From Truepera sp. bin119 (GTDB taxonomy: Bacteria; Deinococcota; Deinococci; Deinococcales; Trueperaceae), in the NCBI GenBank assembly GCA_002239005.1, contig MPNL01000027.1, positions 1-46,246 on the forward strand: a stretch of 46,246 nt of DNA. The letters are read 5' to 3'. A model generated the notes under the pieces. That model did no database searches, had not been told where the DNA came from, and was given only the letters and a program-made list of their open reading frames with translations. Positions 1-46,246 of the stretch are shown piece by piece. The position numbers and the translations under genes are program-made. Every line of letters starts with the position of its first letter. The first letter of the stretch is position 1.

Positions 1-174
1 CACCCCCTCGGGGAGGCAGCTCGATCTGGCGGCTAGTTGGCGACGAGAGAAGCTGCTCGGCGGAACCTTCCGGGCAGAAGCAGCACTATCGAGCGATCCT
101 GGTCATCTCGAGAGTGAACCGATCTTCAGTCTGGCTGCAGGGTGGCAGGTCGTCTTTTGAGCGGATTCGGCCAA

Positions 175-444
175 ATGCTGAGAGTCTTACCGGTTGCAGT
201 GCTGCTCTGGGGCTGTGCTGTCACCGATGTCGGTAGAGACAGGGCGGCCAGAGAATGTCAGAGGGCTGTGGTGAAGTATGGGGAGCTCGTTGGGAAGCCA
301 GTAGCGGAGGTCGACACCGCCAAGCTTCCCAAGCCTCTGCGAATCTATTCCGTCGGCAGTCTGGTCACAGGGGACCACCGACCGGAACGGTTGAATATCG
401 TTGTCGGTGTTGACGGGAGTGTGATTGGGCTAGGGTGTGGGTAG
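175..444 (+). CDS. I78-family peptidase inhibitor-like lipoprotein
   Basis: Predicted small exported inhibitor of serine proteases, 89 aa. The C-terminal half has the layout of the I78 inhibitor family: GKPVAEVD, then LPKPLRIY, then DHRPERLNIVV, then a closing VDGSVIGLGCG. The first 14 residues form a short basic-hydrophobic signal ending in LLWGC, a lipobox-like site although Trp at -2 is unusual, so it may be anchored to the envelope. I start at ATG 175 because the signal then begins at the N-terminus; an in-frame GTG at 142 would add 11 residues. No TANNNT box or clear Shine-Dalgarno site fits either start. It stands alone, upstream of a dispersed repeat. Family assignment is by motif only. 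Confidence 0.7.
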   Translation: MLRVLPVAVLLWGCAVTDVGRDRAARECQRAVVKYGELVGKPVAEVDTAKLPKPLRIYSVGSLVTGDHRPERLNIVVGVDGSVIGLGCG

Positions 445-583
445 GTTACGGGTTCGGAGGGATCGAACGCCTCTGCGGTCATCCAGGCCAGGGCCAAGGC
501 TGCTGGCATCGAAGATCGAGTCTCAGGTCACTCCTCCGGGTTGGCTCTGCCCAGTCGCTCGCCGCTGCTGAGGCGACTCTGGT

Positions 584-693
584 AGAGATGCAGCAGGCGG
601 GTCGTTGGGAATCACCTACCATGCCGGGGCACTACGCTCGAGCCGAGCTTGCCAGTCGAGGGGCGGTGGCGAGGTTGAGGTATTGGGGGTAGG
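584..693 (+). repeat. Dispersed repeat A, copy 1
   Basis: About 110 bp starting at agagatgcag and ending gcgaggttgaggtattgg. It recurs at 1218-1338, 26398-26476 (minus) and, weaker, 25425-25496 (minus). If translated, the core gives YARAELASRGAVARLRY followed by a stop. It lies directly upstream of the ankyrin gene and supplies its -10 region. Two copies flank each ankyrin gene of the window. Confidence 0.7.
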
Positions 694-695
694 GT
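690..695 (+). promoter_or_regulatory. -10 box of ankyrin gene (leaderless)
   Basis: TAGGGT lies 7 nt before the GTG start at 703. Transcription from such a box would begin at or next to the start codon, and no Shine-Dalgarno site precedes this GTG. Confidence 0.5.
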
Positions 696-702
696 AGAGA
701 GT

Positions 703-1218
703 GTGAAGGCCCGAAGGGTCCTATCTCGATACCTACTGGTAGTCGCAAGCGCAGGCGTACTCGCGCTGACGACGAGTTGCGACGCTTTCATTGTGGAGGC
801 GAGGTTTAGATCGGTCACCCACTGTGCAGGGTGGAACACGTGGGAGTTCTTCCGCTGGGCCACGCCAGCAAGGGTGAGAGGGTGCCTCGCATTTGGGGCA
901 GATGCGAAAGCGCGGAACAGGTTCGGACTTACTCCCCTGCACCATGCGAGCGCGGTCACCGACTACCCCGCCGTCATCAGGGCTCTAGTAGTTGCCGGTT
1001 CGTGGGTGGACGCCCGGACCGGGGATGGTCGGACTCCCCTGCACTTGGCGGCCCGGAGCACCGAAAACCCCGCCGTCATCGAAGCCCTGCTCGCTGCCGG
1101 TGCCAACGCAGCTGCCCGAGACATTAAAGGCTTGACCCCCTGGGACTATGCTCAAGACAATGTATTCCTTAGAGGCACAGACACCTACTGGCGACTGCAC
1201 GACGGGCGCTTCAGGTAA
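703..1218 (+). CDS. Exported ankyrin-repeat protein (paralogue 1)
   Basis: 171 aa. A signal peptide of about 26 residues ends in LALTTSC, a possible lipobox. After it come a conserved CAGWNT...ATP...CL module and about three ankyrin repeats (GLTPLHHAS, GRTPLHLAA, GLTPWDYA). The C-terminus is GTDTYWRLHDGRFR. The protein is clearly related to the gene at 25541-26323, which shares the paired cysteines of the N-terminal module (possible disulfide) and the C-terminal tail but has more repeats. Ankyrin repeats mediate protein binding; no partner can be named from the neighbours. The GTG start is chosen because the signal peptide begins there and a -10 box lies 7 nt upstream. Confidence 0.85.
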   Translation: MKARRVLSRYLLVVASAGVLALTTSCDAFIVEARFRSVTHCAGWNTWEFFRWATPARVRGCLAFGADAKARNRFGLTPLHHASAVTDYPAVIRALVVAGSWVDARTGDGRTPLHLAARSTENPAVIEALLAAGANAAARDIKGLTPWDYAQDNVFLRGTDTYWRLHDGRFR

Positions 1219-1338
1219 GAGATGCAGTAGGCGGGGCGCCGGGAGTCGCCCACGGTGTCAGGGAACTACGCTCGAGCCGAACTCGCTGGCAGTCCCGAAG
1301 AGTCCGTGGGGCGGTGGCAAGGTTGAGGAACCGGAAGT
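1218..1338 (+). repeat. Dispersed repeat A, copy 2
   Basis: Starts at the stop codon of the ankyrin gene with agagatgcag and includes gaactacgctcgagccgaac. Compared with copies 1 and 3 it carries an extra cccgaagagtccgt just before ggggcggtggc. That insert resembles the dispersed GGACTCTTCGGGTC motif seen at 37047 and 45420. The rest of the gap up to 1565 shows nothing I can support. Confidence 0.65.
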
Positions 1339-1565
1339 GATCCTCGCTGTGCTCTGGCTCCTCGCCGTGGTGGCAGCGGTAGGCGCGGTGGGTGGGGGAT
1401 GGCAGAAGATGGGAAGGGAACACCCATCACAGCTGCCCAGGCATATATGAGCAAGTTCTGTGGCAGCAACGCTCACCCATACGAGCCTACCTGCACCGAT
1501 TGCCAAGTCCGATGGAGCAGATTCTAAGGCCTTCGCCTCCTTGGGAGCCAGCCACAGGTGCACCT

Positions 1566-2714
1566 TTAGGTAAGGGTGTGCGGGTCGAACAGTCGTCGGT
1601 ATTCGTCACCGGCGTAGCGGTCGGTCATGCCGGCGAGGTAGTCGGTAACTGCGCGCTCGAGACCTAACATCTCTGCCTGGACCTGGACCTCGCTGGGGAG
1701 CATCTCAGGTGAGGAGAGGTAGGCTTCGAAGATCCGGGAGAGGATGTGATCCGCCTTCCGGGTCATGCGGATGAGTCGGTGGTGATAGTAGAGGTTGTGG
1801 TAGAGGAAGTCTTTTAGCGCTCCGAGCTGACCCGTCACCTCAGGGGAGTTCGTTACCAGCTTCTCTGGCGCCTCACGAACGTCATCGACACTCGCTATCT
1901 CCTCCGCTTCGAGGCGCCGCTGGGTGGCGGTGACCGCATCCTCGATAGCGAGGCCGAGTAGCTCCCGGATAAGCAGGTAGCGGTCGGCACTCCCGAAGCT
2001 TCCGCTGGAGATCCCCAGCCTTTGAAAGAGGACACCGATCAGGGGTACATTCGCAGTCTGGTGGGCCGTGAGGTAGCCCGAACGGAGTCCGTCGTCGAGG
2101 TCGTGGGCGTTGTAGGCTAGTTCGTCGGCGATGTTGACTACCTGCGCTTCGAGGCTAGGGTGCCGGTCCGGCTCCCACTCGCTGTCGGGGACGTCGTATG
2201 CGGTCTCGTGCTTCATGATCCCCTCGAGCGTCTCCCAGGTCAGGTTGAGGCCGGGGAAGTCGGCATACCGGTGCTCGAGTCTGGTCACGATCCGAAGGCT
2301 TTGCCTGTTGTGGTCGAAGCCGCCCGCAGCGCTGGCGAGCCGGTCGAGGGTCTTCTCTCCCGCATGTCCGAACGGAGGATGGCCCAGATCGTGTGCCAGC
2401 GCGATGGTCTCGGTGAGGTCCTCGTTCAGACCCAGCGCCCGGGCGATCGACCGGGCGACCTGGACCACCTCCAGGGTATGGGTGAGGCGGGTCCTATAGT
2501 AGTCCCCCTCATAGTTTACGAAGACCTGGGTCTTGTACTCGAGGCGGCGGAAGGCGCTGGTGTGGATGACCCGGTCCCGGTCCTTCTGGAAGGCCGTTCT
2601 GAAGCTGCTCTCCCGCTCACTATACTTGCGCCCCCGGCTGTCGGCGGCGAGGCTCGCGTACGGTGCCAGGGTCCGCCGCTCATTCGCCTCGAGGAGCTCC
2701 CGCCCGTATACCAC
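1566..2714 (-). CDS. dgt: Deoxyguanosinetriphosphate triphosphohydrolase-like protein
   Basis: HD-superfamily dNTP triphosphohydrolase, 382 aa, expected to cleave dNTPs to deoxynucleoside and triphosphate in the cytoplasm and so affect dNTP pools. The N-terminus has the family signature RDRVIHTSAFRRLEYKTQVF. The metal-binding HD set is visible: His in RLTHTLEV, then AHDLGHPPFGHAGE, and a later Asp in NIADELAYNAHD. Length fits the bacterial short Dgt-like group. The start is GTG 2714: a TACCAT box lies 7 nt upstream and there is no Shine-Dalgarno site. It is divergent from the HisN-like gene with a 44-bp spacer. Whether dGTP is preferred cannot be told from sequence. Confidence 0.93.
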   Translation of the reverse strand: MVYGRELLEANERRTLAPYASLAADSRGRKYSERESSFRTAFQKDRDRVIHTSAFRRLEYKTQVFVNYEGDYYRTRLTHTLEVVQVARSIARALGLNEDLTETIALAHDLGHPPFGHAGEKTLDRLASAAGGFDHNRQSLRIVTRLEHRYADFPGLNLTWETLEGIMKHETAYDVPDSEWEPDRHPSLEAQVVNIADELAYNAHDLDDGLRSGYLTAHQTANVPLIGVLFQRLGISSGSFGSADRYLLIRELLGLAIEDAVTATQRRLEAEEIASVDDVREAPEKLVTNSPEVTGQLGALKDFLYHNLYYHHRLIRMTRKADHILSRIFEAYLSSPEMLPSEVQVQAEMLGLERAVTDYLAGMTDRYAGDEYRRLFDPHTLT

Positions 2715-2721
2715 GCCATGT

Positions 2722-2727
2722 ATGGTA
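2722..2727 (-). promoter_or_regulatory. -10 box of dgt (leaderless)
   Basis: TACCAT on the minus strand, 7 nt before the GTG start of dgt. Confidence 0.5.
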
Positions 2728-2746
2728 GCACCGGCCTGTCAAGGAC

Positions 2747-2752
2747 TAAAGT
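2747..2752 (+). promoter_or_regulatory. -10 box of HisN-like gene (leaderless)
   Basis: TAAAGT, 6 nt before the GTG start at 2759, in the short divergent spacer shared with dgt. Confidence 0.45.
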
Positions 2753-2758
2753 GTAGGG

Positions 2759-3526
2759 GTGTCCGACCTGAACGCGTACCTCGAATTCGCTGTAGAGACC
2801 GCTTACCTCGCGGGGCGTACCACCCTCTCCCTCTTTCAGACGGGTCCCACCACCGACTTCAAAGCCGATGGCTCCCCCGTCACCGAGGCCGACCGCCGGT
2901 CAGAACTCCTGATCCGGCGACGGATCGAGGAGAGCTACCCGGACCACGGCATCCTCGGCGAGGAGTTCGGCGAGGAGGGTGCTGGTGCCAGCCACCGCTG
3001 GTTGATCGACCCGATCGACGGGACGAAGGCGTTCGCCCGGGGGGTGCCCCTCTACGCCGTCCTCATCGGGCTGGAGATCGAGGGGAGGATCGAGGTAGGG
3101 GTCGCCCACTTCCCGGTGCTGGCGGAGACGGTCTACGCCGCCTCCGGTGCCGGCTGCCACTGGAATGGGAGGCGCTGCCGCGTGGCGTCCACCAGGAGCC
3201 TGGCCCAGGCCTATCTCTCCTGCACCGACCCGGGCAACTTCGGCCGCTACGGCAAGGGGGAGGCGTGGTCGAGGTTGCAGCGGGCGGTCTACCACCGGGT
3301 GGGCTGGTCGGACGCCTACGGGCACGCCCTGGTCGCCACGGGCAGGGTCGAGCTGATGCTCGACCCCGTGCTCAGCGCCTGGGACGCCGCCCCCTTTCCG
3401 GTGATCCTTCGGGAGGCCGGTGGCTATTTCGGCGACTGGACCGGCACCGAGACCATCTACGGCAACGAGGGCCTGAGCACTTCGCAACACCTCCTCGAGG
3501 AGGTGTTGCAGCTCGTCCGGGGTTAG
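2759..3526 (+). CDS. Inositol monophosphatase family protein, HisN-like
   Basis: 255 aa, Mg-dependent phosphatase of the IMPase/FBPase fold. The metal-binding motifs are present in order: Glu in LGEEFGEE (about residue 63), WLIDPIDGTKAF (about 81-92) and WDAAPFPVILREAGG near the end. The form GTKAF-GVPLYAVLIGL and the DAYGHALVATGR stretch fit the histidinol-phosphate phosphatase branch better than inositol monophosphatase, so the substrate is probably histidinol phosphate; this is inferred. No other his gene is nearby. It may be cotranscribed with ispG, whose start lies 58 bp after its stop, but a TAGACT box at 3532 could give ispG its own promoter. Confidence 0.85.
   Translation: MSDLNAYLEFAVETAYLAGRTTLSLFQTGPTTDFKADGSPVTEADRRSELLIRRRIEESYPDHGILGEEFGEEGAGASHRWLIDPIDGTKAFARGVPLYAVLIGLEIEGRIEVGVAHFPVLAETVYAASGAGCHWNGRRCRVASTRSLAQAYLSCTDPGNFGRYGKGEAWSRLQRAVYHRVGWSDAYGHALVATGRVELMLDPVLSAWDAAPFPVILREAGGYFGDWTGTETIYGNEGLSTSQHLLEEVLQLVRG
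3484..3509. repeat. Perfect 26-bp palindrome at gene end
   Basis: Centred on the tcga at about 3495-3498 within arms reading gcaacacctcc and ggaggtgttgc. It is inside the last codons of the HisN-like gene, encoding QHLLEEVLQ. No T-run follows, so an intrinsic terminator is unlikely. It could form a hairpin or bind a dimeric regulator. Confidence 0.6.
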
Positions 3527-3583
3527 GGCGGTAGACTGAATCGGAGCTGTCCCTTAGGCGCTGGTGGTGCCGACAGGAGGTTT

Positions 3584-4816
3584 ATGGATCACATTCCCAG
3601 GCGCAGGACACCGACGGTCTGGATCGGTGGGGTTCCGGTCGGCTCCGAACACCCGGTGGTGCTTCAGTCGATGACCGATACCGACACCGCCGATGCCGAG
3701 GCGACCGCAAGACAGGTGGTGGAGCTCGCTGCAGCCGGCAGCGAGTTGGTGAGGGTGACGGTCAACACGGTAGCGGCCGCCCGCGCCATCCCCGAGATCC
3801 GGGACCGGATCGCGGATCTCGGCCAGCCGGTCCCGCTCGTCGGAGATTTTCACTATAACGGGCACCTGCTACTTAAGGAGGTCCCTGAGGCGGCGGCGGG
3901 GTTGGCCAAGTACCGGATCAACCCGGGGAACGTCGGGGTGGGGGAGCGGCATGACGCCAACTTCCTGACCATGATCGAGGTGGCGCGTGACCACCACAAG
4001 CCTGTCCGGATCGGTGTCAACTGGGGTTCACTCGACCGGCGACTCCTCACCGAACTCATGGACCGGAATGGACGCCTGAGTGAGCCGCGCCCTGCCGGTG
4101 AGGTCCTGATCGAGGCCATGATCGAGTCCGCCCTCCGATCGGCAGAGTTCGCTGAGGCGAACGGGCTCGGACACGATCTGATCGTGATCAGCGCCAAGGT
4201 CTCTCGGGTCCGCGACCTGTGGCAGGTCTATCGGCAGCTTGCCGAGCGCTGCGAATACCCCCTGCACTTAGGCCTCACCGAGGCCGGCATCGATCTCAAG
4301 GGGGTGGTCTCGAGCACGGTGGGGCTCGCCCCGCTGCTGGCCGAGGGGATCGGGGAGACGATTCGGATATCGCTCACCCCGACTCCGGGGGTGCCGCGCT
4401 CGCGCGAGGTCGAGGTCGCCAAGGAGATCCTTCAGGCGCTGGGGCAGAGGAGTTTCGCCCCGGCCGTAACCGCCTGTCCGGGCTGTGGTCGCACCACTAG
4501 CACCCTCTTCCAGGAGATGGCCCGAGATATCCAGACCTACCTCAAGGAGCAGATGCCCGCCTGGCGGGGTAGCTATCCGGGTGTGGAGGGGCTCAGGGTC
4601 GCGGTGATGGGCTGCGTTGTCAACGGCCCGGGCGAGTCGAAGCATGCCGACATAGGCATCTCTCTCCCGGGGACGGGGGAGCGACCGAGGGCCCCCGTCT
4701 ATCAGGATGGGGAGTTGGTCGCCACCTTGCGGGGTTCGGATATCGCCGAGCAGTTCAACCAGATGATCCGAAGCTACGTCGAGCGGCGCTACGGTGGGGG
4801 CGGTAAGCCGCGCTGA
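3584..4816 (+). CDS. ispG: 4-hydroxy-3-methylbut-2-en-1-yl diphosphate synthase
   Basis: 410 aa. IspG (GcpE) is the [4Fe-4S] enzyme that converts MEcPP to HMBPP in the MEP isoprenoid pathway, so this organism makes isoprenoids by that route. The N-terminal TIM-barrel begins [20 protein letters not shown] with QSMTDTDT. The cluster ligands are visible in the C-terminal domain: [10 protein letters not shown] and [12 protein letters not shown], the latter also carrying the conserved Glu. Length is normal for the two-domain bacterial form. ATG 3584 follows cgacaggagg by only 3 nt, a close Shine-Dalgarno site; together with the TAGACT box at 3532-3537 this gene looks leadered, unlike many neighbours. 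Confidence 0.97.
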
Positions 4817-5038
4817 AGTCGGACCTGCGAGTCGGCTTGGGGAGCCACAAGGATAGCCGACCTGATGCCGGGGTTTAGCGGGACGGCGTCGTTGGTGGCT
4901 CCAGGGCCGTGGGGAGTGATAAGTGTCATCTCTCCCGGTTGATAGGTGTAGGTGTTCCCGGGGCGGAGCCTGAGCCATACTCCTAAAGGGATGAAGTGTG
5001 AGACCACCAACTACACAGAGTCGTAAGGGGGAGGGGAG

Positions 5039-5974
5039 ATGGTAGCCACGGCAGGGATCTATTCCCGGCAGTCGACCGGCAGCCGGAGTTCTGTGGTGGC
5101 CTCGCTGCGCGGGGTAACCAAGAACTATGGCAAGGTCGAGGCTGTCCGCGAGGTGGATCTCGAGATTCACACCGGAGAGGTGGTGGCCCTGCTCGGCCCC
5201 AACGGGGCGGGGAAGACGACCACGGTCGGACTCCTGCTCGGAACGCTCCGGCCCACGCGTGGAGAGGTCGAAGTGTTCGGGCGGAGCCCGATTCGCGCCG
5301 AGAGTCGGATGCGGGTCGGGGCCATGCTCCAGATTTCGGGTGTCCCCGAGGGGCTTAAGGTGCGGGAGCACATCGAGATCTTTCGAAGCTACTATCCTCG
5401 ACCCCTCACGCTCAGAACCATCCTTGAGGCCAGCGGTCTCCAGGAGCTCGAGAATCGCCTCTACGGGAAGCTCAGCGGGGGCCAGAAACAGCGGCTGCAC
5501 CTCGCTCTCGCCCTCAGCGGGGATCCGGATCTGCTCTTCCTCGACGAGCCGACGACCGGCCTCGACGTCGGTTCCAGGAGGGCCTTCTTAGGTCAGATCC
5601 GGCAGATCATCGGCCAGGAGCGGACCGTCGTCCTCACCACCCACAATCTGGAGGAGGCGGACACCCTCGCTGACCGGATTGTGCTCATCGATCACGGCAG
5701 GGTCATCGCCGACGGAACGCCGACCGAGATCAAGGCCAAGACCGGGGGGAGGCGGGTAGCGGCCGTCACCCGGCTCGACCGAGAGATGATCGAACGCCTG
5801 CCGGGTGTTACCCAGGTCCGCTTGGAGGGTCAGGCGACCGAGATCTTCGCGACCCGGGCCGAGCCCGTCGTCAGAGAGCTTCTCCGTCTCGACCCAGATC
5901 TTGCCGGTCTCGAGGTGACCGGTGCCAGCCTCGAGGAGGCCTTCCTCGCGCTGACGGAAGGGGGCAGGTCATGA
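5039..5974 (+). CDS. ABC transporter ATP-binding protein
   Basis: 311 aa, the nucleotide-binding subunit of an ABC-2 type exporter. Visible in order: Walker A GPNGAGKTTT (about residue 54), Q-loop in MLQISG, signature LSGGQKQRL, Walker B LLFLDEPTTGLD and switch His in TTHNLEEADTLADR. A C-terminal extension of about 80 residues follows, usual in drug or antibiotic exporter ATPases. The stop overlaps the permease start (atga), so the two are translationally coupled. A ggggag-type Shine-Dalgarno site precedes ATG 5039; the first 18 residues are low-complexity, and an internal GTG near 5093 could be the true start. The two-component pair just downstream suggests regulated export, possibly of a membrane-active compound. 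Confidence 0.92.
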   Translation: MVATAGIYSRQSTGSRSSVVASLRGVTKNYGKVEAVREVDLEIHTGEVVALLGPNGAGKTTTVGLLLGTLRPTRGEVEVFGRSPIRAESRMRVGAMLQISGVPEGLKVREHIEIFRSYYPRPLTLRTILEASGLQELENRLYGKLSGGQKQRLHLALALSGDPDLLFLDEPTTGLDVGSRRAFLGQIRQIIGQERTVVLTTHNLEEADTLADRIVLIDHGRVIADGTPTEIKAKTGGRRVAAVTRLDREMIERLPGVTQVRLEGQATEIFATRAEPVVRELLRLDPDLAGLEVTGASLEEAFLALTEGGRS

Positions 5975-6771
5975 CCGTCAAGGGTGTCGGGATCCTTGGG
6001 AGCCCGAGGAGGAATCTGCTGCGCATCTTCTGGCTCGAGGCCAAGTTCGAGTTCTTCAAGTTCCTCCGCCTCCCCATCTACTCACTTTCGATCCTGCTCT
6101 TTCCGACCATGTTCTATATCCTGTTCGGGTTGAGCTTCGGTCGCGGCGAGTTTGGACCTATCTCTAGCGCCCTCTACTACGCCATCACCTACGGCGCCTT
6201 CGGGATTATCGGGGCGGCCCTCTTCGGCTTCGGCGTCGGCGTCGCCGTGGAGCGGGGTCAGGGTTGGATGCTACTCAAGCGAGCCTCGCCGATGCCGCCC
6301 CTCGCCTACTTCCTGGCCAAGGTCTTCATGGCCGCCATGTTCGGGCTGATCATCGTCCTGATCCTGCTCGCGCTCGGTGCCCTGTTCGGCGGCCTGAGGC
6401 TGTCGGTCGGCGAACTCCTCTCGGTCGTCGGCGTCCTGGTTGTGGGAACTCTCCCCTTCAGCGCCATGGGCCTCGCCCTCGGCTACCTGGTGGGGCCCAA
6501 CTCGGCTCCGGCCGTGGTGAACCTGATCTACCTCCCGATGTCGTTCGCTGCCGGGCTCTGGATCCCGATTCAGGTCCTCCCGGCCTTCTTCCAGAAACTC
6601 GCCCCCTACCTGCCGACCTACCACTACGCCCAGCTCTCACTCGGAGTCGTCGGGGCCGACGGAGGCGGGGGGGCCGGCTGGCACCTGCTCGTTCTCGGCG
6701 GCTTCACCCTTGCGTTCCTCATCGCAGCCGTCTTCCTCTACTTCCGGGATGAGGGCCAGACCTACGGCTGA
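5971..6771 (+). CDS. ABC-2 type transporter permease
   Basis: 266 aa membrane subunit of the exporter encoded with 5039-5974. The hydrophobic pattern gives about six membrane segments, e.g. YSLSILLFPTMFYILFGLSF near residue 35, then stretches near 65, 110, 145, 180 and 240. A conserved cytoplasmic block MLLKRASPMPPLAYFLAKVF precedes the third segment, typical of ABC-2 permeases. It starts four bases inside the ATPase gene. The substrate is unknown. The histidine kinase starts 17 bp downstream but has its own -10 box. Confidence 0.9.
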   Translation: MTVKGVGILGSPRRNLLRIFWLEAKFEFFKFLRLPIYSLSILLFPTMFYILFGLSFGRGEFGPISSALYYAITYGAFGIIGAALFGFGVGVAVERGQGWMLLKRASPMPPLAYFLAKVFMAAMFGLIIVLILLALGALFGGLRLSVGELLSVVGVLVVGTLPFSAMGLALGYLVGPNSAPAVVNLIYLPMSFAAGLWIPIQVLPAFFQKLAPYLPTYHYAQLSLGVVGADGGGGAGWHLLVLGGFTLAFLIAAVFLYFRDEGQTYG

Positions 6772-6774
6772 CCG

Positions 6775-6780
6775 TACACT
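6775..6780 (+). promoter_or_regulatory. -10 box of sensor kinase gene (leaderless)
   Basis: TACACT, 7 nt before ATG 6788, overlapping the spacer after the permease stop. Confidence 0.5.
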
Positions 6781-6787
6781 AGGGCTT

Positions 6788-7915
6788 ATGAGCTCGTGGT
6801 CCAGCCGAGAGGGGCCCTACCTCTACCTGATCTACCTCGCGTTTCTCGGTTTCCAACCGATCTTCGATCCCAATGCGGGTGCCGGCGATTGGCTGATCGC
6901 TGCCGCCTTGGCCGGCATCTTTCTGCCGCTCTTTCTCTGGAGCTACCGGCAACGGGGGAGAAAGTTGCTCTGGAGCGTTGCCGGTATGACGCTCCTCGGC
7001 ACGGTCGGGGTGGTGCTCAACTTGAACTCCGGAGCGACCGCGTTTTTCATCTATGCGGCGGCAGTTGCGGCCAGAGTCGGATCCGTTCGGACGGCCTGGA
7101 CCATCATCGGCATCGTATTCATGATCGCTAGCGGGACCTTCTTCTTTTCAGAGGTCCCCTTCCCCTTCCGCTGGGCCGCATTCATTCCGGCATTCTTGTT
7201 TATTCCGACGATCGGCGGGCTGCAGATCGTCGAAGCCGAGCGGTCCCGCAGCGATGCCCGGTTGCGGCTGGCGCAGGAGGAGATGGAGCGGTTGGCGGTG
7301 CTCGCGGAGCGGGAGCGGATCGCCCGCGACCTCCACGACCTCCTCGGCCACACCCTCTCTATGATCACCTTAAAGAGCGAACTGGCGACCAAGCTGGCCA
7401 GTTCGGATCCCGATCGTGCCGCCGGGGAGATGGCCGAGGTAGAGGCGATCTCGCGCGAGGCCCTGGCTCAGGTCCGCGAAGCGGTCCAGGGATACCGGGT
7501 GCAGGGTCTAAGCGGGGAGATCGCCAACGCGAAGCTGGCGCTCGCCGCAGCCGACATCGACTTCGATATCAGGGTCGAGCCGGTCGAACTCTCTCCGCGC
7601 CAGGAGGGGGCCCTGGCGCTCGTGCTCCGTGAGGGAGTGACCAATATCGTCCGCCATTCGCAGGCGACTCGCGCCGAGGTTGCGCTCCGCACCGAGGGTG
7701 ACGAGGTGCTGCTGACGCTCGCCGACAACGGCCTGGGGGGCGGTTCCGAGGGGAATGGCCTGGCGGGGATCCGGGAGCGAGTCCGCTCTCTCGGGGGGCA
7801 TTTTGCCCGCACGATGGAGACCGGCACCACCCTCGCCGTGGGCATCCCCAGTCGGGAGCAGAGAGCCCTTGGTGCGGAGTGGCCACCGCCCACCCTGAAG
7901 GTGCAACCGCAGTGA
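6788..7915 (+). CDS. Sensor histidine kinase, DesK/NarL-partner type
   Basis: 375 aa. About five membrane segments fill residues 10-135, with almost no extracytoplasmic domain, as in intramembrane-sensing kinases such as DesK. The HisKA_3 phosphorylation box reads ERERIARDLHDLLGHTLSMI with the phospho-accepting His after RDL. The ATPase domain has REGVTNIVRHS (N box), LADNGLGG (G1) and GNGLAGIRERVRSLGG (G2). An upstream in-frame ATG at 6710 lies inside the permease gene, so I use 6788, which has a -10 box 7 nt upstream. The stop overlaps the response-regulator start (gtga). By position it probably controls the adjacent exporter. Confidence 0.92.
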   Translation: MSSWSSREGPYLYLIYLAFLGFQPIFDPNAGAGDWLIAAALAGIFLPLFLWSYRQRGRKLLWSVAGMTLLGTVGVVLNLNSGATAFFIYAAAVAARVGSVRTAWTIIGIVFMIASGTFFFSEVPFPFRWAAFIPAFLFIPTIGGLQIVEAERSRSDARLRLAQEEMERLAVLAERERIARDLHDLLGHTLSMITLKSELATKLASSDPDRAAGEMAEVEAISREALAQVREAVQGYRVQGLSGEIANAKLALAAADIDFDIRVEPVELSPRQEGALALVLREGVTNIVRHSQATRAEVALRTEGDEVLLTLADNGLGGGSEGNGLAGIRERVRSLGGHFARTMETGTTLAVGIPSREQRALGAEWPPPTLKVQPQ

Positions 7916-8514
7916 TCCGGGTCGTCCTCGCTGAGGACCAGAGCCTGATCCTCGGCGCCCTCTCGGCCCTCCTCGAGCTCGAGGGGGGGTTCGAAGTGGT
8001 GGGCCAGGCGACCGACGGAGCGCAGGCGCTCGACCTGGTCAGGGAGGTCGTACCAGACATCCTCGTGACCGACATCGAGATGCCGGGACTCACGGGGCTC
8101 GAGCTTGCCAGGGAGGTTGCGGCGCTCCGCCAGGGGACGCGGGTCGTGATCGTGACCACCTTCGCTCGAGGTGGCTACCTCCGGAGGGCGCTGGAGGCGG
8201 GAGCGGCCGGCTACCTCCTGAAGGATGCACCGGCCTCCCAGTTGGCCGCTGCCCTGAGGCGGGTACATCTCGGAGGCCGGGCGGTCGATCCCGAACTGGC
8301 CGTGGAGGCCTGGGGCGAGCCGGACCCCCTCACGGAGCGGGAACGCCAGGTCCTCCGGCTGGCGGGGGAGGGCCGGAGCAGCAGCGAGATCGGGGAGCTG
8401 CTCACTCTTTCGGCCGGGACAGTTCGAAACTACCTCTCTGAGGCGATCAGCAAGCTGGGCGTTGACAACAGGATTGAGGCGGCGAGGCTGGCGCGGGAGA
8501 AGGGCTGGCTCTGA
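7912..8514 (+). CDS. NarL/LuxR-family response regulator
   Basis: 200 aa partner of the kinase just upstream. Receiver domain: acidic pair in LAEDQSLILGA, phospho-acceptor Asp in LVTDIEMPGLTG (about residue 53), Thr in VIVTTFARGG and Lys in YLLKDAPAS. The C-terminal LuxR-type HTH reads DPLTERERQVLRLAGEGRS followed by EIGELLTLSAGTVRNYLSEA. The start is GTG 7912, overlapping the kinase stop; it places the receiver at the N-terminus, whereas the longer frame from 7879 would add 11 unsupported residues. It is expected to bind DNA as a dimer when phosphorylated, probably acting on the exporter operon. Confidence 0.93.
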   Translation: MIRVVLAEDQSLILGALSALLELEGGFEVVGQATDGAQALDLVREVVPDILVTDIEMPGLTGLELAREVAALRQGTRVVIVTTFARGGYLRRALEAGAAGYLLKDAPASQLAAALRRVHLGGRAVDPELAVEAWGEPDPLTERERQVLRLAGEGRSSSEIGELLTLSAGTVRNYLSEAISKLGVDNRIEAARLAREKGWL

Positions 8515-8640
8515 CCAGCCCCCTCGCTTGGGTCAAGGTAGGGCCGGCTCGAAAAATGCCAGCGACCTGCGCTCGGGCAGCGGCGGGGCAGGGTATCGCT
8601 CGGCTAGGATTTCCTTCACCAAAGATGCACGCTTAAGTGC

Positions 8641-8646
8641 TACATT
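8641..8646 (+). promoter_or_regulatory. -10 box of YceI-like gene 1 (leaderless)
   Basis: TACATT, 7 nt before ATG 8654. The paralogue at 27297 has TATAGT at the same distance, so the spacing is kept although the bases differ. Confidence 0.5.
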
Positions 8647-8653
8647 TTCTTGC

Positions 8654-9268
8654 ATGGGAAAACGAGGATTACTTGCAGCAATCGTGCTGGCGCTGGCGGC
8701 CGCAGCAGCCCTCGCCCAGGATACCGAAGCCCCGGTGTTCCAGCTGGTGGAGGGTACGGAGGCTCGCTACCTGATCGACGAGGTGTTTCGTCGCCGCGAC
8801 ACCACTGCTGTCGCCGTCACTCCCCTGGTGACCGGCACGGTGCAGTTCGATCGGAACGACCCCTTAAGCACCTCGGTCGGCACCATCACCATCGATGCCC
8901 GCGACCTGAAGGGCGACCGGAGAGCCAGGGATCGCGTCGTCGTCAGGCGGATCCTGAATGCGGGTCTGGACAAGTACCGCTATATCACCTTCGAACCCAC
9001 CGCAGTCGCGGGAATGCCCTCACTCGTCCAGGTGGGAGACACCCTCGAGCTGCAGATCACCGGCATGCTCAGGGTCCGCAACGGCAGACAAGAGGCGGTC
9101 TTCGATACGACCGTCACGGTCGTATCCGAGACCGAACTGCAGGGACTGGCCTCGACGACAATTCGCTGGCGCGACTACAGTCTCCGCATCCCCAGTTGGC
9201 CGGGGGTTAGCTGGGTCGCCGATGAGGTGATTCTGGAGTTGGCCTTCACCGCAGTCCTCCCAGATTGA
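8654..9268 (+). CDS. Exported YceI-like protein (paralogue 1)
   Basis: 204 aa. It begins with a signal peptide, MGKRGLLAAIVLALAAAAAL ending in A-L-A before QDTEAP. The mature part follows the YceI lipid-binding beta-barrel pattern: YLIDEVFRRRDTTAVAVTPL, GTVQFDRNDPLSTSVGTI, RARDRVVVRRIL, YRYITFEPTAV, then LELQITGMLRVRN. YceI proteins bind polyisoprenoid-type lipids in the envelope; binding here is inferred from family resemblance. A longer frame opens at 8462, but the signal peptide and -10 box support ATG 8654. A close paralogue lies inverted at 26644-27297. Confidence 0.85.
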   Translation: MGKRGLLAAIVLALAAAAALAQDTEAPVFQLVEGTEARYLIDEVFRRRDTTAVAVTPLVTGTVQFDRNDPLSTSVGTITIDARDLKGDRRARDRVVVRRILNAGLDKYRYITFEPTAVAGMPSLVQVGDTLELQITGMLRVRNGRQEAVFDTTVTVVSETELQGLASTTIRWRDYSLRIPSWPGVSWVADEVILELAFTAVLPD

Positions 9269-9400
9269 GACCTCACGAGGCGGACTGGTGCCTGACAGGG
9301 CGGTATGACAGCGACCTTGCCGAGGCTGGAATAGAGCTGCCGGAGGCCTAGAGGCTAGCGGGGTTGGAGTAGGGGTCTGCTCTTTCGGGCTAGGCTGTAA

Positions 9401-9490
9401 GAGGGGAAGATAACCGTGTCGGGTAACCTTGGGGCCGAAGTCAAGAGAGGAACCCTCTACGCAATACTTAAGCAGGCAGGTCTCAAATAG
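9401..9490 (+). pseudogene. hicA toxin relic (C-terminus only)
   Basis: Translation gives ITVSGNLGAEVKRGTLYAIL then KQAGLK and a stop. That is the C-terminal signature of HicA toxins (VTVPxHxGxExKxGTLxxILKQAGL). An in-frame stop lies just upstream and the N-terminal part, including the catalytic GSH-type His region, is missing. It lies 67 bp ahead of hicB in the usual hicA-hicB order. I read it as a dead toxin remnant. Confidence 0.6.
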
Positions 9491-9557
9491 ACCTACCGAA
9501 ATAGCAGTTGAAGAGCAAAGGCTATAAGGATAAATACGGGGAAGGAGGTGATGCGGA

Positions 9558-10037
9558 GTGAGAGTCCAGTACCCCGTACTTATTGAGGATGACACTAGTG
9601 GCTTCGTTCCCGACCTCCCAGTGATTGTGGTGGCTGGGGAAGGGCGTGACGAGATTTTGCGTCTAGCTAGTGAGGCTATCGCACTGCGCCTCTATGACCT
9701 TGAGCGGGATGGGGAGGAGTGGCCAACTCCGAGTCCGGTCGAGAGTATCGAGTGCGAAGAGTGTGAAGAGCCATGGGAGGTAGTGCTGGTTGAGCCAGCT
9801 GAGGTGAACCCTGTTTCACTCAGGCTCGCAGATGCCATCCAGTCGGCACGGTTAACGAAGGCCGAGGTCGCTCGACGTTTAGGGGTGAGCCGTCAATCGA
9901 TCCACCGACTCACCGATCCGTTCTACTTCAACCACAATATGCGGAGTCTTGATCGAGTGGCTGAGGTGTTGGGGTTGGGGGTGCAGGTATCGTTTCCAAA
10001 GCGGTCTCAAGGTCGAGTGGGACCCCAGTTCCGATAA
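9558..10037 (+). CDS. hicB: HicB-family antitoxin, orphan
   Basis: 159 aa. The N-terminal half has the HicB partial RNase H-like fold: YPVLIEDDTSGFVPDLPVIV, then GEGRDEILRLASEAIALRLY. The C-terminal part is a helix-turn-helix, LTKAEVARRLGVSRQSIHRL, followed by RSLDRVAEVLGLGVQVSF. Such proteins neutralise HicA mRNA interferase and repress their own operon. GTG 9558 has an excellent Shine-Dalgarno site, aaggaggtgat, 9 nt upstream, so this mRNA has a leader. The toxin survives only as a relic (9401-9490), so the antitoxin is probably kept as a solitary regulator or is itself decaying. Confidence 0.85.
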   Translation: MRVQYPVLIEDDTSGFVPDLPVIVVAGEGRDEILRLASEAIALRLYDLERDGEEWPTPSPVESIECEECEEPWEVVLVEPAEVNPVSLRLADAIQSARLTKAEVARRLGVSRQSIHRLTDPFYFNHNMRSLDRVAEVLGLGVQVSFPKRSQGRVGPQFR

Positions 10038-10250
10038 CTAGCATTAACAGACGTAAAGAGAGCAGCGTTCTCGCTGGACGAGGCGCTCCGCGAGGCGTCT
10101 TGAGGTGTGCACCGTGGACACCAGCTTGGAAGCGTCGAAGCTCTTGGAGTTGGCCGCAGCAGCCTCGCTAGATCATTACTCATGTCTCGGTCCTCCCCGC
10201 TCCCTCAGCAATCGGTGGCGGGGGTTCAGCCGGTCTATTCCCTGGCTGCG

Positions 10251-10532
10251 CTAGTCCGGCTTCGGTGACTCTTGGAGCTTCTGAAGCTCCCGGATGATAT
10301 CGCTCTGCCCTTCCCGAATATCCACCAAGATCAAGATAGGGCCCAAGAGTACCCCACTCATGATTAGAGCGCCGATACCCCCTAAGATCCCGCCCAGTAT
10401 TGGCCCGGAGTAGGGATCGAAGAAGGTGCTACCGACCCCGATTCCGAACAGGACTCCCATGATGCCAAGAATCAGCACGCACAGGGTGATGGTTGTGTTG
10501 AGGTTGCCAAGAACTAACCGTCTAATAATCAT
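10251..10532 (-). CDS. Small two-TM membrane protein, unknown
   Basis: 93 aa from ATG 10532, preceded by ggattggagc. Two hydrophobic segments are evident: TITLCVLILGIMGVLFGIGV (about residues 14-33) and GPILGGILGGIGALIMSGVL (about 43-63), joined by a short loop. A short basic/acidic tail, REGQSDIIRELQKLQESPKP, is predicted cytoplasmic and helical. A longer frame reaches 10613, but the added 27 residues do not resemble a signal. No family recognised. It lies between the orphan hicB and the interrupted brnA. Confidence 0.6.
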   Translation of the reverse strand: MIIRRLVLGNLNTTITLCVLILGIMGVLFGIGVGSTFFDPYSGPILGGILGGIGALIMSGVLLGPILILVDIREGQSDIIRELQKLQESPKPD

Positions 10533-10810
10533 GCTCCAATCCTCTCTCGGCCCCAAGCCTTGCCCCAGTCGTAGCGTCACCGTCGCTGCCACATCCAACT
10601 GAAGAAGATGCACGCTTACAGCCTGAGGTGCATGGTACCCCGCTCTACGTGGCGGACGTGCTTATCGCTGTTTCGAGCTACTGAGCGGACTGCTCTGAGG
10701 ACATACCTACAGATCTCCCCAGCACCAGGCGGGCCGTTGCAAGGCTGGGGAAGCCCAGTACAGATACTTAACAGGAGGTCGAACGGCGAGAAGACAGGAT
10801 GTAACCGCCA

Positions 10811-10937
10811 TCATGGCCGCCCGCGCCGACCCCTCTGCTCCTTCTCACTCCTCATCAGCTCCCGCAACATGGCGTTCATCCGGGTCTGGTAGCCCTTTCC
10901 CTTCGACTTCAGCCAGTCGATAACATCGGTATCCAAA
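10811..10937 (-). pseudogene. brnA: brnA antitoxin, C-terminal half (split by transposon)
   Basis: Encodes DTDVIDWLKSKGKGYQTRMN then AMLRELMRSEK and a stop at 10811. The DVxxWxKxxGxGYQTRxN motif is the DNA-binding signature of BrnA antitoxins. The N-terminal half is 13.9 kb away at 24849-25002. Joining the two with one copy of the 8-bp target duplication gives 273 bp, exactly 91 codons including the stop, with no frame break. Confidence 0.92.
10930..10937. repeat. Target site duplication, left copy
   Basis: TATCCAAA, identical to 24849-24856 and immediately outside the left terminal repeat. Confidence 0.93.
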
Positions 10938-10963
10938 GGGAATTATGTAGAAGAGTGCCGAAA
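10938..10963 (+). repeat. Left terminal inverted repeat
   Basis: Begins GGGAATTATGTAGAAGAGTG and ends CCGAAA. It matches the reverse complement of 24823-24848 except at positions 14 and 16. The 11-bp sequence AACCAAGGTCA follows twice, at 10970 and 10996 (26 bp apart), and part of it (CCAAGGTC) also follows the right repeat. Confidence 0.93.
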
Positions 10964-10969
10964 AACAAA

Positions 10970-11006
10970 AACCAAGGTCAAAGGTAAAAAGCCAGAACCA
11001 AGGTCA
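10970..11006 (+). repeat. Direct repeat AACCAAGGTCA in transposon left end
   Basis: Two copies, 10970-10980 and 10996-11006, with starts 26 bp apart, next to the terminal repeat. CCAAGGTC also occurs just inside the right end. These could be subterminal transposase-binding sites. Confidence 0.5.
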
Positions 11007-11186
11007 CTACCGGACAATCCGGGCCTCGACCGCGTACCCGCCGTCTTTCTTGGCCATCCATTGGCGGGCACAGGTTTCTAGGGCCTGCTTCAGCTCGCAG
11101 GCTAACGGCTCTAGCTTCTCACGCTCTTCAGTCGGCGGACGCGGAAACTCCACAATGACAATTACCTTTGATCGTAACGGGTCCAA
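11007..11186 (-). CDS. Small unknown protein, transposon cargo
   Basis: 59 aa if the TTG at 11186 is used. The translation looks coding: LRSKVIVIVEFPRPPTEERE, then an amphipathic helix KLEPLACELKQALETCARQW, ending GGYAVEARIVR. It is the third gene of a minus-strand group (11783 to 11007) and starts 18 bp after the previous stop. An internal GTG at the residue before EFPRPP is an alternative start. No family recognised. Its stop codon lies about 45 bp from the transposon end. Confidence 0.45.
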   Translation of the reverse strand: MDPLRSKVIVIVEFPRPPTEEREKLEPLACELKQALETCARQWMAKKDGGYAVEARIVR

Positions 11187-11204
11187 CGATGGGGTACCGA
11201 CCCG

Positions 11205-11555
11205 TTACAATTTTTTGGGAACTCCAATGACGAAGTGACGGCTAGGCTCATCACGTTCCTGTCTAGGCTTGTCATCGACGAAGCCACCCGTCATTCCGAC
11301 CCCGATTGGGGCGGCTTGAACAAGACCTCGGCGGAAGAGTTCGCGAGCCTCCTCGTCTCTTTCCTCTAGGGTCTTCTCTCCGAGAAAATCGAATTTCATA
11401 CCGCCACCTATCAGATCACCTTCGCGGACGACCCCGCAGGTTGGACAGGTCATACGTGCCGTGTTTGCATCAATGAGTTCGATGTCTGCCGGGACTTGAA
11501 AAAAGCGGCATACGAACGTTTCGTCATCACCGCGTAATACTCTGTCTTCGGACAT
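11205..11555 (-). CDS. Small protein with single CxxC pair, unknown
   Basis: 116 aa from ATG 11555, preceded by ggagtgagagt. An N-terminal segment FVCRFFQVPADIELIDANTA leads into ARMTCPTCGVV, one CxxC pair that could bind metal if dimeric or together with the earlier Cys. A charged helical stretch, LEERDEEARELFRRGL, and a Gly-rich stretch, GVGMTGGFVDD, follow. A longer frame opens at 11612 with a TTG. Middle gene of the minus-strand group 11783-11007. No family recognised. Confidence 0.6.
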   Translation of the reverse strand: MSEDRVLRGDDETFVCRFFQVPADIELIDANTARMTCPTCGVVREGDLIGGGMKFDFLGEKTLEERDEEARELFRRGLVQAAPIGVGMTGGFVDDKPRQERDEPSRHFVIGVPKKL

Positions 11556-11612
11556 ACTCTCACTCCAGAACCGTTGATTCCGTTCCGAAAACATCCTGTT
11601 GAAACCCCGCAA

Positions 11613-11783
11613 TCAGCCAGTCCGCTTCGGCTTCGGAATGTGACGAATGCTCACCGGCTTGGCAAGAGCCTCAATCGCCTCCTCGAAGGTCGCATTAACC
11701 CGCTTGTCCTCTTCCAGCTCCGCCTTTGAGGGTTGGTAGCTCGGGTGTACTATTTCGACCTCACGGGGCTTAGGCTTCGACAT
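11613..11783 (-). CDS. Small conserved-looking protein, transposon cargo
   Basis: 56 aa, strongly charged: MSKPKPREVEIVHPSYQPSK, then AELEEDKRVNATFEEAIEAL, ending KPVSIRHIPKPKR. A ggagg Shine-Dalgarno site lies 6 nt before ATG 11783. I recall small proteins with the VEIVHPSYQPSKAEL-ED core from other bacterial accessory regions, but no function is known to me. It is the first gene of a three-gene minus-strand group beside the left transposon end. Confidence 0.65.
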   Translation of the reverse strand: MSKPKPREVEIVHPSYQPSKAELEEDKRVNATFEEAIEALAKPVSIRHIPKPKRTG

Positions 11784-11999
11784 TATTGCCTCCAGTTACC
11801 TTGAGCTTTTACCCAAATCCTCTTCATGGAAGAATAACACACGTGCTTTCTTTTTTCCATATGCACGCCCGCAGGACACTGCCGACCAGATGGCTGGTCA
11901 GGGGTATGGATGGGAAGCGGTTGCGGTATCAGGACTTGATTGCGAAGTAGGGCTCAGGTAGAACCCATCTAGTGCATCCTGCACCAAAGGAGAGAACCG

Positions 12000-13319
12000 T
12001 TGCTTGAAGTACTGTCTAAGCCTATAGACGAAATCACGATTGCCGACATTCAGTCGTTGATCGATGAGGAAGTTCCCGAAGGTGAGCAGATTGAGTTCAA
12101 GAGAGAGCTTCCAGCAGCAAAAGGGAAGATCGACCGATGGATGACTCGCGGAGACGATATTGGCGACTATGCGAAGAGAGGGATACTTGAGGAGGTCGTT
12201 GCGTTTGCAAATGCGTATGGCGGTGTGTTGCTCATAGGCATTGAAGAGTCCAAAACGAAGCCATCGGTTGCCACCAAGATCTCACCAGTTCCACGATGTG
12301 CAGATTTAGCGGATCGTCTCAAGAATGTATTTCGTGACTGCGTGGACCCGAAGTTCGTCCGAGTTGATATCGACAGAATTTTGGCTAAAGACAGGTGCGA
12401 ATGTAATGACGAGTGTGGATGTGGGGTTGTCATCATTCGGGTGGGGAAGTCGCGTCTGGCTCCACATCAGGTCAGGTTTCAGAAGACAAGAATCTGTACA
12501 ATCCGACGTGCCGACCGATGCCAGGAAATGACCATGCGTGAGATCCAGGACATGACATTGAACGTATCTCGTGGTCTAGAGCGGTTGGAAAAGAGGCTTT
12601 CAGAACGTTCTGAGCGCTTTCAAGAGGATTTTAGTCGCTTCGCAGTTCAAGAGAGTGCATTCGGCATCCGCTTTACCGCCGTTCCCGTGGTGGACGAAAT
12701 ACGATTCGACCGTGTTTTCCATCGAGGGCGTATTGTTAGTGATCTCGATATGCCGTGGCGTGAGGTTCTCCGTAAAAGATCAGGCCACAGAGAGAGACTG
12801 GACGATGCCTTACCCGATTTTCCACCTTCACCTTGGCAACCGCGATTGCGTGGTACACGGGCGGAACGTGAAACCCCTGACTCTATTCCAAATTACCTGC
12901 CCTCGTATTCTAGTTACTTGGAACTTCATACTGATGGCTTGGTCGAGCTTGGTTTTCTTTCGATCACTGACGAAAACAATGTAGAGCGCTACCTTCTTGA
13001 CCCTGACTGGCCTATTGTCATGTTTGCGAACCTAGCGGTTTGGGCTGATCACATCAGAAATAAAGCTGGTGCTCCCACTGCCGAATATGCTCTTGAGGTG
13101 GAGACACGCAATCTGGGAAATGCTGGGGTCGTGGGAAAGTTTGGAGGGAAAGTCGTTCATGGAAAACCGCGTTCACTCCCTAGACTTCCGAACACAGAGT
13201 TCCCCAGATATCCTTTGAATGATCCTGATGATATCACCGGACTTCTGGCAGTATTCTTCTGTGATTTCTGGAATTCGATGGGTAAGGATTGTGAGGACGC
13301 GGATTTTATCTTGGTCTAA
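12000..13319 (+). CDS. AlbA_2 (AAA_4/Schlafen-like) domain protein
   Basis: 439 aa. Residues about 25-185 match the AlbA_2 putative DNA/RNA-binding domain: EGEQIEFKRELP, then ILEEVVAFANAYGGVLLIGI, then VVIIRVGKSRLAPHQV and ICTIRRADRCQEM. A Cys-rich insert, CECNDECGCG, within the domain could bind metal. The rest (about 190-439) has a coiled stretch ERLEKRLSERSERFQEDF and no recognised domain. TTG 12000 has aaaggag 8 nt upstream. AlbA_2 proteins occur in regulators and in defence islands. With restriction genes beside it in the same transposon, a defence role is plausible but unproven. Confidence 0.8.
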   Translation: MLEVLSKPIDEITIADIQSLIDEEVPEGEQIEFKRELPAAKGKIDRWMTRGDDIGDYAKRGILEEVVAFANAYGGVLLIGIEESKTKPSVATKISPVPRCADLADRLKNVFRDCVDPKFVRVDIDRILAKDRCECNDECGCGVVIIRVGKSRLAPHQVRFQKTRICTIRRADRCQEMTMREIQDMTLNVSRGLERLEKRLSERSERFQEDFSRFAVQESAFGIRFTAVPVVDEIRFDRVFHRGRIVSDLDMPWREVLRKRSGHRERLDDALPDFPPSPWQPRLRGTRAERETPDSIPNYLPSYSSYLELHTDGLVELGFLSITDENNVERYLLDPDWPIVMFANLAVWADHIRNKAGAPTAEYALEVETRNLGNAGVVGKFGGKVVHGKPRSLPRLPNTEFPRYPLNDPDDITGLLAVFFCDFWNSMGKDCEDADFILV

Positions 13320-13516
13320 TAGCTGTTGTTGAAGGCAAAGGTCGTCTTGTGTTACGACCTATGACTCCTCAGTCAGATGGCAAAGAACTCCTGAGTGCCG
13401 GTCCCCCGACTCGCCAGAATCCTGAAAGGCTTGCAAGGGGTGGTACACTGGCCCTACATGGATGAGAGCGAAAAATCGGCGAGCAACTGGTCAGCAGCAA
13501 GGACTGAGACCCGGTT

Positions 13517-14965
13517 ATGCCGACACTAGATTTCAAGGGCAAGCAGCACATTTACGCCCATCACCTCACTGTTCCTTATCGACCATTGGAGCCCGATACT
13601 GGCCGGTCGCTTAACCCGACCGGTGTGGACGACAACCTCATCATCCACGGCGACAACCTGCACGCGCTGAAGGCCCTGCTGCCTCGCTACGCTGGTCGCA
13701 TCAAGTGCATCTACATCGACCCGCCCTACAACACCGGCAACGAAGGTTGGTGCTACAACGACAATGTGAACAGCCCGTTGATGCAGGAGTGGTTCGAACA
13801 GCACGCCCCGGTGGACGGCGAGGACTTGGAGCGCCATGATAAGTGGCTCTGCATGATGTGGCCGCGACTGCACTTGCTTAAGGAGTTGCTGGCGGATGAT
13901 GGGGTCATTTTTGTATCCATTGACGACAACGAACAGCACCGTTTGCGGATGATGATGGATCAGATTTTTGGGGAGGAGCATTTTGTTGCCAATATCACGT
14001 GGCGCAAAAAGGCCGGGGGCGGACAAGATAGTGAATATCTTGCCCAAGAGCATGATTACGTGTTGAGTTATCGCAAGAGTGAGCACTTTAAGCTGGAGTT
14101 CCGAACTGAAGAGGTTACCGCAGACGGTTTCAACAAAACTAAGAACGGGCGCAAATGCAGATTCATCAAGCTGGAGAAATGGGGGGCTAGTGCCCTGCGC
14201 ACGGATCGCCCCACGATGTTCTATCCGATAAAAGATCCTGACGGAAATGACTTTTATCCCCAAGCCCCCAACGGTGCGGAGGGTAGATGGCGAAAGTTGC
14301 CAGAAAAGCTGGATCGAGATCACATTCACTGGGAGAAAAGGAAAGGACATTGGACTCCGCTGGAAGTCGAATACTTTGACGAAGTATCGGGGCAAAAAAT
14401 AGTCAAAGACCGCACAATTTTCTACGACATTGCCACAACCACTGACGCTGCCAACGAGCAGAAAAACATTTTAGGGCAGAAAAAACTAGACAACAGCAAA
14501 CCGGTCGGCTTGGTACACAGATTACTAGAAATCTCTGCGTCCCCCAAATCTATAGTGCTGGATTCGTTTGCCGGTACCGGCACCACCGCCCACGCTGTCC
14601 TTGCCCTGAACAAAGAGGACGGTGGCAACCGCAAGTTCATCCTCGTGGAGTGCGAGGACTACGCCAACACCATCACCGCCGAACGGGTGCGCCGCGTTAT
14701 CAACGGCGTGCCCAACGCGAAGGATGCGTCGTTGCGGAAAGGTCTGGGCGGCTCCTTCAGCTACTGCACGCTGGGCAACCCAATCGATGTGGAAAGGATG
14801 CTCACCGGCAAGAATCTACCGGAGTATTCGGAACTGGCCGCCTACCTCCTACATACTGCATCGGGTCTGAGTACCAGCGGGAGTCTGGAAGCGAAGAATG
14901 AAGACGGCCTATTTTACAGCAATGACGATACAGACTACTATCTGCTGTATCGCCCCGATTATTGA
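13517..14965 (+). CDS. Site-specific DNA methyltransferase (Mod, type III-like), frameshifted
   Basis: 482 aa N6-adenine/N4-cytosine-type methyltransferase with beta-class motif order: catalytic IDPPYNTG (motif IV, about residue 67) precedes the SAM-binding LDSFAGTGTTAHAVLAL (motif I, about 348). VERVRRVING and SYCTLGNPIDVERML follow. The frame stops at 14965 after YYLLYRPDY, but the expected C-terminal tail continues in the +1 frame from 14961. A one-base insertion near 14958-14961 therefore appears to truncate the protein by about 58 residues. Catalytic motifs are intact, so methylation might persist. It forms an RM pair with the Res gene at 15149. The start is ATG 13517; upstream spacing is ordinary. 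Confidence 0.9.
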   Translation: MPTLDFKGKQHIYAHHLTVPYRPLEPDTGRSLNPTGVDDNLIIHGDNLHALKALLPRYAGRIKCIYIDPPYNTGNEGWCYNDNVNSPLMQEWFEQHAPVDGEDLERHDKWLCMMWPRLHLLKELLADDGVIFVSIDDNEQHRLRMMMDQIFGEEHFVANITWRKKAGGGQDSEYLAQEHDYVLSYRKSEHFKLEFRTEEVTADGFNKTKNGRKCRFIKLEKWGASALRTDRPTMFYPIKDPDGNDFYPQAPNGAEGRWRKLPEKLDRDHIHWEKRKGHWTPLEVEYFDEVSGQKIVKDRTIFYDIATTTDAANEQKNILGQKKLDNSKPVGLVHRLLEISASPKSIVLDSFAGTGTTAHAVLALNKEDGGNRKFILVECEDYANTITAERVRRVINGVPNAKDASLRKGLGGSFSYCTLGNPIDVERMLTGKNLPEYSELAAYLLHTASGLSTSGSLEAKNEDGLFYSNDDTDYYLLYRPDY

Positions 14966-15137
14966 CTGGTTGCGCAGCGACGCGGCCATTCTTAAAGGCG
15001 AGCAAGCTCAACGGATAAGAGACGCAGGCAATAAGGCGGTAGTGTTTGCTGCCGACAAGTACATCGGCCAACGGCTTCTTACCGATATGGGCATCACATT
15101 CTGCCAGATACCCTACGAACTGCACCGGCTGGGATAA
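14961..15137 (+). pseudogene. Out-of-frame C-terminal tail of the Mod gene
   Basis: Reads IDWLRSDAAILKGEQAQRIR, then NKAVVFAADKYIGQRLL and GITFCQIPYELHRLG with a stop at 15137. This tail is characteristic of the C-terminus of Mod proteins of this RM type. It continues directly from RPD of the upstream frame if one T near 14958-14961 is removed. It could be a real mutation, an assembly error, or a phase-variable or programmed frameshift; the site is ccccgattattgac, with no long homopolymer. Confidence 0.75.
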
Positions 15138-15148
15138 GAGGGTAAACC

Positions 15149-17689
15149 GTGCAATTGAAGGAGTACCAGATCCGCGCCTTGGACGCCTTCACCCGCTGGC
15201 GGAATGAACTTACGGCGGCGCAGGCAAGGTCGGAAACCGCCATTGCCGCTTTGGAGCAGGTAGGGGTGAATATTACCCCGGATATACGCAACTATCCCAA
15301 GAGTGCTTGGCAGAAGCTGGCCGAGGCTGGCGAGGTGGCAGCCAGTGCTGGGCCGTATGTTGATCGCACCGCCGAAGCCGGTTATTCGATACCGCACGTC
15401 TGCTTCAAGATACCGACCGGTGGGGGCAAGACGTTGTTGGGCGCTGCTGCGCTCGAACGGCTGAATCAGAACACCGGGCTGGTGCTGTGGATGGTGCCTA
15501 GCAATGCCATCTACCGCCAAACCAAGGCCGCACTGTGGGACCGGGAGCATCCGTACCGGCAGATGCTAGAGCGGGCCAGTGGCGGGCGCGTCAAAATGCT
15601 GGAGAAAGACGACCCGTTCACCGCAGCGGACGTTGAGCATTTCCTCTGCGTGATGCTGATTTCATTGCAATCAGCTAACCGGAAGAACAACAAAGAGTTC
15701 CTGCGAATGTTTCGGGATTCGGGCCGCTATTCCACCCTATTCCCGGACACCGACAACGTGCTAGGCGATGCTGCCTTGTTGCAAAAATATCCTGATTTGG
15801 AACGGGTCACGGGAGATGGGCCGGTCAAACACAGCCTGTTCAACGCTTTCAAGATGTTACGTCCGGTCGTCGTACTTGATGAAGCCCATAAAGCATACGG
15901 CAGCCAGGAAAAGCACGGTGAAGAGTTTGTACGTTCGATCAACCGCCTGAATCCCAGCTTGGTGATTGAGTTGTCGGCCACCCCAAGCCATTCCAAAAGC
16001 AACCTGCTGGTGGATATTTCCGGCGTTGATCTCAAAAGCGAAGAGATGATCAAACTTCCGGTACAGGTTACGTCTTTCACCAACGCCGAATGGAAGTACA
16101 CATTAGGAGAGGCTCATGCCCAGTTGGAACGGCTGAGCAACGAGGCCGTGTCCCTACAACACAGTGAGGGTCGCTACATTCGACCGATTGCGGTGGTGCG
16201 AGTAGAGCGGACGGGCAACGACCAACAAGACGGCAAGCGCATCCATGCCGAAGATGTGCGGGAACAGCTGACGCGGAATCTAGGCGTACCCGCTTCAGCC
16301 GTAGCTGTCCAGTCCGCCACGAGCAAGGAATTGGTCGGCGTGGACCTGTTGTCGGAGTTGTCGTCGATAAAGTGGATAATCACCAAATCGGCGCTGATGG
16401 AGGGCTGGGATTGCCCATTTGCCTACCTGCTGGTGATGCTGGATAACACCAGGGCGAAAAGGGCTATCACCCAGTTGGTAGGGCGGGTGATGCGCCAGCC
16501 TCATGCTCATCTTACCGGGCGAGAAGCTCTGGACCAGTGCTATGTCTATTGCCAGGATATAGGTGTGAATGAGGCTGTGGATCACGTAAAAACAGGTTTG
16601 GAGCAGGAAGGAATGACTGGGCTGGACAGTGACGTTCGAGGCCAAGGAGCGGCGAACCTAAAGCCAGTGGCGATCAAACGCCGGGAGCGGTTCCGTGAGG
16701 CGGAATTCTTCCTGCCTCGGGTGCTACATCAGGACGATGACTGCGGGTGGACTGAACTAGAGTATCAGCGCCACATTGCACCCCACATAGACTGGGATGG
16801 CATCGGACCGCCCAACATATGGGGCGCTCAAGCCCAAGGCCCGCAAGGTTCGACTGCGACCGTTGACCTGGATGCGGAGGCTGCCCAGGAGATATACGAC
16901 GACCCCCAGGAACTGTTCATCGACACCAGTGTGCAAATCTCCTGGTACGCACGTCGCATTTCCGATGTGATGCCGAACCCTTTTCAGGCGGCTCGCATTA
17001 CTCAAGAACTTGTCCAACAGATGTATGACTCTGGTCACGATGACGACGCCATATATGCTCAACGTTCCCCACTGGCGGCGCAATTGCGGGACCACGTAAC
17101 ACAGGAGGCGGACAAGCAGGCGGAGCAGGTCTTTCGGGCCAAGTTGGCCAATGGCGAAATCCGCTTTGACCTAGAGACCAGCGACCACAATCATCGCCTT
17201 ACCAAAAAGCCGCCCGAGATACTCGTGTCCGACAGCGACAGGCAATTGCAGGGTTACGGGCGTTCGGTACAGCTTAGCCTTTTTGAACCAGTATTTGAGC
17301 GGGATTTCAACGGACTGGAGCGCCGATTCGCCTTTTATCTGGATGAGCAAAAGGCGCTACATTGGTGGCATCGAGTAGCTGTCCGGCAACAGGGCGAGTA
17401 TTACCTGCGGGGTTGGCGGCGCGACCGCATCTGGCCCGATTTTGTGGCGATGGCCGGGGAAACTGGCGGCAAGCCCAGCGTGCTGGTTTTTGAGACCAAG
17501 GGCGAGCACCTGAGGGACAATGACGATACCAAGTATAAGGAGCGGGTATTCGCCGCTTTGGAAAAGACCTTCAACGCAGGCATAATGACCGTTCACAATG
17601 GACCGGCCAAGGGGGTATTCCGCCTCGTTTTTAACCAGAATGGCTTCTCCGATGTGCAGGCCGTCTTTGATGGGTTGAGCAGTCCATAA
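15149..17689 (+). CDS. Type III-like restriction endonuclease (Res) with SF2 helicase
   Basis: 846 aa. Helicase motifs: IPTGGGKTLL (Walker A, about residue 90), VVLDEAHKAYG (about 243), IELSATPS, and QLVGRVMRQPHA (motif VI). Near the C-terminus RIWPDFVAM followed by VLVFETKGEHL gives a PD-(D/E)xK nuclease core (about 760-785), so cleavage capacity looks intact. Family members translocate on DNA with ATP and cut with their Mod partner. The start is GTG 15149, with gaggg 6 nt upstream and 11 bp after the Mod tail. If Mod is truly broken, an active Res would be dangerous, so the frameshift needs checking. Confidence 0.92.
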   Translation: MQLKEYQIRALDAFTRWRNELTAAQARSETAIAALEQVGVNITPDIRNYPKSAWQKLAEAGEVAASAGPYVDRTAEAGYSIPHVCFKIPTGGGKTLLGAAALERLNQNTGLVLWMVPSNAIYRQTKAALWDREHPYRQMLERASGGRVKMLEKDDPFTAADVEHFLCVMLISLQSANRKNNKEFLRMFRDSGRYSTLFPDTDNVLGDAALLQKYPDLERVTGDGPVKHSLFNAFKMLRPVVVLDEAHKAYGSQEKHGEEFVRSINRLNPSLVIELSATPSHSKSNLLVDISGVDLKSEEMIKLPVQVTSFTNAEWKYTLGEAHAQLERLSNEAVSLQHSEGRYIRPIAVVRVERTGNDQQDGKRIHAEDVREQLTRNLGVPASAVAVQSATSKELVGVDLLSELSSIKWIITKSALMEGWDCPFAYLLVMLDNTRAKRAITQLVGRVMRQPHAHLTGREALDQCYVYCQDIGVNEAVDHVKTGLEQEGMTGLDSDVRGQGAANLKPVAIKRRERFREAEFFLPRVLHQDDDCGWTELEYQRHIAPHIDWDGIGPPNIWGAQAQGPQGSTATVDLDAEAAQEIYDDPQELFIDTSVQISWYARRISDVMPNPFQAARITQELVQQMYDSGHDDDAIYAQRSPLAAQLRDHVTQEADKQAEQVFRAKLANGEIRFDLETSDHNHRLTKKPPEILVSDSDRQLQGYGRSVQLSLFEPVFERDFNGLERRFAFYLDEQKALHWWHRVAVRQQGEYYLRGWRRDRIWPDFVAMAGETGGKPSVLVFETKGEHLRDNDDTKYKERVFAALEKTFNAGIMTVHNGPAKGVFRLVFNQNGFSDVQAVFDGLSSP

Positions 17690-17785
17690 GGGGAATTGAG
17701 CGCCCTATCCCCCGTTGTGACCATCCTCGCTCGAACGCTCAGACCCAGCTCCCCAACTGCCTCCCCCCTCACACAACGGTCAGTA

Positions 17786-18070
17786 CTACCACCCCTTCCA
17801 GTTCTTGACAAAATCCTGCGTCTCTTTGACCCCAGCGCGAAGTGGCTTGACTAACTGTCCGACGTATCGGTAGAAGCTAGTCCCCAGTGGTTTCTCTGGC
17901 AATAAATCAAGCTCTTCAAGTCTTTTCCTGAGTGAGATGTAAAGTTCGTTTGATACTGACCCCTTCTTTGAAAGTGCATACAGCACACCTTCAATGTGGC
18001 CAGCCAGGATTTTATTCTCCTTTTCGCGTTCTTCTCTTGTCAAAGTATGTTGCGCTAAATCGATCATCAT
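17786..18070 (-). CDS. Small helical protein, unknown
   Basis: 94 aa, mostly helical and charged: MMIDLAQHTLTREEREKENK, ILAGHIEGVLYALSKKG, ELYISLRKRLEELDLL, ending in DFVKNWKGW. No family recognised. Start ATG 18070 is chosen because a perfect TATAAT lies 7 nt upstream; the frame itself extends to 18103. It is convergent with the Res gene and divergent from the hairpin motif at 18140. Confidence 0.6.
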   Translation of the reverse strand: MMIDLAQHTLTREEREKENKILAGHIEGVLYALSKKGSVSNELYISLRKRLEELDLLPEKPLGTSFYRYVGQLVKPLRAGVKETQDFVKNWKGW

Positions 18071-18077
18071 AGAGAGC

Positions 18078-18083
18078 ATTATA
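18078..18083 (-). promoter_or_regulatory. -10 box of 94-aa gene (leaderless)
   Basis: TATAAT on the minus strand, 7 nt before ATG 18070; TTTTTG 17 nt further upstream may serve as -35. Confidence 0.55.
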
Positions 18084-18139
18084 CCGCTTCCAGAACCGAA
18101 CAAAAACCGTTCGTGCTAGACTTTCCCTTGCAAACCCTT

Positions 18140-18179
18140 CAGGTTCCCGCGAGTCGGGCTACCTGCGAATACAACAACC
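18140..18179 (+). other. Hairpin + AATACAACAACC motif, copy 1
   Basis: CAGGT...CCCGCGAGTCGGG...ACCTG can form a hairpin, followed by AATACAACAACC. The same core recurs at 46191-46229: the CCCG-NN-AGTCGGG loop stem, then exactly 9 nt, then AATACAACAACC. A TAGACT box at 18117-18122 could transcribe it. It may be part of a small RNA or a leader; class unknown. Confidence 0.45.
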
Positions 18180-18302
18180 CACCGAAGGTGAGGGATTGAT
18201 CCCCCGAGCCAGGGTGAATAAGCAGGGTTTCCTCTGTCACAACCTGAAGGAGTTTGCAATGGCCCGGCACTGACATATCCAGTGTCGGGCGGGAGGTGTG
18301 AC

Positions 18303-19697
18303 GTGGGAAGAGGGGGATCGATATCGCTCATAGCCTTTTGCTTGTTCTCGGTGTCGGGATGCTTCTTGCCAGTAGAGACCCCCGTTGGGCCACAGCCCAT
18401 TATCGAGGAACGGCCCACTCTCGAAGAACGGCTCACTGTCCTTGCCAACATTCTCGACGAAGAAGTTGATGAAGAAGTCAATGAAGAGGTTGGCGAAGAG
18501 GTCAACGGGGAAGTCGCCGTCACTGAGGAGGTCGCAGAGGAAGCCACTGAGGAAGTCACCGAAAAAGGGCGAGCGTGGCATACCGCAGTTTGGAATTTGG
18601 CTGCCAGGTGGGGCGGCTTCTTGTGGGACAGGCTCTTGAAGGCTTGGGGGCTCACCAAAGAGGCTGGGGCTATAGCAATCAAGCTGGGCATAAACTATGT
18701 GGCCGTAGCATACGAACACGGCATAGGCTACGCAAACGGCATGATTAGGGTTTCGGCAGCCGCCTTGGATTCGGTCACTTCCTCCGACGCTTATAAGGAG
18801 ACGTTGGACGTACTCAGCAACCCCGGCATCTTTATTGACGCTTATGGAAGGTTGTCAAGGTTTGCACGTAATTTGGATTGGTCGAAGATCGATCCGATTA
18901 GGTATGTCTTTGCTGGAACCCGAGGGGTTGCGCGCTCCTTGGAGGCGGCAAAAGGGGTTTGGGAGACAATCCCCAAAGCTATTAGGGCTGCTGGTCCAGA
19001 GGCTACGGCGAGATATCTAGCCGGTAAGGATTGGAGTCATATCTACCCTCATAGCCTGGGTGGGAGCAATGATCCCCGTAACGGCATCTTTGAGGACAGG
19101 TACTTCAACCGAGCTAGAGGGGCTGCCATTATGACACCGCGTGAATACGGCGCAGCACAAGCCGTTTTGCGGGGCAATGCCTTTCAAGTCACCTTGCAGC
19201 AGACAGCCCAAGGTGCTCTAAGGGGCGGCACGATTTCGGCAGCAGTCTTAGCAACGGTTGCTGTATTGGAACTCGGATTGCAGTACCAGCAAGGCGAGAT
19301 TACGGCAGAAGAGATGTACCTTGAATTCGGCAAGACGGTTGGTGCAGCGGGGCTAGCCGGTGCCGCAGTTTCAGGGTTGGTAACGGCTATGGCCTTAGCT
19401 TTCCCGCCCATCATCCCTGTGGTCACTGTGATATCGGTGCCGTTGGCGATTGTCGGCTTCTCGGTGCTCGGGAGTAGACTGATAAACGCTGGCAAGGGTT
19501 GGTATGAGGTCTTCATAGAAGAGTCTCCCTTGAGGCCAGAAGCATTACGATACTGGTTAGCGAAACGCTACGAGAGCGTGAGGAATGTTGTGCTAGGCCG
19601 TAATGCTGTAGAGTACTCGTTCCTTGACTGTTGGCCCAGTCCCAGCATTGAGCACCTTGTTGAGCCCTATAAGATACTCGCTGTACTTAAATGTTGA
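18303..19697 (+). CDS. Lipoprotein with HNH-like motif and helical hydrophobic tail
   Basis: 464 aa from GTG 18303, preceded by gggagg 7 nt upstream. Signal ISLIAFCLFSVSGC carries a good lipobox (VSGC). Residues about 45-90 are Glu-rich with repeated EEV units. Near 240-280 a conserved-looking block reads DWSHIYPHSLGGSNDPRNGI, then FEDRYFNRARGAAIMTPREY. The H-x3-H...GG...N...N spacing resembles HNH-type nucleases. It is followed by a Gly/Ala-rich region with hydrophobic helices (about 305-400). The layout recalls secreted toxins or colicin-like proteins, but function is inferred. A longer start (GTG 18282) would bury the signal. No immunity gene is recognisable; the 47-aa membrane protein downstream is a candidate. 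Confidence 0.65.
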   Translation: MGRGGSISLIAFCLFSVSGCFLPVETPVGPQPIIEERPTLEERLTVLANILDEEVDEEVNEEVGEEVNGEVAVTEEVAEEATEEVTEKGRAWHTAVWNLAARWGGFLWDRLLKAWGLTKEAGAIAIKLGINYVAVAYEHGIGYANGMIRVSAAALDSVTSSDAYKETLDVLSNPGIFIDAYGRLSRFARNLDWSKIDPIRYVFAGTRGVARSLEAAKGVWETIPKAIRAAGPEATARYLAGKDWSHIYPHSLGGSNDPRNGIFEDRYFNRARGAAIMTPREYGAAQAVLRGNAFQVTLQQTAQGALRGGTISAAVLATVAVLELGLQYQQGEITAEEMYLEFGKTVGAAGLAGAAVSGLVTAMALAFPPIIPVVTVISVPLAIVGFSVLGSRLINAGKGWYEVFIEESPLRPEALRYWLAKRYESVRNVVLGRNAVEYSFLDCWPSPSIEHLVEPYKILAVLKC

Positions 19698-19770
19698 GGG
19701 CTCAGCTTCCACTGCTAGCCCAGGCACAGGTATTCGGGACAAGGGAGCGTTGGTATTGGTGAGTTAGCGA

Positions 19771-19914
19771 ATGCGGATTCTGTGGTTGCTAATCACACTG
19801 CCCTTTAGGGTCGTCTGGTGGCTAACCAGGCTGCCCTTTAGGGTCGTGGCGGTCCTCGCAAGGGTGGCTCTCTTCGTGGTAATTATCCTCATAATTGCCT
19901 ACCTTGTCGTCTAG
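19771..19914 (+). CDS. 47-aa hydrophobic protein, unknown
   Basis: Starts MRILWLLITLPFRVVWWLTR and ends FVVIILIIAYLVV. LPFRVV occurs twice, 14 residues apart, from a near direct DNA repeat (ctgccctttagggtcgt). Two hydrophobic stretches with Arg between suggest a small membrane protein. It lies 73 bp after the HNH-like lipoprotein gene on the same strand and could be its partner, but the start has only a weak Shine-Dalgarno site. Confidence 0.5.
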   Translation: MRILWLLITLPFRVVWWLTRLPFRVVAVLARVALFVVIILIIAYLVV

Positions 19915-20086
19915 CCCATCTGATGTTACCTTGCCCCAAGAGATCGAGCGCCGGTCGCTGCACTGGCGCCCATGTCTTCCATGAAAGGAACAAGAATGTC
20001 CGAAGAAAAAGTACACCTTTTTCGTACGAAAACGGCTTTATGCAATAATCACTGTGCGCGTGTTTGGAGGGGGGTATAGAACTTAG

Positions 20087-21031
20087 GTGCCAGTACCCGA
20101 CTATCAATCTCTCATGTTACCCCTGTTGGAGTTGGCCGATGAGTACGACTTCCTCCAGCTTCGTGAAGCAATTGATCTCCTCGCGCTGCGTCTGAACTTA
20201 ACGGAAGATGACAAAAGAGAGCTTCTGCCAGGTGGGCGGCCAAGATTCTACAATCGGATAACCTGGGCACAAAGCAATCTCGCAAAGGCAGGTTTATTGG
20301 AATTCCCAAAGAGAGGACACTTTCGCATTACCGAACGAGGCCGCAGCGTTCTTGCTGGTGAGCCAGCCAGGGTTGACAACAAATTTCTTGTGCGATTTGA
20401 GGAGTTCAAGAAGTATCAGGACCAGTTAAAGCAAACCCGCCAGCAACAGGGCTCACAGGGTTCGCGGGATTCACAAACTGGTCCGATTCCGATTAAGCCT
20501 GAAATCCCCAAAGATACACCAGAGGAGAATCTTCACAAGGCTTATGTGGAGCTGAAAGAGAAACTTGCTGCCGAGTTGCTGCAAGGGATCATGGAATCAC
20601 CTCCCGAGTTCTTTGAGCGATTGGTTGTGAAACTGCTAGACCGCATGGGCTACGGGGGGTCTGAGCAGGAAGTCGGTGAAGCAATAGGCGGCTCAGGAGA
20701 TGAGGGGATTGACGGAGTTATCAAGCAAGACCGTTTGGGCTTGGAAGTCATCTACATTCAAGCAAAGCGATGGGAAAACGCTGTCGGTAGACCTGAGGTT
20801 CAGAAATTTGCTGGCGCCCTACAAGGCCAGAAGGCACGAAAGGGAGTATTCATCACAACGTCAACCTTTACCTCTGGGGCAAAGGAGTACGTGACGAACA
20901 TTGATACCAAGATCGTCTTAATTGAGGGAACCCAACTTGCCGAGTTCATGATTGACCATGATGTTGGTGTGACCACCGAAGAGACCTATCGGTTAAAGCG
21001 GATAGATTCAGATTACTTTTCGGAGATGTAA
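20087..21031 (+). CDS. mrr: Mrr-type restriction endonuclease
   Basis: 314 aa. The N-terminal winged-helix domain (Mrr_N) covers about residues 1-90: YQSLMLPLLELADEYDFLQL then FRITERGRSVL. The C-terminal Mrr catalytic domain has FFERLVVKLLDRMGYGG, GSGDEGIDGVIKQD and VIYIQAKRWENAVGRPEVQKF, giving the D...QxK active site of the PD-(D/E)xK fold. It ends GTQLAEFMIDHDVGV. Mrr enzymes cut methylated DNA. GTG 20087 has TATAGA 6 nt upstream and no close Shine-Dalgarno site. It sits in the transposon between the HNH-like lipoprotein and the transposase. Confidence 0.93.
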   Translation: MPVPDYQSLMLPLLELADEYDFLQLREAIDLLALRLNLTEDDKRELLPGGRPRFYNRITWAQSNLAKAGLLEFPKRGHFRITERGRSVLAGEPARVDNKFLVRFEEFKKYQDQLKQTRQQQGSQGSRDSQTGPIPIKPEIPKDTPEENLHKAYVELKEKLAAELLQGIMESPPEFFERLVVKLLDRMGYGGSEQEVGEAIGGSGDEGIDGVIKQDRLGLEVIYIQAKRWENAVGRPEVQKFAGALQGQKARKGVFITTSTFTSGAKEYVTNIDTKIVLIEGTQLAEFMIDHDVGVTTEETYRLKRIDSDYFSEM

Positions 21032-21149
21032 GGGCTAAATGGAGTCCTTCGTGTGAGGTGCCCAGGGGATAAAGAGGTTGCCCCTCCTGCTGTAGCGAGG
21101 GGCGTCGAATCTTCCCGAAAAGGTGTCGGTTAAGCTCTTATCGCAGCAC

Positions 21150-22124
21150 TCACGAATTCGCCCCGTTCGGTAACCCGTTGTCTGCAATCAGCTCACGGTA
21201 GCGAAGCCGCTTACCATCCATGCCGCCAGTAACCGCAGCGATGATGTCGATGGTGTCAAGCTCGCGCAGATTGTGACGAGCGGCGAACTCTTGAACGTAG
21301 CGGTCGAGGTGCTTGGGCGAGAGTTTGTGGAACGTCCCTTTGTGAGCCCTTTTGAGGGTTGACCAGAGGGACTCGATGCCATTGGTGTGCACGTCGCCCT
21401 TGACGTACTCAGAGAGCGAGTGCTTGACCGTCTCATGGTCGAACGGAAGCGACTCATAGGCGCTGGCTTCATCACTGTAGACCGTAGCGCCAGGGGCAGC
21501 GTGGGTGCGGACAAAGTCCTGTAACGTCTCGGCGTCGGTGCTCTCCACTACCTGGGCAGCAACCCGGTTACTGTCGCGGTCTTTGACTCCAGAGACCGCT
21601 ACTTTGCCGACAGGACCGCGCCCTAGCCCCATCTCTGCCAGCTCCCTACGCTTCGCATTGGACATATTCTTGCGCTTCCCGCCGAAGTATGTTTCATCAA
21701 CTTCCACCGGTCCTGCGAAGACCTCCCCCTGTTCGGACAACGCAACCCGCAGCCGGTGGGCAAGGAACCAAGCGCTGCGCTGGTTGATATCCAAGTCCCG
21801 GTGCAGCTTCATGCTCGATACGCTCTTGAGGCTAGTCGAGAGCAGGTAGGTGGCAATCATCCACGTCTGAAAGCCAAGCTTGGAACCTTCCATCACCGTT
21901 CCGGTCTTAGCGCTGAACCGCTTAGCGCACTCCTTCTCACGGCAACGGAACGGCATGGTTTTGTGCTTGGCTCCTGTCTGTACATTGGTCGAGCCGCAGT
22001 GCGGGCAAGCAACCCCATCAGGCCAACGACGCTCGATAAACCACGCCTCTGCCGTGGCGTCGTCAGGGAACTGCTTCATGATCTCGATAAGTGAAATGCC
22101 TTTTCTGTATCCTTTTCCAGCCAT
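21150..22124 (-). CDS. IS1595-family transposase (ISXO2-like)
   Basis: 324 aa. The N-terminal zinc ribbon reads CPHCGSTNVQTGAKHKTMPF followed by CREKECAKRFS and KTGTVMEGS. The DDE_Tnp_IS1595 domain has catalytic Asp residues in VEVDETYFGGKRK and TVYSDEASAYES. The TNGIESLWSTLKRAHKGTFH block then carries the third acidic or Asn position, followed by KHLDRYVQEFAARHN. It appears intact and is the only transposase in the 13.9-kb element. ATG 22124 has a full promoter 6 nt upstream (-10 TAAAAT, 17-nt spacer, -35 TTGACT) whose spacer contains the terminal-repeat core. Confidence 0.95.
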   Translation of the reverse strand: MAGKGYRKGISLIEIMKQFPDDATAEAWFIERRWPDGVACPHCGSTNVQTGAKHKTMPFRCREKECAKRFSAKTGTVMEGSKLGFQTWMIATYLLSTSLKSVSSMKLHRDLDINQRSAWFLAHRLRVALSEQGEVFAGPVEVDETYFGGKRKNMSNAKRRELAEMGLGRGPVGKVAVSGVKDRDSNRVAAQVVESTDAETLQDFVRTHAAPGATVYSDEASAYESLPFDHETVKHSLSEYVKGDVHTNGIESLWSTLKRAHKGTFHKLSPKHLDRYVQEFAARHNLRELDTIDIIAAVTGGMDGKRLRYRELIADNGLPNGANS

Positions 22125-22130
22125 GTCTAT

Positions 22131-22159
22131 ATTTTACAGGAGAGTGCCGAAAAAGTCAA
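22131..22159 (-). promoter_or_regulatory. Transposase promoter overlapping a TIR-core sequence
   Basis: On the minus strand: TTGACT, 17-nt spacer, TAAAAT, then 6 nt to the ATG. On the plus strand AGAGTGCCGAAAAA (22141-22154) is identical to 14 bases of the left transposon end. Transposase bound there would cover its own promoter. Confidence 0.7.
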
Positions 22160-22208
22160 GGGGTTTGTGGGTGAAATCGGTGGCGTTTTGAGATAACATA
22201 GGGCCAAG

Positions 22209-23192
22209 TTGGCTACGGAGCGGTTTTCGATCAGGTTCCTCGGTGAAGCCGTAGAGTCGGGAGTCATTGATGTAAAAGACCTCGCCCCTACTCTTCTTGC
22301 AGTTGGCGAGTTGATAGAAGAATCCAACCGAGTGCTTAATGGGGACAGGGCCTCGGTGAAGGTTGGTATTAGACCAGATTTTCAGTCCGGTTCGTTTGAG
22401 GGCACGCTTGAGCTTGCGGTCTCGTTCTTTGAGTTCGCCAAGAATGTGTTCAGCAAAGACAAGCCGCTGGATGCACGACAGATTCTGGACGCCATTGGAT
22501 TCTCAGTCACTACTGTCGGAGCGGTTGCTGAAGCCATCCCTTCCCTGTACGAACTTGTACGCAGAATCGGGCTACGTAAGCCAACTTCAGTAATGAAGCT
22601 AGAAGCAGGTGATACTAGGCTAACCCTTGATGACGCAGAGGTGCTAAAAACTCTTGACCTGGCGGTTGACCTGTACAGCGACGATAAGGTGAGTAGGGCT
22701 TTGGTGAGGGTTGGAAAAGCACTTACGGAGCGCACAGGAATCGATGCCATTCAAATGGGCATTGCGTTACCTGGGTCAGACAGTCTTCCCATGGAATATA
22801 CCAAGAAGGATGCGCCCATTCTGGAAGCTTTGGAAGAGAAATCTGAGGCTTTTGAGGTTCTTGGGGAAAGTACCTCAGTGCGTGTTTTTGGCGTTAAACG
22901 TGTTGATTTCTCGGGTGACCTTAAGTGGGCACTGCATGATGGCAAGAATCGGTTTCATGCCAGTATTCTTGACACCAAGTTCTTGCAGCAAGTCCAGCAC
23001 GGAGAGATTGCATTTGCAAGTGATACCCTTATAAGGGCAGAGTCTAAGGAGATCCAAACGCTTACCGCTACTGGCAAGCTGAATAGCAGATATGAGATTT
23101 TGAAGGTACTCGAAATTATATCGGCATCAACGCAGGGAAGGCTTGACCTCCCTCAACTACCTGAAGATGGGGATGAAGATGAACAGATCTGA
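22209..23192 (+). CDS. Conserved-looking hypothetical, transposon cargo
   Basis: 327 aa, soluble. N-terminus RFSIRFLGEAVESGVIDVKD, then LAPTLLAVGELIEESNRVLN and GDRASVKVGIRPDFQSGSFE; this block is strongly structured. A helical middle part (FFEFAKNVF, AIPSLYELVRRIGLRKP) and a beta-rich C-terminal part follow. No catalytic motif recognised. TTG 22209 is the annotated start with TAACAT 9 nt upstream. The Pro-rich small gene downstream overlaps its 3' end, suggesting coupling. Function unknown; position in a defence-rich transposon is the only clue. Confidence 0.7.
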   Translation: MATERFSIRFLGEAVESGVIDVKDLAPTLLAVGELIEESNRVLNGDRASVKVGIRPDFQSGSFEGTLELAVSFFEFAKNVFSKDKPLDARQILDAIGFSVTTVGAVAEAIPSLYELVRRIGLRKPTSVMKLEAGDTRLTLDDAEVLKTLDLAVDLYSDDKVSRALVRVGKALTERTGIDAIQMGIALPGSDSLPMEYTKKDAPILEALEEKSEAFEVLGESTSVRVFGVKRVDFSGDLKWALHDGKNRFHASILDTKFLQQVQHGEIAFASDTLIRAESKEIQTLTATGKLNSRYEILKVLEIISASTQGRLDLPQLPEDGDEDEQI

Positions 23193-23343
23193 ACGTAAGG
23201 ACGCTCCCCAGCCTCCTCCAGCGTGGAGGAGGGGATGGAACCCAAAACCTCCCGACATCAAACCTCCGACAGTTGTCCCGTTTAAGCCCGTTCCACCATC
23301 GAGGCCCACCCCACCACCACCTAGTAAGCCCCGCTCGGGCTAG
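23167..23343 (+). CDS. Small proline-rich protein, unknown
   Basis: 58 aa from ATG 23167 (ATG at 23173 or 23179 also possible). The body is basic and Pro-rich: RSERKDAPQPPPAWRRGWNP, then KPPTVVPFKPVPPSRP and PPPPSKPRSG. It overlaps the last 26 bp of the upstream gene in another frame, as coupled small genes often do. Probably disordered; no family recognised. Confidence 0.45.
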   Translation: MGMKMNRSERKDAPQPPPAWRRGWNPKPPDIKPPTVVPFKPVPPSRPTPPPPSKPRSG

Positions 23344-23444
23344 TACCCCTCAAAATTGGATGGATGCTGGGTAAGTTCGCGGCAGTTTCGGTTTTGCCCA
23401 GAGGTGCTCGGAAGTGCAGATTTCCGACGCTCAGTGTGGAGCTA

Positions 23445-23450
23445 TAGGCT
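23445..23450 (+). promoter_or_regulatory. -10 box of 112-aa membrane protein gene
   Basis: TAGGCT, 6 nt before GTG 23457, matching the leaderless layout of other genes here. Confidence 0.4.
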
Positions 23451-23456
23451 AGGGCT

Positions 23457-23795
23457 GTGAATGTACAGTGCTTAACTCAATTCGGACTAATACTAGACAT
23501 ACTGGGTGTGACCCTACTGTTCTTCGCTACAACATATAGACGAATAGAAGAAGAGTTTGGCTATGGGTTGGCACAAGAAACTGTAGACATGGCAACCGTA
23601 ACCGTAGAGAACCCGGAAACCGGGGAAGTCGTGACCGGAGTGTTGGAGCCCGGTGGTCAGAAGATCGAGGATCTCAAAAGGCAATTACCGGACATGGGTA
23701 GAAGGGTGAGAGGAAATCATGCTCGTGCGCGAGTGGGCTTGGGTTTAATAGTCTCGGGTTTCGTCATCCAACTGGTCGGTACGTTCTCTTTCTAG
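23457..23795 (+). CDS. Small membrane protein with two TM segments, unknown
   Basis: 112 aa. Hydrophobic segments at both ends (FGLILDILGVTLLFFATTYR, about residues 9-28; VGLGLIVSGFVIQLVGTFSF, about 93-112) enclose a hydrophilic domain of about 65 residues. The domain contains TVTVENPETGEVVTGVLEPG and a basic stretch, RRVRGNHARARV. This topology puts both termini on the same side. It lies just upstream of the putative large RNA and on the same strand. No family recognised. Confidence 0.6.
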   Translation: MNVQCLTQFGLILDILGVTLLFFATTYRRIEEEFGYGLAQETVDMATVTVENPETGEVVTGVLEPGGQKIEDLKRQLPDMGRRVRGNHARARVGLGLIVSGFVIQLVGTFSF

Positions 23796-23816
23796 GCTCG
23801 AACCCTACCTGTTCTG

Positions 23817-24350
23817 AGCGGCATGACATTCCGCTGTGATACAATGAGGCTGCGCTGAACAACCATCCTACGGGGTGGAATTGACGTTCGGCGTAAAGGG
23901 GGTGGCCATTGTGGAAAACTTTGTTTCCGCTTTGGTACCTCGAAGCCGACTCCCTATCGAGTAGGATGCCGGTTTTGCACCCGGCACTCCCGGATTCTGG
24001 AACGCCGGATCGGAGGTGGCTCCTGCTGGTAAAGGTAGGACTGGGCCACCTCACGATGGCGGAAAAGTCTTTGGGGCGGTTTCGCGCTAGGCTTCAGCCT
24101 GACAAAACATCAGGTCGTGTGCGCGAAGGTGACCTACAACCGTGTCTGAGCGGGAATAGGCGGCCCGTTTGGAGTCCCTGCCCAGGGATGGAGTGTATCC
24201 GCTAGTCGGAGAGCCTAACCTTGGGGGCACAGCCGCTGCTAACGGCATGGCCCAAGGTGCAAAGCACCGGTGGGAACGTGGTCGGATTCTCAAAATCAGG
24301 GTCTACGTAAACCCTGGAGGAGGGTTACCTGGCCACGTTCACCTTTTTCT
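23817..24350 (+). ncRNA. Putative large structured non-coding RNA (~530 nt)
   Basis: No convincing protein is encoded, yet nested complementary arms fill the stretch. Examples: CGCTGAAC 23853 with GTTCGGCG 23886 around CCATCC/GGGTGG; ACAATG 23841 with CATTGT 23907; GAGGTGGC 24013 with GCCACCTC 24045; TTCGCGC 24081 with GCGCGAA 24121 around AGGC-TTCA-GCCT; CCTTGGG 24219 with CCCAAGG 24251 around GCCG/CGGC. The last is GAACGTGG 24274 with CCACGTTC 24333 around CAGGGT/ACCCTG, followed by TTTTT at 24344, like an intrinsic terminator. It has the size and complexity of large ornate bacterial RNAs (ROOL, OLE, GOLLD), but I do not recognise the class, and I see no group I/II intron or RNase P core. 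Confidence 0.6.
24274..24348 (+). terminator. Terminator-like 3' end of putative RNA
   Basis: An 8-bp stem GAACGTGG/CCACGTTC encloses an inner 6-bp hairpin and is followed after 3 nt by five T residues. Confidence 0.45.
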
Positions 24351-24417
24351 CAACTCCTAGCCCAGTTCAAGTGCAAAATCCCCACCCCCTTCCCACCCCA
24401 TGTGCAATAATTACCGT

Positions 24418-24804
24418 ATGTTACAGAACAGATTGGCTACTGACGGCACACATGGCTATCGTGATACACTCCCGCCCAAGAAGGAGTTGATCGATTACAT
24501 GACCGACCAAGAGAGAAGGGCGAAACGAGGAGAGACGCAAGAGAAGATAGAGGACGCTGAGGAGTTCCTACAACTTATCGAAAAAAGAATTGGGGAGCAC
24601 ATAGACGAGTTCGAACAAACAGTGGGGTATCTCGAAAACGAATTGAAAACGAAAGACGGAGCCCCAACGTTTGGGCCAAAAGTGGGCTCCGAATTTGACT
24701 ACCCGGCTAAGGGGGGAGTTGAAGAACTAATCACTGGCCTGAGAGAAAAAAGAAGTGAACTCTCAAACCTTAAACGGGAATTAAAAAGGTACATAAGGCG
24801 CTAA
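24418..24804 (+). CDS. Small coiled-coil protein, transposon cargo
   Basis: 128 aa from ATG 24418, which has AATAAT 6 nt upstream; ATG 24400 and ATG 24499 are in-frame alternatives. The C-terminal two thirds are heptad-rich: QEKIEDAEEFLQLIEKRIGE, HIDEFEQTVGYLENELK and EELITGLREKRSELSNLKRE. A short Gly/Pro segment (GAPTFGPKVGSEFDYPAKGG) separates two helical arms, so it may fold as a helical hairpin. It is the last gene before the right transposon end. No family recognised. Confidence 0.55.
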   Translation: MLQNRLATDGTHGYRDTLPPKKELIDYMTDQERRAKRGETQEKIEDAEEFLQLIEKRIGEHIDEFEQTVGYLENELKTKDGAPTFGPKVGSEFDYPAKGGVEELITGLREKRSELSNLKRELKRYIRR

Positions 24805-24822
24805 ATGGTTTTCGACCTTGGA

Positions 24823-24848
24823 TTTCGGCACTTTCCTACATAATTCCC
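24823..24848 (-). repeat. Right terminal inverted repeat
   Basis: The reverse complement begins GGGAATTATGTAGGAAAGTG and ends CCGAAA, matching the left end at 24 of 26 positions; CCAAGGTC follows 1 nt inside it. Confidence 0.93.
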
Positions 24849-24856
24849 TATCCAAA
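24849..24856. repeat. Target site duplication, right copy
   Basis: TATCCAAA, identical to 10930-10937. Confidence 0.93.
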
Positions 24857-25002
24857 CGGATATAGATGCCCTTCTTCGGCTGTGGCATCTGGAGCTCGAC
24901 CCGCTGCCAGAAGCTTTCATCGGCCTCCGGGATCTCCGCAGAGTCGATCTCCTGATCCTGGATCGCCTCAATCTCCTTTAGTCGCTTTGCTGAGATGCTC
25001 AT
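24849..25002 (-). pseudogene. brnA: brnA antitoxin, N-terminal half (split by transposon)
   Basis: Codes for MSISAKRLKEIEAIQDQEID, IPEADESFWQRVELQMPQPK and KGIYIRLD, the N-terminal part of BrnA (IPExDExFW...MPxPKK). After LD the frame runs into the terminal repeat and adds 22 foreign residues before a stop. The missing half is at 10811-10929, and together they give a 90-aa BrnA. BrnA neutralises BrnT and represses the operon. Its start overlaps the 3' end of the decayed brnT, the standard brnTA order. Confidence 0.92.
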
Positions 25003-25250
25003 AGTATGCCCTCCGCTCTCTGGAGTTGGCCTTGCGGGCCGAGATCAGCCGAATTCGGCCACTACGGCTGGTGTGAACCACGACGATGACGACCGACTCA
25101 CTGAGTTGCAGCTGATAAAGCGCTCCTCTCCATAGTCCTGGCGCTTATCTGGAGCAGTAGGTAGGCGCCCGGAGAAGATGACGCTGGCCTCCTCGAAATG
25201 GATGCCGTTCGTCCCATGACCTCCTCCGATGCAAAGTGGAACGGTAAAGA
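24968..25250 (-). pseudogene. brnT: brnT toxin, frameshifted
   Basis: Recognisable BrnT pieces lie in different frames: GIHFEEASVIFSGRL and DYGEERFISCNS in one, then SVVIVVVHTSRSGRIRLISA and RKANSRERRAYYE in another, with the stop at 24968 inside brnA. At least one frameshift (near 25085) separates them, and the N-terminal WDxxK part is not clear. BrnT is a ribosome-independent RNase toxin. This copy is probably dead, which would make loss of the antitoxin harmless. Confidence 0.75.
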
Positions 25251-25424
25251 AGGTTGAGAGGACATCTTTGGAGTTCCAGTGATTTCCTTTGAGTCCGTTG
25301 CGTCAGAATCTTGCTGCCTCGCCTGTCCCTTAGGCCCAAGACCAGTGCTCCCTACGCCCTCAGTAGCCGCTCGATCCCGGACGGATCCGCTGGATCCATA
25401 GCGAAGTCCAGGCTCTTCTGCTGT

Positions 25425-25496
25425 TAGCCCTCGAGAGGCCCAGCGGCGTAGCACCGTCATGCTGGGGCATCGTGGGCGATTCCCAGCCGCCTGCCT
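25425..25496 (-). repeat. Dispersed repeat A, copy 4 (degenerate)
   Basis: On the minus strand ggcggctgggaatcgcccac is followed by gatgcc and tctcgagggct, matching the order of copy 1. It lies downstream of the second ankyrin gene. Confidence 0.4.
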
Positions 25497-25540
25497 GCTA
25501 CGCCTAGGCCAGCGTTGTCCCGGCTGCGGCACCGCAACTC

Positions 25541-26323
25541 TTACCTAAAGCGAGCGTCGTTTAGTCGCCGGTAGGCGTCTGTACCGCTGAGGGCTTCGTT
25601 CTCCTGGGCGAGGTCCCAGGGGGTGTTGCCCTCGTGGCCCCGAACGGTCGCGTCTGCACCGGCGTCGAGTAGGGCTTCGACGATGGCGGGGTTGCCGTTG
25701 GCCCAGGCTGCAAGGTGTAGGGAGGTCCAGTTGTACACGTCCTCCCGCGCATCCACAGCTGCCCCAGCGTCTATCAGGACTGTGATGACAGAAGGACTGT
25801 CGTTGTACCTGGCTGCAAGATGCAGGGGGAGCCAGCCGTACGCGTCCTCCCGCGCATCCACAGCTGCCCCAGCGTCTATCAGGACTGTGATGATGGCGGG
25901 ATTGTCGTTGAACCGGGCCGCAAGGTGCAGGGGGGTCCAGCCGTACCGGTCCTCCCACGCGCCCACATCTGCCCCAGCGTCCAGCAGGACTGTGACGATG
26001 GCGGGACTATCATTGAACCCGGCTGCAAGGTGTAGGGGGGTGTTGCCATCGTCATCCCTGGCACCCACATCTGCCCCCGCAGCCACCAGGGCCGTGGTGA
26101 CGGCGAGGTTATCGTTAAACCAAACCGCCCAGTGCAGGGGGGTGTAGCTCAACCCGATGGTCCGAGCATTCAGATCTGCCCCGGCAGCTAGACAGCTCTC
26201 CACCTCTGCCGGCGTGGCCGACAGGAAGAATAGGCTCGTGTTCCACCCCTCACACCCCTGGGTGAGCCCCTGGCTCGCTAGTGCGAATACCCATCCGGCC
26301 ACCAGCAGGTATCTCAGTCTCAT
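25541..26323 (-). CDS. Exported ankyrin-repeat protein (paralogue 2)
   Basis: 260 aa. Signal peptide MRLRYLLVAGWVFALASQGL; then the CEGWNT...SATPAEVESCLAAGAD module shared with the gene at 703, and about six ankyrin repeats (TPLHLAAGFND, TPLHLAARFND, LPLHLAARYND and others) of 33-35 residues. The tail GTDAYRRLNDARFR is shared too. Two cysteines bracket the first module in both paralogues and may form a disulfide. Middle repeats are nearly identical in DNA: 51 bp are equal between 25738 and 25844 blocks, suggesting recent expansion. ATG 26323 has ggagg 7 nt upstream, unlike the leaderless paralogue. Probable envelope protein-binding role. Confidence 0.88.
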   Translation of the reverse strand: MRLRYLLVAGWVFALASQGLTQGCEGWNTSLFFLSATPAEVESCLAAGADLNARTIGLSYTPLHWAVWFNDNLAVTTALVAAGADVGARDDDGNTPLHLAAGFNDSPAIVTVLLDAGADVGAWEDRYGWTPLHLAARFNDNPAIITVLIDAGAAVDAREDAYGWLPLHLAARYNDSPSVITVLIDAGAAVDAREDVYNWTSLHLAAWANGNPAIVEALLDAGADATVRGHEGNTPWDLAQENEALSGTDAYRRLNDARFR

Positions 26324-26397
26324 GGTTTTCCTCCAAGGTCGGACAGCCCGGCTTCGTTGGGCCTGTAGACCCCGTCTTTGCTTCGGGTCTACCCCAT

Positions 26398-26476
26398 CCT
26401 ACTTCCGATACCTCAACCTCGCCACCGCCCCACGACCGGCCAACTCCGCCCGGGCATAGCGCTCCGGCATCGTCGG
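26398..26476 (-). repeat. Dispersed repeat A, copy 3
   Basis: The minus strand reads atgccggagcgctatgcccg and then ggggcggtggcgaggttgag. The conceptual peptide is MPERYARAELAGRGAVARLR plus YRK and a stop, close to copy 1. It lies between the second ankyrin gene and the second YceI-like gene. The remainder of 26324-26643 shows no gene. Confidence 0.7.
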
Positions 26477-26643
26477 CCTCGAGGCCACTTTCGTCGAAGC
26501 GGCTCGATCTAGGAAACAGACTCTTACAGGGCCCTTGCTTAGACCTAGACGAGTACCCGGCCGGATAGGTGGATCCATCCCTGGCCCAAGACGAACTCAG
26601 ATCCGCTCACTCGCACCGCCTCACCCCAGCAGGGGCGATTTTT

Positions 26644-27297
26644 CTAATAGTTGGGACCTTCTCGAGCGGGCCTGACAGAGTCTGAGTCTGAGAGGACTGC
26701 GTCGAAGAACAGCTGCAGAATCACCTCATCCGCGACCCAGCTAACCCCCGGCCAGTTGGGGATGCGGAGACCGTAGTCGCGCCAGAGGATCGTCGTCGAG
26801 GCCTTTCCCTTTAGCTTCGTCTCGGACATGACCCTCACGGTCGCATCGAAGACCGCCTCGTTAGTGCTGTCGCGGATCCTGAGCATGCCGGTGATCTGCA
26901 GCTCGAGGGTGTCTCCCACCTGGACGAGGGGGGGCATTCCCGTAATCGCCGTGGGTTCGAAGGTGATATAGCGATACTGGTCCCGATTCGCTTGCAGGAT
27001 CCGCCTGATGACGACGCGATCCCTGGCTCTCCTGTCGCCATCAAGGTCGCGGGCATCGATGGTGATGGTGCCGACCGAGGTGCTTAAGGGGTCGTTCCGA
27101 TCGAACTGCACCGTGCCGGTCACCAGGGGAGTGATGCCGATGGCAGTGGTATCGCGATTTCGAAACACCTCGTCGATTCGGTAACGAGCCTCCGTGCCCT
27201 CCACCAGCTGGAAAACCGGGGCTCCCATATCCTGGGCGAGGGCTGCTGCGGTCGCCAGCGCCAGGATGACTGCTGCAAGTAATCCTCGTTTTCCCAT
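26644..27297 (-). CDS. Exported YceI-like protein (paralogue 2)
   Basis: 217 aa, closely similar to 8654-9268 over the whole length. Signal peptide MGKRGLLAAVILALATAAAL, then the same YceI-like blocks: TGTVQFDRNDPLSTSVGTIT, RARDRVVIRRIL, YRYITFEPTAITGMP and LELQITGMLRIRD. The C-terminus is 13 residues longer (ending SDSVRPAREGPNY). YceI proteins bind isoprenoid-type lipids in the envelope, inferred here. On the minus strand it precedes the ankyrin gene, whereas the left copies are about 7.4 kb apart. ATG 27297 has TATAGT 7 nt upstream. Confidence 0.85.
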   Translation of the reverse strand: MGKRGLLAAVILALATAAALAQDMGAPVFQLVEGTEARYRIDEVFRNRDTTAIGITPLVTGTVQFDRNDPLSTSVGTITIDARDLDGDRRARDRVVIRRILQANRDQYRYITFEPTAITGMPPLVQVGDTLELQITGMLRIRDSTNEAVFDATVRVMSETKLKGKASTTILWRDYGLRIPNWPGVSWVADEVILQLFFDAVLSDSDSVRPAREGPNY

Positions 27298-27304
27298 GCC
27301 AATT

Positions 27305-27310
27305 ACTATA
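27305..27310 (-). promoter_or_regulatory. -10 box of YceI-like gene 2 (leaderless)
   Basis: TATAGT on the minus strand, 7 nt before ATG 27297. Confidence 0.55.
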
Positions 27311-27318
27311 GCATTTAC

Positions 27319-27443
27319 GAGTCCGTTCCATAAGCTGCGGGTGGCCCTGTTCCATGGCGTAGCGCGTCACTCCCTGACCCCCAAAGCTAGTAGGTGGAAC
27401 CCTTACTGACCTTGGGCGGACGCTCGATTTATGGAACGGACTC
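27319..27443. repeat. 125-bp MITE-like inverted-repeat unit
   Basis: Ends are perfect 15-bp inverted repeats: GAGTCCGTTCCATAA at 27319-27333 and TTATGGAACGGACTC at 27429-27443, with 95 bp between. No gene lies inside and no clear target duplication is visible. GAGTCCG also appears in the dispersed GGACTCT motif of this window. The gap 27298-27715 holds nothing else I can support. Confidence 0.6.
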
Positions 27444-27703
27444 TGAGGACTCTCTGGGGGTGCAGGGCAGCTCTTGCTGTCGGTCACTCGCCATCCTGGC
27501 TCTCGTAGGGGCAGGGCCGGTTCGGCCAGCTTCCTGAGCCGCAAAGCCGGCCGCTTCAAGATGGAGACGCTGCTGCCGAGATCCGGCAACACCTTCGGGG
27601 TAGGGCCTAGGGTGGCACCCGACTGCTGCTCCGAAAGCCAGCTCCGCTCGGTCCCCCTGCCCGCCGGGTGGGTGCAGGGCCGAAGCTCGACCACCGGGCG
27701 CGG

Positions 27704-27709
27704 TACGCT
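27704..27709 (+). promoter_or_regulatory. -10 box of adenosyltransferase gene (leaderless)
   Basis: TACGCT, 6 nt before ATG 27716. Confidence 0.45.
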
Positions 27710-27715
27710 AAAGCC

Positions 27716-28276
27716 ATGAAGATCTACACCCGGACAGGGGATGACGGCTCCACCGGCCTCTTCGGGGGTGGGCGGGTGGCGAAGGACGATCTCAGGGTTC
27801 AGGCCTACGGCTCGGTGGACGAGGCGAACTCGGTCCTCGGCCTCGCGAGGGCGGCTGCCGCAGGGCGGTTCGGGGAGGTTGACGGCCTGCTCGAGCGACT
27901 TCAGAGCGCCCTGTTCGATCTGGGGGCAGAACTGGCCTGCCCCCGGGGCAACCCGGCGAGCGCTCACCTGACCCCGATGACCGGGCGCGACGTGTCCGAA
28001 CTCGAGGCGGCGATCGACCGCTTCAGCGCAGAGACCGAGCCGCTCACGAATTTCATCCTGCCCGGTGGCCACCCCGCCGGTGCGGCTCTTCACCTCGCCA
28101 GAGCCGTGACCCGCAGAGCGGAGCGCACGGTCGTAGCTCTCGCCAGGGAGCAGGAGGTCAATCCTCAGGTCCTGGCCTATCTCAACCGGCTCTCCGACCT
28201 CCTCTTTACCCTGGCCAGGGTCGTGAACCAGCGGGCCGGTGTCGGCGAGACCTCCTGGACCAAGCGCGAGGGTTAG
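27716..28276 (+). CDS. ATP:cob(I)alamin adenosyltransferase, PduO type
   Basis: 186 aa. Transfers the adenosyl group of ATP to cob(I)alamin to make coenzyme B12. The N-terminal ATP-binding signature is clear, MKIYTRTGDDGSTGLFGGGR, followed by VQAYGSVDEANSVLGLAR. LTNFILPGGHPAGAALHLAR and AVTRRAERTVVAL complete the four-helix bundle, and it ends LNRLSDLLFTLARVVNQRAG. ATG 27716 is used rather than the upstream in-frame start at 27668 because the conserved N-terminus and the -10 box agree. No other B12 gene is nearby. Confidence 0.95.
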   Translation: MKIYTRTGDDGSTGLFGGGRVAKDDLRVQAYGSVDEANSVLGLARAAAAGRFGEVDGLLERLQSALFDLGAELACPRGNPASAHLTPMTGRDVSELEAAIDRFSAETEPLTNFILPGGHPAGAALHLARAVTRRAERTVVALAREQEVNPQVLAYLNRLSDLLFTLARVVNQRAGVGETSWTKREG

Positions 28277-28354
28277 GGTGGCCGCTGCGGTCCCGTGCTC
28301 GACGCCAGAGTACGCTAGGGAGGCAAGGACGAAGGGGAGCTTCGACCGGGCTGA

Positions 28355-29419
28355 TCAGGGCCTGGGGGACCTCAGCGCCTCGAGGTCTTCGATCCCCCTG
28401 GCGTCGAGGATGCTGAGGAGTTCGCGGTTAAGGTTCCGTGCCCAGCCGGGACCGTGGTAGATCAGTCCGGTGTAGACCTGAACCAGGCTCGCCCCCGCCT
28501 CCAGCCGCTCGAACAGATCGGCAGCGCTGTCGACCCCGCCCACCGAGATGATGGGCAGGTCGCTGGCGGCGACCAGCTGCTTAAGGATCTGCAGCGACGC
28601 CCGGGCCAGAGGTCTGCCCGAGAGACCGCCGGGCTCGCTCGAGGCCACACCCGGCCTGGAGCGGGTGGTGTTGGTCGCGACGAAGCCGTCGAAACCGTGC
28701 TCTTCGGCACCGGCCGCTAGCTCCTCGACCTGTCCGGGCTCCAGATCCGGTGCGATCTTCAGCAGCAGCGGCTTGGCGCCCAACGCCGTGCGGAGGCCGG
28801 TTACGGCCTGGAGCAGCGGACCTAAGTGCTCGGCCGACTGAAGCTCGGTCAGTCCCGGCGTGTTGGGAGAGCTGATGTTCACGACGAGATAGTCGGCGTG
28901 AGGCCAGAGTTGCTCCAGCGCCGCCCGGTAGTCGCCTGCAGCCTCCTCGGTGGCGACCCTCATCGTCTTGCCGATGTTGATGCCGACCGGGATCTCGGGC
29001 CACAGCCCAGCCCGCCGAAGTCTGGCGAGGCGTGAGGCGACCGCCGTCGCACCGTCGTTGTTGAAGCCCATCCGGTTGATCAGTGCGCGCTGCTCGGGGA
29101 GCCGGTAGAGCCGCGGCCTCGGGTTGCCCGGCTGGCCCTCGGCTGTTACGCTCCCCAGTTCGACCGATCCGAACCCCAGCGAGGCCCAGGCGGGGAGGGC
29201 GACCCCGTTCTTGTCGAGGCCGGCGGCGAGGCCGACGGGGTTCGGGAAGTCGAGACCGAGGCAGCGGACCCTGAGGCGGCCACTCGGGAGGACGAGGTGT
29301 CGGGTCAGGGCCCTGAGCAGCGCCGGCCGGTGCGAGAGCGCCGCGAGACCCCGGAGGGTGAGTTCGTGAACCGCCTCCGGATCGAAGTGGAACAGGAGGG
29401 GTCGGATGAGGCGGTACAT
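28355..29419 (-). CDS. pyrD: Dihydroorotate dehydrogenase (quinone), class 2
   Basis: 354 aa. Oxidises dihydroorotate to orotate with a membrane quinone, the fourth step of pyrimidine synthesis. The N-terminal amphipathic helix region, MYRLIRPLLFHFDPEAVHEL, marks class 2. NPVGLAAGLDKNG, FGSVELGSVTAEGQPGNPRP, NRMGFNNDGA, the catalytic-Ser segment VNISSPNTPGL, KIAPDL, TNTTRSRPG, SVGGVDSAAD and VQVYTGLIYHGPG all match. The frame extends to 29758, but that part overlaps scpA and lacks sense. ATG 29419 has TAGACT 7 nt upstream. Divergent from scpA. Confidence 0.97.
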   Translation of the reverse strand: MYRLIRPLLFHFDPEAVHELTLRGLAALSHRPALLRALTRHLVLPSGRLRVRCLGLDFPNPVGLAAGLDKNGVALPAWASLGFGSVELGSVTAEGQPGNPRPRLYRLPEQRALINRMGFNNDGATAVASRLARLRRAGLWPEIPVGINIGKTMRVATEEAAGDYRAALEQLWPHADYLVVNISSPNTPGLTELQSAEHLGPLLQAVTGLRTALGAKPLLLKIAPDLEPGQVEELAAGAEEHGFDGFVATNTTRSRPGVASSEPGGLSGRPLARASLQILKQLVAASDLPIISVGGVDSAADLFERLEAGASLVQVYTGLIYHGPGWARNLNRELLSILDARGIEDLEALRSPRP

Positions 29420-29426
29420 CCGCCCC

Positions 29427-29432
29427 AGTCTA
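29427..29432 (-). promoter_or_regulatory. -10 box of pyrD (leaderless)
   Basis: TAGACT on the minus strand, 7 nt before ATG 29419. Confidence 0.55.
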
Positions 29433-29505
29433 CCCGCGCCCTGGCCAGGGAGCCGGGGCGGCCCGAGTGAGGCGGATTCGATGTTGGGGCTAGCCCGGAG
29501 CGTGT

Positions 29506-29511
29506 TAGACT
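29506..29511 (+). promoter_or_regulatory. -10 box of scpA (leaderless)
   Basis: TAGACT, 7 nt before GTG 29519. The same hexamer and spacing as the divergent pyrD. Confidence 0.55.
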
Positions 29512-29518
29512 TACCGGA

Positions 29519-30241
29519 GTGGTGGATGAAAGCCGCTTTTCTGTCGTTCAGGACGCATTCCAGGGCACGCTCAGCGAGCTCGCCTATGCCTTGCGGACTG
29601 GGGATGTCGCCTCCGCCGATATCGACCTCGTTGAGCTTGTCCGCTCCTTCCTGACCTTCTTCGAGCGGGTCGCCGCTCGGGATCTCGCCTCCGCTAGCGA
29701 GGCACTCCCACAGGTAGCGCAGATCGTGGAGCTGAAGATCCGCCTGCTGCTCCCTCACCCCCCGGCGGCCGCCGAGGAGGAGGAGCCTCCGGTGGGGGAG
29801 GAGGTCCTCAGGGTGGTCCTGGAGCTGGAGAAGTTCGAGGGCGCGGTCGATTTCCTCCGAGGGCGCCGAGACCGCCGCCGCCTGCTGCTTCCCGCCCGGA
29901 CCGAGCCCCCGGTCTACGCCCGGCCAGAGCCCCCGGTGCCGATCTCGGTGGGGCGCCTCGCCAGCCTCGCCTCCCGCTTTCGGCTGGGTGCCTATTTTGA
30001 GGTGGCGGTCGAACGCTTCTCGCTGGTAGAGGCGATGCGGCAGCTGGCTCGTTGGCTCTCCGGGGTCGGCCGAGGCGGCTTCCGGGAGCTGGTCGGGGGG
30101 CGCGGCTGGGCCGTGACCACGATCCTCTTCGCAGGCCTGCTCGAACTGATCAAGGAGGGGCAGGTTCGAGCGCGACAGGCCGAGCCCTTCGGCCCGATCG
30201 AGCTCGAGCGCTGCGAGCTCGAGCAGCGCGAGGTGGCCTGA
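29519..30241 (+). CDS. scpA: Segregation and condensation protein A
   Basis: 240 aa kleisin subunit that bridges SMC heads with ScpB in chromosome condensation. N-terminal part: FQGTLSELAYALRTGDVASA, DIDLVELVRSFLTFFERVAA, then ALPQVAQIVELKIRLLLPHP, matching the usual ScpA N-domain order. A Pro/Glu linker follows. The C-terminal winged-helix reads FRELVGGRGWAVTTILFAGL, LELIKEGQVRARQAEPFGPI. It is divergent in sequence from textbook ScpA, as in Deinococcus/Thermus relatives, but the pattern is convincing. No scpB follows directly. Confidence 0.88.
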   Translation: MVDESRFSVVQDAFQGTLSELAYALRTGDVASADIDLVELVRSFLTFFERVAARDLASASEALPQVAQIVELKIRLLLPHPPAAAEEEEPPVGEEVLRVVLELEKFEGAVDFLRGRRDRRRLLLPARTEPPVYARPEPPVPISVGRLASLASRFRLGAYFEVAVERFSLVEAMRQLARWLSGVGRGGFRELVGGRGWAVTTILFAGLLELIKEGQVRARQAEPFGPIELERCELEQREVA

Positions 30242-30319
30242 CCGCGTCGGCCAGATGACGGCGAGCCCTCCCGGGCATGCTACGCTTCCGTCTGGGCAGA
30301 TCGTGCCCCCGGAGGACCG

Positions 30320-30577
30320 ATGGATCAGACTCTGAAGCTGTACACCACCCAGTGGTGCGGCGACTGCATCGTCACCAAGCGCTTCTTAGACAAGCTCTCC
30401 GTCCCCTTTGAAGAGATCAACATCGAGGAGGATCCCGAGGCTGCCGCCTACGTCATGCGGGTTAACGAGGGGCGCCGGAGCGTCCCCACCCTGGTCTTCG
30501 GCGGTGAGGCGACCAGCCTCTCTGGATTTTCGAGGGCGAAGCTCGACGCCTTCCTGAGCCGGCACGGACTCGTCTAG
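30320..30577 (+). CDS. Glutaredoxin-like protein (mycoredoxin type)
   Basis: 85 aa thioredoxin-fold reductase. The active site CGDC is at about residues 13-16 (TTQWCGDCIVTKRFL); cis-Pro is in SVPTLVF and GG/DG position in VFGGE. The WCGDC form resembles mycoredoxins and Deinococcus glutaredoxins that reduce mixed disulfides with low-molecular-weight thiols such as mycothiol or bacillithiol. ATG 30320 has cggagg 4 nt upstream, so this mRNA has a leader. Confidence 0.9.
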   Translation: MDQTLKLYTTQWCGDCIVTKRFLDKLSVPFEEINIEEDPEAAAYVMRVNEGRRSVPTLVFGGEATSLSGFSRAKLDAFLSRHGLV

Positions 30578-30604
30578 TAGACCCGAAGGGGGTGGCCCCC
30601 CTGC

Positions 30605-31342
30605 ATGGTAGCGTTGGCTATGGCTCTCGGGTCTGCGGACGGTGCTGGGGGGAAGGCGGAGCGGATTCGGGAGCTGTTCTCCCGGCTCGCCCCCAGGTAC
30701 GACCTGTTAAACCGCCTGCTCAGCCTCGGCCTCGACCGGCTCTGGCGGGCGGAGGCGGCGCGGGAGGCTTTGACAGGGTCCCCGGCCTCGGTCCTCGATG
30801 TGGCGACGGGGACGGGGGATCTCGCCTTCGCCCTGAAGCGCCGGGCTCCCGGGACCGGCGTGACCGGGATCGACTTCGCCGAGCCGATGCTCACCCTGGC
30901 CCGGGAGAAGGCGGCCCGGGGGGGGCTTGAGGTCGAGTTCCTGCTAGCAGACGGTTCGGCGCTCCCGTTCGAGGAGGGTCGGTTTGGGGCGGTCACCGTA
31001 GCCTACGGCCTGCGCAACTTCGCCGATGTGGGGGCCGGCCTAGTGGAGTTCTACCGGGTCCTGGCACCCGGAGGCCGGCTCGTCGTCCTGGAGTTTACCG
31101 ACCCGGGGCCGGGCCCCCTGGGGCGCCTTGTCAGCCTCTACTGCCGGACCGTTCTCCCCGCCATCGGGGGTGCGCTCTCCGGTCGTGGCGACGACTACGC
31201 CTACCTGCCCGCCTCGATCGAGGCCTTCGCCTCGGCCCCGGGCCTGGCGGAGCAGATCTGCGGGGCAGGCTTCCGGAATGTCCGCTTCCGGCGGCAGGGT
31301 CCCGGCATCTCGACACTTCACCTTGGGGATAGACCTTTATGA
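30605..31342 (+). CDS. menG: Demethylmenaquinone methyltransferase
   Basis: 245 aa SAM-dependent C-methyltransferase of the UbiE/MenG family, last step of menaquinone synthesis. Family signature I: LFSRLAPRYDLLNRLLSLGL with DRLWR. SAM motif: VLDVATGTGDLAFALKRR. Signature II: VTVAYGLRNFADVGAGLVEF, then RVLAPGGRLVVLEFTDPG. It ends STLHLGDRPL. The start is uncertain between ATG 30605 and ATG 30620; the first has a ggggg-rich stretch upstream. The stop overlaps the next start by 4 bp (atga). Confidence 0.95.
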   Translation: MVALAMALGSADGAGGKAERIRELFSRLAPRYDLLNRLLSLGLDRLWRAEAAREALTGSPASVLDVATGTGDLAFALKRRAPGTGVTGIDFAEPMLTLAREKAARGGLEVEFLLADGSALPFEEGRFGAVTVAYGLRNFADVGAGLVEFYRVLAPGGRLVVLEFTDPGPGPLGRLVSLYCRTVLPAIGGALSGRGDDYAYLPASIEAFASAPGLAEQICGAGFRNVRFRRQGPGISTLHLGDRPL

Positions 31343-31932
31343 CTACCGAACTAGCGACCGCCGGCTTCGAGATCAATACCGACGCCTTCCTGATCGAGCC
31401 CGACTGGGAGGTCTTCGCCGCCGAGCACGACCGCCGCTACGGGCTCGCCATCTCCTATCTGAAGAGCCGGGTCAAGGGGGACAGCTACGACAACCAGGTG
31501 ATGGAGCTGCGGGTGGGCCAGCAGGGCTTCTATGTCCAGTCGAGGCGCTTCCCGGCGGCCTTCTTCGGCGACACCACGGCGCCGACGAGGGGCTTCATCA
31601 CTGAGGAGGAGGCCGAAGGGATCGCCTGGGAGGCGATGGCGCTCTACCGCTCCGGGGAGGCCCAGTCGCTGACCTGCGTCTACAGCGCTCAGGACCCTCC
31701 CGACGTCTTCTTCGGCTACCGGGTGGTGCGCCAGCAGCACTACGAGTTCGGGATGCTCCGCCCGAACCTGCCCCTCCACCTCAGGGCCATAGTCGACGCC
31801 GACGAGCCGTTCGGCCCTCTAGGGTCTGAGAGCGGGGTCCTGATCTACCAGCGGACCTCCGCAGGCGATCACCTGCTGCTGCGGGCGCCGGGGCGCAGGC
31901 AGCCCTTCCAGGCCCGGGGTGATATCGACTGA
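31339..31932 (+). CDS. Unknown protein coupled to menG
   Basis: 197 aa, soluble, no signal or membrane segment. It has aromatic-rich blocks: DWEVFAAEHDRRYGLAISYL, GQQGFYVQSRRFPAAFFGDT, VYSAQDPPDVFFGYRVVRQQ and HYEFGMLRPNLPLHL. No family recognised. It starts inside the menG stop codon, so it is cotranslated with menG; with the GidA-related gene formerly directly downstream it forms a probable operon. The last 20 codons are duplicated at 34203-34262, at the far end of an insertion. Confidence 0.75.
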   Translation: MTTELATAGFEINTDAFLIEPDWEVFAAEHDRRYGLAISYLKSRVKGDSYDNQVMELRVGQQGFYVQSRRFPAAFFGDTTAPTRGFITEEEAEGIAWEAMALYRSGEAQSLTCVYSAQDPPDVFFGYRVVRQQHYEFGMLRPNLPLHLRAIVDADEPFGPLGSESGVLIYQRTSAGDHLLLRAPGRRQPFQARGDID

Positions 31933-32097
31933 AGCGGGAGGTGCCGGGAGCGAGGCCGCCTGCGCCTCCGCCGGGCTCGACACCCTGCTGGTGACCACCA
32001 GCCTCGATACGATCTACGCCCTTGCTCACGACCGGTTTGAACTGGAACCGCCGGCCGGAACCCTGATGGCTGGACTCCTCGGGGTGGGGCGGCGCCG
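31933..32097 (+). pseudogene. Broken copy of GidA-related gene start
   Basis: Matches the first about 220 bp of the intact gene at 34265 but has lost 49 bp. The loss lies between two direct copies of CCGGGAGCGA (34280 and 34329 in the intact gene). The deleted part encodes the FAD-binding VVGGGITG motif. A further 6 bp are missing, so the frame is broken. Homology ends near 32097. It is the upstream half of a duplication that flanks a 2.1-kb insertion. Confidence 0.85.
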
Positions 32098-32930
32098 CCC
32101 TCACCTTGGGGACCGATGATACCCCCGGGATGATCGCCGACCGGATCCTGGGCGAGACCTCTACCAGCGAGGCCCCTTGGCGCTGCGTGGTCTGTGCCAC
32201 TAATAACCTGACCGTCCGGGGAGATATGGCCCGGAGAGCGCTGATGTGCCGGTTGAGCTCCAGGCCGAACCTGAGACCCGGATCTTCCGCCGTCACCCCA
32301 GGCTCTTAAATCACGTGAGAAGGGAACGATCACAGTTGCCGCTGGCCGCTCGGATCCGCTCCGCCGTCGCCTGGGTAGGTCCCGACGGCTGCGATCCCTA
32401 GGAAGGCAATGCCGAGATCAAAGCCGGTGCCCAACCGGAACAGGCCGAGGCATTAGAGTTCCTCGGCGCCTGGCAGCAGGCCTTCGGCTCGCAGGAGATT
32501 CGGGTCAGGGAGACCGAGGAGCGCTGTCGGGGGACTTGGCCAATCCGCTCTGCGATACAGATCTTGCCGAGGCGGTGGCGAACCTCTCGGTCGCCCTCCT
32601 CGAGGGAAGGTAGCACTGAATACCCGCTCGCTGGGCCGCTGGGCCAGCGAGACCGGCCGGGCCGTTCGTCCTCCGGGAGGGGAAAGCGGACTACCGGGAA
32701 ACCGACTCTCTGGTTTGTCGAGAGCTAGGCGGACTCGCTCGACCTCTGGAGCGCTGCCGGGCTCACGACCCCGACCGGACCGACAGCAGGGGAGCAGACC
32801 CAACCACCATCACGACCCCCACCGGCACACTGCGAATGCGGCGGCTCCTGGGGGATCCGGAGACTGGTCGATGCCGAGACGGGTGAGACCCAACAAGAGT
32901 GCAGCGAGTGTGGCCGATTGAGGCGACTAA
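32098..32930 (+). other. Decayed coding remnants, probably phage-derived
   Basis: No intact gene. Short coding-like pieces occur in shifting frames: EALEFLGAWQQAFGS and CDTDLAEAVANLSVALLEGR with a stop near 32613, then NTRSLGRWASETGRAV near 32638. The NxRxLGRWL...GR pattern is typical of the C-terminus of phage or plasmid primase-type proteins. I infer a degraded phage gene; frames are too broken for a firm call. Confidence 0.35.
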
Positions 32931-32991
32931 GCAGAGAGGGGAGGGTGCGATAATAGAGGCGTAAACGGGGGATGGCGGCAGAGCAGGCGAA

Positions 32992-34137
32992 ATGGCTGAA
33001 TACATCATTGCGTTCGACGATAGTGGGGGAAGTGGCCGACTTGTAGATGGGCTCGGCAGACCTATGACAAAGGGCTCTTTCCGCCCCTTTCCGACGATTG
33101 CAGGGGCAATGATTCGGAAGGATCAGTACGAGCTATTCTGCGAACAGTGGCAGAAACTCTGTAGTGATATCGGCCGTGACCTTGGTGTTGCCTCAGCCCC
33201 TATCCACGCACGTCTCATGTATGGAAGAGTTCTCCCTCCAGATCGAAACCCCTATGCCGAGAGCGATGGGACCCCCAAGCTCGATTTCAACAAGACGGTC
33301 GAATACCTGTCCCGGGCCGTGGAACTCTTTGGTGATTTCAGTAGCCAGGCCCGTGTGGCGACCACACTGACTATCACCGCTGCCCGAAGCGATCTAGGCG
33401 AAGGATTGGTCCGCTACTATCAAGATCCAGAGTTTTATGCGGAGATGATGTTCCTTCGTGAAAATAGCGAGGGGCGGTATAAACGCATGTACCAGAGATA
33501 TCAGGCGAAGAGTACCAGTGCATTGTTGGCGCTCTGGATTCAGCTTGTTGCTACGTTTGAGCAGTTCGCACATGTAATGCGGCTATCCTCAGCGGATTTC
33601 GTCGTAGACAGCTTTCAGGACTCTGCCGGGATAGACTCTGATGAGTTCCTGGAGTACGCAAAAGAGATCATCCAACTCGAGTATATCGGCTCAGGCAAGA
33701 TTGCCAGCGATCCAAACAATGAACCCTTGCTGCAGTTTGCCGATCTCTGGGCTTACATAACGCGGCGACATAAGGAAGCAGCGGAGCGCGTTATTGGGAC
33801 CGATCAAGTAGTAGAGGCATTATACAAGAAATACAATAAGATGGCATCTATCGGGTTCCCCCGGGAGAAAATGAAGGGCCTGAAAGCCGGACTGTATATG
33901 CGTCGTCCAGACTGGATTCCGAGGGCCGTTGCGCTACAATATGCTCTAGCCCGCAAAGAGATAGAGGACCTCAATCCAGATTTCGCAAATCGGTATCTCC
34001 TCTCTGTTGAAGAGTTTCTGCATCGAGCGCTTGACCGGTACCGGCAAGGGAGAGGAGAACAGATAGTTGGATACTCTATTCTCGAGGCTTCAGCCCTACA
34101 AAATGGCGGAGACCCCGCTCGCTGCGGGGCCCCGTAA
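32992..34137 (+). CDS. DUF3800-family protein
   Basis: 381 aa. N-terminus YIIAFDDSGGSGRL fits the acidic start motif of DUF3800 (usually xYIDESG), a family with an RNase H-like fold. The C-terminal EPLLQFADLWAYITRR matches its second motif (QxADxxAY). A middle acidic SADFVVDSFQD supports it. DUF3800 proteins are often found in mobile elements and near defence genes; function is unknown. ATG 32992 has a weak Shine-Dalgarno site. Base use is less GC-rich than in flanking host genes, and it lies in an insertion between duplicated host sequence, so it was probably acquired. Confidence 0.8.
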   Translation: MAEYIIAFDDSGGSGRLVDGLGRPMTKGSFRPFPTIAGAMIRKDQYELFCEQWQKLCSDIGRDLGVASAPIHARLMYGRVLPPDRNPYAESDGTPKLDFNKTVEYLSRAVELFGDFSSQARVATTLTITAARSDLGEGLVRYYQDPEFYAEMMFLRENSEGRYKRMYQRYQAKSTSALLALWIQLVATFEQFAHVMRLSSADFVVDSFQDSAGIDSDEFLEYAKEIIQLEYIGSGKIASDPNNEPLLQFADLWAYITRRHKEAAERVIGTDQVVEALYKKYNKMASIGFPREKMKGLKAGLYMRRPDWIPRAVALQYALARKEIEDLNPDFANRYLLSVEEFLHRALDRYRQGRGEQIVGYSILEASALQNGGDPARCGAP

Positions 34138-34202
34138 CTGTACGGTAGTCTTTCTGGATGCAGATGTCAACAGCCCCACAGGGAGGTCTAGCCTGGAAGA
34201 GG

Positions 34203-34262
34203 ATCCTCCTGCTGCGAGCGCCGGGGCGCCGGCAGCCCTTCCAGGCCCGGGGTGAAGGTATC
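34203..34262 (+). repeat. Duplicated 3' end of the 197-aa gene
   Basis: Near copy of 31873-31932: encodes LLLRAPGRRQPFQARGEGIS followed by a stop. With the downstream gidA-like start it forms the right copy of the duplication around the insertion. Confidence 0.85.
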
Positions 34263-34264
34263 AG

Positions 34265-35008
34265 TTGAAGCAGGAGGTGCCGGGAGCGACCAGGGAGTAT
34301 CAGCTCATCGTCGTCGGTGGCGGCATCACCGGGAGCGAGGCCGCCTACGCCTGCGCCTCCGCCGGGCTCGACACCCTGCTGGTGACCACCAGTCTCGATA
34401 CCATCTACGCCCTGGCTCACGACCGGGTCGAGTTGGAACCTCCAGTCGGGACCCTGATGGCTGGACTCCTCGGGACGGGGCGGCGGTCGGTGGCGGCTCA
34501 GGCCCTCAGGAGCGAGGCCAAGTACGCCCTGGAGGGCCTGGCAACCTTGCACCTGCTCCAGTCGAGCGTGACCGGCCTGATGATAAGGGGGAGTGTGGTC
34601 CGGGGGGTCGCCACCTGGGAGGGTGTCGACCGGTTCGCCCCCCGGGTCGCGCTCTGCGCCGGCAGCTTCCTCGAGGCGCGGCTGAGGATCGGCGAGCTGG
34701 TTGAGACCGCTGGCCGGCTGAGCGAGATGGCCTACGACGATCTCTACCAAGACCTCCGTGGCAGCGGTTTCGAGTTCGAGGAGGTCGTACTCGAGCTCCC
34801 CGCCCAGGAGGGTGTCCTTCCCTATACGGTACGTTGCAAGCGGCTCCGGGCCACCGAGGTAGGGGCAGACGGATTCTCGCTGACTCGCTTCCCAGGCTTG
34901 TTCGGAGCCGGGGTGTGCCTTCGGGGTGAGGTCTGTTATGAGGAGGCTGCCGCCGACGGCCGTGCGCTCGGGCAGGCGATCGTGGCCGCTGTCCAGGCTC
35001 ACCCGTAG
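34265..35008 (+). CDS. GidA-related FAD-binding protein
   Basis: 247 aa. The N-terminal Rossmann motif for FAD, LIVVGGGITGSEAAYACASA, and the C-terminal GLFGAGVCLRGEVCYEEAAA DGRALG block resemble MnmG/TrmFO-type flavoproteins, but the protein is only about 40 percent of MnmG length. Such short GidA-like proteins occur in Deinococcus/Thermus relatives; their role is not established, so tRNA modification is only a guess. The start is TTG 34265 or GTG 34277; aagcagg precedes the latter. It probably formed an operon with menG and the 197-aa gene before the insertion. It ends 10 bp into the convergent 67-aa gene. Confidence 0.8.
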   Translation: MKQEVPGATREYQLIVVGGGITGSEAAYACASAGLDTLLVTTSLDTIYALAHDRVELEPPVGTLMAGLLGTGRRSVAAQALRSEAKYALEGLATLHLLQSSVTGLMIRGSVVRGVATWEGVDRFAPRVALCAGSFLEARLRIGELVETAGRLSEMAYDDLYQDLRGSGFEFEEVVLELPAQEGVLPYTVRCKRLRATEVGADGFSLTRFPGLFGAGVCLRGEVCYEEAAADGRALGQAIVAAVQAHP

Positions 35009-35202
35009 TCGCTGGTGTCGTCTCTGGAGTTGAGGTAGCTGGCGATCGGTCGGAGTTCGTGGGCGTTCGCCCAGGCGACCTGAGTGCCCTGGGGGGTCGA
35101 GGCGAGCAGGCGGAAGGTGTAGGGGCCCTCTCCGTTCCGGCTGGCGATGATGTAGCGATTGTCCTGGTAGATGACCTCATCCCCGACCATGAAACTAGCC
35201 AT
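34999..35202 (-). CDS. 67-aa protein, unknown
   Basis: MASFMVGDEVIYQDNRYIIA, then NGEGPYTFRLLASTPQGTQV and AWANAHELRPIASYL. The start resembles small SH3-like barrels (VGDEVIY...YxIxxxNGxGPYxFRLL), possibly a nucleic-acid or protein-binding fold. ATG 35202 has TATCCT 6 nt upstream. It converges with, and slightly overlaps, the GidA-related gene. Confidence 0.7.
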   Translation of the reverse strand: MASFMVGDEVIYQDNRYIIASRNGEGPYTFRLLASTPQGTQVAWANAHELRPIASYLNSRDDTSDYG

Positions 35203-35507
35203 GGCTTAAGGATACGTGAGGGTGGGGTTTCTGGGATGGGTGCTTGGCGACATTTGCCGGTGGGCTGAGTCAGAGGCCAGTCACTGTCGGTATCGACTTG
35301 AAGTTCTCCCTAGATAGCGCCAGCTTTCAGTGTTGATTTGCTACCACTAGAGGCGCAATCGGTGGTGACGTGAGATCATCCCTTCCCCCGACCGGAGAGG
35401 TGGGTGAGCGAAGCAGTACGGCGAGACCGGGTCATGGTGCTCAGCTTGAAGTTGGGAGAGGTCGCGCTCGTGTCGAGCGGATAGCAACAGTCCCGGGGGG
35501 CAGCGGC
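35203..35507. other. Intergenic, nothing recognised
   Basis: Apart from the -10 box TATCCT of the 67-aa gene (35209-35214, minus) I see no gene, repeat or clear hairpin in this 305-bp gap. Confidence 0.5.
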
Positions 35508-36521
35508 TCAGTCAGCGTATGATCCGCACTCGCCGTCCAGTACCAGCTGCGCAAACTTCGGCGTCACGGCGCCGTCGTAGCTGTCGAGCACGCGGTCGAT
35601 CTCACCCTGAGACAGCAGGAACTCCGCTGCCGCCATCAGAGCACTCTGCACACCGCCACCGAGCCAGGTAGCGGAGACCTGCTCTTCGAGGGTCGGGTAG
35701 TCATACAGAGCGAGCACCCTGCCCACCTGCTCCGCAGTGCCGGAGACACTCTTGGCGATCGCTATGGCGTTGTCGGTCCCCGGGCCGTAGGCACTCGGGT
35801 CAGCACGGTAGTCGGCAGCGGCAGCCGCAACCAGCTTGATCCACTGGCAGGTAAGCTCGGGATGTTCGTCGGCGAACTCTCTGCGGACGACCATCGCATC
35901 GAAAGTGGCCTTGCCCCAGTTGCTGAGTTCACCCGACGTCAGCAGCACCCGGCCCCGCTCCTTCAGCCGCTCGAGGGCGGGGTCCCAGACGAACCCGCCG
36001 TTGATCTCACCTTGTTCCCAGGCCGCAACCATCTCCGGCGGTGACAGGTCGACCAGCTCGAGGTCGTCCGCTGAGATCTTGAACTGCTCGAGGGCAAAGA
36101 TCAGGTGGAAGTGGGTGGTGGAGCCGAACGGTACCGCGATCGTCTTGCCGGCGAGGTCCTGCGGGGCGGTGATCGACTCGTCGACCACCAGCGCCTCCGC
36201 GTCGTTGATGTTGTCATAGATGTAGATGACCTGCAGATCGACACCCTGGCTGTAGCCCGCCGCCGTCGGTGGGGAGCCGCTGAGGGCGATATCCACCGAA
36301 CCCGAGAGCAGGGCACTCATCACCTCAGCGGGGCCGGTCAGCTCCACGAACTCGATGCTCCTGCCTCCAAGCCCGCTCGCCTCGAGCTCTTCCAGCTGCG
36401 CCTTCCACGGCCCGTACACGAGCTGATGGCCGATGGTGATATCGGCGGCGTGTACGCTACCGGCTGTGAGCAGTGCCGAGGCTACGATCAGCGCGGCTTT
36501 GTAGAGTCGCTCTCTCAACAT
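35508..36521 (-). CDS. Taurine/sulfonate-type ABC substrate-binding protein
   Basis: 337 aa periplasmic binding protein of the TauA/SsuA/NMT1 type. Signal peptide: basic MLRERLYK, hydrophobic core, cleavage after SVHA before ADITIGH. Mature blocks: VYGPWKAQLEELEASGLGGR, FVELTGPAEVMSALLSGSVD, IALSGSPPTAAGYSQGVDLQ, VIYIYDNINDAEALVV and LAGKTIAVPFGSTTHFHLIF, the last being very TauA-like. ATG 36521 has gaggtga 5 nt upstream; GTG 36530 is also possible. No tauB/tauC genes adjoin, so it is an orphan or its transporter lies elsewhere. Confidence 0.9.
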   Translation of the reverse strand: MLRERLYKAALIVASALLTAGSVHAADITIGHQLVYGPWKAQLEELEASGLGGRSIEFVELTGPAEVMSALLSGSVDIALSGSPPTAAGYSQGVDLQVIYIYDNINDAEALVVDESITAPQDLAGKTIAVPFGSTTHFHLIFALEQFKISADDLELVDLSPPEMVAAWEQGEINGGFVWDPALERLKERGRVLLTSGELSNWGKATFDAMVVRREFADEHPELTCQWIKLVAAAAADYRADPSAYGPGTDNAIAIAKSVSGTAEQVGRVLALYDYPTLEEQVSATWLGGGVQSALMAAAEFLLSQGEIDRVLDSYDGAVTPKFAQLVLDGECGSYAD

Positions 36522-36765
36522 GTCAATCACCTCATCATCGTCGTTGCCGACAAGATTTCACCCGGATTCGTGAAGACTCAGCGGGTCTCTACCCACTGGT
36601 ATGGGCAAAACTTTGATGAAGCCTATTCGAGAACCGCCCCTTCACTCCTCATTATGACCCCCCTACCGGTACCAATTCAAAACCACGGGTTCCGCCAAGG
36701 TCTGGTGCACATCTCAAAGGACGGATTCGCTGGATCTGGTCGGGGTGCGAGATGTTCTCACTTCA

Positions 36766-39700
36766 CTACCGATATTCCGGCATTCCAATGTCAGTTGGCA
36801 AACCCGCAGCGATGCGGACCGTCTCCACACTGAGATAGACGATCCGCCGGATCGCCGTAATCAGGTCACGCGGGTCCGCAAACCAACCGTTGGGATCGTT
36901 AAGGATGCCACTGCGCTTGTCTCGAGTGACCCGGTAGCGGTCGATGAACCAGCCGAGTGGAGTCCGCCCGTTGACCTCATAGCGGTGTGCCTCGACCGGG
37001 ATGTCACAGAGTTGGATGTGATCGTTGATGATGAGTACCGACTTCTCCAAGAACGGACTCTTCGGGTCGTCCTTGAACCTCATCGCTCGAGTGCCGATCC
37101 GAAAGAGTTCGGGTTTAGACTCGAGGACGGGGTCCCCCCCTGGGGGTACGGACTCGCTGGGTCCAAAGAGATCCCCAAGAACGGACTCTTCGGGTCCGGG
37201 TTGACCCGAGACCCTGACCTCGAGCGGATACTCTTCACAGCTCTCATAGCCTAGATGCAGCGCTGCCAGGTCCCGCCCAGCCTCGACGAAGGCGTGGAAA
37301 TCGGGTGCGAAGGGAACCCGGGGCAGTTCCTTTGCAAAGTTGTTGGCGAAGCGCTGCCGGTAGCTAGGCGCATGCAGAACGCCGTAGACGTAATCGAAGA
37401 TGTCGTCCTTGGTGATTGCGTTGTCCCGGTAGTGGGTGCGAAAGGTGCGCAGGGCGGTATCTGAGATGTTGTCGAAGCGCTGTACTCCGGGATTGTCATA
37501 AAGGACCCCGCCACCCGGACTCTCCACATACCGGTAGCGGGGGAAGCATTGGCCAAACGCGACGAAGTGGAGATTCGGCATCGTATCGACCATGAGGGCG
37601 GAGAAGGGCCTGGTTGAGCCGATGCCTGGTACGCAGATTGCTCGGTTCTCGCTGTCGGTCGCCGGGAAGATCCGGTCCAGCTGGTACTTCCTATTGACGA
37701 GCACGTAGTCGACATAACAGTGCTGCTTGACAAAAGGCCGGTACTGGGTCGACCAGATATTGTCAGCCGAATAGACTACGGTCTTCCGCCGTCGGAGATT
37801 GTCCTCTAGCGCTTGGTCCCAGCGAACGTTGGTGGAGTGCCGGCGTGAGATGGCTTCGACATCCGGGTTCGGATCTCGTGACGCCTTCAACTCCTTGAGA
37901 GCTCCGAGATAGTCAGCCACCATCTTGCGTGCGTTCTCAGCGCAGGCGTCGCGGGAGAAGTTGTAGATGTAGGCGTCGCGGCTAGTTGCCAACCCTCTTG
38001 AGTACAGCCCAAAGATCGCATCATCCGCCTTGCCGGCCTTCGCGTCCTGGGATCCGAGCGGATAGAACTCCTGAAACGCCTCATCACGCTGCCCGATCCA
38101 GTCGTGATGCTGGTCAGGCTTGACCTCGAGCCAACCATCTAGCCCTGCGATCGATCCCGCCTCGCCGAGAATCCTCAGCTTCTCCTCGCGATCCAGGTAA
38201 TCGCCGATATCGCGGTAGCGGATGCGGCGGTCGGTGGCAGCCGGATTACGTACCAGGATCGTGATTGCTACTGGTGCTCGAGAGCCTTGGCCGAATGCAT
38301 TGTCTCCCTCGGCGCGCCGCAGTTCTCCGGATGTCCGTGCGTTCCCCCGCAGATTCAGCACATAGACCGAACTGAATTCCTCTGCTAAGCAGGCACGAAT
38401 TCCCGAATCTGCGTTTCCGTCGATCCAGGAGCCGTTGGTGACAAAGGCGATCACGCCCTGCTCGCCGATCCGGTCTGAGGCCCAGCGGATCGCCATTTTG
38501 TAGCTGTCGTAGAGGCTGTTCTTCAGCGTCGCCTTGGAACGGACCGCGTAGGTTTCGGCGACCCTTTGCTCGAGCTCGGGATAGTCGACATTAGGGTTAT
38601 CGTCCGCCGCACTCCGCTGCCCCGCAGACCAGGGCGGATTGCCGACGATGACTTGAATCGGCAGCTTCTGCTGGCGCTCGACCCGGTCACTGTTCTCGGG
38701 GAGCCAGATCTTCTGGAGGCCAGCCCGCTTGCCGTGCAGGTTGAAGGTGTCGGTCAGGGCGATGCCGCTGAATGGCTCATAGCTGCTGGCGTCACCGCGG
38801 CGACCATGAAACGCCTCTTCGATATGGATAGCCGCGATGTAGTAGGCGAGCAGGACGATCTCGTTGGCATGCAACTCTTCACGGAACTTCCGCGCTACAT
38901 CCTCATCGCGGATCAACTCAGACCCGGAGGGTCCGACCTTGCCGAGCAGCCTAACCAGGAAGGTACCGGTCCCGGTGAAGGGATCGAGGATGTGCACCCC
39001 CTCATCAGTTAAGGAGCGCCCGAACTCCTGACGCAGCACCTGATCGGCACTGGCCAGAATGAAGTCGACGACCTCGATCGGGGTGTAGACGATGCCCAGC
39101 CGGTCGGCATCCTTCTTGGTTGCGGTGATGAAGAAGCGCTCGTAGAGTTCGGTCAACACTCGCTGGCGGGCATCGCTGTTATCTAACCCCCGGGCCCGCT
39201 GACGGACACTCTCATAGAAGCCCTCCAGGTCCCTCGTCTCGTTCTCCAGACCGAACTCACCGAAGTCCTGCTCTAGGGCCTCCAGCCGCTTCGCCACCGG
39301 GTTCTCAGCAGCAAAGTCGTAGTGCTCAAAGAGTGCTCCGAAGACCGGCCCGGTCAGGATGTGCTGGGCCATCATCCGGGTCGCCGACTCGCGAGTGATC
39401 GAGTCGTTGATCGTCTCCTGGAGCTCTGCCAAGAAGGCATCGAACCATTCACGCAACGTCTCGTTGGCCGGGTTGGCCAGCAGCCCCTCGATCCGGGAGA
39501 TGAGTCGGGGGAAGATCTCGGCGACATCCTCGGCCCAGCTCTGCCAGTACTTCCGGTCGCCGCACTTCTCGACGATCTTGGCGTAGATCGCGCCGGGGGG
39601 CAGGTCGAGCGGGGGTAGGGGCCCGACCTTTCCGTTAGGAGGTGGGTCGATGATGATCCGACCGTTCGGATTCTTGTTGAGGTCGAGCTGATTGATCTCC

Positions 39701-41583
39701 ACATCGAAGCGGTCGTCGTGGGAGCGCAGGGCCCGAAGTACGCTCCAGACGGTAGCGAACCGCTCGTTGTCATCCAGGGCTGCTGCCGGGTCGACCCCAG
39801 CCGGGATTGTGACTGGCAGGACGATGTAGCCGTACTCCTTGCCCTCCGCTTTGCGCATGGTCCGGCCGACCGCCTGGACGATGTCGACATGGGAGTTCCG
39901 TGGGCTCATAAAGAGCACCGCATCGAGCGCCGGTACATCGATCCCTTCAGAGAGACAGCGGGCGTTGGTGAGGATCCGGCAGCTCTCAGCAGCACCCTGC
40001 TTCAACCACTCGATCCGTGCCTTGCGGTCGAGCGCATGATGCTTCCCATCTACATGGCGGAGGTCGCAGCGAAGTGCCTGTGTCTGCTCCTCCTCAGGCA
40101 AACGCTCGATAGCCTGATCGACGATTCTGCTCCAGTGCTGTTCCAAATTCTGCGATGACTTGATGGTGTTGGTAAAGGCGATCGCCCGAGGGAGGTGGGA
40201 ACCGTTGGTCGAATCCCTACGTACTCGCTCCCTAAGCGCATTCCAGCAACCGACGATCTTCGCCGTGTCGGTAAGGTCGATCTCACTATCATGTGATGTC
40301 AGGTGCTGCTGCAGCACCGCATCGACATGCTCTTCGGCAATAGTGAAGATAATGACCTTGTAATCGGAGAGCAGATCCTGCTCGACGGCACGAGAGAAGG
40401 GGAGCCGGTGGAACTCCGGTCCATAGGTCGCCGGATCATCCATCGAGAAGATCTCGACCTTGCGGTCCACCGCCTTCGCCTTGGCACCCTCGGTGTAGAG
40501 CCGGGGGGTGGCGGTCAGATAGAGGCGCTTCTCAGCCCGGATCCGCTCCTGGTCATGGACCAGCACGAAGGGAGAGGTCTTAACGTCGGATTGCTCGATT
40601 CCGGTAGTCCGGTGGGCCTCGTCACACAAGATCAGATTGAAGTCCGGTGCCCCCTCATCCTGAGCCTGTCTCACCAGGTCGAGCGACTGGTAGGTGGAGA
40701 AGACGACCGTCAGCGCCTCCGGCCTCTCTTCCTGAAGAGCCTGAGAGATCTTCTGGGGATCGGTGGTGACCGGTAGCTCCAACTCCTGCAGTGAGGCATC
40801 CTCGTCGGTCCGGCCGGCCCGGGTATCGGAGCAGATCCCGATGTAGCGATGGGGGACCTCCTGCTGGGTCGCCCACTCTCGCATCGACTGCTGGAAGAGC
40901 GAGATCGAGGGGACCAGGTAGAGTACTCGGCCCCCGACCTTGGCAACAGCCTCTGCTATCCGGAGGGCGGTGAAGGTCTTACCCGTCCCACAGGCCATGA
41001 TCAGCTTGCCCCGATCAGACTCCTTGAAGCCGGCGACCACATTATCGAGGGCCTCTTGCTGATGGGGGCGGAGCCTAAAGGGTTCGGCCCGGTAGACCAG
41101 ATCTTCCGGCCTACCAGCGATGAGATCGGGCCAGTTGATCGGACGGCCTGCCAGATCGCCGAACCGGAGCACACTGCAGGCGGGTTGCAGTCCCGCTAAG
41201 GTCTTGCTCGCGTTCGGACCCCAGGAGTCGCCGGTATCGACGATGATCCGGCTGCCGAACGGTTGCCGGGCCGAAGCGGAGATGAACGAGTCGATCTGCC
41301 GCTTCGAGATCACCGTGCCGGGGGCGTAGCACTTGCACTGGATGGCGCAGTAGCCCCCCTCGCGCTCCTCGGCTACCAGGTCGATGCCGGTATCGGTACC
41401 GGAGAGGCCTTGCTGCAGCCCCGCCCACTCCGACCAGAGCCAGACGTTGGCGAAGCGTTCCTGGTAGAGGGGGTCCTGCAGGAAGTAGGCCTTCATCAGC
41501 CGCTCGAAGAGGCGGCCCTGATGGGCCTTGGAGTTGGCGCTGGACCGGATGTGATCCAGGGTGCTCTGGAAGTCGCTGATCAT
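36766..41583 (-). CDS. Type ISP restriction-modification enzyme (LlaGI/LlaBIII-like)
   Basis: 1605 aa, single-chain restriction and methylation enzyme. Domains in order: Mrr-like nuclease (about 1-160) with GTDTGIDLVAEE and CAIQCKCY, giving D...QxK; SF2 translocase (about 165-640) with MACGTGKTFTALR (197), LCDEAHRTTG (320), YLTATPRLY (355) and VGRTMRKAEGKEYGYIV; coupler; gamma-type adenine methyltransferase with ILDPFTGTGTFLVRLLG (about 868) and VIVGNPPWSAG (about 982); target-recognition part to the end. Length matches known type ISP enzymes. ATG 41583 has aggag 7 nt upstream. Near the C-terminus the dispersed GGACTCTTCGGGTC motif occurs within the reading frame (ESVLGDLFGPSESV), without breaking it. 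Confidence 0.95.
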   Translation of the reverse strand: MISDFQSTLDHIRSSANSKAHQGRLFERLMKAYFLQDPLYQERFANVWLWSEWAGLQQGLSGTDTGIDLVAEEREGGYCAIQCKCYAPGTVISKRQIDSFISASARQPFGSRIIVDTGDSWGPNASKTLAGLQPACSVLRFGDLAGRPINWPDLIAGRPEDLVYRAEPFRLRPHQQEALDNVVAGFKESDRGKLIMACGTGKTFTALRIAEAVAKVGGRVLYLVPSISLFQQSMREWATQQEVPHRYIGICSDTRAGRTDEDASLQELELPVTTDPQKISQALQEERPEALTVVFSTYQSLDLVRQAQDEGAPDFNLILCDEAHRTTGIEQSDVKTSPFVLVHDQERIRAEKRLYLTATPRLYTEGAKAKAVDRKVEIFSMDDPATYGPEFHRLPFSRAVEQDLLSDYKVIIFTIAEEHVDAVLQQHLTSHDSEIDLTDTAKIVGCWNALRERVRRDSTNGSHLPRAIAFTNTIKSSQNLEQHWSRIVDQAIERLPEEEQTQALRCDLRHVDGKHHALDRKARIEWLKQGAAESCRILTNARCLSEGIDVPALDAVLFMSPRNSHVDIVQAVGRTMRKAEGKEYGYIVLPVTIPAGVDPAAALDDNERFATVWSVLRALRSHDDRFDVEINQLDLNKNPNGRIIIDPPPNGKVGPLPPLDLPPGAIYAKIVEKCGDRKYWQSWAEDVAEIFPRLISRIEGLLANPANETLREWFDAFLAELQETINDSITRESATRMMAQHILTGPVFGALFEHYDFAAENPVAKRLEALEQDFGEFGLENETRDLEGFYESVRQRARGLDNSDARQRVLTELYERFFITATKKDADRLGIVYTPIEVVDFILASADQVLRQEFGRSLTDEGVHILDPFTGTGTFLVRLLGKVGPSGSELIRDEDVARKFREELHANEIVLLAYYIAAIHIEEAFHGRRGDASSYEPFSGIALTDTFNLHGKRAGLQKIWLPENSDRVERQQKLPIQVIVGNPPWSAGQRSAADDNPNVDYPELEQRVAETYAVRSKATLKNSLYDSYKMAIRWASDRIGEQGVIAFVTNGSWIDGNADSGIRACLAEEFSSVYVLNLRGNARTSGELRRAEGDNAFGQGSRAPVAITILVRNPAATDRRIRYRDIGDYLDREEKLRILGEAGSIAGLDGWLEVKPDQHHDWIGQRDEAFQEFYPLGSQDAKAGKADDAIFGLYSRGLATSRDAYIYNFSRDACAENARKMVADYLGALKELKASRDPNPDVEAISRRHSTNVRWDQALEDNLRRRKTVVYSADNIWSTQYRPFVKQHCYVDYVLVNRKYQLDRIFPATDSENRAICVPGIGSTRPFSALMVDTMPNLHFVAFGQCFPRYRYVESPGGGVLYDNPGVQRFDNISDTALRTFRTHYRDNAITKDDIFDYVYGVLHAPSYRQRFANNFAKELPRVPFAPDFHAFVEAGRDLAALHLGYESCEEYPLEVRVSGQPGPEESVLGDLFGPSESVPPGGDPVLESKPELFRIGTRAMRFKDDPKSPFLEKSVLIINDHIQLCDIPVEAHRYEVNGRTPLGWFIDRYRVTRDKRSGILNDPNGWFADPRDLITAIRRIVYLSVETVRIAAGLPTDIGMPEYR
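37047..37068 (+). repeat. Dispersed repeat B, copy in type ISP gene
   Basis: CCAAGAACGGACTCTTCGGG followed by TC. Read on the coding strand it gives DPKSPFLE. The same 22 bp recur at 37175-37196; related copies are at 45420-45488. Confidence 0.6.
37175..37196 (+). repeat. Dispersed repeat B, second copy in type ISP gene
   Basis: Identical 22 bp to 37047-37068. A shorter relative, acggactcgctgggtcc, lies between them at 37148. Confidence 0.6.
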
Positions 41584-41879
41584 TCGTTAGCTCCTGCAAA
41601 ACCTGTGAAGGCGTTTCGGACTCTTTTGAAGATTTTAACTTGGGAGACTGCCAGCGATTATCAGAAGCGACTCAAGTCATGTCTTGATCTTCAACGCCAT
41701 GGGATTACGACGCTCCTCCAAGAAGTCTATTGTCAGTCGGCATCTCACCATCGAGCGGAGACCCTGGCAAGCAGTGGGTCTGGAGGGTTTCCGGTAGGTC
41801 TTCGGCATTCGTAATGCCACCGCACTTCCTCACACCGCTGCACTGGTTGGCTACCTCGCGTTGCTTGTCGCTCTGGGCA

Positions 41880-42191
41880 TCAGCGAAGATGGGTCTCGGG
41901 AAGTCCTCGCGGTTGAAAGTGCTGCTGGAAGCTGGAAGCGATTGGAATGGTCTCGAAGCCCTCTGAGTGGAGTACTCCCCAAGGACGGATCGCATCGAGA
42001 CAGAGGGCCGAGGCCAAGCCTGTCTTTCCGCCACCTCTTGCAAGTGACAGGCCTGCCCGCATGATACCCGGCTTGAAGGCCCCCCGGAGGAAGCGCCGCT
42101 GATAGGGCAGACACCGGAAGGGTTGGCCCCGTAGGTCGCCGTCTCCTACTGACGCGGCCTCAAGGGAGGCGATTAGGGCCTTAACATTCAC
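41880..42191 (-). pseudogene. Phage terminase large subunit, N-terminal fragment
   Basis: Codes for CLPYQRRFLRGAFKPGIMRA then GLSLARGGGKTGLASALCLD, the N-terminal ATPase part of HK97-type terminases (PxQxxFLRGAF, SxARGxGKT Walker A). The frame degenerates after PIASSFQQ and stops at 41880, leaving about 100 of the usual 500 or so residues. It starts with GTG inside the stop of the 66-aa gene (gtga). Prophage remnant. Confidence 0.75.
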
Positions 42192-42388
42192 TCAAAACGA
42201 TTGGGGTCATTTGGAGAATCTTGACGATTATCTATCCGCCGAAATCCGCGGTCGCGAAGCAGGTCTCGCACCTGTTCGGCGGTCCACTCCCTCGGCAGGC
42301 TGTATATGCGGCTATCTGCCACACATCTCCGGTCGCCATTCGCGTCGACCCTCCATTCAATGCCTTCAAGCCTCACGGTGTAGTCCAT
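42188..42388 (-). CDS. Small protein in prophage remnant
   Basis: 66 aa: MDYTVRLEGIEWRVDANGDR, RIYSLPREWTAEQVRDLLRD and RGFRRIDNR. The RDLLRDRGFR helix near the C-terminus is charged. It is coupled to the terminase fragment by a 4-bp stop/start overlap, so it is a phage gene, likely of the packaging module; function unknown. Confidence 0.5.
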   Translation of the reverse strand: MDYTVRLEGIEWRVDANGDRRCVADSRIYSLPREWTAEQVRDLLRDRGFRRIDNRQDSPNDPNRFE

Positions 42389-42484
42389 CGTTTTGCCTCA
42401 CTCTCCAAGCCCCTCTACGTAGTCCGCCACCCCCGCCCACGCTGCCCGCCCTCTGAGCGCAGACGAGCGGTGCCATACAGGGGT

Positions 42485-42934
42485 TCATGCTGCCTCTGCG
42501 TCAGCAGCTAGCAGACCGGACGTGGTGAGAGCTTCGGTAACGGAGACGCCAGCCCCCACGAGGCGCTGAAAAGCCGAAGCTCGACCTACCAGGTCGTGAG
42601 CGTACAGGCCCGTCATATCGAGGGATACTGGCGTCTCTAGCTTCGCCTCTACAACCCCTGCCAGAGGTTCAGTAGTCGCACTATACCACCGCCTGTACGC
42701 TTCCCGCTGTGCGGTGCCGGCGCTGGCTACGTCCATGAGATCCGGCGGGACGCCACACGCCGCTAGGACAGCGCCGCGCTGTGTTGAGCGCCGTCGGTGG
42801 CTGGCCATAGCCGAATCGAGACCCAGGCAGCAAAGATCGACTCTTCCCAGGTGTTGGTTGCCATGTGGTTCGACGATAGTATGGCTGAGGCTTGCGAAGT
42901 CGGCATAGAACCTGCCGAAAGGGATGCTGGCCAT
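42485..42934 (-). pseudogene. Phage portal protein, C-terminal fragment
   Basis: The residues from TQRGAVLAACGVPPDLMDVA through REAYRRWYSATTEPLAGVVE to MTGLYAHDLVGRASAFQRLV and GAGVSVTEALTTSGLL match the C-terminal region of HK97-like portal proteins (ARxFGVPP..., RxFxxxTxxPL..., LxxxDLxGRAxAFQxLVxGGMxxxEA). The first 45 or so residues of the frame do not fit and the N-terminal domain is missing or shifted. It lies upstream of the terminase fragment, the reverse of the usual terminase-portal order. Confidence 0.65.
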
Positions 42935-43486
42935 GAGCCCCGGCTGAACTCAAGAACGATCACTTCTCGCCTAGCCGCAGGCGGCTGCTTGGAACTAAAG
43001 ACCTGTGTCGGGCCGAGCAGTGATCGTGCCGCTACAGTAGGGATGGGCACGGAACGTCTCGAGTTCAGACTGTGCCCCTACTTGCGATTACGGAGACCTT
43101 GCACTACAAGTACCAGAGGGCTATTTGTGGTTTCGGATCGGCTCCCACGACGAGTACCTGCGCATGATTGCGGCAGCTCTGAATGTCCGATAAGCCAAAT
43201 TTATTGGAAATCGGTTCAGGAGGGCAAGCTGGCCCGAAGATTACCGACCGTAGCACTGGCCGGGATCGCGGTCTTCTCTCTGGCAGCGACCGCCACCGAT
43301 TCTGGACACTCCGGTCCGTCACCACCTTCCGACACGACTACACCGTCTTTGAGTTTGCTGACCAGACCGTTACCGGCGGTGCGCTCCAAGGTGTAAACAC
43401 GATTATCGAGAGCAGCGGCGGCCCCTTCAAAGAATCTTCATAAGCTGCCAGTAGGCTACTAGAATGGATACTGGATCGAGAGCAGA
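42935..43486. other. Gap without a supported gene
   Basis: Likely includes further decayed portal sequence on the minus strand next to 42934, but no piece is clear enough to name. I see no RNA gene or promoter of good quality here. Confidence 0.4.
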
Positions 43487-44254
43487 ATGAACCTGACGAG
43501 AAGAAAACTGATGAAGAAGCTGGGCCTGTTCTGCATCGCAGCATTGACGGGTTCCGGCATTCGGAGCCCCGGTGCGTTCAGCAACCAGACACAGACGCCA
43601 GCGCCGGAAAGCCCTACGCACACTCCACCTACCACTGTGGCAGGCTCTACCGCGTGGCCCATTGACATTGACGACACCCCCGTCTGCGTACTGACCCCAC
43701 AGGCGACCGGGGGACCTTTCTACTTCGACGCGAACCAGGTACGACAGAACATAGTTGAGGACCGCGTCGGAGCACCGCTGCGGATGGCTGTCCGAGTCAT
43801 GAGGGTGGACGATGGCTGCGCGCCCCTAAAGGATGCCTTGGTAGACATATGGCACACCGACGCCGGAGGCGCTTACTCCGGGTATCCCGGCCAGCCCGGC
43901 GGACAGGACACGTCTGGCCGGACCTTCCTTCGCGGGATCCAAGTGACGGACGCAGCTGGCGTCGCCGTGTTCGACACCATCTATCCCGGTTGGTACCCCC
44001 GCCGTACGGTCCATATCCATTTCAAGATCCGCTACAGAAACAATACCTATGTGACCTCCCAATTCTATTTCCCTGACGACTTTACTGATAACGTCTACAG
44101 CCGGCCGCCCTACAGTAACCGGCCCGAGCGCACTACGCGCAACACGAACGACTCCGTGCTGCGAGGAGATCCCGCAGAGAGAAACCTCCTCGCGTCGGTC
44201 ACGGAAGATGGAGCTGGCTACTTCGGCACAATCACCTTCGGGGTAACCGTTTAG
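43487..44254 (+). CDS. Exported intradiol ring-cleavage dioxygenase
   Basis: 255 aa. N-terminus MNLTRRKLMKKLGLFCIAAL is a likely Tat signal (TRRKLM), followed by a Thr/Pro-rich linker to about residue 60. The catalytic domain has CVLTPQATGGPFYFD, LVDIWHTDAGGAYSGY, GRTFLRGIQVTD and YPGWYPRRTVHIHFKI. It shows the Fe(III) ligands Tyr, Tyr, His and His expected of protocatechuate/catechol-type dioxygenases. Secreted members are known in bacteria; the aromatic substrate cannot be told. ATG 43487 has gagag close upstream. It lies between prophage remnants and small genes, outside any catabolic cluster. Confidence 0.9.
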   Translation: MNLTRRKLMKKLGLFCIAALTGSGIRSPGAFSNQTQTPAPESPTHTPPTTVAGSTAWPIDIDDTPVCVLTPQATGGPFYFDANQVRQNIVEDRVGAPLRMAVRVMRVDDGCAPLKDALVDIWHTDAGGAYSGYPGQPGGQDTSGRTFLRGIQVTDAAGVAVFDTIYPGWYPRRTVHIHFKIRYRNNTYVTSQFYFPDDFTDNVYSRPPYSNRPERTTRNTNDSVLRGDPAERNLLASVTEDGAGYFGTITFGVTV

Positions 44255-44635
44255 TGGAGAGTTGTTTCAGGGAAATCTCCCACCGAAGGGTTCGCAATTC
44301 AGATACGGGCTCAACCGCTCAGCCCTTGCCCGGATCAGACATTTGGACCTCATTCTCCAAGCCGTCCGAAGAAAAAGGCTTTGAAACCGACCCTCTGAGA
44401 GCCCCGTTAAGGCCCCTCGAACGTCTCCCAGGTCGCTGACTGGAATGAGCCGGCTCAGCTACCCGCTCTGCAGCTCCTGCACCAGCCCTTGCCATGCCTG
44501 TTCAGAGGCCCCCAGCTCACGGCCCCGATATGCCTACCCCGTAGCCGATTATTATTGGAAATGGGATAGACCCTTGTAGAATGGTCTCAAGCGGTAGCCA
44601 TCACGAGCGAGTATCCACCGTAAGGAGATTGTGAG
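44255..44635. other. Intergenic with repeat C copy 1
   Basis: No gene supported. The 24-bp sequence beginning CTGAGAGCCCCGTTAAGGCC at 44395-44418 recurs at 44818-44841. Confidence 0.5.
44395..44418 (+). repeat. Dispersed repeat C, copy 1
   Basis: 24 bp identical to 44818-44841: CTGAGAGCCCCGTTAAGGCC followed by CCTC. Confidence 0.65.
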
Positions 44636-44821
44636 ATGAGTGTTGCACAGCCTGGGTTTGGAGGAGCAAGAGCCTCCGATATCAGAGACCTTAGGGACCA
44701 AACAGAAGAGAACACAGACCGGATCCTGGCAGAGCTAGGAGCGATACGGGAAGTACTAGAGCGGATCGAGAAACACCTGGAAGCTAGAGAAGGAGTAGCC
44801 CAGAGTATCTCGATGGGCTGA
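44636..44821 (+). CDS. Small coiled-coil protein, unknown
   Basis: 61 aa. After a Gly-rich start (MSVAQPGFGGARASDIRDLR) nearly the whole chain is one heptad-patterned helix: QTEENTDRILAELGAIREVL and ERIEKHLEAREG. aaggag lies 8 nt before ATG 44636, a good Shine-Dalgarno site. Repeat C begins at its stop codon. No family recognised; it may be a phage or accessory adaptor. Confidence 0.55.
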   Translation: MSVAQPGFGGARASDIRDLRDQTEENTDRILAELGAIREVLERIEKHLEAREGVAQSISMG

Positions 44822-44841
44822 GAGCCCCGTTAAGGCCCCTC
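44818..44841 (+). repeat. Dispersed repeat C, copy 2
   Basis: Identical to 44395-44418. The two copies bracket the 61-aa gene and its upstream region (about 400 bp apart). Confidence 0.65.
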
Positions 44842-44917
44842 AGAAGTTTTTATCCATCCTACCGGGGTGAGGCAGGGCTAGTTCGCTTTCCGGGTGGATT
44901 GCCAGGGGGCATAAAAT

Positions 44918-45160
44918 ATGGGCAGACCCACAGTCACAGGACGCATAAACGCAAAAGCGTTAGAGCTGCTCGAGCAGTATCCAGCGGGTCTGCGCTGGAT
45001 AGAACTGCGTAAGCGGATAGAGGCATCAGACCGCGCTTTTCATCCGAAAACGGTTAACGGATGCATCTGGAAGTTGATCGAAAAATATCCTGACAGGGTC
45101 TATAAGCCATCCAAAGGGCTTTTCCGGTTGCTGAAGTATAGATCTGCCGAACCTTGCTGA
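44918..45160 (+). CDS. Small winged-helix-like protein
   Basis: 80 aa. Pattern of a winged helix: NAKALELLEQYPAGLRWIEL, RKRIEASDRAFHPKTVNGCI, WKLIEKYPDRVYKPSKGLFR. The HPKTVNGCIWKL helix would be the recognition helix and VYKPSKGLFRL the wing. Probably a DNA-binding regulator or a fragment of an Mrr/HTH-like protein. ATG 44918 has aggggg 9 nt upstream. Confidence 0.6.
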   Translation: MGRPTVTGRINAKALELLEQYPAGLRWIELRKRIEASDRAFHPKTVNGCIWKLIEKYPDRVYKPSKGLFRLLKYRSAEPC

Positions 45161-45245
45161 CGGTGTGGCGGCAGTTGCAAAAATAGATCCAGGCGCTCGG
45201 CAACTCGAGGCGGGAGTCTCACTACGCTGTGGACAGTACAGTTCT

Positions 45246-45275
45246 TTGACAAATGTATAGAAAGTGTACTATAGA
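45246..45275 (+). promoter_or_regulatory. Strong sigma-70-type promoter
   Basis: TTGACA, 18-nt spacer, TATAGA. TATAGAA occurs twice, at 45256 and 45270. Only short or broken frames follow (21 and 39 codons), so its gene may be lost or it may drive an RNA. Confidence 0.55.
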
Positions 45276-45419
45276 ATGGGAGATGCCAGAAGCCCAACAG
45301 CCGCATCTGGAGGTATGGCAATGCCTTCGAGGCTATCGGGATTGGTGATCAGACCAGCGACCGATCCGCCGCAGATGCAGCGAGCCCGGCCGTGATCGGC
45401 CCGCACATTGCCCGCAGCC

Positions 45420-45488
45420 AAGGACGGACTCTCCGGGTCCGGGTGAACTGCTGACAGTGGGTTCCACAGACCCGGAGAGTCCGTCCTT
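45420..45488. repeat. Perfect 20-bp inverted repeat (repeat B pair)
   Basis: Arms AAGGACGGACTCTCCGGGTC (45420-45439) and its exact complement (45469-45488), 29 bp apart. Each arm is a copy of repeat B. It could form a long hairpin or be a MITE-like unit. No T-run follows. Confidence 0.75.
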
Positions 45489-45814
45489 GAGTCGGACCTT
45501 GGAGGAGCACATGAACGAACTCGCCACCCGTCCCCGCCCAGCTCGAGCTACCGGTAGGCGCCCGCAAGCTCGTTGAGTCCTCGGTAAGTGAGAACACCAC
45601 GCCTATAGCAGCGTCCCGCACCGGTTTATGCCACCGACCTCGAGCAGAGCGGTGCCGGGACCGCTGCCTACCTCACCGACCTGTTCGAGTCCGGCCGCCC
45701 CCTACTCGTCAAGGAAGTGTACTAAACCGCAAGCCAGCGACAGACCTGTGAAGGTGATCCTCCCCGAGGTGCCCTTGGGCCCTGATTGGATTGGAGTGGC
45801 AGAGAGGAGCGAAG

Positions 45815-45985
45815 ATGACCGAAGTAGAGGAGCGGACCGCTACTAAGAGTGACATCGACGAACTGAAGGGCGACATCAACCAACTACGCTCTCAACTGCG
45901 TCGGGGGATTGGTGCCCTGGTTGCTCTCATACTCGTTCTCATCCTGGTCCGGTTCTTCTTCAGTGCGCTCGCGATGCTCCGATGA
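45815..45985 (+). CDS. Small tail-anchored membrane protein
   Basis: 56 aa. The hydrophilic N-terminus MTEVEERTATKSDIDELKGD with a short coiled stretch (INQLRSQLRRGI) is followed by one C-terminal membrane segment, GALVALILVLILVRFFFSAL. aggag lies 6 nt before ATG 45815. Small proteins with a KSDIDELK coil and a tail anchor are common in accessory regions; function unknown. Confidence 0.6.
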   Translation: MTEVEERTATKSDIDELKGDINQLRSQLRRGIGALVALILVLILVRFFFSALAMLR

Positions 45986-46140
45986 TTGCTAACCCCTGAA
46001 CCGCCACCGGCGAGCCTGCCACTGTATCCCGTCTCGCTGTCGCAACTCGCCATGGCATAGTCACGCCGGTTGCCACTCGATTTGCAGATAGAGGAGTAGG
46101 GGATGGTGGGTTTTCATGAACGGAATGAGCGGTTAGGGGC

Positions 46141-46169
46141 TTGACCCCTTAGACGCGTAGCCCTATACT
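46141..46169 (+). promoter_or_regulatory. Promoter before hairpin motif copy 2
   Basis: TTGACC, 17-nt spacer, TATACT. Transcription would start near 46176, just ahead of the hairpin at 46191. Confidence 0.6.
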
Positions 46170-46190
46170 ATCCTTTAGGAGACATTAGCT

Positions 46191-46229
46191 GGAAGCCCGT
46201 AAGTCGGGTTTCCGCCTAATACAACAACC
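46191..46229 (+). other. Hairpin + AATACAACAACC motif, copy 2
   Basis: GGAAGCCCG and CGGGTTTCC form a 9-bp stem (one G-T pair) with loop TAAGT; AATACAACAACC follows 9 nt after CGGG, exactly as at 18140-18179. The window ends soon after, so the full unit cannot be seen. Confidence 0.5.
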
Positions 46230-46246
46230 AGTTCGCCTTATCCGGT

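Follow-up and report, generated by a model that had tools for sequence, protein, structure and literature searches.

In the window, by which we mean the whole 46,246-nucleotide stretch of DNA analyzed, a brnA antitoxin gene is interrupted by nearly 14 kb of DNA carrying restriction genes and a single IS1595-family transposase gene. The question raised by this locus is whether these genes form one transposon and, if so, which transposase moved it. The element proper spans 13,911 bp (10938-24848) within brnA; its 26-bp terminal inverted repeats match at 24 of 26 positions, and a perfect 8-bp target-site duplication, TATCCAAA, is present at both sides. The first-pass annotation had proposed these repeats, this duplication, and the insertion, and all three are borne out. 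However, its limits (10930-24856) took in the two copies of the duplication, which lie outside the element proper. A scan of the window for inverted repeats with an exact 8-bp duplication recovered the pair around the transposase; the remaining pairs at 18/22 or better all belonged to an unrelated 638-bp inverted repeat that lies beyond the element (8634-9271 and 26680-27317). The G+C content is 0.50 to 0.57 within the element versus about 0.57 to 0.68 in the flanking kilobases.

The interrupted gene reads through once the element is removed. When the flanks are rejoined and a single duplication copy is kept, the result is 273 bp, the 91 codons that had been claimed, as 90 residues and a stop. 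The rejoined protein matches the Pfam family BrnA_antitoxin (PF14384; 64.8 bits, E = 9e-18), and a brnTA remnant on contig C28 of the same genome is 93% identical to the rejoined flanks over 444 bp, with the alignment uninterrupted through the insertion point. This empty site on C28 is paralogous, not orthologous, and carries a 4-nt deletion. In 150 relatives of the host genome, the transposase was absent at E ≤ 1e-90; these genomes therefore offered no orthologous empty site, and the C28 paralogue was used. The same absence suggests that the element family arrived in the host genome horizontally. The brnT gene at C28 has the same truncated form, a C-terminal fragment, as the one beside the element; therefore, the toxin-antitoxin pair had probably ceased to function before the insertion. 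With brnT a mere C-terminal fragment at both sites, disruption of the antitoxin gene probably came at little cost.

Table 1. Features of the element and its insertion site in the window, with the complete sister elements of the same genome
Feature	Position or size	Strand	Evidence or remark
3' part of interrupted brnA antitoxin gene	10811-10929	-	Rejoined with 24849-25002, 90 aa; PF14384
Left target-site duplication TATCCAAA	10930-10937	.	Perfect, 8 bp
Left terminal inverted repeat GGGAATTATGTAGAAGAGTGCCGAAA	10938-10963	+	24/26 to right end; same 26 bp at C70:4757
Cargo ORF, 135 aa	11205-11612	-	No match in Pfam, PADLOC, or NCBIfam
Schlafen/AlbA_2-domain protein, 439 aa	12000-13319	+	PF04326, 51.9 bits
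Type III methyltransferase (mod), frame-shifted near 3' end	13517-14965	+	PF01555, 128 bits; PDLC03640/03644 MTase_III
Type III restriction enzyme (res), 846 aa	15149-17689	+	PDLC03653 REase_III, 645 bits over 1-827; PF04851
Cargo ORF, 105 aa	17786-18103	-	No family match (Pfam, PADLOC, NCBIfam)
Cargo ORF, 471 aa, N-terminal lipobox-like sequence	18282-19697	+	No match in Pfam, PADLOC, or NCBIfam
Type IV restriction enzyme Mrr, 314 aa	20087-21031	+	PF04471, 127 bits; PF14338, 89 bits; PDLC03657, 280 bits
IS1595-family DDE transposase, 324 aa	21150-22124	-	PF12762, PF12760, NF033547
Promoter TTGACT-17-TAAAAT with inverted end-core copy GAGAGTGCCGAA (22140-22151) in spacer; proposed transposase operator	22131-22159	-	
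Phage defense candidate, PDC-S42/LAPAL family, 327 aa	22209-23192	+	PDLC05015, 208 bits; NF053583, 169.6 bits
Cargo ORF, 112 aa	23457-23795	+	No family match (Pfam, NCBIfam)
Cargo ORF, 134 aa	24400-24804	+	No significant family match (PADLOC, NCBIfam)
Right terminal inverted repeat GGGAATTATGTAGGAAAGTGCCGAAA	24823-24848	-	Sequence
Right target-site duplication TATCCAAA	24849-24856	.	Perfect, 8 bp
5' part of brnA, one duplication copy included	24849-25002	-	Sequence, rejoined frame
Truncated brnT remnant, C-terminal part only	25003-25178	-	PF04365, 32.9 bits, profile 49-77 of 77, below cutoff
Element on contig C51	3,578 bp		Duplication CTAGTATA; cargo, N6/N4 methyltransferase with Mrr-like nuclease domain
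Element on contig C3	3,458 bp		Duplication CTCTTTTA
Second element on contig C3	3,297 bp		Duplication TTCGCGAA

The defense-like cargo claimed for the element is present in the form of type III and Mrr restriction genes and the PDC-S42 candidate; these, an AlbA_2-domain gene, and others all lie between the ends of one element, as expected of the cargo-carrying IS1595 elements called tIS. The res and mrr frames are intact, and that of mod is shifted: mod matches the MTase_III profile to position 479 of 542, with the C-terminal remainder readable in another frame (14898-15137). Part of the cargo is thus not intact, unless the frameshift is a sequencing error in this MAG. A 43-bp imperfect inverted repeat (13397-13439 and 18125-18166) brackets the type III cassette. 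Within the element, no further transposase or nested insertion sequence was recognized.

The genome contains three more complete elements of 3.3 to 3.6 kb, all with perfect 8-bp duplications (Table 1). At position 4757 of contig C70, the left end of the window's element recurs letter for letter over 26 bp beside different genes, including one of the SocA/Panacea type; neither a partner right end nor a transposase was found on that contig. For a further transposase, on contig C7, ends lie at contig positions 14609 and 18728, but the flanking 8-mers do not match and this locus was not counted.

To extend the comparison, we searched a collection with each species represented by a single genome, using five aligned transposases of the host genome as the query, and found 463 relatives, the best 80 of which gave 79 loci, all in MAGs. 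Complete elements were resolved at 46 of these 79 loci, 45 of them with exact 8-bp duplications, and two further elements (L068 and L070) were recognized by eye. The 46 resolved elements, which come from named MAGs of at least seven phyla, are 1.5 to 8.5 kb long, and every one has at least one nontransposase ORF of 90 aa or more. Similar terminal repeats therefore do recur around other cargo, on C51 and C3 as well as in these 46 elements. The family has a common build of GGGRATTAT-like ends, 8-bp duplications, one transposase, and variable cargo, often DNA methyltransferases: among 94 cargo proteins there are 11 N6/N4 DNA methylases and 10 with HNH matches, and BglII-like, Mrr-like, D12, and MT-A70 proteins occur along with nondefense genes. 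Among the best 80 of the 463 relatives and in its own genome, the window's element is the largest family member found; the next largest are 8.5 kb (with a one-mismatch duplication) and 7.4 kb.

The transposase tree mixes phyla, with 17 label changes versus a minimum of 7, several of them forced by well-supported branches. This mixing suggests, but does not prove, that the family has been transferred between phyla. We take the RHO, APA, SB, MPN, and OX/CATO assembly series to be sponge derived. The jk18x MAG series comes from Ircinia sponges as well (PMC9531527). Judged by the source of jk18x and otherwise by record names among the best 80 of the 463 relatives, the hosts of the family would be mostly or entirely sponge symbionts.

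The size of the window's element raises the possibility that a smaller IS1595 element of a few kilobases entered brnA and expanded to 13.9 kb afterward through cargo insertion or recombination, so that the 13.9-kb form never moved. Sister elements are mostly 1.5 to 5 kb; cargo is clearly exchangeable among elements with a common transposase end, as in three elements of one genome (L079, L080, and L087) that share this end and differ in cargo; and the 43-bp repeat around the type III cassette hints at a separate module. However, no second transposase or nested insertion sequence was recognized in the interior, its G+C content is fairly even, and duplication-bearing sister elements reach 5.2 to 8.5 kb. 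Later growth is therefore rather unlikely in our judgment. The 13.9-kb form is known from a single copy, and because a second copy was not found, its arrival in one jump is rated only as likely.

Next, we consider which transposase is involved. The protein encoded at 21150-22124 matches PF12762 over nearly the whole profile (134.9 bits, positions 3 to 153 of 153) and NF033547 at 184.2 bits against a cutoff of 75, and it has the zinc ribbon PF12760 (30.4 bits; cutoff, 25.4), a domain expected in all IS1595 groups but IS1016. Its gene sits closer to the right end (about 2.7 kb away) than to the left (10 kb). The two nearest transposases among the resolved elements, those of L029 (81% identity) and L032 (72%), belong to elements that each share the window's end at 24 of 26 positions. 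The C51 transposase is the next nearest within the genome, and the C51 end matches at 22 of 26; the remaining elements of the genome resemble the window's end less than L029 and L032 do. Across 990 pairs, end identity rises with transposase identity (Spearman correlation, 0.47). The outer ends thus look most similar to those of elements whose transposases are closest to the window's, which makes the internal transposase the natural and likely mover of the element. The first-pass annotation's claim that the single transposase at 21150 moved the whole unit thus gains from this match of ends and transposase, with its single-event part left at the strength given above.

Movement in trans by another IS1595 transposase of the genome, with the internal one being cargo or inactive, would be conceivable given that the genome holds further full-length IS1595 transposases (58 to 68% identical to the window's) and that the left end recurs unchanged on C70, a contig on which no transposase was found. 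This explanation is improbable, as the internal transposase has an uninterrupted frame with complete domains and the ends fit its own clade better than they fit the other elements of the genome, C51 included. More improbable still is an assembly chimera or a chance repeat: the genome is a draft of 91 contigs, but the perfect duplication, the 24/26 ends, the rejoined gene, the paralogous empty site, and many sister elements of like build all speak against an artifact. A composite transposon, with cargo between two whole insertion sequences, might be suggested by the large size and multigene cargo, but the element has a single 26-bp repeat per end, one transposase, and no flanking insertion sequence copies, which makes this reading negligible.

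The transposase promoter itself contains a copy of the inner core of the ends. End cores vary among sister elements (GTGCCGAA, TTTACCCAA, AGTCACA, AGTAACA, AGTGGCGA, and CTCCCGA), and the promoter copy covaries with them. For 45 distinct ends, the best 12-base match between promoter and core averaged 9.71 of 12, versus 7.94 for permuted pairs, and 0 of 20,000 permutations reached the observed value; three other regions of the elements gave no such excess. The copy is inverted in 25 elements, mostly between the promoter boxes, and direct in 14, mostly near the presumed transcription start. A clear copy is absent from 6 of the 45 promoters, and in three of those elements (L092, L099, and L105) a TTGAC -35-like box lies within the element end itself. 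The transposase promoter thus usually holds a covarying copy of its own element's repeat core. Because the copy covaries with the ends of its own element, this pattern suggests an operator through which the transposase may repress itself. We also asked whether the end-like stretch at 22131-22154 might be a third end or mark the border of an inner element and rejected this reading because the outer GGGAATTAT tip is absent, the sequence lies within the transposase promoter, and most sister elements have counterparts.

Taken together, these results very probably describe an IS1595-family cargo transposon whose lone DDE transposase moves the whole unit between its ends and appears to limit itself via the promoter core. 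In such a mechanism, the transposase would bind the inner core of the 26-bp ends and then pair them, and everything between the outer GGGAATTAT tips would travel as one unit. Staggered cutting of the target would produce the 8-bp duplication that now splits brnA. Transposase bound to the core copy between the -35 and -10 boxes would block its own transcription, and this copy, lacking the GGGAATTAT tip, would not be usable as a third end. Restriction and other defense-like cargo may be of advantage to the host, which would favor the element's persistence.

Sponge microbiomes have long been reported to be enriched in restriction-modification and other defense genes, and the relevant passages of these reports identify no specific vehicle for them (PMC5099237; PMC9531527). 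A literature search turned up no relevant paper on IS1595 elements of sponge symbionts. The element lineage is a concrete, sequence-defined candidate vehicle with precise ends, in which nearly 14 kb of defense-like cargo can lie between the ends of a single small IS1595 transposase, and the covarying promoter site offers a simple, testable model for self-limited activity. We put forward only tentatively the broader idea that a self-limiting IS1595 cargo-transposon lineage crosses phyla in sponge microbiomes as a main vehicle of defense genes and, at its large end, moves multisystem defense islands with a single small transposase.

IS1595 elements are usually about 1 kb, whereas the window's element has 13.9 kb with some ten cargo ORFs. 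Its GGGAATTAT tip presumably resembles the ends of the ISNwi1 group, which we treat as a lead only. The element shares the transposase domains with zinc ribbon, the lone transposase gene, the GG-starting ends, and the 8-bp duplications given for the family in PMC8101967. The name tIS for IS1595 elements with cargo, such as ISNha5, was introduced by Siguier et al. in 2009 (cited in PMC11891212). Common to ISNha5 and the window's element are one transposase, ordinary ends, and passenger genes not needed for transposition; however, the cargo of ISNha5-type elements is a regulator, whereas that of the window's element comprises several restriction or defense genes. ISNha5-type elements reach about 8 kb, and the window's element is longer. 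An element on plasmid pMOC1 of Methylobacterium oryzae (L112; 3,413 bp) likewise has GGCGATTATAT-type ends (18/22) and an 8-bp duplication, AATCGGAA, with a transposase adjoining one end and a VapC-family toxin gene as cargo. It is smaller, and its transposase, 35.5% identical to the window's, falls outside the MAG group found here; cargo is therefore not confined to these MAGs. The nearest plasmid transposases have less than 60% identity, the best among the matches listed being 39.8%. In IS21, the transposase (IstA) covers promoter elements when bound to the ends, and this masking is proposed to limit its own expression (PMC10122671). An operator, comparable to the IS21 proposal, is the simplest reading of the promoter copy, with the difference that the IS21 promoter boxes lie inside the ends, whereas the window's element has a separate core copy at the promoter of its transposase gene, 2.7 kb away from the closer end. 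Of the "large, possibly undescribed transposon type" of the first-pass annotation, the size stands, but the element belongs to a passenger-carrying IS1595 lineage with dozens of members at 1.5 to 8.5 kb, and tIS had already been named. IS1595 elements carrying cargo are already known; what is new is the size, the multisystem defense cargo, the lineage and its spread, and the promoter copy.

Inside the element, the type III restriction-modification cassette is bracketed by an imperfect 43-bp inverted repeat that encloses about 4.7 kb, and no duplication was seen adjoining this repeat. The cassette is possibly a separate module. Its mod gene changes frame near the 3' end, with the C-terminal sequence legible in another frame; either the sequence is in error at this point or the gene has truly been inactivated.

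The element is itself centred between the arms of a 638-bp inverted repeat (87% identity), the right arm of which encodes a YceI-like protein (PF04264). Inversion of the whole stretch between these arms could be envisaged. Ankyrin-repeat proteins are encoded on either side of the element, by genes that show partial mutual similarity in inverted orientation.

Features of the window and of related loci
Feature	Position	Remarks
43-bp inverted repeat	13397-13439 / 18125-18166	around type III cassette
mod C-terminal sequence	14898-15137	other frame
638-bp repeat arms	8634-9271 / 26680-27317	
Ankyrin-repeat genes	25541-26323 / 703-1218	
Type ISP restriction-modification enzyme	36766-41583	1,605 aa; PF18135, PF22240; same contig, outside element
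Left end, contig C70	L005:4757	
IS1595-type element, contig C46	L026:8951-11487	2,537 bp
Bryobacterales element	L056:9850-18311	8.5 kb

Elsewhere in the bin119 genome, contig C70 carries a 26-bp left end identical to that of the window element and adjoined by a SocA/Panacea-domain gene; a matching right end was not found on C70. The IS1595-type element on C46 is a different one, with ends CGGAATTTCC (22/22 match) and duplication TTGAAGTT.

Large open reading frames (ORFs) of the element in a Bryobacterales genome include those for 733-aa and 490-aa proteins. Planctomycete-type families (PSCyt/PSD1, DUF1501) are present in the pooled cargo proteins of the sister elements, as seen for the set and not per ORF. 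The load of the Bryobacterales element, its families not placed ORF by ORF, is unusual and non-defence.
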